From assembly GCA_019636345.1 (NCBI GenBank), contig JAHBXQ010000001.1, forward strand, positions 124,001 to 188,000: DNA of 64,000 nucleotides. The letters run 5' to 3'. Within the stretch, counting starts at the first letter, position 1. Each line of letters begins with the position of its first letter. Made by a program: the position numbers and the translations under genes. Below the pieces are notes generated by a model. That model was not told where the DNA came from. It searched no databases and saw only the letters and a list, made by a program, of their open reading frames with translations. This DNA comes from Pirellulales bacterium. GTDB lineage: Bacteria; Planctomycetota; Planctomycetia; Pirellulales; Lacipirellulaceae. This document shows positions 1-64,000 of this stretch, one piece after another.

Positions 1-118
1 CACTTCGCCCGTTCCGGCAGTTGGTGTAGACTGCCGCGACCGATAGGAAGGCCAGTCGCCCCATGGGCGGAAGATCGTCCACGGCGAGCGAAACCGCCCG
101 CTGCGGCGCCAGCAGAGG

Positions 119-147
119 TTGACAACCAAGCTCAGGAAGCTTACATC
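119..147 (+). promoter_or_regulatory. Possible sigma-70-type promoter before the bc-complex genes
   Basis: A perfect TTGACA at 119-124 is followed after 17 bases by TACATC at 142-147, which matches the -10 consensus only partly. If real, transcription would start around 154, placing the palindrome at 154-185 over the start and initially transcribed region. A promoter downstream of the palindrome, activated by the bound regulator, is an equally good reading. Confidence 0.3.
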
Positions 148-153
148 TTAACA

Positions 154-185
154 GGATACATTGTGAAAAATGTCACAATGTGTCC
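154..185. promoter_or_regulatory. CRP/FNR-family binding palindrome
   Basis: The core TGTGA (162-166), six bases, TCACA (173-177) is the exact CRP half-site arrangement. The symmetry extends to 13-base arms (154-166 and 173-185) with one mismatch. It lies about 115 bases before the Rieske ATG and 5' of the whole bc/aa3 cluster. Known: TGTGA-N6-TCACA is bound by CRP and relatives. Inferred: a Crp/Fnr-type regulator ties expression of this respiratory cluster to a metabolic or redox signal. Confidence 0.6.
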
Positions 186-298
186 TTAAGTGACTTACTG
201 GCTTGGGTTTAGCTGCTTCGCCTCCCGGCGGCGGAGCGGGCCTGGTCGTTTTGTATCCTGCCCCAGCGAGGGTCGCCCCGTCAGTACGGGTCTCGACG

Positions 299-1330
299 AT
301 GGCTGATAAGAAAAAGATGTCGGTAGCGGACATGCTGGCTGCGGCTCGCAAGGCCGACGGCGGCGGATCGTCGTCGGCCGACTCGGCCGCAGACGCGACT
401 CCTGCGCCGCCGGCTCCGGCCGAAACGGCCCCTGCGAGTGCGAGCCCGGCTAAGCCGATCCCCAAGCCGGGGGCTGCGGGGCGACCAAGTGCGGCCGACA
501 TTTTGGCGATGGCTCGCGCCGGCAAGGCCGCGGGCGCCGCGCCGGCTGCCGAGGCCCCGAAACCGGCTCCCAAGCCGGCCGCGGCTGACAAACCTGCGCC
601 CGCTGCGAAGCCCAAGCCGGCCGCCGCGGCCACTTCCGAGCCCCGCGACACCGCGAGCATTCTCGCCGCGGCTCGGAAAAAAGAGCGTCCCGGCCCGGTC
701 TCGAAGGCCGAGGCCGCCGGCGCTGCGAAGCCATCGCTGGCCGCCGCCGCCGCGAAGGCCAAACTGGCCGTCCCCCCGATGCCGCAGAAGCCGGACTACG
801 CCAAGCCGAAGCCGGCCGGCAAAGCGGCGGTCGCCGCTGCGGGGCAAGACCGTCGCGGGTTTTTGGCGACGGGCTTCTGGGCCCTGGGGGGCGTCTCGGC
901 CCTGTGGTCGCTTCTGGCGGTCCGATTCCTGTTCCCCAACGTCCTGCGCGAGCCCCCAAGCCGCTTCAAGGTCGGCTTCCCCGACGAGTACCCCACGGGT
1001 CTGGTCACCGAGAAGTTCAAGGCCCAGTACGGCGTGTGGATGGTCAACACCGAGTACAACGGCCAGCCGCAGATCGTGGCCCTGAAGACCGTGTGCACGC
1101 ACCTGGGCTGCACGCCGAACTGGCTCGAAGCGGAGCAGAAGTACAAGTGCCCGTGCCACGGCAGCGGGTTCTACAAGGACGGGATCAACTTCGAGGGTCC
1201 CGCTCCTCGGCCGTTGGAGCGCTACGCGATTCGCGTCGCTGACGACGGCCAGATCGAAGTCGACAAGAGCCGCACCTTCCAGGAAGAAATGGGGCAGTGG
1301 AGCGATCCTGCCTGTTTCATTCCCGCCTGA
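299..1330 (+). CDS. Rieske iron-sulfur protein with long Ala/Pro-rich N-terminal extension
   Basis: This is the Fe-S subunit of a cytochrome bc-type quinol oxidase; it takes the first electron from quinol and passes it on. The 2Fe-2S ligands sit in CTHLGC (residues 266-271) and CPCHGSGF (284-291), followed by the usual Gly-Pro-rich loop. One membrane anchor spans about 187-214. Residues 1-180 are an Ala/Pro/Lys-rich extension, making the protein (343 residues) about twice normal length. It contains three copies of a short helical motif (SVADMLAAARK at 8-18, SAADILAMAR at 64-73, TASILAAARK at 118-127). I chose ATG 299 because residues upstream in the same frame look like intergenic sequence. 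The cytochrome b gene follows after about 100 bases. Confidence 0.93.
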   Translation: MADKKKMSVADMLAAARKADGGGSSSADSAADATPAPPAPAETAPASASPAKPIPKPGAAGRPSAADILAMARAGKAAGAAPAAEAPKPAPKPAAADKPAPAAKPKPAAAATSEPRDTASILAAARKKERPGPVSKAEAAGAAKPSLAAAAAKAKLAVPPMPQKPDYAKPKPAGKAAVAAAGQDRRGFLATGFWALGGVSALWSLLAVRFLFPNVLREPPSRFKVGFPDEYPTGLVTEKFKAQYGVWMVNTEYNGQPQIVALKTVCTHLGCTPNWLEAEQKYKCPCHGSGFYKDGINFEGPAPRPLERYAIRVADDGQIEVDKSRTFQEEMGQWSDPACFIPA

Positions 1331-1435
1331 TTCGATCGTCGTCCCCTGCCGCCGGGCGTCGGTCGCCGTACCGCACCATCTCTTTTTAGCCAAGTTTTCC
1401 GCCTCTTGCCGGCGGACTAGCCACGCACAACGACT

Positions 1436-2212
1436 ATGCCGGGTTTAGGCGAAACGATTCGCGAGTCGCAGATCTGGAAAAGCATTTTCCGCCACCCGAT
1501 GCCCGTCGACCGACGGAATCGCATCGTGGTGATGCTGACCAACTTCTTCCTGCACCTTCATCCGGTGTCGATCAAGAAGCAAGGGATCGCCCTGTCGTAC
1601 ACTTGGTGCATGGGGGGAGTGACCTTCTTCCTGTTCCTGGTCGAGACCGTCACGGGCGTGCTGTTGATGTTCTACTACCGTCCCACGGTGCAGTGGGCGT
1701 ACACCGACATCCAGATGCTGCGCGACGTCCACTCGCTAGGGATCTTGCGCGAGATCCATCGCTGGGGCGCCCATGCGATGGTCATCACGGTGTGGTTGCA
1801 CATGTACCGGGTGTTTCTCACCGGCAGTTACAAGCCGCCGCGCGAGTTCAACTGGGTCGTCGGGGTGCTGCTCCTGCTGTTGACGCTGCTGTTGTCCTTC
1901 ACCGGCTATCTGCTGCCGTGGGACCAGTTGGCGGTGTGGGCGATCACGGTGGGGTCGAACATGGCCCGCGCCCATCCTTTCCTGGGACATGAAGGCCCGG
2001 GGCAGCAGCTCCTGACCCTGGGCGGGGTCGACATGATCACCAACGCCTCCGACGCGCGGTTCGCCTTGCTTGGCGCCCGCGAGGTGGGCGAGGAAACGCT
2101 CAATCGGTTTTACATTTTGCATTGTATTGCCATCCCGCTCGGGGTGTCGCTGCTCTTGGCGATCCACTTCTGGCGGGTCCGCAAGGACGGCGGCATCAGC
2201 GGGCCGCTGTGA
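1436..2212 (+). CDS. Cytochrome b N-terminal half (b6-like)
   Basis: This is the dihaem membrane subunit of the bc complex, which binds quinol and carries electrons across the membrane. The 258 residues match a cytochrome b6-type four-helix unit. One helix has HRWGAH...LH with 13 residues between the haem histidines. The fourth helix has two histidines separated by 14 residues (HCIAIP...AIHFW), the b6-like spacing. The segment [15 protein letters not shown] is the characteristic loop after the second helix. The remaining quinol-site half is encoded by the next gene, so cytochrome b is split as in b6f complexes. The gap to that gene is 110 bases of degenerate GAGGTC-like repeats. Confidence 0.93.
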
Positions 2213-2322
2213 GAGAAGAGGGGAGAGGTCAGTGCTCGGAGGTCAGGGAGCGCGATCCCCGACCTCGATCGATTGGCGAACTCCCTCCCAGACCTCCCAC
2301 CTCCGACCTCTAATCTCTCTCT
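2213..2322. repeat. Degenerate GAGGTC/GACCTC intergenic repeats
   Basis: The spacer between the two cytochrome b genes contains GAGGTC-like units on its left side and the complementary GACCTC-like units on its right side, so the transcript could form an imperfect hairpin. Comparable low-complexity text occurs at 3712-3798 (spaced TCAC units) and 44728-44766. No coding capacity or recognised function is visible. Confidence 0.45.
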
Positions 2323-3711
2323 ATGACTCACGGACTCACCGACGCGCTGTTCTTTGAGAAGGTTTCGTCCTTCTTGGTGTGGTACTACGTCATGCTGGCC
2401 GTCATGAACGGCGTTGCGGCGTTGTACTTGTGGCGCACCGGCGGGACGCGCACTTGGATCCCCTTGGCGGAACAAAACGGGCGGAAGTACGGCGTCACCA
2501 ACGTGGTCGTCTGGGTGCTGCTTGGCGGCGTCTTCGCCGTGTTGGCGGCTCTGGCCGGCACGGGGCTCGGAGGAAGCGGCGATTGGATGCCGTCGATGCC
2601 CGAGTCGTGGAAGAACTTCATCGACAACAGCACCGGGCCGGTCATCTACAGCCTCGGCACGACCGCGCTGTTGATCGTGCTGTACGTTTTCCGGCGATTC
2701 TTCGTCCGACCGGCGGTGGCGTGGACGATTCTCAACCTGATGCTGCTGTTTCTCGGTCTGTCGATGACCGACCGGGACTTCTTCGAGATCGTCGCCAAGC
2801 CGGACAACGTGCCGATCGTCATGTTGATCTTGCTCTTGGCGTTCTTCACCTGGGTGGGGACGTACCGGGCTGTGATCAACGACGACCGTATGGAACGGGG
2901 CGAACCGCCGCTGGAGAAGTTGGACGACGAGAAGGTGCTCGTGTGGCCCGATTTGGTCTACACCGAGTTGATCTGCATGATCGCCCTGACGGCGTTCTTG
3001 ATCTTCTGGGCGATCGCGCTTCCCGCGCCGCTGGAGGAGCCGGCCAGCAGCGTGAAGACCCCCAACCCGTCGAAGGCCCCGTGGTACTTCCTGGGCTTGC
3101 AGGAAATGCTCGTCTACTACGATCCCTGGATGGCGGGGGTCGTGTTGCCGCTGCTGGTCGTGAACGGGCTGATGGCCATCCCGTATCTCGACTTCAACAA
3201 GGCCGGCAACGGCTACTACACGATCAAGGAGCGGAAGTTCGCGTACCTGACGTTCCAGTTCGGGTTCTTGGAAATCTGGATCACGCTGATCGTGCTGGGC
3301 ACCCTGCTGCGCGGTCCGAACTGGAATTTCTTCGGGCCGTACGAGTACTGGGACGCTCACAAGGTCGAGGCGGCCGACAACGTCAACCTGTCGCAACTCT
3401 GGTGGAACAGTTGGCTGAATTCGAGCTTGCCGATCGCGGCCGCGGGGAGCAGTTTCTGGGTGCAAGCCGGCTTCATCCTGCTGCGGGAGTGGTTGGGCAT
3501 TGCGCTCACGCTCGGTTATTTCATCGTGCTGCCGCCGATCATGGCGCTGACGTTCTTCCGGCGTTATTTCCAGAAGATGGGACTCATCCGCTTCATGCTG
3601 ATGGCCAACCTGCTGCTGTTCATGGCGGCGCTGCCGATCAAGATGGTGCTCCGTTGGGTGTTCAATCTGAAGTACATCATCGCGATCCCCGAGTGGTTCC
3701 TGAATTTCTAA
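2323..3711 (+). CDS. Cytochrome b C-terminal (subunit IV-like) membrane protein, extended
   Basis: This subunit completes the quinol-oxidising half of the bc complex. The hallmark is NPSKAPWYFLGLQEM near residue 247, the counterpart of the PEWY region of subunit IV. Subunit IV is normally about 160 residues with three helices. Here the protein has 462 residues and roughly ten hydrophobic segments, including about five before the conserved core, so it carries extra membrane helices at both ends. The N-terminal part has no family I recognise and shows no haem-binding CxxCH. The start is the first ATG after the repeat spacer. The octahaem cytochrome gene follows and is expected to be the electron acceptor of the complex. 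Confidence 0.9.
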   Translation: MTHGLTDALFFEKVSSFLVWYYVMLAVMNGVAALYLWRTGGTRTWIPLAEQNGRKYGVTNVVVWVLLGGVFAVLAALAGTGLGGSGDWMPSMPESWKNFIDNSTGPVIYSLGTTALLIVLYVFRRFFVRPAVAWTILNLMLLFLGLSMTDRDFFEIVAKPDNVPIVMLILLLAFFTWVGTYRAVINDDRMERGEPPLEKLDDEKVLVWPDLVYTELICMIALTAFLIFWAIALPAPLEEPASSVKTPNPSKAPWYFLGLQEMLVYYDPWMAGVVLPLLVVNGLMAIPYLDFNKAGNGYYTIKERKFAYLTFQFGFLEIWITLIVLGTLLRGPNWNFFGPYEYWDAHKVEAADNVNLSQLWWNSWLNSSLPIAAAGSSFWVQAGFILLREWLGIALTLGYFIVLPPIMALTFFRRYFQKMGLIRFMLMANLLLFMAALPIKMVLRWVFNLKYIIAIPEWFLNF

Positions 3712-3798
3712 GTGGGCGGTGGGCAGTCGGCGGCAATGCTGCGGTCTCTGACAGCCAGTCACCAGTCACCAATCACCGATCACTAAACTCTCCCGTCC
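3712..3798. repeat. Short degenerate intergenic repeats (TCAC-type units)
   Basis: The spacer contains GTCACCA, GTCACCA, ATCACCG and ATCACTA in direct succession, a seven-base periodic array that decays toward both ends. It resembles the low-complexity spacers elsewhere in this cluster. No promoter or gene is evident. Confidence 0.4.
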
Positions 3799-6700
3799 AT
3801 GCCTGCCACAGAACAAACTTGGCGTAACCAGAAGCTGCTGCACGTCGTGTTCGCAGTCAGCGCGGTCGTCATGGCGATTGCCACGATTTGGCTTGTCGCC
3901 AAGGACCAGAACCGCGAGTGGAAAGACCTGCAGCTTGCGGATCGCAAGAAAGACGCCTGGATGCTGGCGTCCCGGCGGGATTTTCTCGCCGACCAGTATT
4001 CGGACAAGGTGACCGACTACGAAATGCGGCTGCGCTTGGCGAAGGTCGAGCCGATCGATCCGGAACTGATCGAGGATTTCAAAGGCGAAGTCCTGTTGGA
4101 AGACCAGCGGCTGGCCGGGGCCGACACGATCGAGGAATTGGGCGATCAAGCGGCGGAAAAGGCGGCCGCGACGTCGGGCGACGCCGGTTCGACGAAGCAG
4201 TTCGATCGCCTCGACGCAGCGTTGACTGCGTTCAACGAGGCGGCGACCAAGGTCGCCGAGGCCCGTGACGTCGCGCAAGCCGAGGACGCCTCTTCCGACG
4301 CCCCTCGCCAATTGGCCGCCGCTGAAACGGCGGCGATCGCCGCGCGCGACAAGCTGGGCGCTCGCCTCGGCGCGTTCGTCGCCGAGGCTCGCCGGCGCGA
4401 AAACAAGCTCGTCGGCGAGAAGAAGTCGGCTAACGGCGTCCGCACCGCGGTCGTAAGCAAAAAAGGGCTGATGGTCCACGAAGGGGCGGGCCAAGAAGCG
4501 CTCGACAAGGTCCAGGCCGAGATCGACCAGCTTGACGAACAACTGGCCGAACTGACCGCCGAGATTTCCGCGGCCAAGACCTATCGCATGGACCTCGAGG
4601 CGATCGTCGCGGACGTCAACTCGCAGGAAACGGAGATCCAGAAGGAACTGGCGACGATCCACACCGAACTGACTCGACTGACCGAGCAGGTGAAGCTCAA
4701 TACGTCGAACGTGGGCGAATGGATCACGCGCTGGCCGGTGCTCAGCGCCCTGTACAACGGCAACATTCGCATCGATCAGATTTGGTTGCCGGATCTGACG
4801 ATCAACTACAACTTCTCGCAAGTGGCGCGGTTCGACCGATGCACGACGTGCCACCGGGCGATCTCGAAGACGGCTCCCGGGACGGCGACCGACCCGCTCT
4901 ATCCGAACGTGCCGAAGAGCGAGCGCGACTTCACGGCGACGATCCTCGCCCCCGAACGGCCTGAGGAACTCGATCTGGGCGCGGCCGCGACACGAACCAA
5001 GGCGCTGCGCGATCTGTACGGGCTGGTGCTGTCGGATTCGGGCATCATCAAGGGCGCCGACGTCACGGTCCACTACACGATCCCCGAGTCGCCGGCGGCG
5101 ATCGCGGGGCTTGAGCCGGGGGACGTGATCAGGTCGGTGGGCGGCGTCGCGGTGCAGAGCCCCGACGGCGTCAAGGACGGGCTGCTCAAGCTCGTGAAAT
5201 GGGAATCGCCCGTGGCGATCGAAATCCATCGCGGGCTCGATCAGCCCTTCACCGCTCATCCGCGGCTCGACCTGTATCTGACCGATCTCAGCCCGCATCC
5301 GCAAAAGGACTTCGGCTGCACGATCTGCCACGACGGCCAAGGGAGCGGCACGGAGTTCAAGTGGACGTCGCATACCCCCGACGATTGGAAGCAAGAGCAG
5401 GACTGGATCCGCAACCACGGCTGGTTTGACAACCACCACTGGATCTTCCCGATGCGGCCGGCGCGGTTCGCCGAGAGCAACTGCCTGAAGTGCCATCACG
5501 ACAAGGGGGGCTTGGAGCCGAGCGAGCGCTTCCCCGAGCCGCCGGCCGCCTCGCTGGTCGAGGGCTGGACCCTGGTCGAGGAGTACGGCTGCTACGGCTG
5601 CCATGAAATGAACGGCTACAACGGTCCCAATCAGCGGATTGGTCCCGACGTGCGGCTCGAGCCCGCGTTCCACGAACTTGCCCAAGCGATTCTGCGCGAC
5701 GAGAACCTCTCCGACGAGCAGCGGGAATTGGCCGAGCGGATCGTCGTCGCCCCTGACGATTCGGTCGCTCGGAACGAGCTGTTGACCGAACTAAGCACCG
5801 CCGCCGCCGAGGGCGAGACCGAGCTGTCGGCCCGGACTCTGGCGCTGGTGAGCGTGCTGAAGGACGTGGAGACCCCCGGAGTCTACCGCAAGTCGGGGCC
5901 CAGCCTGCGGCATCTCGCGGCGAAGGTCGAGTTCGATTGGCTCTACAGTTGGATTCGCAAGCCATCGGACTTCCGCCCGACGACCAAGATGCCGCAGTTC
6001 TTCATGCAGTACGAGCATCTCACCGAGGAGGAGGACGCCGCGGAACTTCACGCGAGCCTCAAATTCGAGCCGATCGAGATCCTCGCGTTGTCGCGATTCC
6101 TGCTGAACAACAGCGTCGAGTTCGAGTACCAGGACGCCCCCGAGAACGTCACCGAAGAGCCCTCGGCCGAGCGCGGCGCATGGCTGTTCGAGTCGCGGGG
6201 CTGTTTGGCGTGTCATTCGCACGGCGAGTTCCCCGAGGCCAAGGCGAATCAGGGCCCCGACTTGTCTGAAATCGCCGCCAAGCTCAACACGACCAAGGGG
6301 CGCAAGTGGCTCTACTCGTGGCTCAAGCAGCCGCACCGTTACCACCTGCGCACTAGTATGCCCGTGCTGTATCTCGATCCGATCGTCGAGACGGGCGAGG
6401 ACGGTCGCCCGTCGGGGGCTGTCACCGACCCCGCGGCCGACATCGCCGAGTATCTGCTCAGCGTGACGAGCGATTGGAAGCCGCAGGGGATCCCCGCGCC
6501 GCAACTGGACGCGGATCAGGAGCAGGCGCTGGCCGAACTGGCGCTGGAGTGGCTCAAGAGCGACGCGATTCCCGAGGCCCGGGCGAAGAAGTACCTGGCC
6601 GACGGGGTCCCCGATCACATGGCCTCGAAACTGAAGGCCGACGAGCGGGTCTTGCTGGGCATGAACGCTGCGAACCGCGTCGACAAGCAGCTTGAGTTCG

Positions 6701-8454
6701 TCGCTCGCCGGACGATCGGCAAGTACGGCTGTTTCGGCTGCCACGACATCCCCGGTTACGAGGACGCCAAGCCGATCGGCACCGCCTTGGCCGACTGGGG
6801 CCGCAAGGAGTCGTCGAAGCTGGCGTTCGAGAACATCGGCTCGTTCCTCGAGAAGCACGGCATCGATCCGTCGATCGAAGTCGAGTACGGCGACGGGGGC
6901 AAGCTTTCCGTAAAGCGCCTCGGTCACGACGACCATGCCCATGGCGGTCATGGCGGGCATCTCGATCCTGGGGCCAAGGGAATCGGCAAGGACGACAGCT
7001 ACTTCGTCCAGGCGATCAACAAGCATGTCCGCGACGGTTTCGCTTGGCAGAAGCTTCGCTACCCGCGCAGCTACGACTACAAGACGACTCGCAACAAAAG
7101 CTTCAACGATCGGCTGCGGATGCCGAAGTTCCCGTTCACCGACGACCAGCGCGAGGCGGTGATGACGTTCCTGCTGGGGTTGGTCAGTGAACCGCCGGCG
7201 CCGCAGTACGTCTATGCTCCGACCGGGGCCCAGAAAGCGATCGTCGAGGGCCGGCAGGTGCTCGAACGGTTCAACTGCGCCGGTTGCCACACGCTGAAAA
7301 TGGAGCAGTGGCAGTTCGGCTACCGGGACGGCGATTTCGACACCGCGTCGACGGTCGACGACTTTCCGTTCCTGAAGCCCGCGTTCACTCCCAAAGACGT
7401 CGCCGCTTCGCTTGCGGTCGATCAGCGAGGCATGATGCACGCCACTGTGCACGGCATGCCGGTTCTCGACGAGGAGACGGGGCAGGTCACGTGGGTCGAC
7501 GAGGATCGCGAGCCCATCTCGCCGGAAGAACTCGCCGAAGCGGAGGCCGAGGAAGGCGAAACGATCCCTGTGTTCTACAAGTTCACCCTCTGGCGCAACG
7601 CGCTGGTGGGAGGCGAACCGCGGCTGCGGGGCATCGAGGAATTGCTGATCCCGGCCGACCGGACGAAGTACGGCCCGGCCGAAGGGCAGGCGTATCCGGC
7701 GTGGGGGGGCGACTTGGCTCGGTACCTGTTCCCCAAGGTCATCGAAAAGGCCAAAGAGCGCAACCCGCAGGTCAACGGCAAAGAGGCCTGGGGCTGGCTC
7801 CCGCCGCCGCTGATGGAAGAGGGAGAGAAGGTGCAAACCGACTGGCTGCACGGGTTCCTTATGGATCCCAGCCCGTTGCGTCCTGCGGCGGTGATGCGAA
7901 TGCCCAACTTCAAGATGTCCTCGGCCGAAGCGGCGAAGCTGACCAATTACTTCGCCGCGGCGAGCGGGGCCGAGTTCCCGTACGAGTACAAGCCGCAACA
8001 GTCTTCGAGTTACGTCGCCGCGGTGGCCGCGGGAGATAAGCAGGAGACGAAGCTCGACGAGGCGATGCGAATCGTCACCAGCGGCAATTACTGCGTGAAG
8101 TGCCACGCGGTGTCGGACTTTCAGCCGCAGGGAGATCGCGCGACCTTCGGCCCCCCCTTGTCGGAGGTTTACCGCCGGCTGCGGCCCGATTACGTCCGCG
8201 ATTGGGTCGCCAACCCGAATCGAATTCTGCCGTACACGGGCATGCCGGTGAACATTCCCTATCGACCGGACGATCCGCAACTGGGGGGCGTCAGCCAGGA
8301 CCTGTACCATGGCACGAGCCTCGAGCAATTGCGGGGGTTGGTCGACTTGCTGATGAATTTCGACGCCTACGCTAAGGGCCGGACCGATGTGTCGGGGCTG
8401 GTGCAGGAGTCGGCGGCGCAGAGCGCTGCGGGGAGCGCCGCGGGAGGAGAATGA
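3799..8454 (+). CDS. Giant octahaem c-type cytochrome with PDZ-like segment, bc-complex partner
   Basis: The 1551-residue protein has one N-terminal membrane anchor (about 13-33), then a coiled-coil-rich region (about 60-320), then a periplasmic body. Eight CxxCH haem-binding motifs start at residues 348, 507, 562, 598, 802, 978, 1160 and 1432. A PDZ-like segment (AGLEPGDVIRSVGG) lies between the first and second motifs. A His-rich loop of alternating His, Asp and Gly sits near 1042-1055. Its place after the Rieske and split cytochrome b genes says it is the cytochrome c component that accepts electrons from the Rieske centre. The several spaced cytochrome-c-like segments look like fused monohaem domains. 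The exact electron route is inferred. No frameshift is visible along 4.6 kb. Confidence 0.9.
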   Translation: MPATEQTWRNQKLLHVVFAVSAVVMAIATIWLVAKDQNREWKDLQLADRKKDAWMLASRRDFLADQYSDKVTDYEMRLRLAKVEPIDPELIEDFKGEVLLEDQRLAGADTIEELGDQAAEKAAATSGDAGSTKQFDRLDAALTAFNEAATKVAEARDVAQAEDASSDAPRQLAAAETAAIAARDKLGARLGAFVAEARRRENKLVGEKKSANGVRTAVVSKKGLMVHEGAGQEALDKVQAEIDQLDEQLAELTAEISAAKTYRMDLEAIVADVNSQETEIQKELATIHTELTRLTEQVKLNTSNVGEWITRWPVLSALYNGNIRIDQIWLPDLTINYNFSQVARFDRCTTCHRAISKTAPGTATDPLYPNVPKSERDFTATILAPERPEELDLGAAATRTKALRDLYGLVLSDSGIIKGADVTVHYTIPESPAAIAGLEPGDVIRSVGGVAVQSPDGVKDGLLKLVKWESPVAIEIHRGLDQPFTAHPRLDLYLTDLSPHPQKDFGCTICHDGQGSGTEFKWTSHTPDDWKQEQDWIRNHGWFDNHHWIFPMRPARFAESNCLKCHHDKGGLEPSERFPEPPAASLVEGWTLVEEYGCYGCHEMNGYNGPNQRIGPDVRLEPAFHELAQAILRDENLSDEQRELAERIVVAPDDSVARNELLTELSTAAAEGETELSARTLALVSVLKDVETPGVYRKSGPSLRHLAAKVEFDWLYSWIRKPSDFRPTTKMPQFFMQYEHLTEEEDAAELHASLKFEPIEILALSRFLLNNSVEFEYQDAPENVTEEPSAERGAWLFESRGCLACHSHGEFPEAKANQGPDLSEIAAKLNTTKGRKWLYSWLKQPHRYHLRTSMPVLYLDPIVETGEDGRPSGAVTDPAADIAEYLLSVTSDWKPQGIPAPQLDADQEQALAELALEWLKSDAIPEARAKKYLADGVPDHMASKLKADERVLLGMNAANRVDKQLEFVARRTIGKYGCFGCHDIPGYEDAKPIGTALADWGRKESSKLAFENIGSFLEKHGIDPSIEVEYGDGGKLSVKRLGHDDHAHGGHGGHLDPGAKGIGKDDSYFVQAINKHVRDGFAWQKLRYPRSYDYKTTRNKSFNDRLRMPKFPFTDDQREAVMTFLLGLVSEPPAPQYVYAPTGAQKAIVEGRQVLERFNCAGCHTLKMEQWQFGYRDGDFDTASTVDDFPFLKPAFTPKDVAASLAVDQRGMMHATVHGMPVLDEETGQVTWVDEDREPISPEELAEAEAEEGETIPVFYKFTLWRNALVGGEPRLRGIEELLIPADRTKYGPAEGQAYPAWGGDLARYLFPKVIEKAKERNPQVNGKEAWGWLPPPLMEEGEKVQTDWLHGFLMDPSPLRPAAVMRMPNFKMSSAEAAKLTNYFAAASGAEFPYEYKPQQSSSYVAAVAAGDKQETKLDEAMRIVTSGNYCVKCHAVSDFQPQGDRATFGPPLSEVYRRLRPDYVRDWVANPNRILPYTGMPVNIPYRPDDPQLGGVSQDLYHGTSLEQLRGLVDLLMNFDAYAKGRTDVSGLVQESAAQSAAGSAAGGE

Positions 8455-8624
8455 CCTGAATGCGCCGCTGACGACAGTGCCTCGGCCTGTCGTCGGTCGG
8501 CCGCGAGCGGCTTGGCGAACACTGCGATCTTGCCCGACAAGCCGAAGACTGTTGAAACCACTCGACCTGGACCGATCGGAGTCGCCGCTCGACGGTCGGT
8601 TCGCAATTCGTCAGGAGCGTTGCC

Positions 8625-9419
8625 ATGTGTTGCTACCGTGATTGTCTGAAGAGTTTGAGTCTGTCGGCGAGCGCAGCGCTCGTTGCGGGGGCGCTGTGCG
8701 CCTCGGCCGGGGCCGCCGATTGGGGGACCATCAAGGGTCGCTTCGTGCTGGACGGCGAGGTGAAGCCGGCGCCGGTCAAGGTCGACAAGGACACGGCGTT
8801 CTGCGGTCCGTTCAAGCTGGTCAACGAGAGCGTGGTCCAGGGCGAAAACGGCGGGCTGGCCAACGTGTTCGTCTACTGCAGTTCGAAGAGCGTCGCGGTG
8901 CACCCCGACTACGAGACCGCCGCGAAGACGGTCGTGCTCGACAACAACCAGTGCCGTTTCGAGCCGCACGCGATGACGGTGTGGACCAAGCAGCCGCTGG
9001 AAATCCGCAACAGCGACCAGGGGATCGGCCACAACACGAATGCACAAAACTTGGTGGTCAACGCCAAGTTCAACGAGCAGGTGACCAACGACAAGCCGAT
9101 CGTCAAGGAATTTCAAAAGTCCGAGCCGGTGCCGACCGAGTTCGCTTGCAACGTCCACCCGTGGATGAACGCGTTGGTGTTGATCCGCGACAACCCGTAC
9201 ATGGTCGTTTCGGGCAACGATGGTTCGTTTGAACTGGCCAACGTCCCGGCCGGCAAGCACGAGTTCATCATCTGGCACGAGACCAAGGGCAACATGCGCG
9301 ATCTGGTCGTCGGCGGCGAGAAGACGAACCGCAAGGGGCGGATCGATTTGACCGTCAAGGCGGGCGAGACGCTCGACCTCGGCGACATCAAGGTCACGAA
9401 GAAGCAACTGGGTTTGTAA
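8625..9419 (+). CDS. Secreted cupredoxin-like protein with amicyanin-type copper motif
   Basis: The 264-residue exported protein has a signal peptide ending near residue 30. The probable type 1 copper ligands are a His in GHNTN and the cluster CNVHPWM, the same C-x2-H-P-aromatic-M spacing as in amicyanin. A short carboxypeptidase-regulatory-like beta segment follows (GSFELANVPAGKHEF). The ATG at 8625 is preceded by a good ribosome site (AGGAG). The next gene encodes a lipoprotein paralogue. Their position between the octahaem cytochrome and the oxidase genes suggests they are soluble or surface electron carriers, or copper donors for the oxidase. Copper binding itself is inferred from the motif. 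Confidence 0.8.
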   Translation: MCCYRDCLKSLSLSASAALVAGALCASAGAADWGTIKGRFVLDGEVKPAPVKVDKDTAFCGPFKLVNESVVQGENGGLANVFVYCSSKSVAVHPDYETAAKTVVLDNNQCRFEPHAMTVWTKQPLEIRNSDQGIGHNTNAQNLVVNAKFNEQVTNDKPIVKEFQKSEPVPTEFACNVHPWMNALVLIRDNPYMVVSGNDGSFELANVPAGKHEFIIWHETKGNMRDLVVGGEKTNRKGRIDLTVKAGETLDLGDIKVTKKQLGL

Positions 9420-9491
9420 GCGAACAGTCGGTCGTCGTCCCGTGCCGCGTCGGCCGGGGCGGCGCCGCTTGGTTTGTTGGGAGAGCGAAGC

Positions 9492-10397
9492 ATGGTTCGT
9501 CCGTTCCCTGGCCTCCGCGTGGCGCGGTCGTGGCGGCTTCTCGGTTGCGCGGCGATCGCGACGGCGGTCGGCTGTCAGCAGTCGACGAACATCGGCCCCG
9601 TGGCCGACGCCGGTCAGGCGGCGAAGATCGCGGCGGCGTTTCGCTCCGCGGGGGGCGAGACCTCGTCGAGCGCGGCCGAGTCGACCGGTACGGGGTGGGC
9701 CACCCTCAAGGGGCGGTTCACCTTCCTCGGCGATCCCCCGCCGATGCCGGCCTACGTCGTGAACAAGGACGAGGCCACGTGCGCTCCCGGCGGCAAAGCC
9801 CCGCCGCAAGAGTGGCTCAAAGTCGGCGACGGCGACGGGTTGGCGAACGTCGCGATCTACGCCCGCAGCGTAAGCCGCGTTCACGAATCGGCCGAGGCCC
9901 CCGACGAATCGTTGGTGTTCGACCAGAAGCAATGCGTGTTCCTGACGCACGTCGCGGCGGTTGTCGTGGGGCAGACGATCGAGATCAAAAACAGCGACGA
10001 CGTCGGTCACAACACCAACATCGCCGAGGGGAGCAACAAGCTCAATCAGACGATCCCGGTCGGACAGTCGGTGCCGTTCGTGCCGCAAAAGGAGGACGCC
10101 TCGCCGGCCGCCGTGCGGTGCAGCATCCACCCGTGGATGTTGTCGTACCTGCTGGCTCGCAAGAACGGTTACGTGTCGATCACCGGCCCGGACGGTTCGT
10201 TCGAGCTGGCCAACTTGCCTGCCGGCGAAGAGATCGAGATTCAAGTCTGGCACGAAGCGTCCGCGGGCGTCGTGCCCGAGGGGGACGTCGCCAAAGAATA
10301 CAAGTGGACCAAGAAGGGCCGCTTCAAGATCAAACTCGATGAAGACGAAACCCGCGAGTTGGATCTGCAGATTCCCGCGTCCCTGTTCGCCAGTTGA
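9492..10397 (+). CDS. Cupredoxin-like lipoprotein, paralogue of the preceding gene
   Basis: This protein of 301 residues starts at ATG 9492; a TTG six codons upstream is less likely. The lipobox ends AVGC, so it should be anchored to a membrane. Residues after about 60 align with the 8625-9419 product: the GxFxxxGDPPPMP entry, a Cys near the start, HNTN, the copper-type cluster CSIHPWM, and the C-terminal segment GSFELANLPAGEE. The two probably arose by tandem duplication and then separated into a free and an anchored form. An electron-transfer role between the bc complex and CuA is inferred from position; copper delivery to the oxidase is the alternative. Confidence 0.8.
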   Translation: MVRPFPGLRVARSWRLLGCAAIATAVGCQQSTNIGPVADAGQAAKIAAAFRSAGGETSSSAAESTGTGWATLKGRFTFLGDPPPMPAYVVNKDEATCAPGGKAPPQEWLKVGDGDGLANVAIYARSVSRVHESAEAPDESLVFDQKQCVFLTHVAAVVVGQTIEIKNSDDVGHNTNIAEGSNKLNQTIPVGQSVPFVPQKEDASPAAVRCSIHPWMLSYLLARKNGYVSITGPDGSFELANLPAGEEIEIQVWHEASAGVVPEGDVAKEYKWTKKGRFKIKLDEDETRELDLQIPASLFAS

Positions 10398-10467
10398 TTG
10401 TTCGCCGCCGCGGAACTTTCCTCGTGCCTCCCCCGGCGGACCTTTGCGTTTAACACTCGACAAGTCG

Positions 10468-11799
10468 ATGAAGCACATACTTGCCAGCGTCCAATTGCTC
10501 CTCGTCGCGGCGGTCGTCGCCGCGCTTGCGGGCTGTGATCAGGTCGAACCGCCGAACTTTCGGCTGAACATGGTTCGCATGGTCGGACCGAACAACAACG
10601 AAATCGGCCCCGAGTACCGCCAAGAAATCGCCAACGTGCTCGACGGGTTGTTCGGCACGCCTGACGAACCGATCGCTCTCGCCGATTCGGGCTTGAGCCA
10701 GACCCGGCTCGCTCTGTCGGCCGGCCCCGCGTGGAGCGACGAGGGAGGCGTCGGTCACGGGCTCTATCGCAAACACTGCGTCCATTGCCACGGGGTGAGC
10801 GGCGACGGGCGAGGGCCGACGGCGCGGTTTCTCAACCCTTATCCCCGCGACTACCGGATGGGGACGTTCAAGTTCAAATCGAATGCCAACGCCGCTCGCC
10901 CGACTGACGAGGACCTCCGCCGGATCCTCTGGAACGGCGCCCCCGGGACCTCGATGCCCTCGTTTTCGCTGCTGGGCGAGGGGGAACTCGAATCGCTTGT
11001 CGAGTACGTGAAGTACCTCGCGATGCGCGGCGAGGCGGAGCGGGCGCTGGCCGACTACGTCTACAACGAGCTCGGCGAGGACGAAGTCGAAGGCGAGGAC
11101 GGCACGACGCGCCTGGTGCGGATCCCGCTCAACCCCGTCGACGGCCAATATGCCGACGAGCAGCGCGAGGCGATCGCCGAGATCGTCGCGGGGGTCGTCG
11201 AGGCGTGGGGCGAAGCCAACGATTCGATCGTCGTTCCGGCGGACGGCGACATCCCCGACGACGATCGCAGCGCGGAAGAGATCGCCGCGTCGGTCGCCAA
11301 GGGTCGCGAATTGTTCTACGACAAGCGGGCCAACTGTTACACCTGCCACGGGCCGACCGGCCTGGGCGACGGACAGACGACCGATTACGACAACTGGACC
11401 AAAGAGCAACTGGCCGTCATCGAAGCGACGACTCAACTCGAAAAGTCGATCGCCGAAGATCGGGCCGACCCGGAACTTGACGAAGAGGGCGAGGCCGAAC
11501 TCGCGGTCAACATCCAGTTGCTGGCCGACCGCAAGGACGTGCTCGCCACGCTTTACCCGGTGAGGAACGCGATCCCGCGTAATCTGCGGGCTGGCGTCTA
11601 TCGCGGCGGCCGACGGCGGGTCGACGTCTTCTGGCGGATTCATGAAGGGATCCCAGGGTCGCCTATGCCGGGCGCCGGGGCGACTTTGTCGAACTCCGAA
11701 ATCTGGAACATCGTCGACTACGTCCTGTCGCTGCCGTACGAAGCGGCCAGCACCCCTCAGAAGGCGCTGCCGACCAACATCCAGGCGATCGCCAAGTAA
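10468..11799 (+). CDS. Dihaem cytochrome c lipoprotein
   Basis: The 443-residue protein begins with a signal sequence and lipobox (LAGC), so it is membrane-tethered. Two haem motifs are present: CVHCH at about residue 104 and CYTCH at about 290. Each is followed by a plausible axial-methionine segment (TSMPSF and GSPMPGAG). The two cytochrome c domains are joined by an acidic linker. It lies directly before coxB and is the likely immediate electron donor to CuA, alone or with the cupredoxin-like proteins. I chose ATG 10468 because it gives a clean signal peptide; the open frame upstream is an overlap with the previous gene. Confidence 0.88.
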   Translation: MKHILASVQLLLVAAVVAALAGCDQVEPPNFRLNMVRMVGPNNNEIGPEYRQEIANVLDGLFGTPDEPIALADSGLSQTRLALSAGPAWSDEGGVGHGLYRKHCVHCHGVSGDGRGPTARFLNPYPRDYRMGTFKFKSNANAARPTDEDLRRILWNGAPGTSMPSFSLLGEGELESLVEYVKYLAMRGEAERALADYVYNELGEDEVEGEDGTTRLVRIPLNPVDGQYADEQREAIAEIVAGVVEAWGEANDSIVVPADGDIPDDDRSAEEIAASVAKGRELFYDKRANCYTCHGPTGLGDGQTTDYDNWTKEQLAVIEATTQLEKSIAEDRADPELDEEGEAELAVNIQLLADRKDVLATLYPVRNAIPRNLRAGVYRGGRRRVDVFWRIHEGIPGSPMPGAGATLSNSEIWNIVDYVLSLPYEAASTPQKALPTNIQAIAK

Positions 11800-11882
11800 C
11801 GCCGTGGCCTTGCCTCCCATGCTCGATTCGCTCCCGGCGGCTCAAGCACGTTGACATTCACCCCGCCTGTGCGGACAGACCG

Positions 11883-12680
11883 ATGATCAAGCGAATTCTC
11901 AACTGGGCTCCCGGTTTCTGGGCGATCCTGTTCTTGCTGGTGCCGATCGGCGGGGTGCTGACCTTCGTCCTGGCGCCGAGCTATCGAATCTGGTTGCCGC
12001 AGGACGTCTCGGAGCACGGCCGGGTGATCGACGGCCTGTTCATGTTCATTCTTTATCTGACCGGGGTGGTGTTCATCGCGACCGAGTGCGTGATGTTCTA
12101 CTTTCTCTGGAAGTACAGCGAGAAGAAGACGACCGAACCGGTCGCATTCAGTCACGGCAGCCACTCGCTGGAGGTCGTGTGGACGATCATCCCCGCGGTG
12201 ACGCTGCTGTTCATCGCGATTTACCAGATGGACGCCTGGGCCGCGAACAAGATGCGGGCCCCCGAAATGGCTCCAACCTGCGAAGTGACCGGCCGGCAGT
12301 TCAATTGGGACTTCCGCTACCCGGGCCCCGACGGCGAACTCTATACGGCCGACGACATTGTGCGGACCGACGGCAAGCTTTACCTCCCCTACGGCGAGGA
12401 GGTGTTGCTGAAGATCACCAGCGCCGACGTGCTCCACAGCTTCTTCCTCCCGAACCTGCGGCTGAAGCAGGACGTGGTCCCGGGCATGGTGCAAAGCATG
12501 TGGTTCAAGGCGACCGAAGGGGGGAGCTTCGACATCGTTTGCGCCGAACTGTGCGGCTGGGGCCACTACAAGATGAAGGGCGAGATCACCCTGCTGCCCC
12601 GTCCAGAGTACGAGAAGAAACTGGAAGAACTGCGGGCCGACGCCAACACGTCCACCGTCGCGGTCCCCGCGGGGAACTGA
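11883..12680 (+). CDS. coxB: Cytochrome c oxidase subunit II
   Basis: This subunit accepts electrons from the donor cytochrome or copper protein at its dinuclear CuA centre. All CuA ligands are visible: His185, Cys220, Glu222 (backbone ligand), Cys224, His228 and Met231 in the VCAELCGWGHYKM region. Three hydrophobic stretches (about 11-31, 50-76 and 96-116) precede the periplasmic cupredoxin domain, one more than the usual two, so the first may be an uncleaved or cleaved signal. Length (265 residues) is normal, and there is no fused cytochrome c domain. It is followed after 62 bases by subunit I. Confidence 0.95.
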   Translation: MIKRILNWAPGFWAILFLLVPIGGVLTFVLAPSYRIWLPQDVSEHGRVIDGLFMFILYLTGVVFIATECVMFYFLWKYSEKKTTEPVAFSHGSHSLEVVWTIIPAVTLLFIAIYQMDAWAANKMRAPEMAPTCEVTGRQFNWDFRYPGPDGELYTADDIVRTDGKLYLPYGEEVLLKITSADVLHSFFLPNLRLKQDVVPGMVQSMWFKATEGGSFDIVCAELCGWGHYKMKGEITLLPRPEYEKKLEELRADANTSTVAVPAGN

Positions 12681-12742
12681 CGTTCCCGCATCCGCGGGCA
12701 ACCAAGAGGCAAAGTCAATCGGCCTGAAGCCGAGGATTCATC

Positions 12743-14521
<1,779 letters not shown>

Positions 14522-14589
14522 GATGCGTGATATGAGATGTGCGCTTGTCGATGTCAGTGGATTGCGGAGCGCACATCGCTTCCCGCATC
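14522..14589. repeat. Nested inverted repeat between ctaD and the haem A synthase gene
   Basis: A perfect ten-base inverted repeat (GATGTGCGCT at 14536-14545, AGCGCACATC at 14568-14577) is nested within an outer six-base pair (GATGCG 14522-14527, CGCATC 14584-14589). It begins at the ctaD stop. As RNA it would form a stable stem with a 22-base loop. It could limit read-through or protect the upstream message; there is no T-tract. Confidence 0.5.
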
Positions 14590-14638
14590 GGCAATCAAAC
14601 GTCAAACATCCCGCATAGAACTGCCCCAGACTGTTTCC

Positions 14639-15712
14639 ATGCCGTCGACCGCCGCATCGCCGCAAAGCTCGTGGCCCCATCGCTGGGCCTGGGTCTTGGC
14701 GTGCGCGACCTTTCCGCTCGTCTGGTGGGGCGGGTGGGTCGTCGCCTCGGGCTCGGGGATGGCCTTTCGCGATTGGCTCACCTCCGACGGCGTGGCGATG
14801 CCGCTCTACCCGTGGCTAAGTTCCGCCGGCGACAAGTTTATCGAGCACGGCCACCGGTTGTTGGGGATGGTCGTGGGCGCGCTGACGATCGTGTTGGTCG
14901 TCTCCTGCCATGTGGCGCCCGAGCGCACCGCAGTGCGGCGGTACAGCTTGGCTCTGCTGGTCGGGGTGATCGCTCAGGGGGCGCTTGGGGGTTTGCGCGT
15001 CGTACTCGACGAGCGAGTCGTCGCGCTGGTGCACGGCGCCACGGCGGCGAATTCCGGCGCGACGATGAGCGGCGGCGCGCGAGTCGTCGCGCTGGTGCAC
15101 GGCGCCACGGGCCCGCTGTTCTTCGCCGCCGCCGCCGGGATGGTCGTCCTCACCTCGTCGCGATGGCAGAACGAACCTTCGCTCACGAACCCCGGTCAAC
15201 CCGATTACAAGCTGCGACGCCTCGCTCTCATCTGTGCGGGGTTGGCCTATGCCCAACTGCTGCTGGGGGTCGTCGTGCGGCACAGCGCGCTGATGATCGG
15301 CGACCGGGCCCCGGCGCTGTTCGAGGGGGCCGCGTATTTGCACGTCCTCGTCGCGGCGGCGGTCGTCGTCCACTTAGCGCTCTTGGCGGTGCGGTCGCGT
15401 CGCGTGGAGCAACTGCGGGGCGTCACGGCCGGATTGGCTGCGCTCGTGGCCGTTCAATTCATCCTGGGGATCGCGACTTGGCTTGCCAAGTACGGCTGGC
15501 CTGCGTGGGCGACTTCGCTGGTCGGGGAGCGCCACTATCTCAATCGCGAGGCTGAATCGGTTCGGGCGATCATCGTCACTGGGCACGGCGCCATCGGGGC
15601 GCTGATCGTCGCCTTGGCGGTCGTCGCCGCCTTGCTTGCCGCAAAACGAATCGGAACGCACGTCGCCGCGGCATGCGGCGCCGCCGCCTGCGTCGGGAGG
15701 TCGTTTGCATGA
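14639..15712 (+). CDS. ctaA: Haem A synthase (COX15/CtaA family)
   Basis: This integral membrane enzyme oxidises the C8 methyl of haem O to a formyl group, supplying haem A to the oxidase. The 357-residue protein has the two-fold four-helix plan, with [10 protein letters not shown] (residues 67-76) and further conserved histidines near VRHSAL, LHVLVAA and GHGAIG. An unusual internal duplication repeats [10 protein letters not shown] at 126-135 and 148-157, which doubles a His-containing segment close to a helix start. ATG 14639 gives the expected N-terminus; earlier in-frame residues are intergenic. It overlaps the next gene by four bases (ATGA), so the two synthases are translationally coupled. 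Confidence 0.88.
15013..15110 (+). repeat. In-frame 32-base direct repeat inside ctaA, 66-base period
   Basis: The identical 32 bases occur at 15013-15044 and 15079-15110, offset by 66 bases (22 codons), so the reading frame is kept. The intervening 34 bases code for a small Ala/Gly/Ser segment. The structure looks like a recent in-frame tandem insertion within the haem A synthase gene. Confidence 0.8.
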
Positions 15713-16647
15713 GCCGCGCCTCGACCAATCCCCGCTTCTCCCCGCCGGCAGCCGCGCTGACCGTTCCGCAGTCGCACCGGGCGAGCGCCGCTCGCTGGCG
15801 CGATTATCTGCAACTCGCCAAACCGCGGATCGTGACGCTGGAACTGATCGTCGCCGCCGCGGCGGCTTGCATCGCGGCGCCCCACGAGCTCGATCCGCGC
15901 GTGCTCGTCGAGGCCCTGGCCGCGACCGCCCTGGTGGCCGGCAGCGCCAGCGCGGCCAATCAACTGCTCGAACGTCGCGTCGACGCCCGCATGCGCCGCA
16001 CGGCCGACCGACCTCTGCCCGCAGGGCGGGTGACGCCGCTCGAGGCGGCGGCGCTGTCTGCCGTGACGCTGGTCGTCGGCCTGGCGTGGCTTGTGCTGCG
16101 CGTGAATCTGCTGACGGCCGCCTTGGGCGCGGCAAGCTGGATATTGTACGTGGCGATTTACACCCCGCTGAAAACTCGCACGCCGTTGAACACCGTCGTC
16201 GGCGCCGTCGCCGGGGCGTTGCCGCTGCTAATGGGCTGGACCGCAACCGGCCGGCCCCTGGGTCTGACCGCTGCAGCGCTGGCCTGCGTGCTGTTTCTGT
16301 GGCAGTTTCCCCACTTCATGGCGATCGCGTGGCTTTATCGCCGCGACTATGCTCAGGCGGGCCATCGCATGCTTACGGTGGTCGATCCGACGGGCGTGCG
16401 CGCCGGCGTGCAGGCCGTGCTCGGAGCGCTGGCGATCTTGCCGGTGAGCCTTGTGCCCGCCCTGGCGCCGACCAGCGGCAGCCCGGGCGTTTACTCGGTG
16501 TGGGCCTTGACGCTGGGGGGAGCCCAACTCGCTCTGGCGATTCGCTTTTGTTTCGACCGCGACGACGCCTCGGCACGGCTGCTGCTCAAGAGCACGCTCG
16601 TGTTCCTCCCCGCCTGGATGGGCGTCCTGCTGATGGTGAGCCTCTGA
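15709..16647 (+). CDS. ctaB: Haem O synthase (protoheme IX farnesyltransferase)
   Basis: This UbiA-type prenyltransferase transfers farnesyl to protohaem to make haem O, the substrate of the preceding enzyme. The polyprenyl-diphosphate binding block is clear: [20 protein letters not shown] near residues 82-101, with its Asn and Asp residues. A second acidic loop is [13 protein letters not shown]. About eight or nine helices and 312 residues fit the family. The start ATG 15709 overlaps the upstream stop (ATGA) and has GGAGG about nine bases before it. The N-terminal 30 residues before the first helix are variable Ser/Pro-rich sequence. Confidence 0.93.
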
Positions 16648-16709
16648 GCCGCCCCCAAGTCAATCTGAAATCAGAATTCGCAACTCATAAATCCGCGCTC
16701 CAAATTCCC

Positions 16710-17816
16710 ATGTCTGATCACGATTCCCACGGCCACCACGCCGGGTTCGACTATCATCCCGCCTTGCCGATTCCCAACGGCAAGCTGTGCTTGTGGTTGT
16801 TCCTGTCGACCGAGATCATGTTCTTCGCGGGGCTGATCGGCGCGTACATCGTGCTGCGCTTCGGCGCCCCGGCGTGGCCGAGCACGCACGACGTGCATCT
16901 GGTCGAGTATCTCGGTGCGATCAATACGGCGGTGCTCATCGGGTCGAGCATTACGGTCGTGCTCGCCCTGGAAGCGGCCAAGCGAAACAACGCCTCCACG
17001 GCCAAGGGTTGGATGCTATTGACGCTCGTCCTGGGCTCCGTGTTTTTGGGAGTGAAAGCGTTCGAGTACCGAGCCAAGTTCTCGCACGGCATCTACCCCG
17101 CGTTGCCGCACAGCCAGATCTTTGAAAAGGCTGACGTGAACTATGCTCAAGCGGTGCGGCTGCGTCTCGCCGATCTCAAGCTGCAACTGCAGGCCGACAA
17201 GCTGGCGTTGGAGGAGCAGCAGGAGGCCGAGGGCGCCGACGCAACGGCGCTGGCCGCCGCCATCGACGAGGTCGGCGACAAGATCGCCGTGCTCGACGAG
17301 ATCGCTCCCGAACTGGACTCGGTCGAGAAGCTGCTCCGCGACAATCCTGACGCCGAGTCTCCCGGCGCCGTTGGCGCCCGGGTGGCGCTGCTGCAGTTGG
17401 CCGACAAGATCTATCCCCGGGCGAGTCTGCACGAGCATCACGGATCGACCGAGCACGACGAAGCGGAGGAGCCGGCCAAGGCCGCCTCGACGCGAAAGCC
17501 CCGCTTCCTCCTCGCCTCGACGGCGAGCGGCGGTTCGGAGGACCACGGGGGCGGGCATCTTGAAGGTTTGAACGACCGCTATCCGTGGCTGAAGTTGCCG
17601 ATCATGATCCCCGGCGGCAACTTGTGGGCGAGCACCTACTTTCTGGTCACGGGCTTCCACGCGATCCACGTCATCGTCGGCCTGATTGCGTTCGTGATTC
17701 TGCTGGGCAAGACCCTCGACGCGACCAAGGCCGGAGTCATCGAAAACGTCGGCCTGTATTGGCACTTTGTCGACTTGGTGTGGATCTTCCTGTTCCCGCT
17801 GTTGTATTTGTTTTAA
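16710..17816 (+). CDS. ctaE: Cytochrome c oxidase subunit III with large insertion
   Basis: This is the third core oxidase subunit, which stabilises subunit I and its proton uptake. The N-terminal helices ([19 protein letters not shown]) and the C-terminal block ([13 protein letters not shown] and [17 protein letters not shown]) are typical. Between them, about residues 128-298, lies an insertion of some 170 residues that is charged, predicted helical or coiled-coil in its first part and His/Glu-rich near 240-252. The protein is therefore 368 residues, against roughly 200-260 usually. The N-terminus is also His-rich. ATG 16710 is preferred because upstream in-frame sequence shadows ctaB. Confidence 0.92.
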
Positions 17817-17952
17817 GAGGCGCGCCGGGGAGAGTTCGGAGATTTGGGGAGAGAGCGTTTGCCGAATTCAGCCTGCCTGCCCGGGCGCTCCGCCGCATTT
17901 TTGCTCGCATCGCACTTTAATTGATCGCTCCGTTGTTTGGAGTTCATTCGTT

Positions 17953-18387
17953 ATGACGCACTCTGCCGCCGAGCCGCACGCCGCTCATGACCACGACCAC
18001 CACGGCCCGAAAGGGGTGGGAATCTACGTGGCCGTAGCGATCGCGCTAGTTTTCCTGACCGCCTGCTCTTACGCCACGTACACGCCGGTGTGGGAAACGC
18101 TGATTGGCGACAGCGTTGCGGTGAAACGCATCTGGATGATGGCCGTTTCGTGCACCAAGGCTATGCTCGTGATCATGTTCTTCATGCACCTGAAGTGGGA
18201 AGCGAACTGGAAGTGGGTCCTCACGATCCCGGCGAGTCTGATGTCGCTGTTCTTGGTCTTGATGCTGGTCCCCGACGTGGGGCTGCGGATGAACAAGGCT
18301 TCGTACGAACGGCTGAAATACTCCGCGGAGACCCCGGCTGTCGAGCCTGATCGCGACGGACTGAAAGTTCACAAGGACGACCACTAA
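17953..18387 (+). CDS. Cytochrome c oxidase subunit IV (prokaryotic, COX4_pro type)
   Basis: This small membrane subunit of the oxidase has 144 residues. After a strikingly His-rich N-terminal tail (about residues 9-18 alternate His and Asp) come three hydrophobic helices. The motif KAMLVIMFFMHLKWE is characteristic of this family. The role is assembly or stability of the oxidase. A 136-base spacer separates it from subunit III. The start ATG 17953 is the first that avoids spacer-coded residues. Confidence 0.88.
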   Translation: MTHSAAEPHAAHDHDHHGPKGVGIYVAVAIALVFLTACSYATYTPVWETLIGDSVAVKRIWMMAVSCTKAMLVIMFFMHLKWEANWKWVLTIPASLMSLFLVLMLVPDVGLRMNKASYERLKYSAETPAVEPDRDGLKVHKDDH

Positions 18388-18420
18388 ATCGTCGGTCAGT
18401 TCTCATCCGCCGTCCCGACC

Positions 18421-19359
18421 ATGTCCGCAGACGATGCGCTGATGGTTTCGCACGTCTCGCATCGCTACGGCGAGCGAACGGCCCTCGACGATTTGTCCCT
18501 GACCGTCCGTCGAGGCGAGGCGTTTCTGTTTCTCGGACCCAATGGCAGCGGCAAGACGACCCTGTTCCGGCTGCTGTCGACGCTCATTCCGTTGCAGCAG
18601 GGCGAGGTCGTGGTCATGGGCTGCAGCCTGCGGACCGCCGCTGCGGCCGCGCGGCGCGAGATCGGCGTCGTGTTCCAGGCGCCTAGTCTCGATCGCAAGC
18701 TCACGGTCGCGGAGAACTTGAAGCATCACGGCCGGCTTTACGGGCTCGGGGGCGCGCCGTTGCGAGCGGCGATCGAGGCTAAACTCGCCGCCGTCGGACT
18801 TGCCGATCGGGCGAGCGAACTTGTCGAAAAGCTCTCGGGCGGGATGAAACGCCGCGTCGAACTCGCCAAGGCGCTCCTGTCGCGGCCGAAGCTGCTCTTG
18901 CTCGACGAACCGAGCACGGGGCTCGACCCTGCGGCGCGGATCGACCTGTGGCGAGCCCTGGGAGATTTGCAGCGGACGCAGGGGACGACGCTCGTCGCGA
19001 CGACTCACTTGCTCGAGGAAGCCGAGCGAGCCGACCGCATTGCGATTCTGGACCAAGGCCGACTCGCGGCGCTCGATTCGCCCGACGCTCTGCGGGCCGC
19101 CGTCGGGGGGGATGCGATCGTTATCCGCTGTGCTGACCCGACGCAGCTCGCCGCGGCGATCGGCGAGCGCTTTGACTGCCGCTCGATGGTCGTCGATGGC
19201 GCCGTCCGGCTGGAGGTCCCCGACGGCCACCTTTGGATCCCGCGCCTGGTCGAGTCCTTTCCGCAGGAGATCCTCAGCGTCTCGCTGGGAAAGCCGACTC
19301 TGGAGGACGTGTTCATCGACCTCACAGGACACAAGTTTGCCGCCGTTGCCGAGGAATAG
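18421..19359 (+). CDS. ABC transporter ATP-binding protein (ABC-2 type exporter)
   Basis: This nucleotide-binding subunit is expected to power the permease encoded next. Walker A GPNGSGKTT is at residues 39-47, the signature LSGGMKRR near 138, Walker B LLLLDEPSTGLD near 158, and a switch His follows in TTHLLEEAE. The 312-residue length fits the CcmA/NodI-like class. The C-terminal segment after about residue 220 is variable. Embedded among oxidase and Sco genes, it may export something needed for oxidase biogenesis, but the substrate cannot be read from sequence. Confidence 0.9.
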   Translation: MSADDALMVSHVSHRYGERTALDDLSLTVRRGEAFLFLGPNGSGKTTLFRLLSTLIPLQQGEVVVMGCSLRTAAAAARREIGVVFQAPSLDRKLTVAENLKHHGRLYGLGGAPLRAAIEAKLAAVGLADRASELVEKLSGGMKRRVELAKALLSRPKLLLLDEPSTGLDPAARIDLWRALGDLQRTQGTTLVATTHLLEEAERADRIAILDQGRLAALDSPDALRAAVGGDAIVIRCADPTQLAAAIGERFDCRSMVVDGAVRLEVPDGHLWIPRLVESFPQEILSVSLGKPTLEDVFIDLTGHKFAAVAEE

Positions 19360-19382
19360 GAGCGATCTCGTCGCGGAGGTCG

Positions 19383-19409
19383 CAGCCGACTCATAGATCG
19401 AGTCGGCTG
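19383..19409. repeat. Ten-base-pair hairpin between the ABC subunit genes
   Basis: CAGCCGACTC (19383-19392) and GAGTCGGCTG (19400-19409) form a perfect stem with a seven-base loop. It lies in the 163-base spacer between ATPase and permease. There is no T-run, so it is more likely a message-stability or attenuation element than a classical terminator. Confidence 0.55.
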
Positions 19410-19522
19410 GCCGCGAAATGGGCGACTGGCGATCGGCGACGTTTGCCTGAGTTTTGAAGCGTTGTGGCACGAGAGGGGCTGCCCGCCGCAGCGAGAGTCG
19501 CTTTCCCCGACCAGCAGATTTT

Positions 19523-20335
19523 ATGAACGATCCGCCTTTGACAACCGAAGCGAGCCCGCCCGGTTGGGCCGCCGCCCTGACGCTGGCTGAGCGAGAGCTT
19601 GTGCGTTTCTTCCGACAGAAGAATCGCGTCTTCGGCGGGCTCGGACAGCCGATCATCTTCTGGCTGCTGTTCAGCGAGGGGCTACGGCCTAACGACCTGG
19701 GCTACGCCCACTTTTTTCCCGGCACGGTGGCGATGATCCTGCTGTTCACGGCGATCTTCGCGACGATCTCGGTGATCGAGGATCGCCGCGAGGGATTCCT
19801 GCAGTCGGTGCTCGTTTCGCCGGCGCCGCGGTGGGCGGTAGTGCTCGGCAAGGTGCTCGGCGGGGCGGCGATCGCGCTGTTGCAAGGACTTGTGTTCCTG
19901 GCCCTCGGCTGGGCGACGATGCCGCTGGCGAGTTCGCCGGGCGAACTGGTCGCGGCGGTGATCCTCATGGCCGTGATTGCGGTTGCCCTCACGGCGCTGG
20001 GGTTCTCGATCGCGTGGCGGATGGACTCGACTCAGGGGTTCCACGCCGTGATGAGCGTGTTCCTGTTGCCGATGTGGCTGCTGTCGGGGGCGTTTTTCCC
20101 CGCGGGGGGCTCGGGATGGCTCGCCTGGACCGTGCGCGCGAATCCGCTCACCTACGGCGTGGCCGGTTTGCGGCATTACCTTCGCTTTGCCGATGCGAGC
20201 GAAGTCGTCGCGTCCCCCGTTGCCAACCTCCCCTCGCTCGCGACATGCTGGGGAGTGACGCTCGGCTTTGCGGCGCTGTTGATCGCGATCGCGTGGCGTT
20301 CCGCCCGAGCGCGAACCGCGGGAGATTTGCTGTGA
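19523..20335 (+). CDS. ABC-2 type transporter permease
   Basis: The 270-residue protein has about six membrane helices and the ABC-2 pattern: an N-terminal cytoplasmic stretch with RFFRQKNRVFGGLGQPIIFW, a central EDRREGFLQSVLVSP loop that contacts the ATPase, and a C-terminal LPMWLLSGAFFP segment. It is the membrane partner of the preceding ATP-binding protein. ATG 19523 was chosen over an upstream frame extension that encodes spacer sequence. Its stop overlaps the GTG start of the Sco gene, so all three are probably co-translated. Confidence 0.88.
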   Translation: MNDPPLTTEASPPGWAAALTLAERELVRFFRQKNRVFGGLGQPIIFWLLFSEGLRPNDLGYAHFFPGTVAMILLFTAIFATISVIEDRREGFLQSVLVSPAPRWAVVLGKVLGGAAIALLQGLVFLALGWATMPLASSPGELVAAVILMAVIAVALTALGFSIAWRMDSTQGFHAVMSVFLLPMWLLSGAFFPAGGSGWLAWTVRANPLTYGVAGLRHYLRFADASEVVASPVANLPSLATCWGVTLGFAALLIAIAWRSARARTAGDLL

Positions 20336-20964
20336 ACAATTCGACGCTGCCGTATTGGTTGACGCTGCTGGTGGCGTTGGCGGCCAGCTATGGCGGGTAC
20401 AAATGGTATCAGGTCGAACAAGCGCGCCCCTCGGGGGGCGTCGAACTGGCCAACTTGCCGCCGCTGCAGCAGTTTGAGCTCACCGAGCGCAGCGGCGAGA
20501 CGTTTCGTTCGGCCGAAATGCGCGGCAAGGTGTGGGCCGTGTCGTTTTTCTTCACGACCTGCCCCGGTTCCTGCAAGCGACTCAATGCGAACATCAAGTA
20601 CCTTCACAGCCGGCCGGCGCTCGCCGACGTGACCTTCGTCAGCATCTCGGTCGATCCGCAAACCGACAGCGTGCCGGTCCTGGCCGAGTACGCCAAGAGC
20701 ATGAACGCCGACCCGCAGCGGTGGTTGTTCGTCCGCGGCGAGATGTCGTACGTCCGCCGCGTGGGGCGAGACGTCCTGCAAGTCGACGACGTCAGCTACC
20801 AGGGGCACCGCGATTTTCTCGTGCTCGTCGACCGGACCGGAACGATTCGTGGCGCCTACGACGCCGGGCGGTACTCCGAACTCGAGCGGATCGAGAAGAA
20901 ACTCGTCGAACTCCTGGCCGAGGCCCCGCCGAAGGCTGACGAAGCGACGACGGATGCCGATTGA
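20332..20964 (+). CDS. SCO1/SenC-type copper chaperone
   Basis: This membrane-anchored thioredoxin-fold protein delivers copper to the CuA site of subunit II or keeps its cysteines reduced. One helix (residues about 7-23) anchors it. The copper-binding CxxxC is in FTTCPGSCKRL, and the partner His is in YQGHRDFLVLVD. The length of 210 residues is typical. Translation most likely starts at GTG 20332, which overlaps the permease stop (GTGA) and has GGGAG upstream. Its place in the oxidase cluster supports a role in CuA assembly. Confidence 0.93.
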   Translation: MNNSTLPYWLTLLVALAASYGGYKWYQVEQARPSGGVELANLPPLQQFELTERSGETFRSAEMRGKVWAVSFFFTTCPGSCKRLNANIKYLHSRPALADVTFVSISVDPQTDSVPVLAEYAKSMNADPQRWLFVRGEMSYVRRVGRDVLQVDDVSYQGHRDFLVLVDRTGTIRGAYDAGRYSELERIEKKLVELLAEAPPKADEATTDAD

Positions 20965-21032
20965 GGTTCCAACCATGGAGTCCCACGCTCCCGCCGTCCC
21001 CACGTCTCCACTTCCAAGAAAAACCGCACCGT

Positions 21033-21521
21033 ATGCTCCTTGCCGCCGCCCATTTCCTGGTTCATCTGAACGCCGCGCTCAACACGCTGGCGACCGTGCT
21101 GTTGATTGTCGGGCTGGTCCGCGTGAAGCGCGGGGCCGAGTCGGCTCACGGCCGCACCATGGTTGCGGCCTTTGTCGTGTCGAGCTTGTTTCTCGCAAGC
21201 TATCTGACTTACCACGCGATCGCCGGCAGCGTGACGTTCACCCATCCCGGCCCGGTGCGGTATGCGTACTACGCGATCTTGCTCTCGCACGTGCTGTTAG
21301 CGTTCGCCGTGCCGGTCCTGGCGATCCTCGCGCTTTGGTTCGGCGGCAAGGCCTTGGGATGGGGCGCCGCAGCCGCGCTGCCGGCGAGCGAGCGGGGCGC
21401 GTACCGGCTCAAGCATCGCCGAGTCGTCCGTTGGGCGTTCCCGATCTGGCTGTACGTTTCGGTCACCGGCGTGATCGTCTACTTGATGCTCTATCACCTC
21501 TGGCCCCCCGCGGCGGCCTGA
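21033..21521 (+). CDS. DUF420 membrane protein
   Basis: The 162-residue protein has four to five helices and is similar to the DUF420 family, often found beside cytochrome oxidase and Sco genes. Conserved polar positions lie within membrane segments: HLNAALN, SYLTYH and RRVVRWAFPIWLYVSVTGVIVY. The molecular role is unknown; proposals centre on oxidase assembly. ATG 21033 begins directly at the first helix; a TTG 72 bases upstream would add an unlikely Pro-rich leader. Confidence 0.8.
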   Translation: MLLAAAHFLVHLNAALNTLATVLLIVGLVRVKRGAESAHGRTMVAAFVVSSLFLASYLTYHAIAGSVTFTHPGPVRYAYYAILLSHVLLAFAVPVLAILALWFGGKALGWGAAAALPASERGAYRLKHRRVVRWAFPIWLYVSVTGVIVYLMLYHLWPPAAA

Positions 21522-21583
21522 CCTAGAATTGAAGCGAGCCGGTCTCCCGCCGGCGCCGATCAAGCCCGTCAGGAATTTGAATC

Positions 21584-21871
21584 ATGAGCCGCCGCCTCCG
21601 CAGCCTGACGCGATCCGTCGCCCGCGAGGCGGCTCTGTGCGCCTTGGCCGCGATGGTCGTGTTCGCGCTGGCCGAGGCGGCCATCGCTTGCCCGACCTGC
21701 AAAGACGGCGTCGCCGAAAACGACCCCGACGCGCAGCGCTTGGCGGCCGGGTTTTACTACAGCATTCTCTTCATGCTGACGATGCCGCTGGCCATCCTGG
21801 GAACGTTCGGCACGGCTTGTTATCGGGCGGTTCGCAAGGCGCGCGCCGAACAGGGCGCAACCCGGTCCTGA
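21584..21871 (+). CDS. Small exported membrane protein with CPTC motif
   Basis: The 95-residue protein has an N-terminal signal-like helix (about 13-35), then ACPTCKDG, a short loop, and a second helix (about 58-80) before a basic tail. The CPxC pair just after the signal helix would face the periplasm and could bind a metal or act in thiol exchange. As the last plus-strand gene of the cluster, next to Sco and DUF420, a part in copper or oxidase assembly is plausible but not shown. It is a real gene by codon use and by its place, with the CTAGAAT box at 21523 upstream. Confidence 0.65.
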   Translation: MSRRLRSLTRSVAREAALCALAAMVVFALAEAAIACPTCKDGVAENDPDAQRLAAGFYYSILFMLTMPLAILGTFGTACYRAVRKARAEQGATRS

Positions 21872-21886
21872 CAATCCGGTTCGCTG

Positions 21887-21901
21887 GAGGCCGTGGGCCT
21901 C
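21887..21901. terminator. Short hairpin between convergent genes
   Basis: GAGGCC, three bases, then GGCCTC form a six-base-pair stem in the 34-base gap between the end of the respiratory cluster and the end of the minus-strand DUF983 gene. There is no T-run, so it is only a candidate bidirectional terminator. Confidence 0.3.
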
Positions 21902-21905
21902 TCGG

Positions 21906-22322
21906 CTAGCGTTGCGAACGGGGCCATTCTCGTGCGCGGCGTTCCTCTTCGTTCGGCCAGGGGTCCCAGCGTTCGTCGAACGCAATCCACAACGCCCGGG
22001 CGTAGCGGAAGAACCACAGCGGGAACGCGAGCGAGAAGAGCGCCAGCGCCGCGAGCAACTGGTCGCTCGTCAACGCGCCGCTGAAGTAACCCGCGAAGTA
22101 GGCCGCGGTGACCAACATCGCCGTGACGCCGTAGTTGAAGTAGATCGAGCCCAGCAGATAGCCGGGCGCTCGATTGAATCGCCGCCCGCAGCTCGGGCAC
22201 GGGTCGTTCATCCGGAACCAACCGCTGAAAATTCGTCCGACGCCGCACGCGGGGCAGCGCAGACGCAACGCGCGGCCCAACAGCGCTGCTTGCGACGGCG
22301 AGGGTGGCGAGGATTCAACCAC
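21906..22322 (-). CDS. DUF983 zinc-ribbon membrane protein
   Basis: The 138-residue protein has a zinc-ribbon-like head (CPACGVGRIF ... CPSCGRRFN) followed by two or three helices (YFNYGVTAMLVTAAYFAGYF and LLAALALFSLAFPLWFFRYAR). This is the DUF983 layout, a family frequent beside haem-copper oxidase genes in proteobacteria and planctomycetes. The function is unknown. It starts at GTG 22322 and is divergent from the small membrane gene at 22498 and convergent with the respiratory cluster. Confidence 0.85.
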   Translation of the reverse strand: MVESSPPSPSQAALLGRALRLRCPACGVGRIFSGWFRMNDPCPSCGRRFNRAPGYLLGSIYFNYGVTAMLVTAAYFAGYFSGALTSDQLLAALALFSLAFPLWFFRYARALWIAFDERWDPWPNEEERRAREWPRSQR

Positions 22323-22497
22323 GGGGCGGAAAGCGGCGAGACAGGGACGGAAGTGCTCTCAGTTGTACCCGTGCGTGTTTCGGCGGCAAGTGTGCCGCCG
22401 GCGAGTTGTCGGCTTGCGACGCGACCAAAGTCCTTGAGCACGAGCTCGGTCGGCTTCGAGTCTTGTCAGGCCGCCGAGGCCCGGCTACCGTGCGAGT

Positions 22498-22677
22498 ATG
22501 CACACCGTCGCCCGAATGCTGCAGGCCGTCGCGCTGTTCGTCATCTTGCCCGCGGCGATGATCGCCCAACTGGGGGAGAAGATCACCGCGGGGCAGATGC
22601 TGCAGTTCCTGGTCGCGGGGATCTGCCTGTTCTCGATCGGTTACCTGATGCAGGCCTACGGCGGGGCGAAGAAATGA
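22498..22677 (+). CDS. 59-residue membrane protein
   Basis: This short gene encodes two hydrophobic helices (about residues 9-23 and 35-53) with a GEKITAGQ turn between them. ATG 22498 opens the frame, and its stop overlaps the ATG of the next gene (ATGA at 22674-22677), which supports translation. No family is recognised. It may be a membrane helper of the PQQ-like protein encoded next, or simply coupled to it. Confidence 0.6.
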   Translation: MHTVARMLQAVALFVILPAAMIAQLGEKITAGQMLQFLVAGICLFSIGYLMQAYGGAKK

Positions 22678-24791
22678 TCGGCAGACGCGGCCGACGGCAT
22701 GCGCGGCTTGGTTTTCTCGCGCTGGCCGTTTGGGCGTCGCTCGGCTGCCGATTCCCCGCGCTCGCCGCCGAGGGAGCGATCGCCGCCGAGCGGATCGGTC
22801 CGCTCCCCGCGCCGCGCGTCGCCGAGGCCCCCGCCGACGTGCGCCGCCGCTTGGGACGGTTGGCGTGGTTCGCAAGTCACGGGCAATGCCGTGAGGCGGC
22901 GGTCGAGGCGCTCGAACTCGCCGCGATCCCAGCGCCGCATTGGCTGCCGGCGGGCGACGGGGCGTATCGCTCGCTCGGCGCTGAAGTCGCCGCCCAGGTC
23001 GATCGGTTTTCGGCGGAGTGCGCTGCGGTCTACCATTCCCTGGCTGAGCCGCTGGCCAACGCGCGATTGGCCGAAGCGACCGAACTGCGCGACCATCGAC
23101 TGTTGCGTCGCGTGAGCGCCGATTTTCCCGCGACAGCGGCGTCGGTCCGGGCCGCATGGCTTGCCGGCGATTGGGCGCTTGAGCAGGGCGACTGGCGCAC
23201 TGCGCGAGCCGACTGGGCCGAGACGTCGCGCGGGCTGCTCCGCCTCGACGACTCGCGGCAAGCCGAATTGGCGAGCGAAGGGATCACCCCCGCCGGCGTC
23301 GAAGTCCGTCGCGTGCTGGGGCTGCTTCGCGGAGGGCTCCTCGACGAGGCGAGCCGAATCATTGCAGGTTTGGCCGACGCCGCCGCCGGAGCACAATCTG
23401 CGGAGGCGGCTGATCGGCTGAAGGAAGAGCTTGAGCGGGCCCGCACTTGGCCGGCGGCGCGGCGCTCCCGTGGGGACTGGCCCGAGTACGCCGGCGGCGC
23501 GACGCGCGCCAATCGCAGTGCAATCGCAAACGATTCCGAATCGAGTTTGTACGTTTCCGTGTGGTCCGAGACGCTCGCGGCTTCGGTCGACAGCGATGCG
23601 AACGACGATGCGGCGCGCCAGCTCTCGCGACGAAATTTGGCGACGCCCCCCGAGTCGTCGCCGGCGGTCGTCGGTGACGTGATCGCTTGGCAGGATCGGC
23701 GGGGGGTGCATCTGCGACGACTCGCAACGGGGGAACCGCTCGGCGCTGCGGAGGCCGCGTACGCTTGGGAGCGGCCGGCCGCCCCGCCGCGCGACGGGCC
23801 GACAATGACGATCGAACAACCCCAGTTCGCCGTCGCGATCGTCGATGGTCTTGTCTGGGCCGCGCGCTCGCAGGCGGTCGCCAGCGCCGTGGCGCGTCGC
23901 GGCGCCGCCGAGTTCGTAGCGCTCGAGGCGAGTCCCTCGGCGCGTCTTCAAGTTCGCGCTCGATTGGACGGCGCCGACGAGCGGACCGTCTTCGCCAGCC
24001 CGCCGATTGTCGTCGACGGCGTGGCGGCCATCGTGCTGTGCACCCCGGGTGACGTTTGGAGCCTGGAACTCGCGGGGTTCGATCGCGACGACGCACGGCT
24101 GCTGTGGCGCGTCCCGCTGGGCGCCGGGGCGACGCCTGCGCTCGATCAGGCGCTCGAGTACCCGCAAGCGGGGCTTGCCGCGGCCGAAGGGATCGCCGTC
24201 GTGTCGACCAACCTAGGAATGGTCGCTGCGGTGCGTCTCGCCGACGGCCGGCCGCTGTGGCTTCGCACGTACGACCGGGCGTTGGTGCGCGACGACTTCG
24301 GCGGGGTGCGATTCTATAACGCGCTCCCTGAGTCGCCGCTGATCGCCGGGGAGCTGGCGATCGCGGCCCCGCGCGACGCCGCGCGCGTGACGGCCTGGGA
24401 CTTGACGACAGGCCGCGAGCGGTGGAGCACGCCGCTCCCCGGCGCGAACGCACGGCTGCTGGCAATCGACGACGGCGTCGCACCCCCGCGCGTGCTGCTG
24501 GCGGCCGAGAGGCCTTGGGCTTTGCGACTCGCCGACGGCGAGCTTGACGCCGATTGGGGCGAAGGCCTCTGGGCCGGAGCGGGGCAGGGGATGTTGGCCC
24601 AAAATCGGCTGTTGTGGCCGACCGCCGCCGGCGTCAGAATTGTCGACGCGGCGACATGTCAGCCCGCCGGCGCCGAACTGGCGCTGGCCGAGGAAGGAGG
24701 CGTGAACGTGTTTGTCGCCGGCGAGCACCTCGTCGCTGCAAGCCGACGAAACCTCGCCGTCTTTCGCCGCGCGGACGCACCGGGAGAATAA
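22674..24791 (+). CDS. Secreted PQQ-type beta-propeller protein
   Basis: The 705-residue exported protein has a signal peptide (about 1-32), then a helical N-terminal region (about 45-250) reminiscent of TPR-like helices. The stretch GDWPEYAGGATRANRS at about 268-283 introduces a beta-propeller. Repeated blades follow with patterns such as GVAAIVLCTPGDVWSLEL, GIAVVSTNLGMVAAVRLADGRPLW and ARVTAWDLTTGRERW, typical of PQQ-like (BamB-related) repeats. No catalytic residues for a dehydrogenase are recognised, so a scaffold or binding role is more likely. It starts at ATG 22674, overlapping the small upstream gene. Confidence 0.8.
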   Translation: MIGRRGRRHARLGFLALAVWASLGCRFPALAAEGAIAAERIGPLPAPRVAEAPADVRRRLGRLAWFASHGQCREAAVEALELAAIPAPHWLPAGDGAYRSLGAEVAAQVDRFSAECAAVYHSLAEPLANARLAEATELRDHRLLRRVSADFPATAASVRAAWLAGDWALEQGDWRTARADWAETSRGLLRLDDSRQAELASEGITPAGVEVRRVLGLLRGGLLDEASRIIAGLADAAAGAQSAEAADRLKEELERARTWPAARRSRGDWPEYAGGATRANRSAIANDSESSLYVSVWSETLAASVDSDANDDAARQLSRRNLATPPESSPAVVGDVIAWQDRRGVHLRRLATGEPLGAAEAAYAWERPAAPPRDGPTMTIEQPQFAVAIVDGLVWAARSQAVASAVARRGAAEFVALEASPSARLQVRARLDGADERTVFASPPIVVDGVAAIVLCTPGDVWSLELAGFDRDDARLLWRVPLGAGATPALDQALEYPQAGLAAAEGIAVVSTNLGMVAAVRLADGRPLWLRTYDRALVRDDFGGVRFYNALPESPLIAGELAIAAPRDAARVTAWDLTTGRERWSTPLPGANARLLAIDDGVAPPRVLLAAERPWALRLADGELDADWGEGLWAGAGQGMLAQNRLLWPTAAGVRIVDAATCQPAGAELALAEEGGVNVFVAGEHLVAASRRNLAVFRRADAPGE

Positions 24792-24803
24792 TCGTGGGAT
24801 GCG

Positions 24804-25004
24804 GAGGACGCGGATCAGGCGGGACGTCGCGGGATCTGTCAGAGAAGTCACAGCTTCTCGGCATATCGTCAGCAATCCGTTATCGCCTCGCCGACGCCCT
24901 GATCGACATCCGCGGAATCGGCGGTTTTTCGGAATTCGAGTGACGGATCAAGAACAGGAGAACTGCCGCGAACACCCGCCTCATCCGCGTTTGTCCGCGT
25001 CCTC
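24804..25004. repeat. Intergenic inverted-repeat element
   Basis: The 278-base gap before the MoxR gene is bounded by GAGGACGCGGA (24804-24814) and its exact complement (24994-25004). Inner arms follow at 24815-24823 and 24975-24983 (eight of nine matching). A small perfect hairpin, GAGAAG / CTTCTC (24842-24859), lies inside. No coding frame is visible. The layout resembles a small non-autonomous or palindromic dispersed repeat; its terminal ATCCGCGT-like words recur within the right arm. Confidence 0.5.
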
Positions 25005-25069
25005 TTCTGCCGCCCCCCCCGACCAGACAATCGCCAAATTCACGCACCCGCCCCCCTGGAGCCGCCGCC

Positions 25070-26047
<978 letters not shown>

Positions 26048-26089
26048 AGCAAGCCAGTCTGGCCGACCACCAACCGCCAATTTCCCCCC

Positions 26090-26995
26090 ATGCCCCTCGC
26101 CGCCGCCGCCAAGCTGAGTCCCGATGCGGTCGCGCGACTCGCCGGGCTCGAACTGCGGGCTCGGCATGTCGTCGACGGCTATCTCGCCGGTCGCCGGCGC
26201 AGTCGTCGCCGCGGGCAATCGGTCGAGTTCGCCGAGCATCGCGAGTACGCCCCCGGCGACGATCCTCGCTACGTCGATTGGAAGGCCTTCGGCAAGTCCG
26301 ACCGGATGTATCTTAAGCAGTACGAGGCCGAGACGAATCTCGTCTGTTCGCTGGCGGTCGATGTCAGCGAGAGCATGCGCTACAAAAGCCCCGCGGCGCC
26401 GTTGTCGAAACTGGAGTACGGGGCCTGCCTCGCCTCGGCGCTGGCCCTGTTGGTCTACCGCCAGCGGGATAGCGCAGGGCTGTTTACGTTCGACGATCGC
26501 GTGCGGGAGGTCGTCCCGCCGAGCGCCAACCCGAACGACCTGGCTCAGATCGCCTGGACGCTCGAACGCGCCCCAGCCGAGCGGTGCTCGGCAATTCAAC
26601 CGGCGCTCGACGAACTGGCCGACCGCTTGCGGCGCCGGAGCATCGTCGTGGTGGTCAGCGACCTGCTGGGGGACCCGACAGCGACCCTCGCCGGGCTGCG
26701 GCATGTGCGGCATCGGCGGCACGAGGTCGTCGTGCTGCAGGTGCTCGATCCCGACGAGGTCGAGTTCCCGTTCGATCGCGCCACGCGATTCCGCGGTCTC
26801 GAGGCGCTGCCGCAGGTCGAGGTCGAACCGGCCGGCGTCCGGCGAGCGTACCTTGCGGCCCTCGCGCGGTTCCTGGAGGCCCTTGAGAGCGGTTGCCGCG
26901 AGTCCCAGATCGACTATGAGCTCTGCCGCACTGACGAACCGTTCGACGCCCCGCTGCGCCGCGTCCTAATGCGCCGCGCGGTCCGAGGCGGGTGA
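26090..26995 (+). CDS. DUF58 domain protein
   Basis: The 301-residue cytoplasmic protein has the DUF58 hallmark EYAPGDDPRYVDWKAFGKSD near residues 58-76, then a vWA-like fold (CSLAVDVSESMRYK with a DxSxS-type metal site, and RRRSIVVVVSDLL). It is the usual partner of MoxR ATPases; the exact biochemical role is not settled. It lies 42 bases after the ATPase gene and 46 bases before the BatA-like gene, in one likely operon. Confidence 0.93.
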   Translation: MPLAAAAKLSPDAVARLAGLELRARHVVDGYLAGRRRSRRRGQSVEFAEHREYAPGDDPRYVDWKAFGKSDRMYLKQYEAETNLVCSLAVDVSESMRYKSPAAPLSKLEYGACLASALALLVYRQRDSAGLFTFDDRVREVVPPSANPNDLAQIAWTLERAPAERCSAIQPALDELADRLRRRSIVVVVSDLLGDPTATLAGLRHVRHRRHEVVVLQVLDPDEVEFPFDRATRFRGLEALPQVEVEPAGVRRAYLAALARFLEALESGCRESQIDYELCRTDEPFDAPLRRVLMRRAVRGG

Positions 26996-27041
26996 GTCGC
27001 CGGCGCAAGCGCCGCCGGCTCTCGCAAACGTCTCCGCATCT

Positions 27042-29258
27042 ATGCCTGATATCGCTTCGCCCATCGCCGTCCTCGAGTTCGGCAGCCCGGCGCTCTTGGG
27101 CTGGCTGGCGGCGGCGGCGTTGCCGTGGGTGGTGAACCTGTGGAGCCGCAACCGGTACGACGAAACCCACTGGGCGGCGATCGAGTTGCTGCTCGAGGCG
27201 ATTCAAAATGAATCGCGACGTATCAAGTTGCAGAACTGGTTGCTGTTGGCGCTTCGGACGGGGATCGTGGCGTTGGTCGCCTTGGCTGTCGCGCAGCCGG
27301 AGTGGCGCCCCGCGACCGGGGCGGCGCCGCAACGCGACTCCGTCCACCGCGTGTTGGTGTTCGACGCATCGCTGTCGATGGGCGCCCGCGCCGGGGACGC
27401 GACCCGGCTCGAACATGCGCAAGCGATCGCTGCACAGCTCGTCGACGTCGCGGCGCCCGGGGACGCGTTCTCGGTGCTCGCCTGGGGAGCCGGGGTCGAG
27501 GAACTGTTGGGGCGCCCGGTGCAGGACCCGTCCCAGGTCCGGGCCGCCGTCAACGCCATCGAGCAGCAAGCGACCCGCTCGGAACTCGACGCGATCTTCT
27601 CGGCGGTCGAGCAGTCGTTGGCCCGGGGCCGCGAACTGTTCCCGCACATCGCTGCGGCGGAGGTCGCGTGGCTTACCGATCGAGCTGAAACGACGTGGGG
27701 CGAGCTCTTGGGCGACGACTCGGTCGCGACCGCTCGGCAGAGCGCGTGGAAGCGCCTCGCGGCGACGGCGACCATGCGGTTCCCGCTCGAGGCAGACGGC
27801 CTTCGCGACAATCGTGCGGTCGTCGACGCGGCGCTCGATCCGCCGAGCGTCACGGCCGGCGCCCGCGGGGCGATCGTCGCGGTGGTCCGCAGTTTCGGCG
27901 ACGCGACAGGCCCTGTCCAAGTCGAACTCCTCGCCGACGGCGTAGCCATGGAGCGGCAGACAGTGGAGCTGGCTCGCGATGCAGCGGTCTCCGTGCGGTT
28001 CGAACTCCACCCGCTGGCCGCCGGCGATGCGGCTTGGGAGGTCCGACTCGATGGCGCCGATGCATTGGCTGCGGACGATCGTCGCTGGGTTGCGGCGTCG
28101 GTCCCTCTCGTGCGGCGGATTGCCTGCATCGAGGAATCGCCGCGCGGAGCCGATGACTTCGCTCGGGCTCTGGCGCCGCGCGGCGCGATGGCGACCGCTG
28201 GGATGAGCGTGATGCAGTTCCCCGCCGCAGAACTCGGGGGTCTGCCTCTGAGCGACTATGCTGCGACGATCCTCTGCAACGTGGCGGAAGTCAGCGAACG
28301 CGAGGCGACCGTACTGCGCCGCTGCGTGGCGACTGGCGGGGCGCTGGGGGTCGTGCTTGGCGATCGCGTTGATGCGGACAACTTCAACGACCGCTTCGGC
28401 CCGGTGCAGGACGACGCCGCGTCGATCCCGTTGGCGCCGTTGCGAATCGCGGGGGCGCCAATCGGCGGGCCGCGACGGATCGACCCGCTGGACTACCGCC
28501 ACCCCGTGGTTGCTCCGTTCGCCGGGCGCGAGCGAGCCGGGCTGCTCACCGCGCGGGTTCTCAAACACGTCCCGCTGGAACCGTGGCCGGAGGCGAGCGA
28601 GGCGGTCGTCGGGCCCGTCGAGATTGCTGCGACGCTCGACGACGGCGATCCGCTGGTCGTCCTCCGCGATTTCGGGGCCGGTCGAGTCGGGATGATTGCG
28701 ACCGACTTCGCGCTCCGTCGCCCCGGCGGCGACGCCACGTCGGCTGAGCCGTGGTCGACCCTTGCGGCGAGCCCGGCCTTCGTGCCGCTCGTGCAGCGGT
28801 TCGTCGAGGATCTGACGGTTCGACGATCCAGCCGCAGTCGCCAACGGCTGGCGGGCGAGCCGCTCGCGACGCCGTTGCCCGTCGAGGGTCGTCCGTTCGC
28901 GTGGTCGACGCCCGGCGGCGAACGCCCCGTTCCGCCCGGGCCGACCGCTTTGCTGCTGGAAACCTGTCAGACAGGGCTCTATCGCCTGACGCCCGTTGGT
29001 CGTGGCGCGGGGGAGACCGGCGCACGCACTCCCGCGGCTCTATTCGCCGTGAATTTCGATCCCCGCGAGAGCGACCTCGTCCCGTGCGACGCGACGACGC
29101 TGCTGGCTTTGGCAGGTCAGCCCACGGCGCCGGGCGCGGTGCGCAACGCGCTCGCTGCGCCGGCGACGCCGCTGGCGTTTGCGATGCTCGCCGCGGCGCT
29201 CGTCGGCATGGTCGTCGAGCGGGTGCTCGTCCACCGCCTTGCCCGGGGACGCGCATGA
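27042..29258 (+). CDS. BatA-like membrane protein with vWA and GATase-like regions
   Basis: The 738-residue protein begins with the aerotolerance-regulator (BatA) N-terminal helices: PALLGWLAAAALPWVVNLW and WLLLALRTGIVALVALAVA. A vWA domain follows with VLVFDASLSMG (a DxSxS MIDAS) at about residue 102. From about 350 a class-I-glutamine-amidotransferase-like fold is likely, without a catalytic Cys triad I can identify. A C-terminal helix closes the protein. The role in the MoxR system is probably envelope-linked, in complex with the other vWA protein. Its stop overlaps the next start (ATGA). Confidence 0.85.
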   Translation: MPDIASPIAVLEFGSPALLGWLAAAALPWVVNLWSRNRYDETHWAAIELLLEAIQNESRRIKLQNWLLLALRTGIVALVALAVAQPEWRPATGAAPQRDSVHRVLVFDASLSMGARAGDATRLEHAQAIAAQLVDVAAPGDAFSVLAWGAGVEELLGRPVQDPSQVRAAVNAIEQQATRSELDAIFSAVEQSLARGRELFPHIAAAEVAWLTDRAETTWGELLGDDSVATARQSAWKRLAATATMRFPLEADGLRDNRAVVDAALDPPSVTAGARGAIVAVVRSFGDATGPVQVELLADGVAMERQTVELARDAAVSVRFELHPLAAGDAAWEVRLDGADALAADDRRWVAASVPLVRRIACIEESPRGADDFARALAPRGAMATAGMSVMQFPAAELGGLPLSDYAATILCNVAEVSEREATVLRRCVATGGALGVVLGDRVDADNFNDRFGPVQDDAASIPLAPLRIAGAPIGGPRRIDPLDYRHPVVAPFAGRERAGLLTARVLKHVPLEPWPEASEAVVGPVEIAATLDDGDPLVVLRDFGAGRVGMIATDFALRRPGGDATSAEPWSTLAASPAFVPLVQRFVEDLTVRRSSRSRQRLAGEPLATPLPVEGRPFAWSTPGGERPVPPGPTALLLETCQTGLYRLTPVGRGAGETGARTPAALFAVNFDPRESDLVPCDATTLLALAGQPTAPGAVRNALAAPATPLAFAMLAAALVGMVVERVLVHRLARGRA

Positions 29259-31540
29259 CCGACCAGCTTGATCGCACTCTGGAGTTCACTTTGCTGGCGC
29301 CGCCGTGGGCGCTCGCGGGAGCGGCGCTTGCCGCGGCGGCTTGGTCGATTGCCAGCTACCGCCGCGAGAGCGCCGCGTTCGGCGGGGGACGATGCGCGGC
29401 GCTGGCCGCGCTGCGCTGCGGGGCGATCGCCGTCCTGGCGACGATGCTCGCCCAGCCTGCATGGCAACGGCGGCGGCTCGACCGCCCGCGGATCGCCGTC
29501 TTGGTCGACCGCAGCGGAAGCATGCTGACAGACGACGCGACGACGGAGAACGCCTCGTCAGAATCGTCGCGGCTCCCCCGCTGGCAGGCCGCGGCCGAGT
29601 GGCTCGACGCCGGGGACAACTCGCTCCTCGCGCAGCTTAAGCGGGACTTCGTCGTCGAACTGCTCGCATTCGACGCGACGGTCGCTCCGCTCGACGCGAT
29701 GCAGATGCACGCCGCCCCGATGCCGGACGTGGGGGACGCGACGCGGCTGGGAGACGCAATAGTCGCCGCGTCGACCCGGTCGGCAACCGTGCCGGCGGCG
29801 ATCGTCGTCGCGACCGACGGCGTCGTGACCGCCGGTCGTTCGTTGGAGGACGCGGCCCTGCGGGCTCAGGCCCTCGGCGTGCCGATCTACGCCGTCGCCG
29901 TCGGCAGCGATCGTCCCCGGCCCGACATCGCGGTCGAGGATCTTGTGATCGAGCCGATCGTGTTCCCAGGGGATCGACTCGACGTCGAGGCTCAAATCCG
30001 CGCCACGGGATATGCCGGCGAGACCGCGCAGGTCGAGTTGGTGATCGATGGCCAGTCGCAGGCCGTCGCCGAAGTCGAACTCCCCTCCGACGGGGCCGCG
30101 GCAACCGCGCGACTGGCCTGGCGCCCCGTGGCGCCAGGGACAGTACGAGTCGCCGTGTCGATCGCTCCCCGCGCCGACGAGTCGCTCGCCGCGAACAACG
30201 TCGCCGAGGGCGTTGTCGCGGTTCGCGCCGAACCGATCCGGGTGTTGCTCGTCGATTCGACCCCGGGGTTCGAGTTACGGGCGCTCAAGAGCCTGTTGGA
30301 GCGCGATCCCGCGCTCGCGTTGAACGTCCTGCTGCAAGACGCCGATCCGGAGTTCGCCGAGGTCGACCGCGCGGCGATCAGTCACTTCCCGCTCACGCGG
30401 ACCGCGCTGCGGGAGTACGATGCCTTCGTGCTGATCGACGTCGATCCCCAGCTCCTGCCGCGGCATGCTTGGGACGAACTGCGCGACTACGTGGCCGACG
30501 AAGGAGCCGGCGTGGCGATTATCGCCGGGCCGCGGTACATGCCGGCGGCCTATCGCGACGTCCCCGCAATGCAAACTTTGCTGCCGCTGACCAGGTTGGC
30601 GCTCAACCCGCTGCGTCTGGAACCGAACGACGCTGTGCCGAGGGCCGTGGTCCCCACGGCGCTCGGAGCCCGTCAGGCGACGCTCGAGATCGGCGCCAGC
30701 CCGGAACAATCGGCCGAGATCTGGCGCCGATTGCCGGGAGCGTGGCGCCGTCTGAGCCCCGTCGAACCCAAGCCGGGCGCCGAGACGCTGGCCGTGTTTG
30801 CGTCCGCTCTGGAGAACTCGGCACAAGCGCAAGCCGAGGATGTCGACGACGAACCGGCGATTCTGCGGCACTACGTCGGCGCCGGCGAGGTCGTGATGCA
30901 CCTGGCTGACGAATCGTGGCGCTGGCGGTGGCGCAACGACGATCGGTACTTCGCCCGCTACTGGGGACAAACCGTTCGCCGGCTAGCCCGCGGTCGCATC
31001 GCGCGGGGGGCGATTCGCATCTCCATCGATCGACGCGAGTACGAACCGGGGGAGTCGGTGCGCGTCCGTGTGCAAGGTCGTCTGCCGGGAGACGAGGCGC
31101 CGCCGGATTCGGTCGAGGTCGAAATCGTCGGCGCCGCGACCACGACGCGGCGGACCAGCCTTGCGCGCATTCCAGGAACCCGCGACCGCTACGAGGGGAC
31201 GATCGCAGGATTGCCGAGCGACGACTACGCCGCGACGCTAGCCGGAGCGCCCGGCGCCGACAATCTGAAAACGCAGTTTTCGGTCGCAGCGCCACTCGGC
31301 GAATTGAGTCGGCTCGCGATCGATTGGGACGCCCTCGCGCGCGCCGCCCGCACGACTGGCGGCCGGTGCTACCGCATTGCCGACGCCGTGACGCTCATGG
31401 CCGATTTGCCACCGCCCGAGCCGACGGTGCTCGAGCGGATGCCCCCCGAACCGCTTTGGAATCGGCCTTGGCTGATCGGACTGTTTTGCCTGTTCGCGGG
31501 GGGCGAATGGTTGCTCCGCCGTCGCAGCGGAATGCTCTAG
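29255..31540 (+). CDS. Membrane vWA protein with GATase-like domain
   Basis: The 761-residue protein has two N-terminal helices (about 14-32 and 43-61), then a vWA domain with IAVLVDRSGSMLTD (DxSGS MIDAS) near residue 78 and ATDGVVTAGRSLED. A beta-sandwich segment comes next (about 220-320), then a GATase-like fold with IRVLLVDSTPGFELRALKSLL. The C-terminal domain (about 570-720) looks like an Ig-like stalk, and a final helix sits near 735-753. It overlaps the BatA-like gene and probably forms a pair with it. A CTAGAATTGA box lies at its 3' end, just before the next gene. Confidence 0.85.
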   Translation: MTDQLDRTLEFTLLAPPWALAGAALAAAAWSIASYRRESAAFGGGRCAALAALRCGAIAVLATMLAQPAWQRRRLDRPRIAVLVDRSGSMLTDDATTENASSESSRLPRWQAAAEWLDAGDNSLLAQLKRDFVVELLAFDATVAPLDAMQMHAAPMPDVGDATRLGDAIVAASTRSATVPAAIVVATDGVVTAGRSLEDAALRAQALGVPIYAVAVGSDRPRPDIAVEDLVIEPIVFPGDRLDVEAQIRATGYAGETAQVELVIDGQSQAVAEVELPSDGAAATARLAWRPVAPGTVRVAVSIAPRADESLAANNVAEGVVAVRAEPIRVLLVDSTPGFELRALKSLLERDPALALNVLLQDADPEFAEVDRAAISHFPLTRTALREYDAFVLIDVDPQLLPRHAWDELRDYVADEGAGVAIIAGPRYMPAAYRDVPAMQTLLPLTRLALNPLRLEPNDAVPRAVVPTALGARQATLEIGASPEQSAEIWRRLPGAWRRLSPVEPKPGAETLAVFASALENSAQAQAEDVDDEPAILRHYVGAGEVVMHLADESWRWRWRNDDRYFARYWGQTVRRLARGRIARGAIRISIDRREYEPGESVRVRVQGRLPGDEAPPDSVEVEIVGAATTTRRTSLARIPGTRDRYEGTIAGLPSDDYAATLAGAPGADNLKTQFSVAAPLGELSRLAIDWDALARAARTTGGRCYRIADAVTLMADLPPPEPTVLERMPPEPLWNRPWLIGLFCLFAGGEWLLRRRSGML

Positions 31541-31610
31541 AATTGACAGTCGCGAATCGCCCGCAACGTCGCGGCTCCTCTCGCAATCGCACTTACGCAC
31601 GCTTGCCGTC

Positions 31611-34600
31611 ATGAACGCCGACATCGCTGAACAACTCGCACGGCTTGCCCGTCGCCAGCAGCGGCGGCGGTTGACGACCATCGGGGGATACGGCCTTGCC
31701 GCAGCAGTCGCGCTGGCCGCAACGCTCGCGCTGACGGATTGGCGGTGGCAGGCTCCCCCCGGCAGCGCGGGGCGGTGGCTTTTGACGACGCTGGGGGCGG
31801 TTGGCGTTGCAACGGCAATCGCGGCCAACATCCGCGTCGCCTGCCGCGGGGCGTCCCCGTTGGAGATCGCCCAATCCATCGATCGCGGTTCCTCCGACGG
31901 AGGCAGCCTCGTCAGCAGCGGGTGGGCGTTCGCCGGCACCGATCCGGACGATCCCCGCGAAGGCTCCGCCGAGTTGCGCCGCTCGGTCGTGCTTCGCGCC
32001 TCGACCTCGCTCGCCTCGCTCGATGTCGGGACAGCGCTTCCGCAGCCGGCGTGGCGCGTCGCGACAGGGGCTGCCGCAGCCAGTTGCGCGGCCGTGGCGC
32101 TCGCGGCTTGGCTGGCGCCGTGGCACTTCGCCGCCGGAGTCGCTCGGCTAGCCGACCCGACCAGCGCGGCCCAGTGGCCGCGGCGGCATGAGTTGCAGTT
32201 CGTCGACGCCCCGACCCTCGTCCCGCGCGGAGGGGAGTTCGTCGTGGTGCTCGTCGATGCGAACGGACCTCTTCCCGATCCTGTGCGATTCGAGCGACGA
32301 TCCTCAGAGTCTGGCCGCGGCGAAGTCGTCGCCGAGCAGTTCGCCGCCCCGAGCGATCGTGTCGAGATCCGCGTCGGCAATGTGCAAGAGTCGTTCGAGT
32401 ACCGCGCGGTCGGCGGCGACGACCGTCGCATGCCGTGGCGAGCGGTCGAAGCGGCGCCGCCGCCGGAGATCCTCGAGTTGCAGATCGAGGTCGCGCCGCC
32501 GCCGTACGCCAATCGGCCGAGCGAACGTCACGGCGGCGAGGCGCGGCTCCTCGCGGGATCGCAAGTCGCGGTCTCCGGACGCCTGTCCGAGTCTGCGACG
32601 AGGGTGCGGATCTTGCCGCCGGAATCGGTCGCCGCTGCGCCGACGCCTATGCAACTCGACGCGGCCGGGTTGCGCTTCATTACGAGCGACGCGGGGTGGA
32701 CGCCCAGCGATTCCGGGAGCTACCGCATCGAAATCGTCACCCGCCGAGGCATGACGGCGATCGCCCGCCGCCGACTGCAACTCGACGTGCAACCCGATCG
32801 ACCGCCGCTCGGCGCCATCGTCGCGCCGGCCGGCGAGTTGGAAACGCTTGCCACGGCGACGATCCCGCTCAGCTATCAGGCAGGGGACGACGTCGGGCTG
32901 GCGGCCGTGGAGGTTGCGGTCGGCGATGCATCCGGCGGAACTGCGACCGAAGCGATGCGCCATCGGGAGTCGATCCCGCTGGCCCTTGCTGCAATTGGCG
33001 ACAGCGATTTGAGCAATCAGGGAGAACGCGCAGTCGGGGTCCACCGTCTGTCGTTGGCCAATGCCGCGGCTGTCGCGGGGGATCAACTTGCGGTGCGGCT
33101 GCGGGTCGTCGACAGCCGCGGGCAGATTGCGTTCAGTTCCCGTCCGCTGGCGATTCGCGTCGTCGGCCGCGACAGGCTCCTCAAGTCGCTCGGGGCCGAT
33201 CTCGACGCCCTGCTCGAGCGGCTGATCGCCGCCGAGGGCGCCCAGCGGGCCGCACACGCCCCCTTCGCGGCGGTCGGCTCCGACGCGATCGACCTTGTCG
33301 CGGTGCGAAACGACCAACACCAGGTTCGCGAGCTGCTGCTCGTCGGCGGCGCCGCGGCGGTTCAGGCGGTCGCCGATCTGCGGTTCCGCTATGCGATCAA
33401 CGACCTGGCCGCGGAACCGGCGGCGCGACAACTGCAATTGCTCGCCGAAAGCCTGGATCGCCCGATCCCGGCCCTGCTTGGGCGGATTGACGGCGCGTTG
33501 GCCGCCGTGAACGACTTTCACCAAGACGATTCTGAGCGAGCCGCTGCGTCGGCCGCTGTCGGCGCAGCTCAGCGAGAATTGCTGGTCTTGCTGGCGGTCG
33601 AGATCAACGCCCTGGCCCGCTGGAGCGAGTTGCAGCAACTCAAGCGCGAACTGACGGCGCTCGTCGATCTCCAACTGGTCGAGCGACGACAGACTGCCGA
33701 ACTGGCTCGCGCGGCCTTGGCAGGGTCCGTGCAGCCGACCGACCGCCAGCGACGCAAGCGAACGATCGCGCAACGGGACGTCGCGTTTCGGCTTGCGGAA
33801 ACTTTCGCACGGTATGGGGACGTCGCAACCCGATTGGCAGCCGATCAACCGACCGACGCCGAGCAATTGCAGCGGATCGCAGCGCTGGCCGTCGAGTTGG
33901 GGGTGCAACCGCTGGCCGCGGCGGCCGCGGAGGACCTCGCCGGAGGCCGCTACGCCAGCGCGACCGAGGCGCAGCAGGGGGTCGTCGAGCGGTTGGAGCG
34001 GCTGCTCGCCGAGTTTGCCGCGTGGGACTTCACAGCGGCGCAGGAGCGGCTGCGAGACCTGCAGTCCGTGCGGCGCGACGCCGGCCGACTGCGGCGGGAC
34101 GTTGAATCGCTTGCGGCCGATCGGTCGGAGACGCGCGATCCGCCGCAGGCCAAGCCATTGCAATCCGCTGCAGCCGAGCGGGCCGCGGCGCTCGCCGAAC
34201 GAACGACGTCCCTTGCTCCCGCGGCGGCTCGGGATCTAGCCGACGCGGCCCGGGAACTGGGCGCGTCGTCAGGCGAGCGGAGCGCTGCGGCCGCAGCGGA
34301 CAAACTCGCGCAGGCCGACGCGAAACTCGCCGACGCCGAAGCGCGGCAGAAGCAACTTGCCGCCGAATTGAAGCTGCGCCGCTTGGCCGGCGAGGTCGAT
34401 CGGTTCCTCTCTCGGGAGCGCGAGGTGATCGCGGGTCTCGGCTCGCTGGACTCGAACGCCGGCGAGGCCGTACGTCGGCCCCTGGCGATCGAACAGGCCG
34501 CGTTGCGCGACGACGTGCTGGCGGCGGCTCGATCGGTCGCCGAACTTGGCGTATTCGCCTTCGCCCTCCGCGCGACGGCGGCCGAGATGGACTCTGCCGC

Positions 34601-34964
34601 TGCGGCGTTGGAGTCGACGACTGAGGGCGCCGAGGCGCTCCCTGCGGCGGAGCGCGCCCTGCGGCGGCTGGAGCAACTGGCCGCGGCGATCGCCGAGCAG
34701 AGCGAAGCGACGCCCCGCGGCGGCGCAACGACCGACGCCGCTCCCGACGCCGAGCGGGCCGCGGAGCGACAGCAGCGGTCGCTTGCCGAGGCGACGGCCC
34801 AACTGCGGTTGCTGCGCGAACTTCAGTCCGAATTGCGAAACCGCACGGCCCAACTTGAACGCGCCGGCGACGAGCGCGGCGAGCTTCCCGAATTGCAGCG
34901 GCAGCAACAAGCCTTGGTCGAACTGGCGCGTGAACTCGCCGAAAAACTGGCGGCGCATGAGTAG
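31611..34964 (+). CDS. Large membrane-anchored coiled-coil protein (DUF4175-like)
   Basis: The 1117-residue protein has three hydrophobic helices near the N-terminus (about 24-44, 52-70 and 146-170), then beta-rich segments (about 190-530), then a very long Ala/Glu/Arg/Gln-rich coiled-coil region to the end. This resembles planctomycete proteins annotated as DUF4175 that accompany MoxR/BatA genes; I am not certain of the family name. It probably spans the periplasm as a scaffold or stalk. It follows the vWA gene after 70 bases. Confidence 0.7.
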   Translation: MNADIAEQLARLARRQQRRRLTTIGGYGLAAAVALAATLALTDWRWQAPPGSAGRWLLTTLGAVGVATAIAANIRVACRGASPLEIAQSIDRGSSDGGSLVSSGWAFAGTDPDDPREGSAELRRSVVLRASTSLASLDVGTALPQPAWRVATGAAAASCAAVALAAWLAPWHFAAGVARLADPTSAAQWPRRHELQFVDAPTLVPRGGEFVVVLVDANGPLPDPVRFERRSSESGRGEVVAEQFAAPSDRVEIRVGNVQESFEYRAVGGDDRRMPWRAVEAAPPPEILELQIEVAPPPYANRPSERHGGEARLLAGSQVAVSGRLSESATRVRILPPESVAAAPTPMQLDAAGLRFITSDAGWTPSDSGSYRIEIVTRRGMTAIARRRLQLDVQPDRPPLGAIVAPAGELETLATATIPLSYQAGDDVGLAAVEVAVGDASGGTATEAMRHRESIPLALAAIGDSDLSNQGERAVGVHRLSLANAAAVAGDQLAVRLRVVDSRGQIAFSSRPLAIRVVGRDRLLKSLGADLDALLERLIAAEGAQRAAHAPFAAVGSDAIDLVAVRNDQHQVRELLLVGGAAAVQAVADLRFRYAINDLAAEPAARQLQLLAESLDRPIPALLGRIDGALAAVNDFHQDDSERAAASAAVGAAQRELLVLLAVEINALARWSELQQLKRELTALVDLQLVERRQTAELARAALAGSVQPTDRQRRKRTIAQRDVAFRLAETFARYGDVATRLAADQPTDAEQLQRIAALAVELGVQPLAAAAAEDLAGGRYASATEAQQGVVERLERLLAEFAAWDFTAAQERLRDLQSVRRDAGRLRRDVESLAADRSETRDPPQAKPLQSAAAERAAALAERTTSLAPAAARDLADAARELGASSGERSAAAAADKLAQADAKLADAEARQKQLAAELKLRRLAGEVDRFLSREREVIAGLGSLDSNAGEAVRRPLAIEQAALRDDVLAAARSVAELGVFAFALRATAAEMDSAAAALESTTEGAEALPAAERALRRLEQLAAAIAEQSEATPRGGATTDAAPDAERAAERQQRSLAEATAQLRLLRELQSELRNRTAQLERAGDERGELPELQRQQQALVELARELAEKLAAHE

Positions 34965-35140
34965 CACGTATAGGACCCGATAACTCACGAGCCGGACCAA
35001 TTCGCGGAGGACGACCCCGGGTGCAAGCGACCTCGCGTAGCGAGTCGCTTGCCGGCGCGTTATGATCGCCGATAAGAGGACCGTCTCCCGATCCGGGGCT
35101 TGTCGCGAGGGAGCCGTCGAACCACGCTCTTGAATTTGTC

Positions 35141-35776
35141 ATGCGATCGCATATCCGATTCTTGACGCCACCGCTTGCGACTTGGCTGCTGCTGCTGCTC
35201 GTCGTGTTCGGCAGCGTCGAGTACGCAGGCGCCGCGACTGCGGCGCCGAAGCCGCTTTCCCCCGGCTGGCGGCGAACGCTGCAACGACCCGCCGCCGCGG
35301 TCGTCGCCGGGCCTGCGGCCGACGCGGCGCTGGGGCCAATTATCGCCGACATGCATGCCGCGGCCGAGGCGCTGGCGGCGCTCGCATCGGTCCCTGCGGC
35401 GGAGCGCTCGCAGCAGGCGGCGCTCGTCAAGCTCGACGCCGCCCTTGCGCAGCTTGAGCGGCAGTGCCAGCAGTCGATGGGGGGGACCTGCTCCAAACCG
35501 GGTTCCGGCCCGCCGAAGCTCAAACCGGGGGGAAAGCCGGGGGGCGCCAACCCCAACCGCTCCGTCGCCGCGACCGGGCAAGGAAACGACGTGCGTGCGT
35601 CGCTCGCCGCGGCCGAGGACTTGGTCCGCGACGTGTGGGGACACTTGCCCGAACGCCAGCGGGACGAACTGCTGCAGCCGCTTCGCGAAGAGTTCCTCCC
35701 CGAGTATGCCGCGGAGATCGAGGCGTATTTCCGCGCGCTGGCTGAACCGGACGCCGACGATCAGGGGGCGTTGTGA
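35141..35776 (+). CDS. Secreted hypothetical protein
   Basis: The 211-residue protein has a signal peptide (about 10-30). A helical stretch follows, then a Gly/Pro/Lys-rich linker around 118-145 and a C-terminal helical segment (VRDVWGHLPERQRDELLQPL). It is not recognised beyond likely periplasmic location. It sits between the coiled-coil protein and the squalene-cyclase-fold protein, and its stop overlaps the GTG start of the latter. I take it as part of the MoxR locus, possibly a small subunit of the same complex. Confidence 0.65.
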   Translation: MRSHIRFLTPPLATWLLLLLVVFGSVEYAGAATAAPKPLSPGWRRTLQRPAAAVVAGPAADAALGPIIADMHAAAEALAALASVPAAERSQQAALVKLDAALAQLERQCQQSMGGTCSKPGSGPPKLKPGGKPGGANPNRSVAATGQGNDVRASLAAAEDLVRDVWGHLPERQRDELLQPLREEFLPEYAAEIEAYFRALAEPDADDQGAL

Positions 35777-36858
35777 ACCGTCGCAACGCCGCTGCAATAC
35801 GCCCCGCGCGGCGGCGCGCGATTCCGCATGCGGCGGTTGTCGCGGCGGTCGCAATCGCCGTAGGAACGATGGCACCGCAGTCGGCGCGGGCTGGCGACGG
35901 GTTGTTCCCCCAATCGGATCTGCTCACCCCCGCCGCTGAGCAGGCGGCAGTTCGCGGTCTGGCATATCTCGTCGAGCGGCAGACGGAGGACGGGGCGTTC
36001 CGCGCAAGTCGTTCCGGGGGGAACGTCGCGATCTGCGGATTGGCCGGCATGGCGATGCTCGCCTCGGGAAGCACGCCCGGTCGCGGGCCGTACGGAGAGG
36101 CGCTAGACCGGTGCCTCGACTATCTGTTGGCCAACGTCAGCGAGTCCGGGGTCGTTCTTGCCCCGACGGCGACGACCAACCAAATCATGTACGAGCACGG
36201 TTTCGCGGCGCTCTTCCTGTGCGAGTGCCACGGCATGGCCGCGCGGAACGACCTGCGTGACAAGATTTCCGACGCGGTGCGCGTGATCGTCGGTTCGCAG
36301 AACGAGGAAGGGGGGTGGCGCTATCGCCCTGCGCCGCGCGACGCCGACGTCTCGGTGACGGTGTGCCAGTTGATGACGCTCCGCGCGGCCCGCAACGCGG
36401 GGATCGCCGTGCCGCGGGAGACGATCGACCGGGGGCTCGACTACGTGAAACTCTGCCAGAACGACGACGGAGGCTTTCGCTATATGCTGACTGCGGGCGA
36501 GGCGACGAGCGAATTCCCGCGCTCCGCCGCGGGGGTCGTCGCGCTCTACAACGCGGGAGTCTACCATGGCGCCGAGATCGATCGCGGTTTGACGTACTTG
36601 GACCAGTTCCGCCCGCAGGCCGAGCGAGAAAACATGGTTCCCCACTACTTTTACGCCCACTACTACGCCGTGCAGGCGATGTGGCACGCCGGAGACGAGC
36701 GCTGGCGCACCTGGTATCCGGCGATCCGCGACGATCTGATGTCGCGCCAGCAGGAGGACGGCTCGTGGCGCGACGGCATCGGCAGCGAGTACGCCACCGC
36801 GATCGCTTGCATCGTGTTGCTTACCCCCAACAACTACTTGCCGATCCTGCAGCGATGA
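35773..36858 (+). CDS. Secreted squalene-cyclase-fold (prenyltransferase-repeat) protein
   Basis: The 361-residue protein has a signal peptide (about 20-40). It then has alpha/alpha-barrel repeats with QxxxGxW-type signatures: RQTEDGAFRA, SQNEEGGWRY, CQNDDGGFRY and RQQEDGSWRD. These QW-like motifs define the squalene-hopene-cyclase/prenyltransferase fold. The DxDD catalytic motif of true cyclases is not seen, and the protein is too short for hopene synthase, so enzyme activity is doubtful; binding or complement-like use of the fold is more likely. It starts with GTG 35773, overlapping the upstream stop, and belongs to the MoxR/vWA locus. Confidence 0.8.
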   Translation: MNRRNAAAIRPARRRAIPHAAVVAAVAIAVGTMAPQSARAGDGLFPQSDLLTPAAEQAAVRGLAYLVERQTEDGAFRASRSGGNVAICGLAGMAMLASGSTPGRGPYGEALDRCLDYLLANVSESGVVLAPTATTNQIMYEHGFAALFLCECHGMAARNDLRDKISDAVRVIVGSQNEEGGWRYRPAPRDADVSVTVCQLMTLRAARNAGIAVPRETIDRGLDYVKLCQNDDGGFRYMLTAGEATSEFPRSAAGVVALYNAGVYHGAEIDRGLTYLDQFRPQAERENMVPHYFYAHYYAVQAMWHAGDERWRTWYPAIRDDLMSRQQEDGSWRDGIGSEYATAIACIVLLTPNNYLPILQR

Positions 36859-36865
36859 CTCTCCA

Positions 36866-38236
36866 ATGAAACGGCTCAAGCGACTTTGCTCTCAGCCATT
36901 TCGCTGCGGATTCCTTCGCCTCCAGGCACAGGGATCGGAACGGATCGACCCGGAAGTCGCCGTCCTGGGCATCCTGCTGGTCGCGACTGGCCTGTTGGGT
37001 CGCGGCGATTCGCATGGTGCGGAACCGGTCCCTCGCGAGCTTGTGCTGCTTGGCGATGCGCGGGTCGTCGCCGTGTGGACGGGAGGCGACGCGGCGAGCG
37101 GGCTCCGATTTCAGACGGCTGCCGAGGTGTCCGCGGTCGAGGCGATCGAGCAGAGGACGCTCGCGCTCGACGACTTCGTCCGGTGGGGGCTCCCGCAGCG
37201 TTGCGCGGCTCGCCGCGAGGTTCGCCTCCGCGACGGATCGCGTCTTCCGCTGGCCGAGTCGTGGCTGGGGCCCGAGCCGTTGACGCTGGCCGGCGACGCC
37301 GCGACGGCGAACGTGGCCGGAGTCGGCGCCGTGACGCTGCGTCGCGGGGAACTCGCCAGTGTCGGCCTCGGCCTCCCCGCCGATCCGGTGCGTCGCGCCG
37401 CGGCTGAACGCCAACTCGCCCGCGCGGCTGCGGGACACGCGGGGCGCGACGTGGTGCTGCTCGCCGCTGGCGACGCCGTGACGGGAACGGTCTGCTCGAT
37501 CGGCCCAGTCCCGGCGCCGGCCAAGGGCGCCCAGATCGACATCGACAGTTCGCTGGGGAGGCTGACGTTGCCGCTCGATCGGATCGTCGGCGTTCGTTTC
37601 GCCGCTGCGACCGAATCGTCGCCGGCCGTCGGCAATGCGCGGTTGTGGATCGCGCTGGCCGAGGGCGCTCGGCTTTCCGCGGCCGACCTGCGCGAGCAGC
37701 CGGACGGCTTCCGCGTTGTCCTGGCCGGCGGAGCCGTGTGCGAACGCATCGACCGCCGCGCAATCGTTGCCATGCAGAGCTTGGCGCCCCGGGTGCGTTA
37801 CCTTTCCGATCTGCCGACGGCCGAGTACGAGCAGTCGCCCGAACTCGCGGCGAGGTGGCCGCTGGTTCGCGACGCGAGCCTCGGCGGAGGGCCGCTGTCG
37901 GTGCGCGGAATGCAGTACTTCAAGGGGGTCGCCCTCCACGCGCCCGCCCGGGTCGAATATGTCGTTCCGGCGGGGGCTGAGCGATTCGTCGCCGCGCCGG
38001 CAATCGAGGACTCCGCCGCCGGCGGAGGAAGCGTTCGCTGCCGGGTGCTCGTGCAACGGGATGACGACGGATCCTGGCAGGCGGCGGCCGAGTCGCCCGT
38101 GCTTCGCGGCGACGACAAGCCGACGTCGATCGTCGTCGAGTTGCTCGGCGCCCGTCGCATCGCCCTCGCAGTCGACGCGGCCGATCGGGGCGACGAACTT
38201 GATCGCGCGGCCTGGCTCGACGCCCGGTTCGAGTAA
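36866..38236 (+). CDS. NPCBM-domain exported protein
   Basis: The 456-residue protein has a signal-like helix (about 29-46). Two beta-rich regions follow (about 55-140 and 190-300). A C-terminal NPCBM module (about 320-456) is recognisable by MQYFKGVALHAPARVEYVVP, a central FVAAPAIED and the terminal DRAAWLDARFE. NPCBM domains bind carbohydrate, often terminal galactosides, in other proteins. It lies seven bases after the squalene-cyclase-fold gene, so it is likely made with it. It may act at the cell surface of the vWA complex; no enzymatic domain is recognised. Confidence 0.82.
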   Translation: MKRLKRLCSQPFRCGFLRLQAQGSERIDPEVAVLGILLVATGLLGRGDSHGAEPVPRELVLLGDARVVAVWTGGDAASGLRFQTAAEVSAVEAIEQRTLALDDFVRWGLPQRCAARREVRLRDGSRLPLAESWLGPEPLTLAGDAATANVAGVGAVTLRRGELASVGLGLPADPVRRAAAERQLARAAAGHAGRDVVLLAAGDAVTGTVCSIGPVPAPAKGAQIDIDSSLGRLTLPLDRIVGVRFAAATESSPAVGNARLWIALAEGARLSAADLREQPDGFRVVLAGGAVCERIDRRAIVAMQSLAPRVRYLSDLPTAEYEQSPELAARWPLVRDASLGGGPLSVRGMQYFKGVALHAPARVEYVVPAGAERFVAAPAIEDSAAGGGSVRCRVLVQRDDDGSWQAAAESPVLRGDDKPTSIVVELLGARRIALAVDAADRGDELDRAAWLDARFE

Positions 38237-38269
38237 GGCTTCCTCCCTAGAGTTGAAGCGTCCCGAGAA

Positions 38270-40408
38270 TCAGCCCGCCGGGCGAACGGCGCGCAGCCGG
38301 CCGACCGGTTGCGGGGCTTCGAGCAGCACGGGATTTTTTAGCTGCGCAAAGCCGATGTTCCCCGCTTGATCTCGGACCTCGACGCGCAGGAAGAGTCGCT
38401 CGGGCAGATGCCGTTGAAGCCGCCAGTGAAACTCGCCCGAGTTCTCCAAATTGGCCGCCGCAGTCGACCACGGGCCCGTCTCGTGGCTGCTGTAGAGGAT
38501 CGTCACCGGCCGTTCGGCGAGATTCGAGTCGGACGCCGACCAGCGGATTCGCAGCATCTCGGCGGCGTCTCCTTGCCCGCGCTCGGCGCCGAGCAGGTTG
38601 ACCCCCGGCGGGTGGAGATCGACGTAAACGTACATCTCGGGTTTCTCGCCGCTGGCCGGGGGCGGGGTCGCTGCAGCGTTGGCGCCGTGAATGACGATTC
38701 GCAAGCCGAACAATCCCCCGCCCGGCGCCGCGACCCGCACGGGGCTGCGGCTGTCGGGATCGACGGCAAAGCTGCGCCACGTGGCGCCATGGTCGGACGT
38801 CCCCCACAACTCGACGCGAGCGACCCCCCATTCGCCGGCTGTGCTGACGTCGTACTCGACCTCGAAGGTGCGCGAGTTGACGAGCATGGTCCCCGGGGGC
38901 AAATCGCCCAGCGGAGCGGCGCCGGCGGCAAGCCACGACGGCGACGATCCAGAGACCGCAGCGAACGGATTCTCAGGCGAGCTTGCCGCCGTTCCGAGCG
39001 GGTTGAACGGTCGCGAGGCCGCTTCGCCGACGGTCGCTTCGGCGCTCGCGGCGAACGGGTCGGCCGCATACACGGTCCGCCCGCCGCTCGAGGCAGGGTG
39101 GGCGGCCAACCGCGACGAACTGGCGTCGAACCCGCTGGCCGCGGAACGTCCTGGCGCCGCATAGGGATTGTCGACCGGCGGAGCAGGGCGGTCGGGGCGT
39201 GAGGAATTGGCCTGCAGCGAATTGTTGTCGCCCATGTCGAGATCCGCTTGCCCGAAATCCGAGTGGCTTCCCAACCCTGCCGGGCTTCTAGGGGCGTTGC
39301 TGGCCGGCCAGAGTTGCGGCGTCGCGGCGCCAGCACGATCGCCGGCGATGAGCAGCGACGGAATCTCCGCGCCGCGAAGCGGCGCGGCACTTGCCGCGGG
39401 ACCCAGCGCGGGGCCTTCCAAGCCGGGGCCTTCCGCGCCGGACGCGACCGGAGCGGGCGAGTTCTGGCGCGGGGCGCTCAACCCAGGCGCCCCGAAGCTG
39501 GGGCCTTCCAGTTCGGGGCCGGTTGGCTGGACTGCGGGCGTGGCGGGGCTTGTGGCCGCAGGAGCCGACGCATCAAACGACGGAAACGGAAACTGCGACG
39601 CACCGGGCGTCGCGGCCTCGGCAGCGACCAACGCGCCTGGCGTCCCTCCCTGCGGCGACGACGGACGTGTTGGCTCGCCGACTCCTGTCTCCGCCGTTGC
39701 CGTGTTTCCCGCGCGGTCGGCAATTGCGACGCGGAACCGCAGCTTGGCCCCCGTCTCGGCCGGCGCCCACGTGACTCCGCCGAGCAGGCGATCGGGTCGC
39801 GTCATGTCGGGGGGACCGACTTGAACCGATCGCCATGCCCGGCCGCTTTCGCTGACTTCGATTCGCAAGGTCTCGGGGTTGAGCGTCGCATCGCTGACGT
39901 CGTATCGCAAAGTGGTCGATCCGGCGATGCCGGCGGACGCCTCGAGCTTGATCGTCGGGCGCGTGCCGTCGACGACGACGCGCAATTGCGGCGTCGAGAT
40001 CGTCGCGGGCGTCAGCCGGCCGGCCGAGTCCTCGACCTGCACGGCGAAATAGTACTCGCCGTCTCCGGGCGCGCGGTAACTGAAGCCCCGCACCTCGGGC
40101 CGCGCTCGTTGCAGCATGTCCCAGGCGACGCCGTCGCGCGAGGCGAGCAGGCGGACCTCGCGCATCGATCCGGCCAGGAACTGCTGCGGGTCGGGTTGAA
40201 AGGGGATGAAGAACGTCGGTTCGCGCCAGTAGAGCGGCTCGAGGCGGCGCGGGTCGGCGACAGGAGGTGCGTTGACGCCCGCCGCAAAGGTCTCGGCGGC
40301 CCAAACGCCCAGAACGATCGCCAGCGCGGCAGCGCATTGCCGGCGGCTCCCGGCTCGCCGAGGAGACGGCGTGCTCGACGAACGAACAGATTGGTTAAGG
40401 CGGGGCAT
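38270..40408 (-). CDS. Large secreted protein with beta-sandwich domains
   Basis: The 712-residue exported protein starts at ATG 40408 with a basic N-region and a signal helix around residues 25-42. An N-terminal part (about 45-240) has Ig/fibronectin-like segments such as VRLLASRDGVAWDMLQRA and TLRIEVSESGRAWRSVQVG. A long Ala/Pro/Ser/Gly-rich low-complexity linker spans about 240-490. A C-terminal part has a similar beta repeat (VELWGTSDHGATWRSFAVDP and ILYSSHETGPWSTAA). It is not recognised as an enzyme. An earlier in-frame start at 40567 would give a non-signal leader. It is convergent with the NPCBM gene. Confidence 0.7.
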   Translation of the reverse strand: MPRLNQSVRSSSTPSPRRAGSRRQCAAALAIVLGVWAAETFAAGVNAPPVADPRRLEPLYWREPTFFIPFQPDPQQFLAGSMREVRLLASRDGVAWDMLQRARPEVRGFSYRAPGDGEYYFAVQVEDSAGRLTPATISTPQLRVVVDGTRPTIKLEASAGIAGSTTLRYDVSDATLNPETLRIEVSESGRAWRSVQVGPPDMTRPDRLLGGVTWAPAETGAKLRFRVAIADRAGNTATAETGVGEPTRPSSPQGGTPGALVAAEAATPGASQFPFPSFDASAPAATSPATPAVQPTGPELEGPSFGAPGLSAPRQNSPAPVASGAEGPGLEGPALGPAASAAPLRGAEIPSLLIAGDRAGAATPQLWPASNAPRSPAGLGSHSDFGQADLDMGDNNSLQANSSRPDRPAPPVDNPYAAPGRSAASGFDASSSRLAAHPASSGGRTVYAADPFAASAEATVGEAASRPFNPLGTAASSPENPFAAVSGSSPSWLAAGAAPLGDLPPGTMLVNSRTFEVEYDVSTAGEWGVARVELWGTSDHGATWRSFAVDPDSRSPVRVAAPGGGLFGLRIVIHGANAAATPPPASGEKPEMYVYVDLHPPGVNLLGAERGQGDAAEMLRIRWSASDSNLAERPVTILYSSHETGPWSTAAANLENSGEFHWRLQRHLPERLFLRVEVRDQAGNIGFAQLKNPVLLEAPQPVGRLRAVRPAG

Positions 40409-40702
40409 CTCGACGGCCGAGGCGGTCGGGGGAGTTGTGGGCGACGATGACCTGTCGGCGCAGGGCGCCGCGCTATCAGCCGCTATCGACAGAAGCAGCC
40501 CGGGCCCCTCAGACTGCGGCAATCCGGTCGACGTGGCGCAGTGGGCGAAATGTCGCGGTTGGGGCAAGTTCTGCCGGCGCCGGCCGGGGCGCGGTCCCGG
40601 CGCGCTAAACTGGACTGGTTAGGCCGACTGCGCCATAATGCCAGCAACTGGGGCGGAAGTTTCACGAACGAGGCGGCCGAAGGCTGCCGGCGAGCAACAG
40701 CG
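40409..40702. other. Divergent intergenic region, no gene seen
   Basis: This 294-base gap separates the large minus-strand secreted-protein gene from the small plus-strand SHOCT-like gene. Both promoters must lie here, but I find no convincing -35/-10 pair and no reading frame with gene-like composition. Confidence 0.45.
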
Positions 40703-40963
40703 ATGACCGACTCGGCCGATGCCTTGATGCGCGCTGTGGTCCTTGCGTGGGTCACCTTTCTGATCACCGCCGCGGGGATGAGTTTGGTGCGAAAATGGCG
40801 GGATCGCGCCAATCGCGCCGATGGCGCCAGCAACGAGATGATGACAAACTTTCGCGAGCTTCATACTCGCGGTGGTCTGAGCGACGAAGAATTCCGAACT
40901 ATCAAGGCGAAGCTCGCTAGCAGCGTCAAGACGGAACTCCACGAGAAGGGAAGCGCCGGATAG
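40703..40963 (+). CDS. Small membrane protein with SHOCT-like C-terminus
   Basis: The 86-residue protein has one N-terminal helix (about 9-28), then a basic stretch, then a C-terminal segment reading FRELHTRGGLSDEEFRTIKAKL, which is the SHOCT-type pattern of a short amphipathic domain. Such proteins are usually membrane-tethered regulators or oligomerisers of unknown function. ATG 40703 sits directly before the helix. The clpX gene follows 351 bases later, with a structured-looking leader. Confidence 0.7.
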   Translation: MTDSADALMRAVVLAWVTFLITAAGMSLVRKWRDRANRADGASNEMMTNFRELHTRGGLSDEEFRTIKAKLASSVKTELHEKGSAG

Positions 40964-41314
40964 TTCCGGCTGTTCCCGTGTTGACGCCGGCAGCGGCTGT
41001 CGCGGTTGCCCGGCGGCCCGCGACGAACGTGGCCGAACCTTGTGCAGAAAGTCGATGAACGAGGCCAGTCGGGGCGACGTATAGAGAGCGACGACGACGG
41101 GCTCTCAGGTGAGAGCAGCTCGAACTGGGCGCGTCAAGGACGGCTCGCCGGGTATGAAGGAAGGGCGCCCGAGCGACGGGTTAGGCCGGATTTCGGCCGA
41201 TCCCCGCTCGTAAGCCGGGTAACAACTCCCCTCGAGCGACAACGTGACACGCCATGCGGCGCATTGGGACGGCGATGCCCCAATCGCGCTGCGACGACGC
41301 AAAGGAAGAGTTGC
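40964..41314 (+). other. Leader region before clpX with three hairpins
   Basis: This 351-base stretch holds no gene I trust. Three short inverted repeats could fold in the transcript: GCTCTC/GAGAGC (41101-41116), GGCCG/CGGCC (41184-41198) and ATTGGG/CCCAAT (41263-41284). The last ends 17 bases before the ribosome site AAAGGAAG (41301-41308). I tried to match it to RNase P RNA, tmRNA, SRP RNA and 6S RNA and saw none of their conserved cores. It may be a 5' leader or an unlisted small RNA. Confidence 0.35.
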
Positions 41315-42595
41315 ATGCCCTCCGGTAAGGATTTGACCAGCGGCGGTCGGCGCGGCGCCGCCTCCAAGAAAAACGCCTTCTGCTCGTTCTGTCGCAAAAG
41401 CTACCGCGACGTCGGGCCCCTCGTCGAAGGCCCCGGCGACGTTTACATCTGCGGCGAGTGCATCGAACTGTGCCAGTCGATCCTCGACCAGGAACGGAAA
41501 CGTCGCGGCTCCAGCAAACAACTGTTCGCCAAGATCCCCAGCCCGCGGGAGATCATGGCCGAACTTGACGAGTACGTCATCGGGCAGGAATCGGCCAAGC
41601 GCGTCCTGTCGGTCGCGGTTCACAGCCACTACAAGCGGCTGATGGCCGCCGAGGAGGAGTCGGACGTCGAGATCGACAAGTCGAACATCCTGCTCGTGGG
41701 TCCCACGGGTTGCGGAAAGACGCTGCTCGCCAAGACCCTGGCTCGCAGCCTGAACGTCCCCTTCGCTATCGGCGACGCCACGACGCTGACCGAGGCCGGC
41801 TACGTGGGCGAGGACGTCGAGAACCTGCTGCTCAAGCTGCTCCATGCGGCCGACTTCGACATCGAGGCGGCGCAGCGCGGCGTGCTCTACATCGACGAGA
41901 TCGACAAAATCGGCAAGACGAGCCAGAACGTCTCGATCACTCGCGACGTGTCGGGCGAAGGGGTGCAGCAAGCCCTGCTCAAAATGTTGGAAGGCACCAC
42001 GGCGAACGTCCCCCCGCAGGGCGGCCGCAAGCACCCCGAGCAGCAGTACATCCAGATCGACACCACGAACATCCTGTTTATCTGCGGCGGCACCTTCGAC
42101 GGCGTCCAGGACGTCATCAAGAAGCGGCTCGGCAAGCGTTCGATCGGCTTCGGTCAGAAGGGGGAAAGCGCCTCCGAAATGACGCTGGGCGAAACGCTTG
42201 CCCAGGTCAATGCCGACGACATCATCGAGTACGGCTTGATTCCCGAACTGGTCGGCCGGTTGCCGGTCGTCACCTCGCTGCAACCGCTGGGCGAGGATTC
42301 GCTGGTCCGCGTGCTGCAGGAGCCGAAAAACGCCCTGATCAAGCAGTACCAGCACCTGTTTGCGATGGAAGAGGCGGACCTCAAGTTCACCGAGAAGGCC
42401 CTGCAGGCGATCGCCCACAAGGCTGCCCAACGCGAAACGGGCGCCCGCGGGCTGCGGTCGATCATCGAGAACGTGATGCTCGACATCATGTTCGATCTGC
42501 CCGACCAACCCCGCGGCAACCGCTACGTGATCACCGACGACATCGTCGACGGTCGCGAGAAACTGTTCGGCGAACCGCCGGCGAAGAGCGCGTGA
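41315..42595 (+). CDS. clpX: ATP-dependent Clp protease ATP-binding subunit ClpX
   Basis: ClpX is an AAA+ unfoldase that recognises substrates and feeds them to ClpP. The N-terminal zinc-binding domain has Cys23, Cys26, Cys46 and Cys49. Walker A is GPTGCGKT (129-136), Walker [11 protein letters not shown], and the pore loop follows [15 protein letters not shown]-type residues ([16 protein letters not shown]) and the C-terminal [15 protein letters not shown] block complete it. At 426 residues it is normal. ATG 41315 has a good ribosome site (AAAGGAAG) and matches the usual N-terminus; longer frames upstream are leader sequence. clpP is not adjacent here. Confidence 0.97.
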
Positions 42596-42643
42596 TTCGC
42601 TTGCGGATTCCGATTGGATCGAATCAACCCGATCCCAACAGCC

Positions 42644-42678
42644 AGAGCCTGGTCGAGCGACGTGCTCGACCAGGCTCT
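42644..42678. terminator. Strong bidirectional terminator-like hairpin after clpX
   Basis: A perfect 15-base-pair stem (42644-42658 and 42664-42678) with a five-base loop lies in the 115-base gap between clpX and the convergent CHRD gene. It is GC-rich and would fold very stably in RNA of either strand. There is no clean T-run on either side, so termination may need Rho or act mainly by RNA protection. Confidence 0.75.
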
Positions 42679-42710
42679 CGGTCATTTCGGTCGTCCGGCT
42701 GAACGTCGCG

Positions 42711-43319
42711 TTACGCGACGACTCGCGCACGCCGGACCATCCTCCGCGCCACGACCCCGCAGGTCGCCAGTCCGATCAGGGCGATCGACGACGGTTCGGG
42801 AACGAACGTGGGAAAGCCGCGGATTTCGCCCCCGGGAAACGTCGTCGAGTGGATGTTGAAGTACATCTTCCCGGCGTCGAGACCGTTGACGAAGGCGCCG
42901 AACGCGCCGGCGGTCCCCCCGTTGTCGTTCACAAAGGTCTGGTTGCCGTTGTAGCTGGTCGTAAGCAGCATGTTGAAAGTTTCATCCATCGATCCCGAGG
43001 TGACTCCGATAGGAAACCCAGGATAAGAGGGCGTTTGCGAGATGACCGAGGCCAGGGGGTTGGCCGGAGCATCAGGAATTGGCCCATGGATGTGAGCGGC
43101 AGTCGTCGTTCCGACGAGGCCGGTGAAGTTCGCCTCGACGCGCATCGTGAACTGATCGAGATCGACTGTCACGCGGACAAACCCCGTGCCGGGCGAGGCG
43201 TTGGGCGGAAACTCGCTCGGGCCGTCCATAAACGCTTCGTAGATTCGAACGTGGGCAAAGGCGAACGAAGTCGCTAGAACGCCCCACGCCAAGCAGCAAT
43301 GCGTCAGCATGCGTTTCAC
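42711..43319 (-). CDS. CHRD-domain secreted protein with PEP-CTERM tail
   Basis: The 202-residue exported protein has a signal peptide of about 22 residues. A CHRD-type domain follows (SEFPPNASPGTGFVRVTVD, AAHIHGP, YFNIHSTTFPGGEIRG). The C-terminal sorting tail reads VPEPSSIALIGLATCGVVAR followed by basic residues. PEP-CTERM tails direct proteins to an exosortase-linked surface pathway, so an exosortase must exist elsewhere. I prefer a GTG start at 43319 because AAGGAG lies seven bases upstream of it; an earlier in-frame start would add an unlikely leader. CHRD domains have no assigned catalytic role. Confidence 0.85.
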   Translation of the reverse strand: MKRMLTHCCLAWGVLATSFAFAHVRIYEAFMDGPSEFPPNASPGTGFVRVTVDLDQFTMRVEANFTGLVGTTTAAHIHGPIPDAPANPLASVISQTPSYPGFPIGVTSGSMDETFNMLLTTSYNGNQTFVNDNGGTAGAFGAFVNGLDAGKMYFNIHSTTFPGGEIRGFPTFVPEPSSIALIGLATCGVVARRMVRRARVVA

Positions 43320-43614
43320 GAGAACTCTCCTTGTCGAAAAGATGATGGAAGCAAGCCGCAACGACGCCTCGGCGGCTTGCCAGGAAATTCCTCACGCCAT
43401 CAGAGCGCCGTGATTATGGCGCCGTTGTCGAGGGCAAGGCAAGCAATTTCGCGAGAAGAGCGGCGTTGCATCGGCCAGGACTCGAAGCGGCCGCGAACGG
43501 TACGCGAGGCCGCGTCGCCTGGATGCAACGAAAGTCGCGAGAAACGGCGAACTTCCAAATAATCCGAAAACAATGCAAGCCATGCGACCCGTCGCGACAG
43601 ACGGCGTGGCGCCG
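43320..43614. other. Intergenic stretch, no gene seen
   Basis: This 295-base gap between two minus-strand genes holds the ribosome site of the CHRD gene at its left end. I see no further gene, tRNA or strong hairpin. A promoter for the CHRD gene should lie within it. Confidence 0.45.
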
Positions 43615-44727
43615 TTAGCCGCGGAGCCGGCGGAGCACGTCGAGCCCGCGCGCGAGCGTCGCTTCGCTCGCCGCGTAGCTGATGCGAAAGTGCGTGTCGC
43701 GCGCCGAGAAGATTCCTCCCGGGATGACGAGCAGTTCGTTCTCGATCGCCCGCGCAACGAACTCGCTGCCGCTGCCGGCGCAGCGGGGGACCTTGGGAAA
43801 CACGTAGAACGCGCCGCCGGTCGGTGCGACTTCGTACCCCGCGTCGCGGAGCCCGTCGACGATCAGGTCGCGGCGATCGGCGTAGATGCGCGCCTGGGCG
43901 GTCATGTCGACGTCGAGCGCCGCTGCGACGCCCCATTGCAGCGGGTGGGGCGCGCAGACGAAGGTGTACTGCTGGAGCGCCGTCAGCTTGTCGATGATCG
44001 CCGCCGGGCCGTGGATCCAACCCACGCGCCAGCCCGTGACCCCGTACGACTTGCTGAAGCCGTCGACCACGATCGTCTGCGGATTGTGCGCGGCGGGGGA
44101 GGGGAGGGCGCCGTCGTAGCAGAACTGCCGGTAGATCTCGTCCGAGAGCAAAGCGATGTTGTGCTTAGCCGCCAGTTCCGCGAGGTCCCGCACCTGCTCG
44201 GCGCCGGCGACGACCCCGGTCGGGTTCGCCGGGCTGTTCAGCAGAATCATCTTGGTCTTGGGGGTAATCGCCGCGGCGACCTTCTCGACGTCGATCTGGA
44301 AATCGGGATAGGTGTCGATCGTCACCGCCCGACCGCCGACCATTCCCACCAGCGCCGGATACATGACGAAGTAGGGGTCGAAGAAGATCGCTTCGTCCCC
44401 CGGGTCGATCATCGCCAGCATCGCCATCACCAGCGCTCCGCTGGTGCCCGAGGTGACGAGCACCTTGCGATCGGCGTGGCCGTACTCGGCGTCGATCTGC
44501 GCTTGCAGTCGGGTTCGCAAGTCGCTGATGCCTTGCGTTACGCTATAGCCGTTGCGATCGTTGCGGATGGCGTCGATCGCGGCGTCCTTCACCGCGTCGG
44601 GCACGGGGAAGTCGGGCTGCCCGATCGACAGATTGATCGGGTCCTTCATCTTCGCGGCGAGGTCGAACACCTTGCGGATGCCCGAGCTGTCGAAATTCGC
44701 GGTGCGCTGGGCGAGCCAAGGATGCAT
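43615..44727 (-). CDS. Class I/II pyridoxal-phosphate aminotransferase (aspartate-aminotransferase type)
   Basis: This PLP enzyme probably transfers amino groups between amino and keto acids. Key residues are visible in 370 residues: SPANPTG (Asn168 and Pro169), SDEIY (Asp196), Lys226 in GFSKSYGVTGWRVG as the Schiff-base lysine, Arg234 nearby, and ISYAAS near the end with the substrate-binding arginine just before. The substrate is not fixed by sequence; aspartate, alanine or aromatic types are possible. I start at ATG 44727, since a TTG 39 bases upstream would translate the GAGGTC-type intergenic repeat. The EamA gene lies upstream on the same strand. Confidence 0.9.
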   Translation of the reverse strand: MHPWLAQRTANFDSSGIRKVFDLAAKMKDPINLSIGQPDFPVPDAVKDAAIDAIRNDRNGYSVTQGISDLRTRLQAQIDAEYGHADRKVLVTSGTSGALVMAMLAMIDPGDEAIFFDPYFVMYPALVGMVGGRAVTIDTYPDFQIDVEKVAAAITPKTKMILLNSPANPTGVVAGAEQVRDLAELAAKHNIALLSDEIYRQFCYDGALPSPAAHNPQTIVVDGFSKSYGVTGWRVGWIHGPAAIIDKLTALQQYTFVCAPHPLQWGVAAALDVDMTAQARIYADRRDLIVDGLRDAGYEVAPTGGAFYVFPKVPRCAGSGSEFVARAIENELLVIPGGIFSARDTHFRISYAASEATLARGLDVLRRLRG

Positions 44728-44766
44728 GAGGAGCGATCGGAGGTCAGAGGTCGGAGTGTCAGACAA
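44728..44766. repeat. Degenerate GAGGTC-type intergenic repeat
   Basis: The gap before the aminotransferase contains GGAGGTC, AGAGGTC and GGAGTGTC in tandem. It is the same vocabulary as the spacer at 2213-2322. It argues against extending the aminotransferase frame upstream to the TTG at 44766. Confidence 0.4.
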
Positions 44767-44791
44767 TCAACGAAAGGGCGGCGCTTTGAAG

Positions 44792-45745
44792 TCAGTTTCT
44801 TATCGTCGTCGGCAACGTTGCCGGATTGCTGGCGGCGTCGGGATCGACGCCGAGGCTGGGCAACGGTCGTGCGGCCCCCCATTGTACCAACGCGACCATC
44901 GCCAGCACTCCCGACACCGCGGCGATTTGCAGCGGGGTGAGTCGCTCGTCGTCGACCTGTCCCCACACCAAGGCCAGCATCGGAACGACGTAGGTGACCA
45001 TCCCCGCAAACAACGGGCCTTGCGTCTTCACAAGCCAAATGAACAGCAGAATGGCCGCCCCCGTGCTCACTACCCCCAGCAGCACGAGCGATCCGATAGC
45101 CAACGGCCAGTCGCGGGGCTCGGCGGGGCCTTGCAGATTCAGAGCGGTCATCGCCGCGGGGCTCATCCGCAGGGGCACGAGCGCCGCTCCCCCGATGGCC
45201 AAGAACGCAGTCGAGAGCGGCGCGGCCGGCAGATGGTCGAGCTTCCATTTGATGTAGGTGTTGCCCACCGCATAGCCGAGCGGCACGGTGAGGGCGAGCC
45301 CCAGATCCCATGCGCCGATGCCGCGTTGCGTGCCGTCGAGGACGACGAGCCACGCACAAGCCAACCCCCCCAACACGCCGACCAACTGTCGCGGCGTGGG
45401 GCGTTGCCCCAGCATGGGCATCGAGGCGAGAATGGTCACCAGCGGGACGAAGGTGACCATCAGCCCGAAGAACCCGTGTTCGCCGGCCTGCCGCATCACG
45501 TAGGGCTGGATCAAGAACGGCCAAGTGTTGGCCAGCAGCGCAACAATCGTCAGGTGGACCCAGTCGATCGGTCGGAACTGCGCCCAGGTTCGCCGCGCCA
45601 AGCAGTACACGGCCAGCACCGCGGCTCCCCCCAACAGCCGCGCCATGCCGACCCCCAACGGCCCGACGGCGTGCATCGCCCGATCCATGAGGATAAAGCT
45701 GGCGCCCCACACCACGCAGATGAACAGAAAGGCGAGGTAGGGCAT
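44792..45745 (-). CDS. EamA-family drug/metabolite transporter
   Basis: The 317-residue integral membrane protein has about ten helices arranged as two EamA repeats. The first begins YLAFLFICVVWGASFILMDRAM; the second begins near LGLALTVPLGYAVGNTYIKWKL. The substrate is not predictable; members export amino acids, nucleosides or drugs. ATG 45745 starts directly at the first helix; the frame extends further upstream with no membrane character. It precedes the aminotransferase on the same strand, so amino-acid export is a mild inference. Confidence 0.88.
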   Translation of the reverse strand: MPYLAFLFICVVWGASFILMDRAMHAVGPLGVGMARLLGGAAVLAVYCLARRTWAQFRPIDWVHLTIVALLANTWPFLIQPYVMRQAGEHGFFGLMVTFVPLVTILASMPMLGQRPTPRQLVGVLGGLACAWLVVLDGTQRGIGAWDLGLALTVPLGYAVGNTYIKWKLDHLPAAPLSTAFLAIGGAALVPLRMSPAAMTALNLQGPAEPRDWPLAIGSLVLLGVVSTGAAILLFIWLVKTQGPLFAGMVTYVVPMLALVWGQVDDERLTPLQIAAVSGVLAMVALVQWGAARPLPSLGVDPDAASNPATLPTTIRN

Positions 45746-45921
45746 TGCGCACGAGCGGGGAGCGGAAACAAGCGCCGTGCCGAACGACGGCCGGCAGCGG
45801 GCGTACCACGCCATCGTACCGCCCGTCCGACGAACCCTAAAGCCCTGCCTGAGGCACGCGTCATCGCATGCCAAGCCATCGGCTGTCGTCACCCTACGGA
45901 AGAGTGCGATGGGGTCGCTTT

Positions 45922-45935
45922 AGCGCCGCGGCGCT
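45922..45935. repeat. Palindrome at the end of the DUF11-like lipoprotein gene
   Basis: AGCGCCGCGGCGCT is a perfect 14-base palindrome directly after the stop codon of the minus-strand gene at 45936. It could act in transcript end formation, though it has no loop and no T-run. Confidence 0.3.
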
Positions 45936-47201
45936 CTACCGCACGCGCACCTTGAACTGCAACACGCCGCCGTCGCCGGGTTGCAGAGGTTCGTCGATCT
46001 CCCAGCGGAGGATCAGCGAGCCCGCTTCGTTGCGGCTCGTCGAGAAGTCGGCTTTGGCGGTCGACTTCTGGCTCCCCTCGACGTACTCGAGCCGGGTGGT
46101 CAGATTGTCGACAATCGTCACATTGCCGATGACTCGGTCTCCCAGGTTATCGTACCGCAGCGTGAACTCAACCAGTTCGCCCTGCTGGGCCGAGCCGCGC
46201 GAGGCGAGCTTCACGAGTCGCAGCTTGGGATGGTTGGGTTCGTCGAGGCGATAGATTACGCCCGGCTCTTGGACGCTGACCTCGGCTTGCGCCCGATCGG
46301 CGTCGAGCAGCACTTGCACCGCTTGATCGCCCGACCACGAGACCGCGGCCAGCGACGAGCGGCCGATCTCGACCACGTCGCGGCCGACGATCTTGCCCGT
46401 GGTGATGATCGACAAATTCGCGTACGGCGCCAGCGAACCCAAGGCGGCCGCGACGCGCTGGTCGCGATCCAACTCGCCCGGCTGTTGGCGTTCGCGCAAG
46501 AGGCTCGGCGGCATCCGCATGCGGTCGATCGTCGGCTCGAGCCGAGCGGTGCGGGCCGCGACCCGTTCGCGTTCGTCGACGCGGGCGACCGCGGCGTTCT
46601 CGTCGACCGCTTCGACCATGATTGCCTGGTTGTAACCGACCGGGTCGACGACCCGCCGCACCACCCCGAACCGCGGGGCGTAGATGCACACTTTGTTGCT
46701 GGGGGTGACGACCGTCCGTCCGTCGACCGTGTCGTAGTGGGCGATCGTGTCTTCTTGCTCGAGCCCGGTCACGCGCCAATCGGCCCGCACTCCGGCGGGA
46801 AGTCCGTGATCGCCGCCGTCGCAGAGATACTCGTCGTCGGGTCCGCGGATCGAGCAGCTAGGACCGCAGCACGAGCAGCCCCCGGCGCACGGCTGCCAGG
46901 TGCACCCCGGCGGCAGGCAGCGCGCCGCCACCAACTGATCGGGGGTCAGATGAGACGGGAGTTCCGCCGGGGGTGCGTATTGAGCCGGAGCCACTTTGCC
47001 GTCGGAGGAGTACGTTACGTCGTCGGACGGAAACGACGGCGAGGGCGATTGTCGAGCGATCTTCGCCTGGTCCCCCGGCGGCACGGCCGAGCGGCACGAG
47101 CACATCAGCAGCGCCGCCGCGGCGATCACGCCGTAGCGAAACCACGCGGGGGCCCCGACGGGACCCGTGGCGAACGTCGGCGTGGCAACGGCTTGCGACA
47201 T
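45936..47201 (-). CDS. Envelope lipoprotein with C-terminal DUF11-like domain
   Basis: The 421-residue protein has a lipobox-like signal end (LLMCSC). A Cys-rich stretch around residues 90-120 includes CLPPGCTW, CAGGCSCCGPSC and CDGG. A central domain follows, and a C-terminal DUF11-type beta-sandwich begins at about 325 (GELVEFTLRYDNLGDRVIGNVTIVDNL). DUF11 repeats build surface proteins. The first of three minus-strand envelope genes counted from 45936, it is the most downstream of the set in transcription order. ATG 47201 is preferred to a TTG nine bases upstream. Confidence 0.75.
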   Translation of the reverse strand: MSQAVATPTFATGPVGAPAWFRYGVIAAAALLMCSCRSAVPPGDQAKIARQSPSPSFPSDDVTYSSDGKVAPAQYAPPAELPSHLTPDQLVAARCLPPGCTWQPCAGGCSCCGPSCSIRGPDDEYLCDGGDHGLPAGVRADWRVTGLEQEDTIAHYDTVDGRTVVTPSNKVCIYAPRFGVVRRVVDPVGYNQAIMVEAVDENAAVARVDERERVAARTARLEPTIDRMRMPPSLLRERQQPGELDRDQRVAAALGSLAPYANLSIITTGKIVGRDVVEIGRSSLAAVSWSGDQAVQVLLDADRAQAEVSVQEPGVIYRLDEPNHPKLRLVKLASRGSAQQGELVEFTLRYDNLGDRVIGNVTIVDNLTTRLEYVEGSQKSTAKADFSTSRNEAGSLILRWEIDEPLQPGDGGVLQFKVRVR

Positions 47202-47281
47202 GAGAGGCAAAGGCCCGGCGGGCGAGCGGCAGGCTACAAGATAAGGGGGCGAACTTGCGATTGCGAAAGACGCCCGTCGCC

Positions 47282-48043
47282 TTAGCGGGCGAGCGGAGTC
47301 GTCGCGGGGCGTTCGGGGCGAGCTCGTTCGTACACGATCGCCGGTTCGGCGCCGTAGTTGAACGAGCCATCGGCTTGGTGCATATCAGGCGTGCGGGCGC
47401 CCATTCGCAGAATCGCGATCGGGCGCCCCAGACTGTCGGCCGCCACCAGCGGATCCTCGCCGGGGCCGACCTCCATCCACGGTTGCTCGTTGAGGCTCCC
47501 CTGAGCGATCGGCAGTGCGAGCGACGGGTCTTCGACGTAAATCACGCGGGTTACGAACCGCCCCTCGGCGGCCATCAGCAGTTCTTCCAGAGTCAGGTCC
47601 ACCGGCACGGGGAACTTGAGCGCCTCCCCCGGCGGCGGGTAGAGTCGATCGATCAACTCGACTGTCGGAAACACTTCGACCCCCGGGTGTTCGGGGATCT
47701 GGGTGACTTGAAATCGGTACACAAATCCCACGTGCAAGCCTGCCAGCAGGGCGTCGGGTTGGGGCGCGCCGAACCCGGGCCCCGCGGCCGGGGCGATCCG
47801 CGCCCCGCGAGGGGCGCGAATCTCCACCGGCTGACAGTATCCAGACAACGGTCCGCCGCGCAACAGCCGCTGGCGTCCAATCGCTCCCGGAGGCATGGCG
47901 CCGGCGTGCAGCCAATGGGCTGGCCCGTCCTGCCCGGCCGCGAACCCGAGGTTCGCGATACAGACCAGCCCTGCCCAAAGAATTTTGCCAGCGGCTCGCT
48001 GGCGACGACTGCCGCAGCGAAGTGGGTGGCGAACCGTTGTCAT
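47282..48043 (-). CDS. Secreted hypothetical protein, paralogue of the next gene
   Basis: The 253-residue exported protein has an N-terminal basic region and signal helix (about 20-37). Its central domain shares the pattern IPEHPGVEVFPTVE ... LTLEELLMAAEGRFVTRVIYVEDP and a C-terminal GRPIAILRMG with the product of 48072-49343. The two are therefore paralogues of a family I cannot name, found here beside the DUF11-like lipoprotein. It is probably a periplasmic or surface subunit. Confidence 0.7.
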   Translation of the reverse strand: MTTVRHPLRCGSRRQRAAGKILWAGLVCIANLGFAAGQDGPAHWLHAGAMPPGAIGRQRLLRGGPLSGYCQPVEIRAPRGARIAPAAGPGFGAPQPDALLAGLHVGFVYRFQVTQIPEHPGVEVFPTVELIDRLYPPPGEALKFPVPVDLTLEELLMAAEGRFVTRVIYVEDPSLALPIAQGSLNEQPWMEVGPGEDPLVAADSLGRPIAILRMGARTPDMHQADGSFNYGAEPAIVYERARPERPATTPLAR

Positions 48044-48071
48044 TGGGATTCCAAAAAAAGATCCGACTCGA

Positions 48072-49343
48072 TTACTGACAGTACTCGCATCCTTCGTCGT
48101 TGCACTTGTCGCAGCCGAGCCGCGAAGCGAGCCGTTCGCCCAAGGCCTTGTCGGCCGCGGGGAGAGCCGGCGGAAGCGTGCCGCCGAAGATCCGCAATGG
48201 TGCGCGATTCGTCTCGTCGATCTTCACGTGATTGACCGGCCGGGGATAATCCATGCCCGGACGCTGCTTCACCGAGATCTTCATCTTGTGAACCGGCGGC
48301 GGCATGAGCACGCGGGTCCGGTTCTTCATCACATGCTGCGTCAATCCCGCTTGGTGCCCCAGCGGAATATGGGGCGGTCCGGGCAGCCCGATCGGCGTGC
48401 CCGTGATCGGCATGCCGTACTGCGGACCCGTGACGCCGCTCACGAGATGGGGAGGCATCACTTGGGGCGAAAACCCCGTCGTCGGCATCCCCTGGGGACC
48501 CATTGGCGCCCCGCCGCCGTAAGAGCCGTAGCCGCCGTCCATGCACCCCTCGGAGTACTGGGCCGGATAGACCTCCCCGCCGATCATGCCACCTTGTCCA
48601 GGCGATTGCAGATCGAGGTTGCCGACCCGCAGGATCGCCAGGATCGAACCGCGACGGTCCGCTTCGGCGATCGGGTCGACGCCCGGATCAAGTCGCGTGC
48701 TGACGAGGGTTTCCACCCCGGCCAGCGCCAGCTCCTGGAACTCGGGATCCGGCAGGTAGATCACCTTGGTCACAAAATTGCCGCTGAGCACCTGATCGAG
48801 GTCCTCGTCGGTGAATTGCACCGGGATCGGGGCGTGAGCCAGGAACGCGTCGGTCCGCGGCGTCACGGGGGCGACTTCGAGCGTGGGATAGAGTTCCACG
48901 CCCGGACGCTCGGGCAGATTCGCGAGTTTCAGCCGATAGATCGCGCCTTGCGAGAAGTTCTGCCGTCCCGGCATCACCAGCGGGGAGGAGTCGAAGTACC
49001 CGCTTCCGCTGACGTCCCAAGAGACTTCGCCCCCCTCGACGCCGAGGAAGGCGATTTGCGAGTTGCTCCCCGCGCCCGGCATGGGCCCCATGGGGGGGCA
49101 GCCTGGGGGAGGTCCGCCCATGCCCCCCATCATTCCGGCGGGCATGACGCCTCCCATTCCTCCCATGCCCATCTGGGCCGAGGCGGGCGTGATGACGCCG
49201 GGACCGGGGCCGCCGACGCCGGGGCCCGGCTCCATCAGCCGCTGCGAAGGCGGCAGGTTATGGGCGACTCGACCTCCCACGCAGCCGAGCGTCATCGCCG
49301 CGGCGACGCAGCAGGCAGTCACAATGGACCACTTTCGTTTCAT
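48072..49343 (-). CDS. Met/Gly-rich envelope lipoprotein with C-terminal CxxC pairs
   Basis: The 423-residue lipoprotein has a lipobox ending LGC. A Met/Gly/Pro-rich segment (about 48-92) with repeated GMGG and GGM units follows. The central domain (about 95-260) is shared with the neighbouring paralogue, including LPERPGVELYPTLEV, NFVTKVIYLPDP and GSILAILRVG. A Gly/Pro-rich stretch comes next. The extreme C-terminus reads CDKCNDEGCEYC, two CxxC pairs that could bind metal. The start is ATG 49343, preceded by an AGGGGGA ribosome site. Function unknown; surface or metal binding is suggested only by composition. Confidence 0.72.
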   Translation of the reverse strand: MKRKWSIVTACCVAAAMTLGCVGGRVAHNLPPSQRLMEPGPGVGGPGPGVITPASAQMGMGGMGGVMPAGMMGGMGGPPPGCPPMGPMPGAGSNSQIAFLGVEGGEVSWDVSGSGYFDSSPLVMPGRQNFSQGAIYRLKLANLPERPGVELYPTLEVAPVTPRTDAFLAHAPIPVQFTDEDLDQVLSGNFVTKVIYLPDPEFQELALAGVETLVSTRLDPGVDPIAEADRRGSILAILRVGNLDLQSPGQGGMIGGEVYPAQYSEGCMDGGYGSYGGGAPMGPQGMPTTGFSPQVMPPHLVSGVTGPQYGMPITGTPIGLPGPPHIPLGHQAGLTQHVMKNRTRVLMPPPVHKMKISVKQRPGMDYPRPVNHVKIDETNRAPLRIFGGTLPPALPAADKALGERLASRLGCDKCNDEGCEYCQ

Positions 49344-49724
49344 AACGTTCCCCCTGATAAGGCTGCTGGCGCCATCATGGACGCCGGCGCGCGAACTTCT
49401 CGGCACGTCGCCGCGCGGAGGCGTCGGTCGCCCCGCGACGCGGCTTGGTCGGTTTTCTCTGGTGTGCGAATCGAACGTTGTGGAGAGCGCCCCGGCGCCT
49501 CGGGCATGCTAGCGGTCGGCGGCGCGTCCTTGGGGCGTTTGCCGTGGACGCATCGCGACGCGAATCCCTAGAATTCGCGGCCAGCTTGCCAGGGGCCCTT
49601 CGCGGCCGAACGCTGCGTCCGTGCGGCGTCGGCGTACGAAGGGGGCTCCTCCGGGACTATTTGGTCGGCGCCGGAAGGCCCAGCTCTTTGGCAAAACCGC
49701 TAAAACCGGCAGAGGAAAGCCAAC
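49344..49724. other. Divergent intergenic region with one hairpin
   Basis: This 381-base stretch lies between two divergent genes and should contain both promoters. A seven-base-pair inverted repeat (CGCGAAT at 49559-49565, ATTCGCG at 49573-49579) surrounds a CTAGA box. The ribosome site of the plus-strand gene (AGAGGAAAG) is at its right end. I see no further gene. Confidence 0.5.
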
Positions 49725-50732
49725 TTGCCTGAATTGCCTGTTCTGAAATCTCTCGCGCTCTGGCTTGTCGCCGCGACGGTCGCCGCCCAGCCGGCGGGCT
49801 GGCAGACCCCGCTGTCCGCGCCAGGCGCCGCGGCCCCGGCGGCCGACGGCAACCAGTTGCTGGCGCGGGCCCTCGACCGGATGGAACGCAACATGACCCT
49901 TGCGGCCAAGGTCCGCCATCGGGCGACCCTCGGCGAGGAAGAGTCGATCGGCGAGGGAGAGTACTGGCAGCAGGGGGTCGGCAACCACCGCCGCAGCCGC
50001 TGGCAAATGCGGGCTCGCGCCGGCGACGACACGCTAAGCCTGGTGCAGGTGTTCGACCGCCGCTATCTGTGGACCGACCGCCGGTTCGGCAAGAGCCGCC
50101 GCGTCACCCGGCTCGACATTCAACGGCTCCGTCGCGAGTTAATCAGCCGTAACGAGGAGGGGCCGGCGACGCCGACGATCGGGACCCCGTCGCCCGAGGA
50201 CGCGGCTCTGTTGGCCCGCGGAGGACTCTCGCAATTGCTGGCCGATTTGCAGCGGCGATACGACTTTTCGCCGCCGCGCCCCGCGGTCGTCGACCGCACG
50301 CCGACCTGGGCGGTTGTGGGCCAGTGGAAGCCCCAGGAATTGGCTCAACTCTGGCATGGCGCCGCGTTCGACTCCGCCGCCGCGCCGCTGCCCCCGTTCG
50401 ACTTGCACGCTTGGCCTGCGCAGATACCGCATCACGTCGTGGTGCATTTTGGCCAGTCGGATTTGTTCGCATATTTTATTGAGTTCCGCTCCGCGGCCGA
50501 CGCTTCGGCGGCCACCGCCGTCAACGCCGTGACAAGCGTTCCCAAGCCGCTGGCTCAGTACACGTTGTTTGACGTCCAGTTCGCCGCGGCGATTGACCCG
50601 CAGATGTTCGAGTTCGACTCGCGAGACGTCGACTGGGTCGACGAAACGGCCGAAGTCGTCGCGGAGTTTCTCCCCGTGGCCGAGAAACTCGCCGAGGATC
50701 AAACCGCGATCCGCCATCGGGTCGTGCGCTGA
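49725..50732 (+). CDS. Secreted hypothetical protein
   Basis: The 335-residue protein has a signal peptide (about 1-22) ending AAQPA. A helical segment comes next (LLARALDRMERNMTLAAKVRHR), then a mixed domain with WQMRARAGDDTLSLVQVFDRRYLWTD and VVVHFGQSDLFAYFIEFR. It resembles planctomycete periplasmic proteins in layout, perhaps of the lipoprotein-sorting type, but I cannot name a family. The most likely start is TTG 49725, because the strong AGAGGAAAG ribosome site ends five to six bases before it. The acetyl-CoA hydrolase gene follows after 280 bases. Confidence 0.65.
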   Translation: MPELPVLKSLALWLVAATVAAQPAGWQTPLSAPGAAAPAADGNQLLARALDRMERNMTLAAKVRHRATLGEEESIGEGEYWQQGVGNHRRSRWQMRARAGDDTLSLVQVFDRRYLWTDRRFGKSRRVTRLDIQRLRRELISRNEEGPATPTIGTPSPEDAALLARGGLSQLLADLQRRYDFSPPRPAVVDRTPTWAVVGQWKPQELAQLWHGAAFDSAAAPLPPFDLHAWPAQIPHHVVVHFGQSDLFAYFIEFRSAADASAATAVNAVTSVPKPLAQYTLFDVQFAAAIDPQMFEFDSRDVDWVDETAEVVAEFLPVAEKLAEDQTAIRHRVVR

Positions 50733-50797
50733 CCGTCGCGCCGCCCAGGGCGGGGCGGGCCGAAAATCACTGGACAATTCGGCGCCAATAGCCCGTT

Positions 50798-50813
50798 CGG
50801 CACGCCACTTGCC
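50798..50813 (+). promoter_or_regulatory. Candidate sigma-54 promoter before the CoA-transferase gene
   Basis: CGGCACGCCACTTGCC has GG (50799-50800) and GC (50811-50812) separated by ten bases, the exact -24/-12 spacing of sigma-54 promoters, and matches TGGCACG-N4-TTGC at all but one core position. Transcription would begin near 50824, giving a leader of about 190 bases. GC-rich chance matches cannot be excluded. Confidence 0.45.
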
Positions 50814-51012
50814 CGATCACGGATCACGGCCCGTTGGCGGAACGGTCGATGATCGCAACCATTTTGAGTCGTCCCTCGAGTCGCCGGCCGTCCCGCTAGG
50901 ATTTCCCGCCGATAGCTGCCTTTTTTCATCCCCGCCTATCCGGCAGCATGGCCCCCCCGCTTGGGGAAGTGTACTGTGCAAGGAGTGTGCGGTTCCCAAC
51001 CGGCGTAATTGC

Positions 51013-52530
51013 ATGATGAATCATTATCCTCGACTGACGCCCGAAGAAGCCGCCCGCATCATCCGTGATGGAGACTTGGTGGCGTTCAGCGGGTTCACCC
51101 CGGCCGGGGCTGCGAAGGTCGTCCCCCGGGCCCTCGCGGAGTTCGCTCGCGCCGAGCACGCCTCCGGGCGAGACTTCAAGATCCGCATCCTCACCGGCGC
51201 CTCGACCGGCCCCAGCATCGACGACGTGCTCGCCGAGGCCGAGGCGATCAGTTGGCGGGCCCCGTACCAATCCTCCGGCCCGCTGCGCAAGCTGATCAAC
51301 GCCGGCAAAGTCGAATTCGTCGACATGCACCTCTCGCACATGCCGCAGATGGTGCTGTTCGGGTTTCTCGGACAGATCGACGTCGCGGTCGTCGAGGCCT
51401 CCGAGGTGACGCGCGACGGACGAGTCTACTTGACGACCTCGATCGGCGCTTCGCCCACGTTTCTCCACACGGCCAGCAAGATCATCATCGAGGTCAACTC
51501 CGCCCAGTCGGTCCGGCTGAGCGACATGGCCGACATCGTCACCCCCAAGCCTCCCCCGTATCGCCCGGGGCTCGATCTGGAGCATCCGCTCGAGCGCATC
51601 GGCCGGTCCTATGTGATCGTCGATCCGAATCGGATCGTCGGCATCGTCGACTCGAACGAGGCGGACGAGTTGGGACCGATGGCCCCGGCCGACGCCACCA
51701 GCGAGGCGATCGCCGAATACGTCGTCGAGTTCCTGGCCCGCGAACTGGCCAGCGGCCGCTTGCCCGCCGACTTTTTGCCCCTGCAAAGCGGCGTGGGCAA
51801 TGTCGCCAACTCGGTCATGGAAGGGATCGGGCGGCAGTCGGAAATCCCCGACTTCGTCATGTACTCGGAAGTGCTGCAGTCGGCCCCGTTCGAACTGCTC
51901 TGCAAGGGTCGGCTCCGCGGGGCGAGTACGTGCGCACTGACGCTCCTGCCCGAGCAGATGGAAACGCTGGTGGACCAGATCGACGAGCTGTCGCCGCGGC
52001 TCGTCCTCCGTCCGCAGGAGATCTCCAACAATCCGGCCGTGGTCCGCCAGCTTGGCGTCATCGCCATGAACACGGCGCTGGAGGTCGACCTCTACGGGCA
52101 CGTCAACTCGACCCATGTCTGTGGTCGGCGGATGATGAACGGCATCGGCGGCAGCGGCGACTTCGCCCGCAATGCGTATCTGTCGATCTTCCTTTGCCCC
52201 TCGATCGCCAAGGGGGGGCGGATCTCGACGGTCGTGCCGATGTGCAGCCACGTCGACCACAACGAGCACACCGTGCACGTCGTCGTCACCGAACACGGTT
52301 ACGCCGACCTCCGCGGCCTGGCTCCGGCGGAGCGAGCCAAACGGCTCATCGATCGTTGCGCCCACCCCGCGTATCGCGATTATCTGCACCGCTACCTGCG
52401 CAACAGCGGATCAGGGCACATTCGCCACGACTTGGCGCGATGCTTCGAGCTGCACGAGAACCTGGAGCGCTACGGCTGGATGCTGCCGGAGCTTTCGAGC
52501 GAGAACGTCAAGCTCGCAACGGTTTCTTGA
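51013..52530 (+). CDS. Acetyl-CoA hydrolase / acyl-CoA:carboxylate CoA-transferase
   Basis: The enzyme belongs to the Ach1/Cat1/AarC family and moves CoA between acyl-CoA and a carboxylate such as acetate, propionate or succinate. The 505-residue length is typical. Landmarks are the start LTPEEAARIIRDGDLVAFSGFTPAG, the QSGVGNVANSVMEGI block, MYSEVLQ with the probable catalytic glutamate, and the GIGGSGDFARNAY phosphate/CoA loop. The C-terminal HTVHVVVTEHGYADLRGLAP is also conserved. ATG 51013 is followed by a second ATG at 51016. The gene is convergent with the sulfatase gene, only ten bases apart. A sigma-54-like site lies about 200 bases upstream. Substrate preference cannot be read. Confidence 0.9.
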   Translation: MMNHYPRLTPEEAARIIRDGDLVAFSGFTPAGAAKVVPRALAEFARAEHASGRDFKIRILTGASTGPSIDDVLAEAEAISWRAPYQSSGPLRKLINAGKVEFVDMHLSHMPQMVLFGFLGQIDVAVVEASEVTRDGRVYLTTSIGASPTFLHTASKIIIEVNSAQSVRLSDMADIVTPKPPPYRPGLDLEHPLERIGRSYVIVDPNRIVGIVDSNEADELGPMAPADATSEAIAEYVVEFLARELASGRLPADFLPLQSGVGNVANSVMEGIGRQSEIPDFVMYSEVLQSAPFELLCKGRLRGASTCALTLLPEQMETLVDQIDELSPRLVLRPQEISNNPAVVRQLGVIAMNTALEVDLYGHVNSTHVCGRRMMNGIGGSGDFARNAYLSIFLCPSIAKGGRISTVVPMCSHVDHNEHTVHVVVTEHGYADLRGLAPAERAKRLIDRCAHPAYRDYLHRYLRNSGSGHIRHDLARCFELHENLERYGWMLPELSSENVKLATVS

Positions 52531-52540
52531 TCGCGCCCCT

Positions 52541-54040
52541 TCAATCGCGAATGGACAGCTCCGCTTTGAGCCGCCTGAGTTCCGCCGTGAGTTCGGACTG
52601 GATCAACTCCAGCGCGGGGTCGTCGTAACGGTTGCGCACTTCCTCGGGATCGGCCTCGAGGTCGTACAATTCCCAAGCGTCGATTTCGGTGAAGCGGATC
52701 AACTTGTGTCGTCCGGTCGTCACTCCTTCGTGACGCTCGACCGCGTGATCGCGCGTCGGGCCCTCGTGATAGTTGTAGTAGAACGAGGTTCGCCAGCCGG
52801 GGGCCTCGCTTCCTGCCGCCAGCGAGCGGAGGCTGCGGCCCTGCATCGCAGCGGGGATCGCCGCTCCGGCCGCGTCGAGAAACGTCGGTGCGAAGTCGAC
52901 GTTCGACGCGATCCGCCCCTCGACTCGTCCCGGTTCCGCCACCCCTGGCCAACGAACCACCAGCGGCGTCCGCAGCGACTGTTCGTACATGAACCGTTTG
53001 TCGAACCAGCCGTGTTCGCCGAGGTAGAACCCCTGGTCGCTGGTGTAGACGACGATCGTATCCTCGGCCAATCCTGCCTCATCCAGGCAGTCGAGCAGTT
53101 CGCCGACGCTGTCGTCGACGCTTGCGATGCATTCCAGATAATCCTGCAGGTAGTGTTGATACATCCACCGCGTGCGAGCGTCTCCGGCCAGATTGAGTCG
53201 CTGGAACTCCTTGTAGCGCGGATCGATCGTCCGCTCCCACGCGGCTCGTTCCTGCGGCGTCATGTGGCCGTAGAGCCACGCGCGGTTGTTGTCGTCGGGG
53301 GTCCAGACCTTCAGGTCGGTTGACAGCGTCATCTGCGAGATCCGCATTTCAGCGGTACGGGCGGCTGCGCTGCGGGTCGCGTAGTCGTCGAGCAGGGTCG
53401 CGGCCTCGGGAAATTCCGTCGCGGCCGTTTCGCCCAGGTGGGCCGTCCCGGGATTCCACGGCCGGTGGGGCGCCTTGTGATGCACCAACAGGCAGAACGG
53501 CCGGTCGCGGTCGCGGCCCTTCTTGAGCCACTCCACGGCGAGCCGGGTCGTGATCTCGGTCACGTACCCCGGCTCGGCCCGCTGGCCCGCCGGGCTGATG
53601 AAGTCGGGTCGATAGTACTTTCCCTGTCCGGGCAGAATGTCCCAGTGATCGAACCCCGTCGGGTCGCTCTTGAGGTGCCACTTGCCGATCAGGGCGGTCT
53701 GATAGCCAGCCTGCTGAAGCAGCTTGGGGAAGGTGACTTGCGATCCGTCGAACGCCGTGTAGTTGTCGCGGACCCCGTTGTGAACGCCGTACTTGCCGGT
53801 CAGCAGACAGGCCCGGCTGGGCCCGCAGATCGAGTCCGTCACATAGCAGCGGTCGAACCGCACCCCCGCGGCCGCGATCCGATCGATGTTCGGCGTCTCG
53901 TTCAGGATCGATCCGTACGCCCCCACGGCCTGATAGGCGTGGTCGTCGGACATGATGTACAGAATGTTCGGCCGTGCCGCTTGCACGTCGCTCGCCGCCG
54001 CGGCGACGAGCGCGACCGCCGCCATGATTGCAAGACGCAT
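52541..54040 (-). CDS. Secreted sulfatase (arylsulfatase type)
   Basis: This exported hydrolase of the alkaline-phosphatase superfamily removes sulfate esters from a glycan or aryl substrate. The start ATG 54040 has a clear AGGAG ribosome site and begins a signal peptide cut near residue 21. Metal-binding Asp32 and Asp33 lie in IMSDDHA. The formylglycine site is CGPSRA (Cys72 to Arg76), so it needs a sulfatase-maturing enzyme. GKWHLKS and SDQGFYLGEHGWFDK also match the family. 499 residues is normal. It is followed upstream by the glucoamylase-like gene on the same strand, suggesting a joint role in glycan breakdown. Confidence 0.93.
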   Translation of the reverse strand: MRLAIMAAVALVAAAASDVQAARPNILYIMSDDHAYQAVGAYGSILNETPNIDRIAAAGVRFDRCYVTDSICGPSRACLLTGKYGVHNGVRDNYTAFDGSQVTFPKLLQQAGYQTALIGKWHLKSDPTGFDHWDILPGQGKYYRPDFISPAGQRAEPGYVTEITTRLAVEWLKKGRDRDRPFCLLVHHKAPHRPWNPGTAHLGETAATEFPEAATLLDDYATRSAAARTAEMRISQMTLSTDLKVWTPDDNNRAWLYGHMTPQERAAWERTIDPRYKEFQRLNLAGDARTRWMYQHYLQDYLECIASVDDSVGELLDCLDEAGLAEDTIVVYTSDQGFYLGEHGWFDKRFMYEQSLRTPLVVRWPGVAEPGRVEGRIASNVDFAPTFLDAAGAAIPAAMQGRSLRSLAAGSEAPGWRTSFYYNYHEGPTRDHAVERHEGVTTGRHKLIRFTEIDAWELYDLEADPEEVRNRYDDPALELIQSELTAELRRLKAELSIRD

Positions 54041-54127
54041 GATGACTCCTGGGCCAAAGGAACGTCGGTTCAAGGGGACGAAGCCACACGCCTGCGGCTC
54101 ATTCCGGGCGGCCGTTCGTCGGGACGA

Positions 54128-55606
54128 CTACTGCTCGTCAGCCCGCAGTTCCCAGCCGAGCTTCTCGACCGCGCGGCGGGCCACAGGGTGCTCCATGAAC
54201 AGTTTCCACACCAGCCCCGTCCGAGCGTTCTCGATCGCGACGATCATTGGCCCGACGTCGATGGCGATGTTGTCGTCGCTGGCGTGTTGCTGCTCGATGT
54301 TCAAGCTGTCGGCGAAGCCGAACCCTCCTGCGGCGGGGTCGCGCCACGCGAGCAACTCGCCGTCCTTCCCCCGAAGATGACGCATCGAGCGGAGTGCGTC
54401 CATGCTCTCGCGGGGGGTGAACACAATGGCCGAACCGGCCGCGTAGGGCGCCACGGTCCCGCCGCAGAAGTTGTCGCTGTTGCTCAGGTTAGGCTGGACG
54501 TCGGGCACCAGGTACGAGTCGCGACCGTCGGCGTTTCGCCCGCTGCTCGGGCTTAGCCCCCAGCGGTCCCCGGCTAAGGTGGGAAAGCTCCCCCCTGCCT
54601 CAATGCACCTCCAGCGGTGGGTGAGCATCGCGCGACGCGAATTCTCGAACCAATCGACCCTGGGGGCCTCGACGTCGAACCGCGCGGGCTCGTCCGCCTC
54701 GAAGCGACCGTAGTCGATCCACGAGTGGGCGAAGAAGTACGTGAACAGCGCCCCGTTCCAGGAAACAACGTACGGGGGCATGTCGCCGTGGCTCTTCACA
54801 GTTCGTTCGAGCCGATAGTAGTCGCGCGGGTTGACGGAGTAGTCCTCCCGCGGGGCGCCGACGGCCAGGAAGTAGACGAGGAACTCCTCGTCGCTGGCGA
54901 TGTGCCAGTCCCACTCACGGTACTCGCCGGGGCCGTCCATCGTGCGATTGTCCGCGGGGCGCCACCCGAACGAGATCAAGTCCTTGGGCGAGTTGCGGTA
55001 GGATCGCCAGTTCGTGTCGGCGGCCATCAGGTCCGCCAGCCGGGCGACCTCCCCCCCGAAGTAAACGGCCGCAGGCAAGGCCCCGGCCAGCAGAAGGGCG
55101 TGGTCGACGGTGCTCGCCTGATCGACAACGTCCCCCGGGGGTTGCCCCCCGTCCGTGGAGTTGACGAAGTGGAGATAGACCCCGTCGTGCTTGTTGTCGG
55201 TCCGCTCGATGAGGGATCGCAGAATCGACTCCGCCCGGCTGGCGCCCTCCTCACGCGAGATCCATCCCCGCTCGACCCCGATCGGCAGGGCGGAAAGCTG
55301 GAACCCGACTCCCGCGGTGCTCGCCAGCGCGGTCAGGCATCGATCCTTGGCCAGTCCGGCCGGTTGACCGACTTCGTTCCATAGGTAGTTGAAACAGCCT
55401 CGTTGAATCTCTTCGAGCAAGATCTCGTCGGCGGGAGCGAACTTGTAAGAGCGGGCCGCTTCGGTCTCCGGGGAGCGGAGGATATCGGCGGGCTGGCCGG
55501 CGGGTTTGTCGGCAGCGGCAAGCCGGGAAGCGCCGGCTGTGACGACCAGGGCGGCTATCGCCGCCATGCCCAGGGCGTCCGGCCGCTGAAAACGGTTGAA
55601 AATCAT
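54128..55606 (-). CDS. Secreted glucoamylase-like (PF10091-type) glycoside hydrolase
   Basis: The 492-residue exported protein has a signal peptide (about 12-32). The rest is an alpha/alpha-toroid catalytic domain of the glucoamylase-like type, with YLWNEVGQPAGLAKDR, TDNKHDGVYLHFV, DQASTVDHALLLAG, GWRPADNRTMDGPGEYREWDWHIASDEEFLVYFLA and FSH-type WIDYG. Known members include endo-beta-1,2-glucanases (GH144) and the middle domain of cyclic beta-1,2-glucan synthases. Here the domain stands alone and is secreted, so it is likely a glucanase. Divergent from the LacI gene, it shares one regulatory region with it. Confidence 0.85.
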   Translation of the reverse strand: MIFNRFQRPDALGMAAIAALVVTAGASRLAAADKPAGQPADILRSPETEAARSYKFAPADEILLEEIQRGCFNYLWNEVGQPAGLAKDRCLTALASTAGVGFQLSALPIGVERGWISREEGASRAESILRSLIERTDNKHDGVYLHFVNSTDGGQPPGDVVDQASTVDHALLLAGALPAAVYFGGEVARLADLMAADTNWRSYRNSPKDLISFGWRPADNRTMDGPGEYREWDWHIASDEEFLVYFLAVGAPREDYSVNPRDYYRLERTVKSHGDMPPYVVSWNGALFTYFFAHSWIDYGRFEADEPARFDVEAPRVDWFENSRRAMLTHRWRCIEAGGSFPTLAGDRWGLSPSSGRNADGRDSYLVPDVQPNLSNSDNFCGGTVAPYAAGSAIVFTPRESMDALRSMRHLRGKDGELLAWRDPAAGGFGFADSLNIEQQHASDDNIAIDVGPMIVAIENARTGLVWKLFMEHPVARRAVEKLGWELRADEQ

Positions 55607-55630
55607 GTCGGACCGACGGAGGAGAAGTCG

Positions 55631-55679
55631 TTGACAAGGGTGAGTTTCTCAGGCTATCCTTGTCTGAAAGCGCTGTCAA
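55631..55679. promoter_or_regulatory. Face-to-face divergent promoters of the hydrolase and lacI-family genes
   Basis: Plus strand: TTGACA (55631-55636), 18 bases, TATCCT (55655-55660), driving the LacI-family regulator. Minus strand: TTGACA (read from 55679 to 55674), 17 bases, TAGCCT (55656 to 55651), driving the glucoamylase-like gene. The two -10 boxes overlap, so the promoters exclude each other, and a single operator covers both. Confidence 0.7.
55665..55678. promoter_or_regulatory. LacI-family operator
   Basis: TGAAAGCGCTGTCA differs in one base from the perfect palindrome TGAAAGCGCTTTCA and has the central CG pair at which the hinge leucines of LacI proteins insert. It spans the predicted start of the plus-strand transcript and the -35 box of the minus-strand promoter, so binding should repress both genes. 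The adjacent LacI-type gene is the natural regulator. Confidence 0.75.
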
Positions 55680-55783
55680 CAACCGCCCCGAAATCCCGGC
55701 GGGCCCCCCGGGCGAATTTCGGGGGCGAGGCGCCCGATGTGCCTGCGTCTTCGACGCACTCGTCTCCCCCGCCCAGGTACCGT

Positions 55784-56797
55784 ATGCCTGTCTCGATTCA
55801 AGACGTCGCCAAACGCGCCAGCGTGTCGATCAGCACGGTTTCGCGCGTTCTCAACCGCCGCAACATCGTCAACGAGACGACTCGCAAACGGGTCGAGGAG
55901 GCGATCACCGAGTTGGGCTATCAGCCCAACGTGTTCGCCCGCGGGTTGATGTTGCGCCGTAGCCACGTCTTGGGGCTCGTGCTGCCCGATCTGCACGGCG
56001 AGTTCTATTCCGAGATCATTCGCGGCGCCAATGTTCGGGCCCGGGAATTGGGCTACAAGCTGATGATTTCCTCGGTCGCGGCCGACGACGACGGCAGCGA
56101 ACTGATGGCCACTGTGGCCGACCAAGCCCTCATCGACGGGGTGGCGGTCATGGTCTCGGAGGTCGACGCCCGCACCCGGGCTACGCTGTCGGGGGTGAAG
56201 GGGCCGCTGGTCGTCCTCGACGGCGAGGTGCTGGGGGTCAAGCACGACAGCGTCGTCATCGATCAACGCATGGGGGCGGTCGCGCTGATTCGCCACCTTG
56301 TCGAGCGCCGCGGCGCCCGCCGGGTCGTGTTCGTCGGCGGATTGCCTACGAACTTCGACACGATGGAACGTCTCGCCGCGGCTCAGGAGGTGACTCGCGA
56401 AGCGGGGGTTGCGCTCGAGCCCGGCGATATCTTCCACCTTGATTACTTGTACGACACCGCGTTCGAACTCGGCCAGCGCAAGGTGCGCGAGTGGTCGCAT
56501 CGTCGGGCGAGCGTCTTTGCCGCCAACGACGAAATGGCCGCGGGGATCATCGACGCGGCAATCGACGCGGGCTTGTCGGTCCCCGACGATCTGCCTGTCG
56601 TCGGCTTCGACGACACGCGAATTGCGGCCATGACCCGGCCTCGGCTCACTACGGTGCGGGTCCCCATGTCGAGCATGGGCGCTGCCGCGATTGACTTGTT
56701 GTTCCAACGGATCACCGACCCCAAGCGACCGGTGGCCCGTTTGACCCTGCAGTCCGAGTTGGTCGTCCGCGAATCCTGCGGCGCCCCGGAGGCCTGA
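55784..56797 (+). CDS. LacI-family transcriptional regulator
   Basis: The 337-residue repressor has the DNA-binding head SIQDVAKRASVSISTVSRVL (residues 4-23) and a hinge YQPNVFARGL. The periplasmic-binding-like sensor domain follows (HVLGLVLPDLHGEFYSEIIRG, VGFDDTRIAAMTRPRLTTV). It should bind the operator at 55665-55678, repress both divergent units, and be released by a sugar from the imported glycan. ATG 55784 is the normal start just before the helix-turn-helix. The importer genes follow 99 bases later in the same direction. Confidence 0.94.
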   Translation: MPVSIQDVAKRASVSISTVSRVLNRRNIVNETTRKRVEEAITELGYQPNVFARGLMLRRSHVLGLVLPDLHGEFYSEIIRGANVRARELGYKLMISSVAADDDGSELMATVADQALIDGVAVMVSEVDARTRATLSGVKGPLVVLDGEVLGVKHDSVVIDQRMGAVALIRHLVERRGARRVVFVGGLPTNFDTMERLAAAQEVTREAGVALEPGDIFHLDYLYDTAFELGQRKVREWSHRRASVFAANDEMAAGIIDAAIDAGLSVPDDLPVVGFDDTRIAAMTRPRLTTVRVPMSSMGAAAIDLLFQRITDPKRPVARLTLQSELVVRESCGAPEA

Positions 56798-56840
56798 ACG
56801 GCCGGGCGTGCGCGGCGCTGGCGCCGACCGAAGTCATCAT

Positions 56841-56850
56841 CCCCCCCCCC
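56841..56850. repeat. Homopolymeric tract of ten C
   Basis: Ten consecutive C lie in the 99-base gap between the regulator and the binding-protein gene. Such tracts are prone to slippage. No promoter boxes flank it clearly, so its effect, if any, is unknown. Confidence 0.5.
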
Positions 56851-56896
56851 GCGCCCGGCGGCGTCGGGGCCTCCTTTGCTTGTCTTGCCGTTGGCT

Positions 56897-58216
56897 ATGG
56901 CTGGTCCCGTCGTCTCACCGAAGTTTGCCGCGGCGTGGCTCGCTCTGAGCCTCGCGCTCGGCTGCAGCCGCGGGGACCAGCGGGCCGAGCGGATCGAGTT
57001 CTGGGCGATCGGCTCAGAAGGAGAGGTCGTCGCCCCGTTGGTGCGGGAGTTCGAGCGGCTCCACCCGGGGACGGAAGTTCGGATCCAGCAGATCCCCTGG
57101 ACCGCAGCTCACGAGAAGCTGCTGACCGCGTTCGCCGGCGACGCCCTTCCCGACGTCTGCCAATTGGGAAACACCTGGATCGCGGAGTTTGCGGCGCTCG
57201 GGGCGCTGGAGGATCTTTCCGACCGCGTCGGCGCGGATCGACCTGTCGACCCGCAGGCTTTCTTCCCCGGCGTGTGGGAAGGCAACGTCGTCGGCGACGA
57301 CGCGGCGGGCGAGCGACTGTACGGCGTCCCCTGGTACGTCGATACGCGGGTGCTGTTTTATCGCACTGATCTGCTGGCAGCTGCCGGGTTCGCCGAGCCC
57401 CCGCAGAGTTGGGACGAGTGGCTCGCAATGGCCCGGGCCGTCCAAACGCGGCAGGGCGCTGACGACCACGCCATGCTGCTGCCGACGAATGAGTGGGAAC
57501 AGCCGGTGATTCTGGGGCTGCAAGCCGGCTCGACGATGCTGCGCGACGGGGGCCGCTATGGCGGGTTCGAACAGCCGGAGTTCGCTCGGGCGTTCGAGTT
57601 CTACGCCTCGATCTTCGCCGAGGGGCTTGCTCCCAAGACCCCCAACACGCGGATCGCCAACGTGTGGCAGGAGTTCGAGCGCGGGGCGTTCGTGTTCTAC
57701 GTTACGGGGCCGTGGAACGTCGCCGAATTTCGCAAGCGGCTCGGCCCCGCGATGAACGGCAAATGGACCACGGCGCCCCTGCCCGGGCCCGACGACCAGT
57801 TCCCCGGCGCCTCGATGGCGGGGGGCTGCAGCTTGGTGCTGTTCGCTGCGTCGCCGCGGAAAGACGCGGCTTGGCGGCTGGTCGAATACCTCGCGTGCCC
57901 CGAGCAACAAGCGGCGTTCTTCGCCGCGTCGGGCAACTTGCCGACCCGTCGCGCCGCTTGGCAGGACCCGCGCCTTGCGCAGGACGAACATCTGGCGGCC
58001 TTTCGCCGGCAGTTGGACAACGTGGTCGCGCTGCCGCGGGTGCCTGAGTGGGAGCAGATCGCGATGCGCGTTTGGCCCGCCGCCGAGGCGGCGATCAACG
58101 GCCGCGCTACGACCGCCGCGGCGCTTGCGCGACTCGATCGGCAGGTCGATTCGATCCTCGAGAAGCGCCGGTGGATGCTTGCCCGTCACTCGCCCCGAAT
58201 TGCGGAGGCGGACTGA
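56897..58216 (+). CDS. Sugar ABC transporter substrate-binding lipoprotein
   Basis: The 439-residue binding protein belongs to the solute-binding family 1. It captures an oligosaccharide outside the membrane. The signal peptide ends in a lipobox (LALGC, Cys23). Typical landmarks are EFERLHPGTEVRIQQIPW, LPDVCQLGNTWIAEF, GVPWYVDTRVLFYRTDLL and the C-terminal GNLPTRRAAW. ATG 56897 is preferred to a TTG at 56876. A run of ten C lies 47 bases upstream. The two permease genes follow at once. Confidence 0.92.
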   Translation: MAGPVVSPKFAAAWLALSLALGCSRGDQRAERIEFWAIGSEGEVVAPLVREFERLHPGTEVRIQQIPWTAAHEKLLTAFAGDALPDVCQLGNTWIAEFAALGALEDLSDRVGADRPVDPQAFFPGVWEGNVVGDDAAGERLYGVPWYVDTRVLFYRTDLLAAAGFAEPPQSWDEWLAMARAVQTRQGADDHAMLLPTNEWEQPVILGLQAGSTMLRDGGRYGGFEQPEFARAFEFYASIFAEGLAPKTPNTRIANVWQEFERGAFVFYVTGPWNVAEFRKRLGPAMNGKWTTAPLPGPDDQFPGASMAGGCSLVLFAASPRKDAAWRLVEYLACPEQQAAFFAASGNLPTRRAAWQDPRLAQDEHLAAFRRQLDNVVALPRVPEWEQIAMRVWPAAEAAINGRATTAAALARLDRQVDSILEKRRWMLARHSPRIAEAD

Positions 58217-58219
58217 CCG

Positions 58220-59185
58220 ATGGCGATCCCCGCGTCACTCTCGCAGGCGACGAACCGAACGTTTGGCGCGCAACCGGGCCCGGCCGGCAGTTCGGGGCGG
58301 TTCCTCGGAATTGCCGCCGGGTGGTGGTTCGTCGCCCCGGCGCTGGTGATCGTGGGGGCGTTTTTCCTGGGGCCGATCGCGGCGTCGTTCGTCCTCAGCG
58401 TGACCGACTTCGACATCTACGCCCTGGCCGACTGGCGGAACCTGAGGTTCTCCGGCGGGCAGAACTTCAGCCGGCTGCTGGTCGGCGAGCAGAGCGGCGT
58501 CTTCTGGCAGGCCCTGAAGAACACATGTTACTTCGTGCTCGTCGGGGGGCCGCTGTCGGTGCTCGTCTCGCTGGGAGCCGCCTTGCTGCTGGAGGCCAAG
58601 CTCGCCCGTTGGAAGGGGCTGTTGCGGGTCGTCTTTTTCGCCCCGGTCGTGACGACCCTTGTGGCGACCTCGATCGTGTGGCGCTATCTGTACCACGGCA
58701 AGTACGGGCTGATCAATCACGCGCTCGAGTCGCTCGGGGTCGACCCGATCGACTGGCTCGGCGATCCGCGGTGGGCGATGCCGGCAATCATCGTGATGGC
58801 CGTCTGGAAGAACTTCGGCTACAACATGGTCATCTTCATGGCGGGATTGCAGAGCATCCCGACCGAGCTCTACGAGGCCGCGGCGCTCGATGGCGCCACG
58901 CCCGCCCGGCGGTTTGTCTACGTCACGCTGCCGGCCTTGGCGCCCACGTTTCTGTTCGTGGGGGTCACGACGATGATCGGCTGCTTTCAGCTCTTCGCCG
59001 AGCCGTATGTGATGACTCGCGGCGGGCCGGAGGGCAGCACCTACAGCCTCGTCATGCTGATGTACGAGGAGGGCTTCCGTTGGTGGCGCCTGGGAGCGGC
59101 TTCGGCGGCGGCCTTGGTGTTGTTCGCCATCACGCTGGCCGCAGCCGCAGTGCAGATGTCCCTCCAGCGGAGGGCGCTTGCATGA
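58220..59185 (+). CDS. Sugar ABC transporter permease (MalF/UgpA type)
   Basis: The 321-residue inner-membrane protein has six helices after a 30-residue leader. The EAA loop that contacts the ATPase is at ELYEAAALDGATPARRFVYVTLPALAP. It forms the channel with the next permease. The start is three bases after the binding-protein stop, with GGAGG upstream. Its stop overlaps the next start (ATGA). Confidence 0.93.
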   Translation: MAIPASLSQATNRTFGAQPGPAGSSGRFLGIAAGWWFVAPALVIVGAFFLGPIAASFVLSVTDFDIYALADWRNLRFSGGQNFSRLLVGEQSGVFWQALKNTCYFVLVGGPLSVLVSLGAALLLEAKLARWKGLLRVVFFAPVVTTLVATSIVWRYLYHGKYGLINHALESLGVDPIDWLGDPRWAMPAIIVMAVWKNFGYNMVIFMAGLQSIPTELYEAAALDGATPARRFVYVTLPALAPTFLFVGVTTMIGCFQLFAEPYVMTRGGPEGSTYSLVMLMYEEGFRWWRLGAASAAALVLFAITLAAAAVQMSLQRRALA

Positions 59186-60003
59186 ACCGCATCGTCGCCT
59201 CCATGGCTCTGAACGGCCTGTTGATCGTGTTGGCCCTGTCGGTCATGGCGCCCCTGGCGTGGACCGTAGCGGCCTCGGTGATGCCGGCCGGATCGGCCCA
59301 GCAGTACCCGCCCCCCCTGTGGCCGCGGGAGTTTACGCTCGACAACTACCGGCAACTGTTCAGTCGGCTGAACATGGGGCGATATTTTGCCAACAGCGTC
59401 GCTGTGTCGCTGGCGATCACGGCCAGCGCGTTGCTGTTGAACTCGATGGCCGGCTATGCGTTCGCCAAGCTGCGATTCCGAGGTCGCGACCGGGTGTTCA
59501 AACTGCTGTTGGCCGGGCTCGTCGTCCCGATCCAGGCGGCCATGCTGCCGCTGTTTTTGCTGCTGAAGCACATGGGGGTCATCAACACCTACTGGGCGGT
59601 CGTCATCCCTTCGATGGCCACGATTTACGGAGTTTTTCTGGTTCGGCAGTACGCGACGTCGATTCCCGACAGTCTGCTCGACGCCGCCCGGGTCGACGGG
59701 GCAGGGGAGCTGCGAATCTACCTCTCGGTGGTCCTCCCCCTGCTGCGGCCGGTGCTGGCCACGCTGGGGATATTCACCTTTCTGGCCGCGTGGAACGACT
59801 TCATGTGGCCGCTGGCGGTGCTCACGGGGAACGATTCCTACACCTTGCCGGTCGCCCTGGCGATCCTGTCAGGGGAGCATGTCCAGGATGCGGAACTCAT
59901 GATGGCGGGCTCGGTGGTGACAATGCTGCCGGCCCTGGTTTTATTTGCGGCGCTACAGCGACAACTCATTGGCGGGATTATGATGGGAAGCGTCAAAGGT
60001 TAA
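59182..60003 (+). CDS. Sugar ABC transporter permease (MalG/UgpE type)
   Basis: The 273-residue second permease has six helices and the EAA loop SLLDAARVDGAGELRIYLSVVLPLLRP. The motif FTLDNYRQLF at the N-terminal side is typical of this subfamily. ATG 59182 overlaps the upstream stop. No ATP-binding gene follows, so a shared sugar ATPase (MsmK/UgpC type) elsewhere in the genome is presumably used. Confidence 0.94.
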   Translation: MNRIVASMALNGLLIVLALSVMAPLAWTVAASVMPAGSAQQYPPPLWPREFTLDNYRQLFSRLNMGRYFANSVAVSLAITASALLLNSMAGYAFAKLRFRGRDRVFKLLLAGLVVPIQAAMLPLFLLLKHMGVINTYWAVVIPSMATIYGVFLVRQYATSIPDSLLDAARVDGAGELRIYLSVVLPLLRPVLATLGIFTFLAAWNDFMWPLAVLTGNDSYTLPVALAILSGEHVQDAELMMAGSVVTMLPALVLFAALQRQLIGGIMMGSVKG

Positions 60004-60077
60004 CGCCAGCCGCGACACTCATGGCGTCGGCGACCCCGCGGTCGCCGAGCCGCAACGATTCAGGACGACCTCACGCG

Positions 60078-63000
60078 ATGGAGCAGACACAACCCCCGAC
60101 CCGGTTCGGCGTCGCCCAGACGCCCGCGACCGTCCGGCCTCCCGACGAGGGCGCCGCGACGCTGCGCGGGCGTACGCTGCGGTCGCTGGTCACCGCCGCC
60201 GGCGCCGGCGGGCTGACTTACGACGGCCTAGCCGTCACCCGTTGGGACGGCGACATGTTGCGTCAATCGCTGGGCGCCTTCCACTATCTTCGCGATCTCG
60301 ATTCCGGGGGACTGTGGTCCGCCGGCTGGCAGCCGACGGGCGCCGTCCCCGATCACTACGCCGCGGAAACGCGCGGCAACGTGGCGACCATCCACCGCAT
60401 CGACGGAGGGATCGCCTCGCTGTTGGAGATCGCCATCGCCGAGGCCGACGTTGAAGTCCGGCGCTGCACGGTGTGGAACCTGGGCGAAGGGCCGCGCCGC
60501 ATCGAACTGACCTCGTACTTGGAGTGGGTCCTTCAGGAGGCCGCAGCGGACGCGTCGCATCCGGCGTTCTCGAAGTTGTTCGTGGAAACGTCGATCGATT
60601 GCGAGGCCCGCGCAATCTTCGCCCGCCGTCGCCGGCGTTCTCCCGAGCAGCCGCTGTTGGCCGGGGCGCACTGGATCGCCGACTTGGCGGGCGAGCTGCT
60701 CGGCCAGCCGACGTTTGAAACCTCGCGGACCGCGTTTGTGGGCCGCGGCGGTTCTGTGCGCCAGCCGCTGGCTTTACGCGGAACGCTTTCCTCCGCAGGC
60801 CGATGCGGCCCGGTGCTCGACCCAATTGCGAGTTGGCGAGTCGCTTTTTTCTTGCCTGGAGGTGAAAGCGCTTCCATCTCGCTTGTCACCGCCGCCCGCG
60901 CTGACGTGGACTCGCTGCACAGCGACATTGCCGCGTGCGACCGGTCCGCGTTGCGCCGCGCATTCGAGCCGCGCGACGCGTCGACCTCCGCCTTGAACGG
61001 CGACGTGCCAGTAAGCCAGTCTTCCGCGACTGCGGCGATCGAACTCGATTCCCTCGTCGCGGAGGAGATGCTGCGCGTCGACCCGCCTCACACCGAGTTC
61101 TCCGGCCAGCCGTTCGTGCGGGCGACTGCGCGGTCGGCGCGAGGGAGCGCTCGCGACCCAGGGGGGGACGCCGCCGAGCCATTGCAGTTTGCCAACGGTC
61201 TGGGCGGATTCTCCGCCGACGGTTCGGAGTACGTGATCCGCCTTCGCCCCGACGAGGACGGCGCGCTTGCGTTGCCGCCGCAACCATGGGTGAACATTGT
61301 CGCCAACGAGGACGGGGGTTTCATCGCCACCGAGACCGGCGCCGGTTACGCTTGGACCGCCAACAGCCGCGAGAATCGGTTGACCCCCTGGCATAACGAC
61401 CCGGTGCTTGATCCCCACAGCGAGGCGATCTATCTTCGCGACCGCGATTCGCGGCGTTATTGGAGTCCGCTCCCCGGGCCGGCCGGGGCGGGCGTCGAAT
61501 GCGAGATACGGCACGGCTTCGGGGCCAGCGAGTACCGCCAAGTCGCCGAGCAATTGGAGCAGCGCGTCGTCGCCTTTATGCCTCCGCGCGGGGCGGTGAA
61601 GATCACGCGCATGTCGCTTTCCAATCGGGGATCCGAGACCCGCCGGCTCGACGTGATGAGCTACGCCGATCTGGCGCTGGGGAACGGCACGCACGAATCC
61701 GCCGCGGGGGTCGTCGCTTGGTTCGACGAAGACTCGCAGGCGATCTTCGCGAAGAATCCGCGTCGCGAGCTGGCCGGGCGAATCGCGTTCGCAGCGATCC
61801 TGGGCGCAGATGTCGAAGAGCCAATCTGCTGGTGCTGCGATCCGCGAGACTTCCTCGGGCCGTTGGGAGATCTCGCGGCGCCGCGGGCCGTGTGCCGCGG
61901 TCGGCGGCTCGTCGGCCGTCCGGCGAGCGGCGGTCCCGCATGCGCCGCGTTGCAGGCCGAGCTCGAGCTGGCCCCCGGCGCCGAGACTGAGGCGGTCCTC
62001 CTCGTTGGCGAAGCCGACAGCCAAGCGGAAGCTCGGAAACTGATCGACCAGTACCGATCGCCCGCCTCGGTCGAAGCGGCCTTGGCGGCCGCGCGCGACA
62101 AATGGCGTGGCATTCTGTCGGCGATTGAGATCGAGACCCCGTCGCAGCCGGTGAACCTGATGGTCAACGGCTGGCTCCCTTACCAGAACCTAAGTTGCCG
62201 GATTTGGGCCCGCAGCGCGTATTACCAGGCTGGCGGGGCGTACGGATTCCGCGATCAGCTGCAGGACGCGGCGGCGTACGTTTACCACTGGCCGGAGTTG
62301 ACCCGCGATCAGATCGTGCGGCACGCCTCGCACCAGTTCGTCGAGGGGGACGTACTCCACTGGTGGCATCCCCCGCTGAGCCGAGGCCTCCGCACGAGGT
62401 TCGCCGACGATTTGCTGTGGCTGCCGATGATCGCCGCCGAGTACTGCGCTACGACCGGCGACGAAGCGTTGTGGGATTACGAGGCCCCGTTCCTTCGCGG
62501 CCCGCAGCTCGATCCCGGAGAGGACGAGCGATTCATCCTCCCTGAGCCGGCGGGAGTCGCCGGGTCGATCTACGACCATTGTTGCCGGGCCGTCGACCGC
62601 TCGCTCGCCGTCGGCGACCGCGGTTTGCCCCTCATGGGGTGCGGCGACTGGAACGACGGCATGAATCGCATCGGTCACGGCCGCGGCGAGAGCGTGTGGA
62701 TGGGTTTTTTCCTCTGCTACGTGCTCGATCGGATGATCCCGGTTTGCCGGCGGCGCGGGGATGACGAGCGAGTCGCCAGCTACGAGCAGCACCGCCGCAA
62801 CCTGACGGCTGCGCTCAACGACGCCGGGTGGGACGGCCAGTGGTATCGCCGGGCGTATTTCGACGATGGCACTCCGGTCGGTTCGATCGATTCGGTCGAG
62901 TGTCAAATCGACGCCCTCGCGCAAGCCTGGGCCGTCCTCTCGGGGGTCGCCCCGGCGGACCGCGCCGCCGCTGCCCTCGACGCCGTCGACGAGCGGCTCG

Positions 63001-63623
63001 TGCGACGCGACCTGGGGATGGTCAAACTGCTCGATCCGCCGTTCGATCGCTCGCCGAACGACCCGGGGTACATTCAGGGTTACGTCCCGGGGGTCCGCGA
63101 AAACGGCGGGCAGTACACCCACGGCGTGTTGTGGTATCTGCGAGCCCTGGCCGAAGCGGGACGCGGCACGCAGGCGGTCGAACTGCTGGAGATGCTCACC
63201 CCGATCCGCCACGGCGACTCGCCCGAGCAGGTCGCGCGCTATCAGGCCGAGCCGTACGTGGCGGCGGCCGACGTGTACGGTCAACCGCCGCACGAAGGCC
63301 GGGCCGGCTGGACCTGGTACACCGGCAGCGCGGGGTGGATGTTCCGCGTCGCCGTCGAATCGATCCTGGGGCTGTCGATCAACGGCGGCAACGAGCTCGT
63401 GCTCAACCCGTCGATCGCCGCCGATTGGCCGAGGTGCCGACTCTTCTATCGGCCCGACCGCCAGGGGACCGAGTACGCGATCACGATCGAGAACCCCTTG
63501 GGTCGGGGGCGCGGCGTGACCGCGGCTTCGCTCGACGGCCAACCGGTCGCCGTGGTCGAAGGCGCGGCGCGCGTGCCGCTGGCGCGCGACGGTCGTCGCC
63601 ACGAAGCGAGGATCGTGTTGTGA
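60078..63623 (+). CDS. GH94-family phosphorylase resembling the C-terminal part of cyclic beta-1,2-glucan synthase
   Basis: The 1181-residue protein has no signal peptide, so it should be cytoplasmic. It has a double N-terminal beta-sandwich (about 20-330, then 375-690; the second starts [19 protein letters not shown] and [16 protein letters not shown]). A long alpha/alpha barrel (about 700-1090) follows. [10 protein letters not shown] (residues 855-864) carries the general-acid aspartate of GH94, and [13 protein letters not shown] the phosphate-binding loop. The whole layout matches the GH94 third of NdvB-type cyclic beta-1,2-glucan synthase, without the GT84 part, and 1,2-beta-oligoglucan phosphorylases. 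Expected reaction: phosphate plus oligoglucan gives glucose 1-phosphate. Cellobiose or laminaribiose phosphorylase are alternatives. Confidence 0.88.
60863..60876. promoter_or_regulatory. Intragenic LacI-operator-like site in the GH94 gene
   Basis: TGAAAGCGCTTCCA differs in one base from TGAAAGCGCTTTCA and is close to the operator at 55665-55678. It encodes Glu-Ser-Ala-Ser within the GH94 gene. It may be an auxiliary operator or a chance match of common codons. Confidence 0.3.
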
Positions 63624-64000
63624 ATCGGCCGGACGCGAGCAAACTGCCGCCGCCCGTACCGAGGTTTCCCGCCGACTTCGTGTGGGGCGCGGCGACGTCG
63701 GCCTACCAGATCGAAGGCTCCCCCGACGCGGACGGCGCAGGGCTGAGCATTTGGGACGAGTTCGCTCGCTCTCCCGGCAATATCGCGGCGAACGACAACG
63801 GCGACGTGGCGTGCGACCACTACCGGCGGTGGCGCGAAGACGTCGCCTTGATGAGCGAACTGGGACTGCAGGCCTATCGGTTCAGCGTCGCCTGGAGCCG
63901 CGTCCTCCCCGCGGGGACCGGCCGAGTGAACGGTGCCGGACTTGACTTCTACGATCGGCTGGTCGACGAGTTGGTCGACCGCGGCATCGCCCCCTACGTC
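63620..64000 (+). CDS. GH1 beta-glucosidase, partial (cut by window end)
   Basis: The visible 127 residues begin at GTG 63620, overlapping the GH94 stop. They carry the GH1 N-terminal signature [18 protein letters not shown] (17-34) and the following block [33 protein letters not shown] retaining beta-glucosidase of this family would release glucose from short beta-glucosides. No signal peptide is present, so it is cytoplasmic and would complete breakdown after import and phosphorolysis. The catalytic Glu residues lie beyond the window end. Confidence 0.92.

Follow-up and report, generated by a model that had tools for sequence, protein, structure and literature searches.

An octahaem cytochrome c encoded between b6f-like Rieske/cytochrome b genes and an aa3 oxidase in a Pirellulales bacterium

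The window, the whole 64,000-nucleotide stretch of Pirellulales DNA analysed here, carries an operon that encodes, in this order, a Rieske protein, a cytochrome b6, a subunit IV, an octahaem cytochrome c, two cupredoxins, a dihaem cytochrome c and an aa3 oxidase; all coordinates given below are on the forward strand. The Rieske [2Fe-2S] subunit (203..1330, with a likely true start at 299, MADKKK...) was recognised by Pfam Rieske (E 3.4e-8) and by its CTHLGC and CPCH motifs. The cytochrome b6-type subunit (1436..2212; Pfam Cytochrome_B, E 5.5e-39) has four haem-ligand His, a Cys58 that is a candidate covalent site for haem cN/ci, and a His40 that is a candidate ligand of a haem at the dimer interface. 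Its identification also draws on conservation in 87 cytochromes b of the family, among which the axial H108, H122 and H244 occur in 87/87 and H229 and Cys58 in 86/87 each. The subunit IV-like protein (2323..3711; Pfam Cytochrom_B_C, E 1.2e-4) has a long N-terminal part and reads KAPWYFLGLQE at the place of the b6f PEWY motif, KAPWYF being invariant in 19/19 aligned rows. The genes for cytochrome b and subunit IV are adjacent, and no NAD(P) oxidoreductase gene was found in the window.

The four-helix cytochrome b with four axial His, the separate gene for subunit IV and the Cys at the haem cN/ci place are shared with cytochrome b6f. The window complex departs from cytochrome b6f in having an octahaem cytochrome c for cytochrome f, APWYF for the PEWY Qo motif, and the interface His; because APWYF replaces PEWY, we call the complex b6f-like and not b6f. 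Elsewhere in the same genome lies a second Rieske/cytochrome b complex (L073), which follows the Kuste3096-3097 plan. It has a Rieske protein and a cytochrome b like the octahaem complex, but its cytochrome b is fused to a dihaem c part, carries PEWY, and has neither H40 nor an equivalent of Cys58.

Downstream of the octahaem gene, the product of 8625..9419 (cupredoxin 1) combines a cupredoxin fold, followed by a C-terminal beta domain, with the His-Cys-His-Met ligands of a predicted type-1 copper site (candidates His136, Cys175, His178 and Met181). Since neither cupredoxin rose above any Pfam family cut-off (the second matched Copper-bind with E 0.2), their identity rests on the conserved ligands, a confident model and the matches to amicyanin and other cupredoxins. 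Over 87 rows (79 distinct), H136 was conserved in 85/87, C175 in 87/87, H178 in 86/87 and M181 in 84/87. The model of cupredoxin 1 (pLDDT 88.6) retrieved amicyanin with Foldseek (E 4.0e-6) and superposed on plastocyanin and amicyanin with Z 10.0-10.3 and rmsd 1.7-2.1 Å over 82-85 aligned residues, and on NirK with Z 10.9. Fold and ligand pattern are thus those of amicyanin and plastocyanin, whereas the C-terminal beta domain is extra and identity is 10-20% among the matches listed. Cupredoxin 2 (9474..10397) is homologous to the first and has an identical ligand set. The next gene (10468..11799) encodes a dihaem cytochrome c with a lipoprotein-like signal (LAGC), two CxxCH motifs and a Pfam Cytochrom_C match (E 3.8e-20), so that two cupredoxins and one dihaem cytochrome are encoded between the octahaem and the oxidase genes. 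The oxidase itself comprises CoxB (subunit II, 11883..12680; TIGR02866 over cut-off, CuA motif CAELCGWGHYKM) and CoxA (subunit I, 12743..14521; Pfam COX1, E 1.4e-146), and is followed by a CtaA-like (COX15) assembly protein (14537..15712; Pfam E 6.1e-11) and the haem o synthase CtaB (15673..16647; TIGR01473 over cut-off). With Rieske and cytochrome b upstream and cupredoxins, dihaem cytochrome and oxidase downstream, the operon resembles a complete route for electrons between quinol and oxygen. Two further COX1-type matches occur in the genome, and a bd oxidase gave no match in it.

The octahaem cytochrome c subunit is encoded by an ORF with an ATG start (3799..8454, 1551 aa). The initial annotation had described it as an octahaem protein with a membrane anchor, a coiled coil, a PDZ-like module between haems 1 and 2 and a His-rich loop, and each of these features was recovered. 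The eight CxxCH motifs begin at residues 348, 507, 562, 598, 802, 978, 1160 and 1432, and at most one such motif arose in any of 2000 shuffles of the same composition. The only hydrophobic segment in the hydropathy profile begins at residue 11, as expected of an N-terminal membrane helix (approximately residues 11-33, 3829..3897). The coiled coil spans residues 228-308 (4480..4722), where coiled-coil-type Pfam matches coincide with a heptad periodicity (3.5 residues) that was equalled by 7/2000 shuffles; residues 36-110 and 130-205 were unremarkable by the same measure, with 1964/2000 and 140/2000 shuffles as periodic.

The listed cytochrome matches of the protein are of class I, c7 and c3 types, with SoxX-like and FixO-like domains among them, and across a family alignment of 32 members Pfam Cytochrom_C is found in 32/32 and Cytochrome_C7 in 31/32. 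On this domain content, a cytochrome c1 or f was rejected. An HAO-like octahaem cytochrome was also considered and rejected, no HAO-type domain being present among the listed matches of the window protein; a weak Cytochrome_C554 match occurs in 8/32 relatives. An AF2 model of residues 335-1530 was of medium confidence (pLDDT 66.9, pTM 0.70), with the PDZ badly modelled. It returned no Foldseek match at E <= 0.001, which is not counted as evidence against any fold; the best rows were single domains (SoxX, caa3 subunit II) and the others mostly of very low probability. The family profile matched 141 distinct chains among PDB sequences, and the best 60 of the 141 each span about one haem domain.

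The haem sites were compared in 109 octahaem proteins, the window's included, each longer than 780 residues, with eight CxxCH and no more, and not truncated at a contig end; seven genes are represented twice, leaving 102 distinct sequences. Apart from the window's own, they come from 134 ORFs at the collected loci whose best match is the octahaem protein, with eight CxxCH in 108 complete and 7 cut ORFs. The rest were either contig-cut (three with 6, one with 7 and one with 4 CxxCH), split by a break (L102, 6+2), or complete, namely nine relatives with four haems, two with two haems and one that has none. At a threshold of 90% or more, 32 His, Met and Cys columns are conserved, which is four per haem: 24 CxxCH residues and H487, H500, H525, M731, M854, M1108, M1368 and M1482, with no others. 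The conservation of CxxCH follows in part from selecting for eight of them; that of the eight extra His and Met does not, and seven of these are found in 109/109 proteins, M1482 in 108/109. As a prediction from sequence, eight haems with eight extra conserved His/Met residues is the strongest single result of this analysis.

The three His and five Met are read as candidate distal haem ligands. Along the gene, the haem 1 CxxCH (residue 348, 4840..4854) is followed by a stretch with the three invariant His, candidates for haems 1-3, around the haem 2 CxxCH (507; 5257..5373), and by the haem 3 CxxCH (562; 5482..5496). Haem domains 4 to 8 then each pair a CxxCH with a Met: 598 with Met731 (5590..5991), 802 with Met854 (6202..6360), 978 with Met1108 (6730..7122), 1160 with Met1368 (7276..7902) and 1432 with Met1482 (8092..8244), the CxxCH of the last being present in 109/109. 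Each candidate Met sits C-terminal to its CxxCH within an MP motif. We infer that haems 1-3 are bis-His and haems 4-8 lie in His/Met class I domains. A class I reading of the haem-5 domain is supported by the likeness of its model to SoxX (Z 10.6, rmsd 2.7 Å, 94 aligned residues), a score that falls inside the background of this comparison, where common helical arrangements reach Z of about 13, and the assignment of haem domains therefore leans on sequence.

The SoxX-like and FixO-like matches also bear on another explanation, in which the protein would be a large multihaem redox enzyme, acting for example on nitrite or sulfur compounds, that shares the operon by chance. Class I cytochrome domains are also found in sulfur and nitrogen enzymes. 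However, an invariant distal His or Met can apparently be assigned to every haem, so that no haem appears open to substrate, and no catalytic family occurs among the listed domain matches. We regard this explanation as very unlikely.

The PDZ insert occupies approximately residues 405-480 (5011..5238), with PDZ_6 at 428-459 (E 2.4e-7) and PDZ_2 at 421-479, and is shared by 7/7 order relatives scanned. Among the 32 alignment members scanned with Pfam, 10 have PDZ matches, all from the class of the window. In eight of them, the window protein and seven of its order, the module lies between haems 1 and 2; in L046 (residues 646-741) it separates haems 5 and 6, and in L051 (residues 816-867) haems 6 and 7. 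All 17 scanned members outside the class were without a PDZ match in Pfam. Three or more insertions of the module thus seem to have taken place within the class, which suggests that PDZ has some role there. The window module retains YGLVL, a Gly-hydrophobic loop of the sort that binds peptides, and so may bind the tail of a partner. HtrA and MamE, which have PDZ domains and, in MamE, c haems, were discarded as candidates for the protein: it has no trypsin-like protease domain, and the PDZ part alone matches. The His-rich loop (residues 1043-1054, 6925..6960) has five His, and a test for five His in fifteen residues found such a loop in 10/109 octahaem proteins. Judged from the alignment, the PDZ and the His-rich loop are lineage-specific additions that are dispensable for the core, with a role possibly in docking or assembly.

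Multihaem subunits in this position have been described before. In two Kuenenia complexes, a hexa- or octahaem cytochrome c replaces cytochrome f (Hauser et al., 2025; PMC12954380). The initial annotation was thus right that the protein goes far beyond cytochrome c1 or f, but such a subunit had already been published for Kuenenia. The Kustd1480-1485 complex of Kuenenia stuttgartiensis shares with the window a b6-type four-helix cytochrome b, a separate subunit IV, a Rieske protein, a multihaem c, replacing cytochrome f, that has long helices besides its membrane helix, and the interface His/Arg/Lys (PMC12954380). It differs in that the window lacks the NAD(P) oxidoreductase gene, adds cupredoxins, a dihaem c and an aa3 oxidase, and encodes an octahaem protein of 1551 instead of about 950 residues, with PDZ and His-rich inserts. 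The window protein has the eight CxxCH, the N-terminal helix and the alignable haem region of a Kustd1485-type subunit, as compared through a Kuenenia hertensis homologue and relatives and not through the K. stuttgartiensis sequence itself. That homologue (L087) carries eight CxxCH motifs and is about 32% identical to the core of the window protein, and its gene order (Rieske, cytochrome b, NAD(P) oxidoreductase, subunit IV, octahaem) is consistent with Kustd1480-1485. The kind of subunit is therefore already known from Kuenenia, and the window holds an oxidase-linked, wider-spread variant of it.

Other published observations touch on this arrangement. A b6f complex is mentioned for Planctomycetes and Nitrospirales (PMC4013037), Phycisphaerales have alternative complex III and no bc1 (PMC11266412), and an idea has been cited in which a multihaem c accepted electrons from Rieske in early bc complexes (PMC5317091). 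Among the literature matches listed, none showed such a complex with an octahaem subunit in bacteria other than the anammox ones, and an earlier mention is possible. As far as the literature searched goes, an oxidase-linked version without NAD(P) oxidoreductase, its cupredoxin neighbours and its spread to Acidobacteriota and others are new. In the actinobacterial bcc-aa3 supercomplex, complex III has an extra c haem and sits next to an aa3 oxidase; it has two c haems where the complex described here has eight.

The spread of the family was followed in two collections. In 40 loci from 40 planctomycete genomes, taken from the best matches of a planctomycete genome search, all 40 homologues have exactly eight CxxCH, with cytochrome b and subunit IV directly upstream in 36/40 and Rieske in 35/40. 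Named genomes were also searched with five compact homologues. The best 80 of 153 relatives found in this way (79 loci) were kept and added anammox genera, many Acidobacteriota, and single MAGs of Hydrogenedentota, Lentisphaerota, Omnitrophota and Neomarinimicrobiota, each of these four represented by one MAG contig. Two loci, L109 and L111, resemble anammox sequence that has been filed under a different name. What had appeared as an anammox oddity thus becomes a multi-phylum family with fixed eight haem sites and, in the class of the window, a respiratory oxidase as neighbour. Within Planctomycetota the distribution is patchy: a close cytochrome b of the family type (E <= 1e-75) occurs in 168/391 sampled genomes, and in the window's own family in 1/3, the other two being without it. 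The corresponding octahaem tally, 252/391, includes weak single-domain cytochrome c matches, and the cytochrome b count was taken as the prevalence instead.

Gene order was scored for the 82 copies whose upstream sequence reaches 4.5 kb or more, at 81 loci (L116 has two, one of them cut) and with same-gene duplicates included. Cytochrome b and subunit IV lie upstream in 74 of them and, fused, in L141, giving 75/82, with Rieske in 72 and an NAD(P) oxidoreductase in 14. Two more loci with the oxidoreductase, L102 and L109, were not counted because their octahaem ORFs are split or cut. After deduplication (n=77), the figures are 70 for cytochrome b (71 with the fused L141), 71 for subunit IV, 69 for Rieske and 12 for the oxidoreductase. 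Rieske was not found at L072, L105 and L110. This gene order and the Kuenenia relative support what the initial annotation had proposed, a subunit of a bc complex. The octahaem protein is a real, conserved subunit of a b6f-like Rieske/cytochrome b complex by these criteria, and would take the place of cytochrome f or c1 in textbook complexes.

Taken as one joint statement, with a probability of about 0.7, our reading is that the octahaem protein is the c-type haem subunit of the b6f-like Rieske/cytochrome b complex and the conduit from Rieske through cupredoxin or dihaem cytochrome c to the oxidase. The complex would probably be menaquinol-oxidising. Electrons would pass from Rieske into the octahaem haem chain, from there to a cupredoxin and/or the dihaem cytochrome, and from these to CuA of the aa3 oxidase. 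The last part of this path matches gene content in the class of the window, where the 20 same-class loci (L033-L052) have cupredoxin and dihaem c in 20/20 and CoxA in 17/20 (CoxA lies within 9 kb downstream in 8/10 same-class loci). Outside the class, CoxA was found in 2/57 loci with 8 kb downstream (L128 and L134) and, over a shorter range, at L054. Counted over the family, a cupredoxin lies downstream of the octahaem gene in 58/104. The proposal of a possible haem wire to the oxidase, put forward in the initial annotation, is partly supported: the CoxA neighbours within the class fit it, while the 2/57 outside the class and a bd-like protein at two loci without adjacent cytochrome b speak against a general rule.

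Read another way, these exceptions would make the octahaem protein an all-purpose electron bus of the periplasm, loosely tied to Rieske/cytochrome b and serving other membrane enzymes such as those of a bd-like cluster. Eight-CxxCH homologues without a nearby cytochrome b do exist, in 7/82 copies (6/77 deduplicated; L049, L058, L078, L091, L096, L100 and L104, with L058 and L096 the same gene), and all seven retain the eight motifs. At L096 and L114, the octahaem gene adjoins a cupredoxin, a dihaem c and a cytochrome bd subunit I-like (Cyt_bd_oxida_I-like) protein, so that the octahaem protein can serve elsewhere too. The octahaem gene of L114 is the same gene as L061 in genome G018, where a family-type cytochrome b lies further along the same contig. 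Against a loose tie, 75/82 copies sit directly behind subunit IV, and we consider a general bus unlikely. Comigration of all subunits is cited for Kuste4569-4574, a different type from the octahaem complex discussed here (PMC12954380).

Bis-His haems are often low-potential, and three of them, as proposed for haems 1-3, would be ill-suited to a plain downhill path from Rieske. Together with the copies lacking cytochrome b (7/82), the bd-like neighbours and the rarity of CoxA outside the class, they favour a subunit of the Rieske/cytochrome b complex that passes electrons to more than one acceptor.

The cytochrome b of these loci also speaks to a published proposal. From AlphaFold3 models, Hauser et al. 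(2025; PMC12954380) proposed that His62 residues from two chains of Kustd1481 (in Kuste4571, His43) bind an additional, novel haem b that lies close to Arg266 and Lys267 and would serve as a path to NAD(P)+. At L065 and L087, both anammox loci, residue 62 is the first His of LHLHP, and Arg266-Lys267 come after it. The equivalents in the window cytochrome b, His40, R249 and K250, are conserved in 87/87 cytochromes b of the family (82 distinct), although an NAD(P) oxidoreductase is present at only 16 of those 87 loci (14 labelled as such in the cytochrome b tree, plus L057 and L065, which carry the gene although the tree marks them as having none). Within the literature searched, the invariance of the candidate interface-haem His at loci that mostly lack the oxidoreductase is a new observation and bears directly on the published NAD(P)H idea: the interface haem, if real, should have a more general role.

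The three residues could be enlisted for an NAD(P)H-forming complex as proposed for Kuenenia, in which a low-potential electron would reach an acceptor in the cytoplasm via the interface haem and a high-potential one would enter the octahaem chain, since they match Kustd1481 His62/Arg266/Lys267 in all 87 sequences. For the window this is highly improbable: it has no oxidoreductase gene and its partner is an oxidase, and the oxidoreductase occurs in 14/82 copies (12/77 deduplicated) whose cytochromes b all belong to the anammox group. In a cytochrome b tree whose root serves for drawing only and gives no direction of change, the window falls among the oxidase-linked rows of its class (7 rows, support 98/84), and the anammox rows, including all that bear the oxidoreductase, form a separate group (98/98).

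We tentatively suggest, at less than even odds, that these complexes form a third natural class of Rieske/cytochrome b complexes beside bc1 and b6f. Its defining features would be an octahaem c, in which three haems are bis-His and five His/Met, together with a haem b shared at the cytochrome b dimer interface and coupling the two monomers. On this view the NAD(P)H-forming complex of anammox bacteria would be a specialised offshoot of a widespread respiratory quinol oxidase of Planctomycetota, Acidobacteriota and their neighbours.

Finally, seven control cytochromes b from outside the family place the interface residues in a broader setting. Axial H108, H229 and H244 are present in 7/7 and H122 in 6/7, whereas H40 is missing in four. 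The three controls with an H40 equivalent are L164 and the second complexes of two anammox-family genomes, and in the latter two the equivalent becomes residue 43, as in Kuste4571, when numbering starts at an internal Met. R249 and K250 are less telling, because most controls have Arg and Arg/Lys there; His40, carried by three of the seven controls, marks a wider group that includes the octahaem-linked family.

Subunit IV (2323-3711), which lies upstream of the gene for the 1551-residue octahaem cytochrome c subunit (3799-8454, plus strand), carries KAPWYFLGLQE in place of PEWY, the Qo motif of b6f-type complexes, and the APWYF part of this motif shows no variation across 19 aligned rows; the quinol site therefore lacks its usual Glu. 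A second Rieske/cytochrome b complex is encoded elsewhere in the same genome (locus L073, minus strand, 5766-7715 and 7790-8356), and its cytochrome b carries PEWY and has a dihaem c part fused to it.

PDZ modules are also found in the octahaem proteins of two relatives of the same class (residues 646-741 in L046 and 816-867 in L051), at inter-haem sites that differ from that of the window's own module, between haems 1 and 2. Modules of this kind have seemingly been inserted repeatedly and independently within this protein family.

Downstream of the octahaem gene are two amicyanin-like cupredoxins, each with a C-terminal beta domain (8625-9419 and 9474-10397), neither of which matched a Pfam family above the cut-off. 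Cupredoxins of this type adjoin the octahaem gene in 58 of the 104 copies with downstream sequence. Judging by eye, the genes that come after those of the oxidase (18421-21521) encode an ABC transporter pair, a protein resembling Sco1 and a small membrane protein.

In two other relatives, cytochrome bd subunit I-like proteins (L096, 13958-15997; L114, 8060-10363) adjoin octahaem genes that have no cytochrome b directly upstream. Tetrahaem proteins of about 500 residues that are related to the octahaem subunit are located near Scalindua-type copies: L057 16873-18438 and eight other complete ORFs, three of the nine being the same gene fetched twice.
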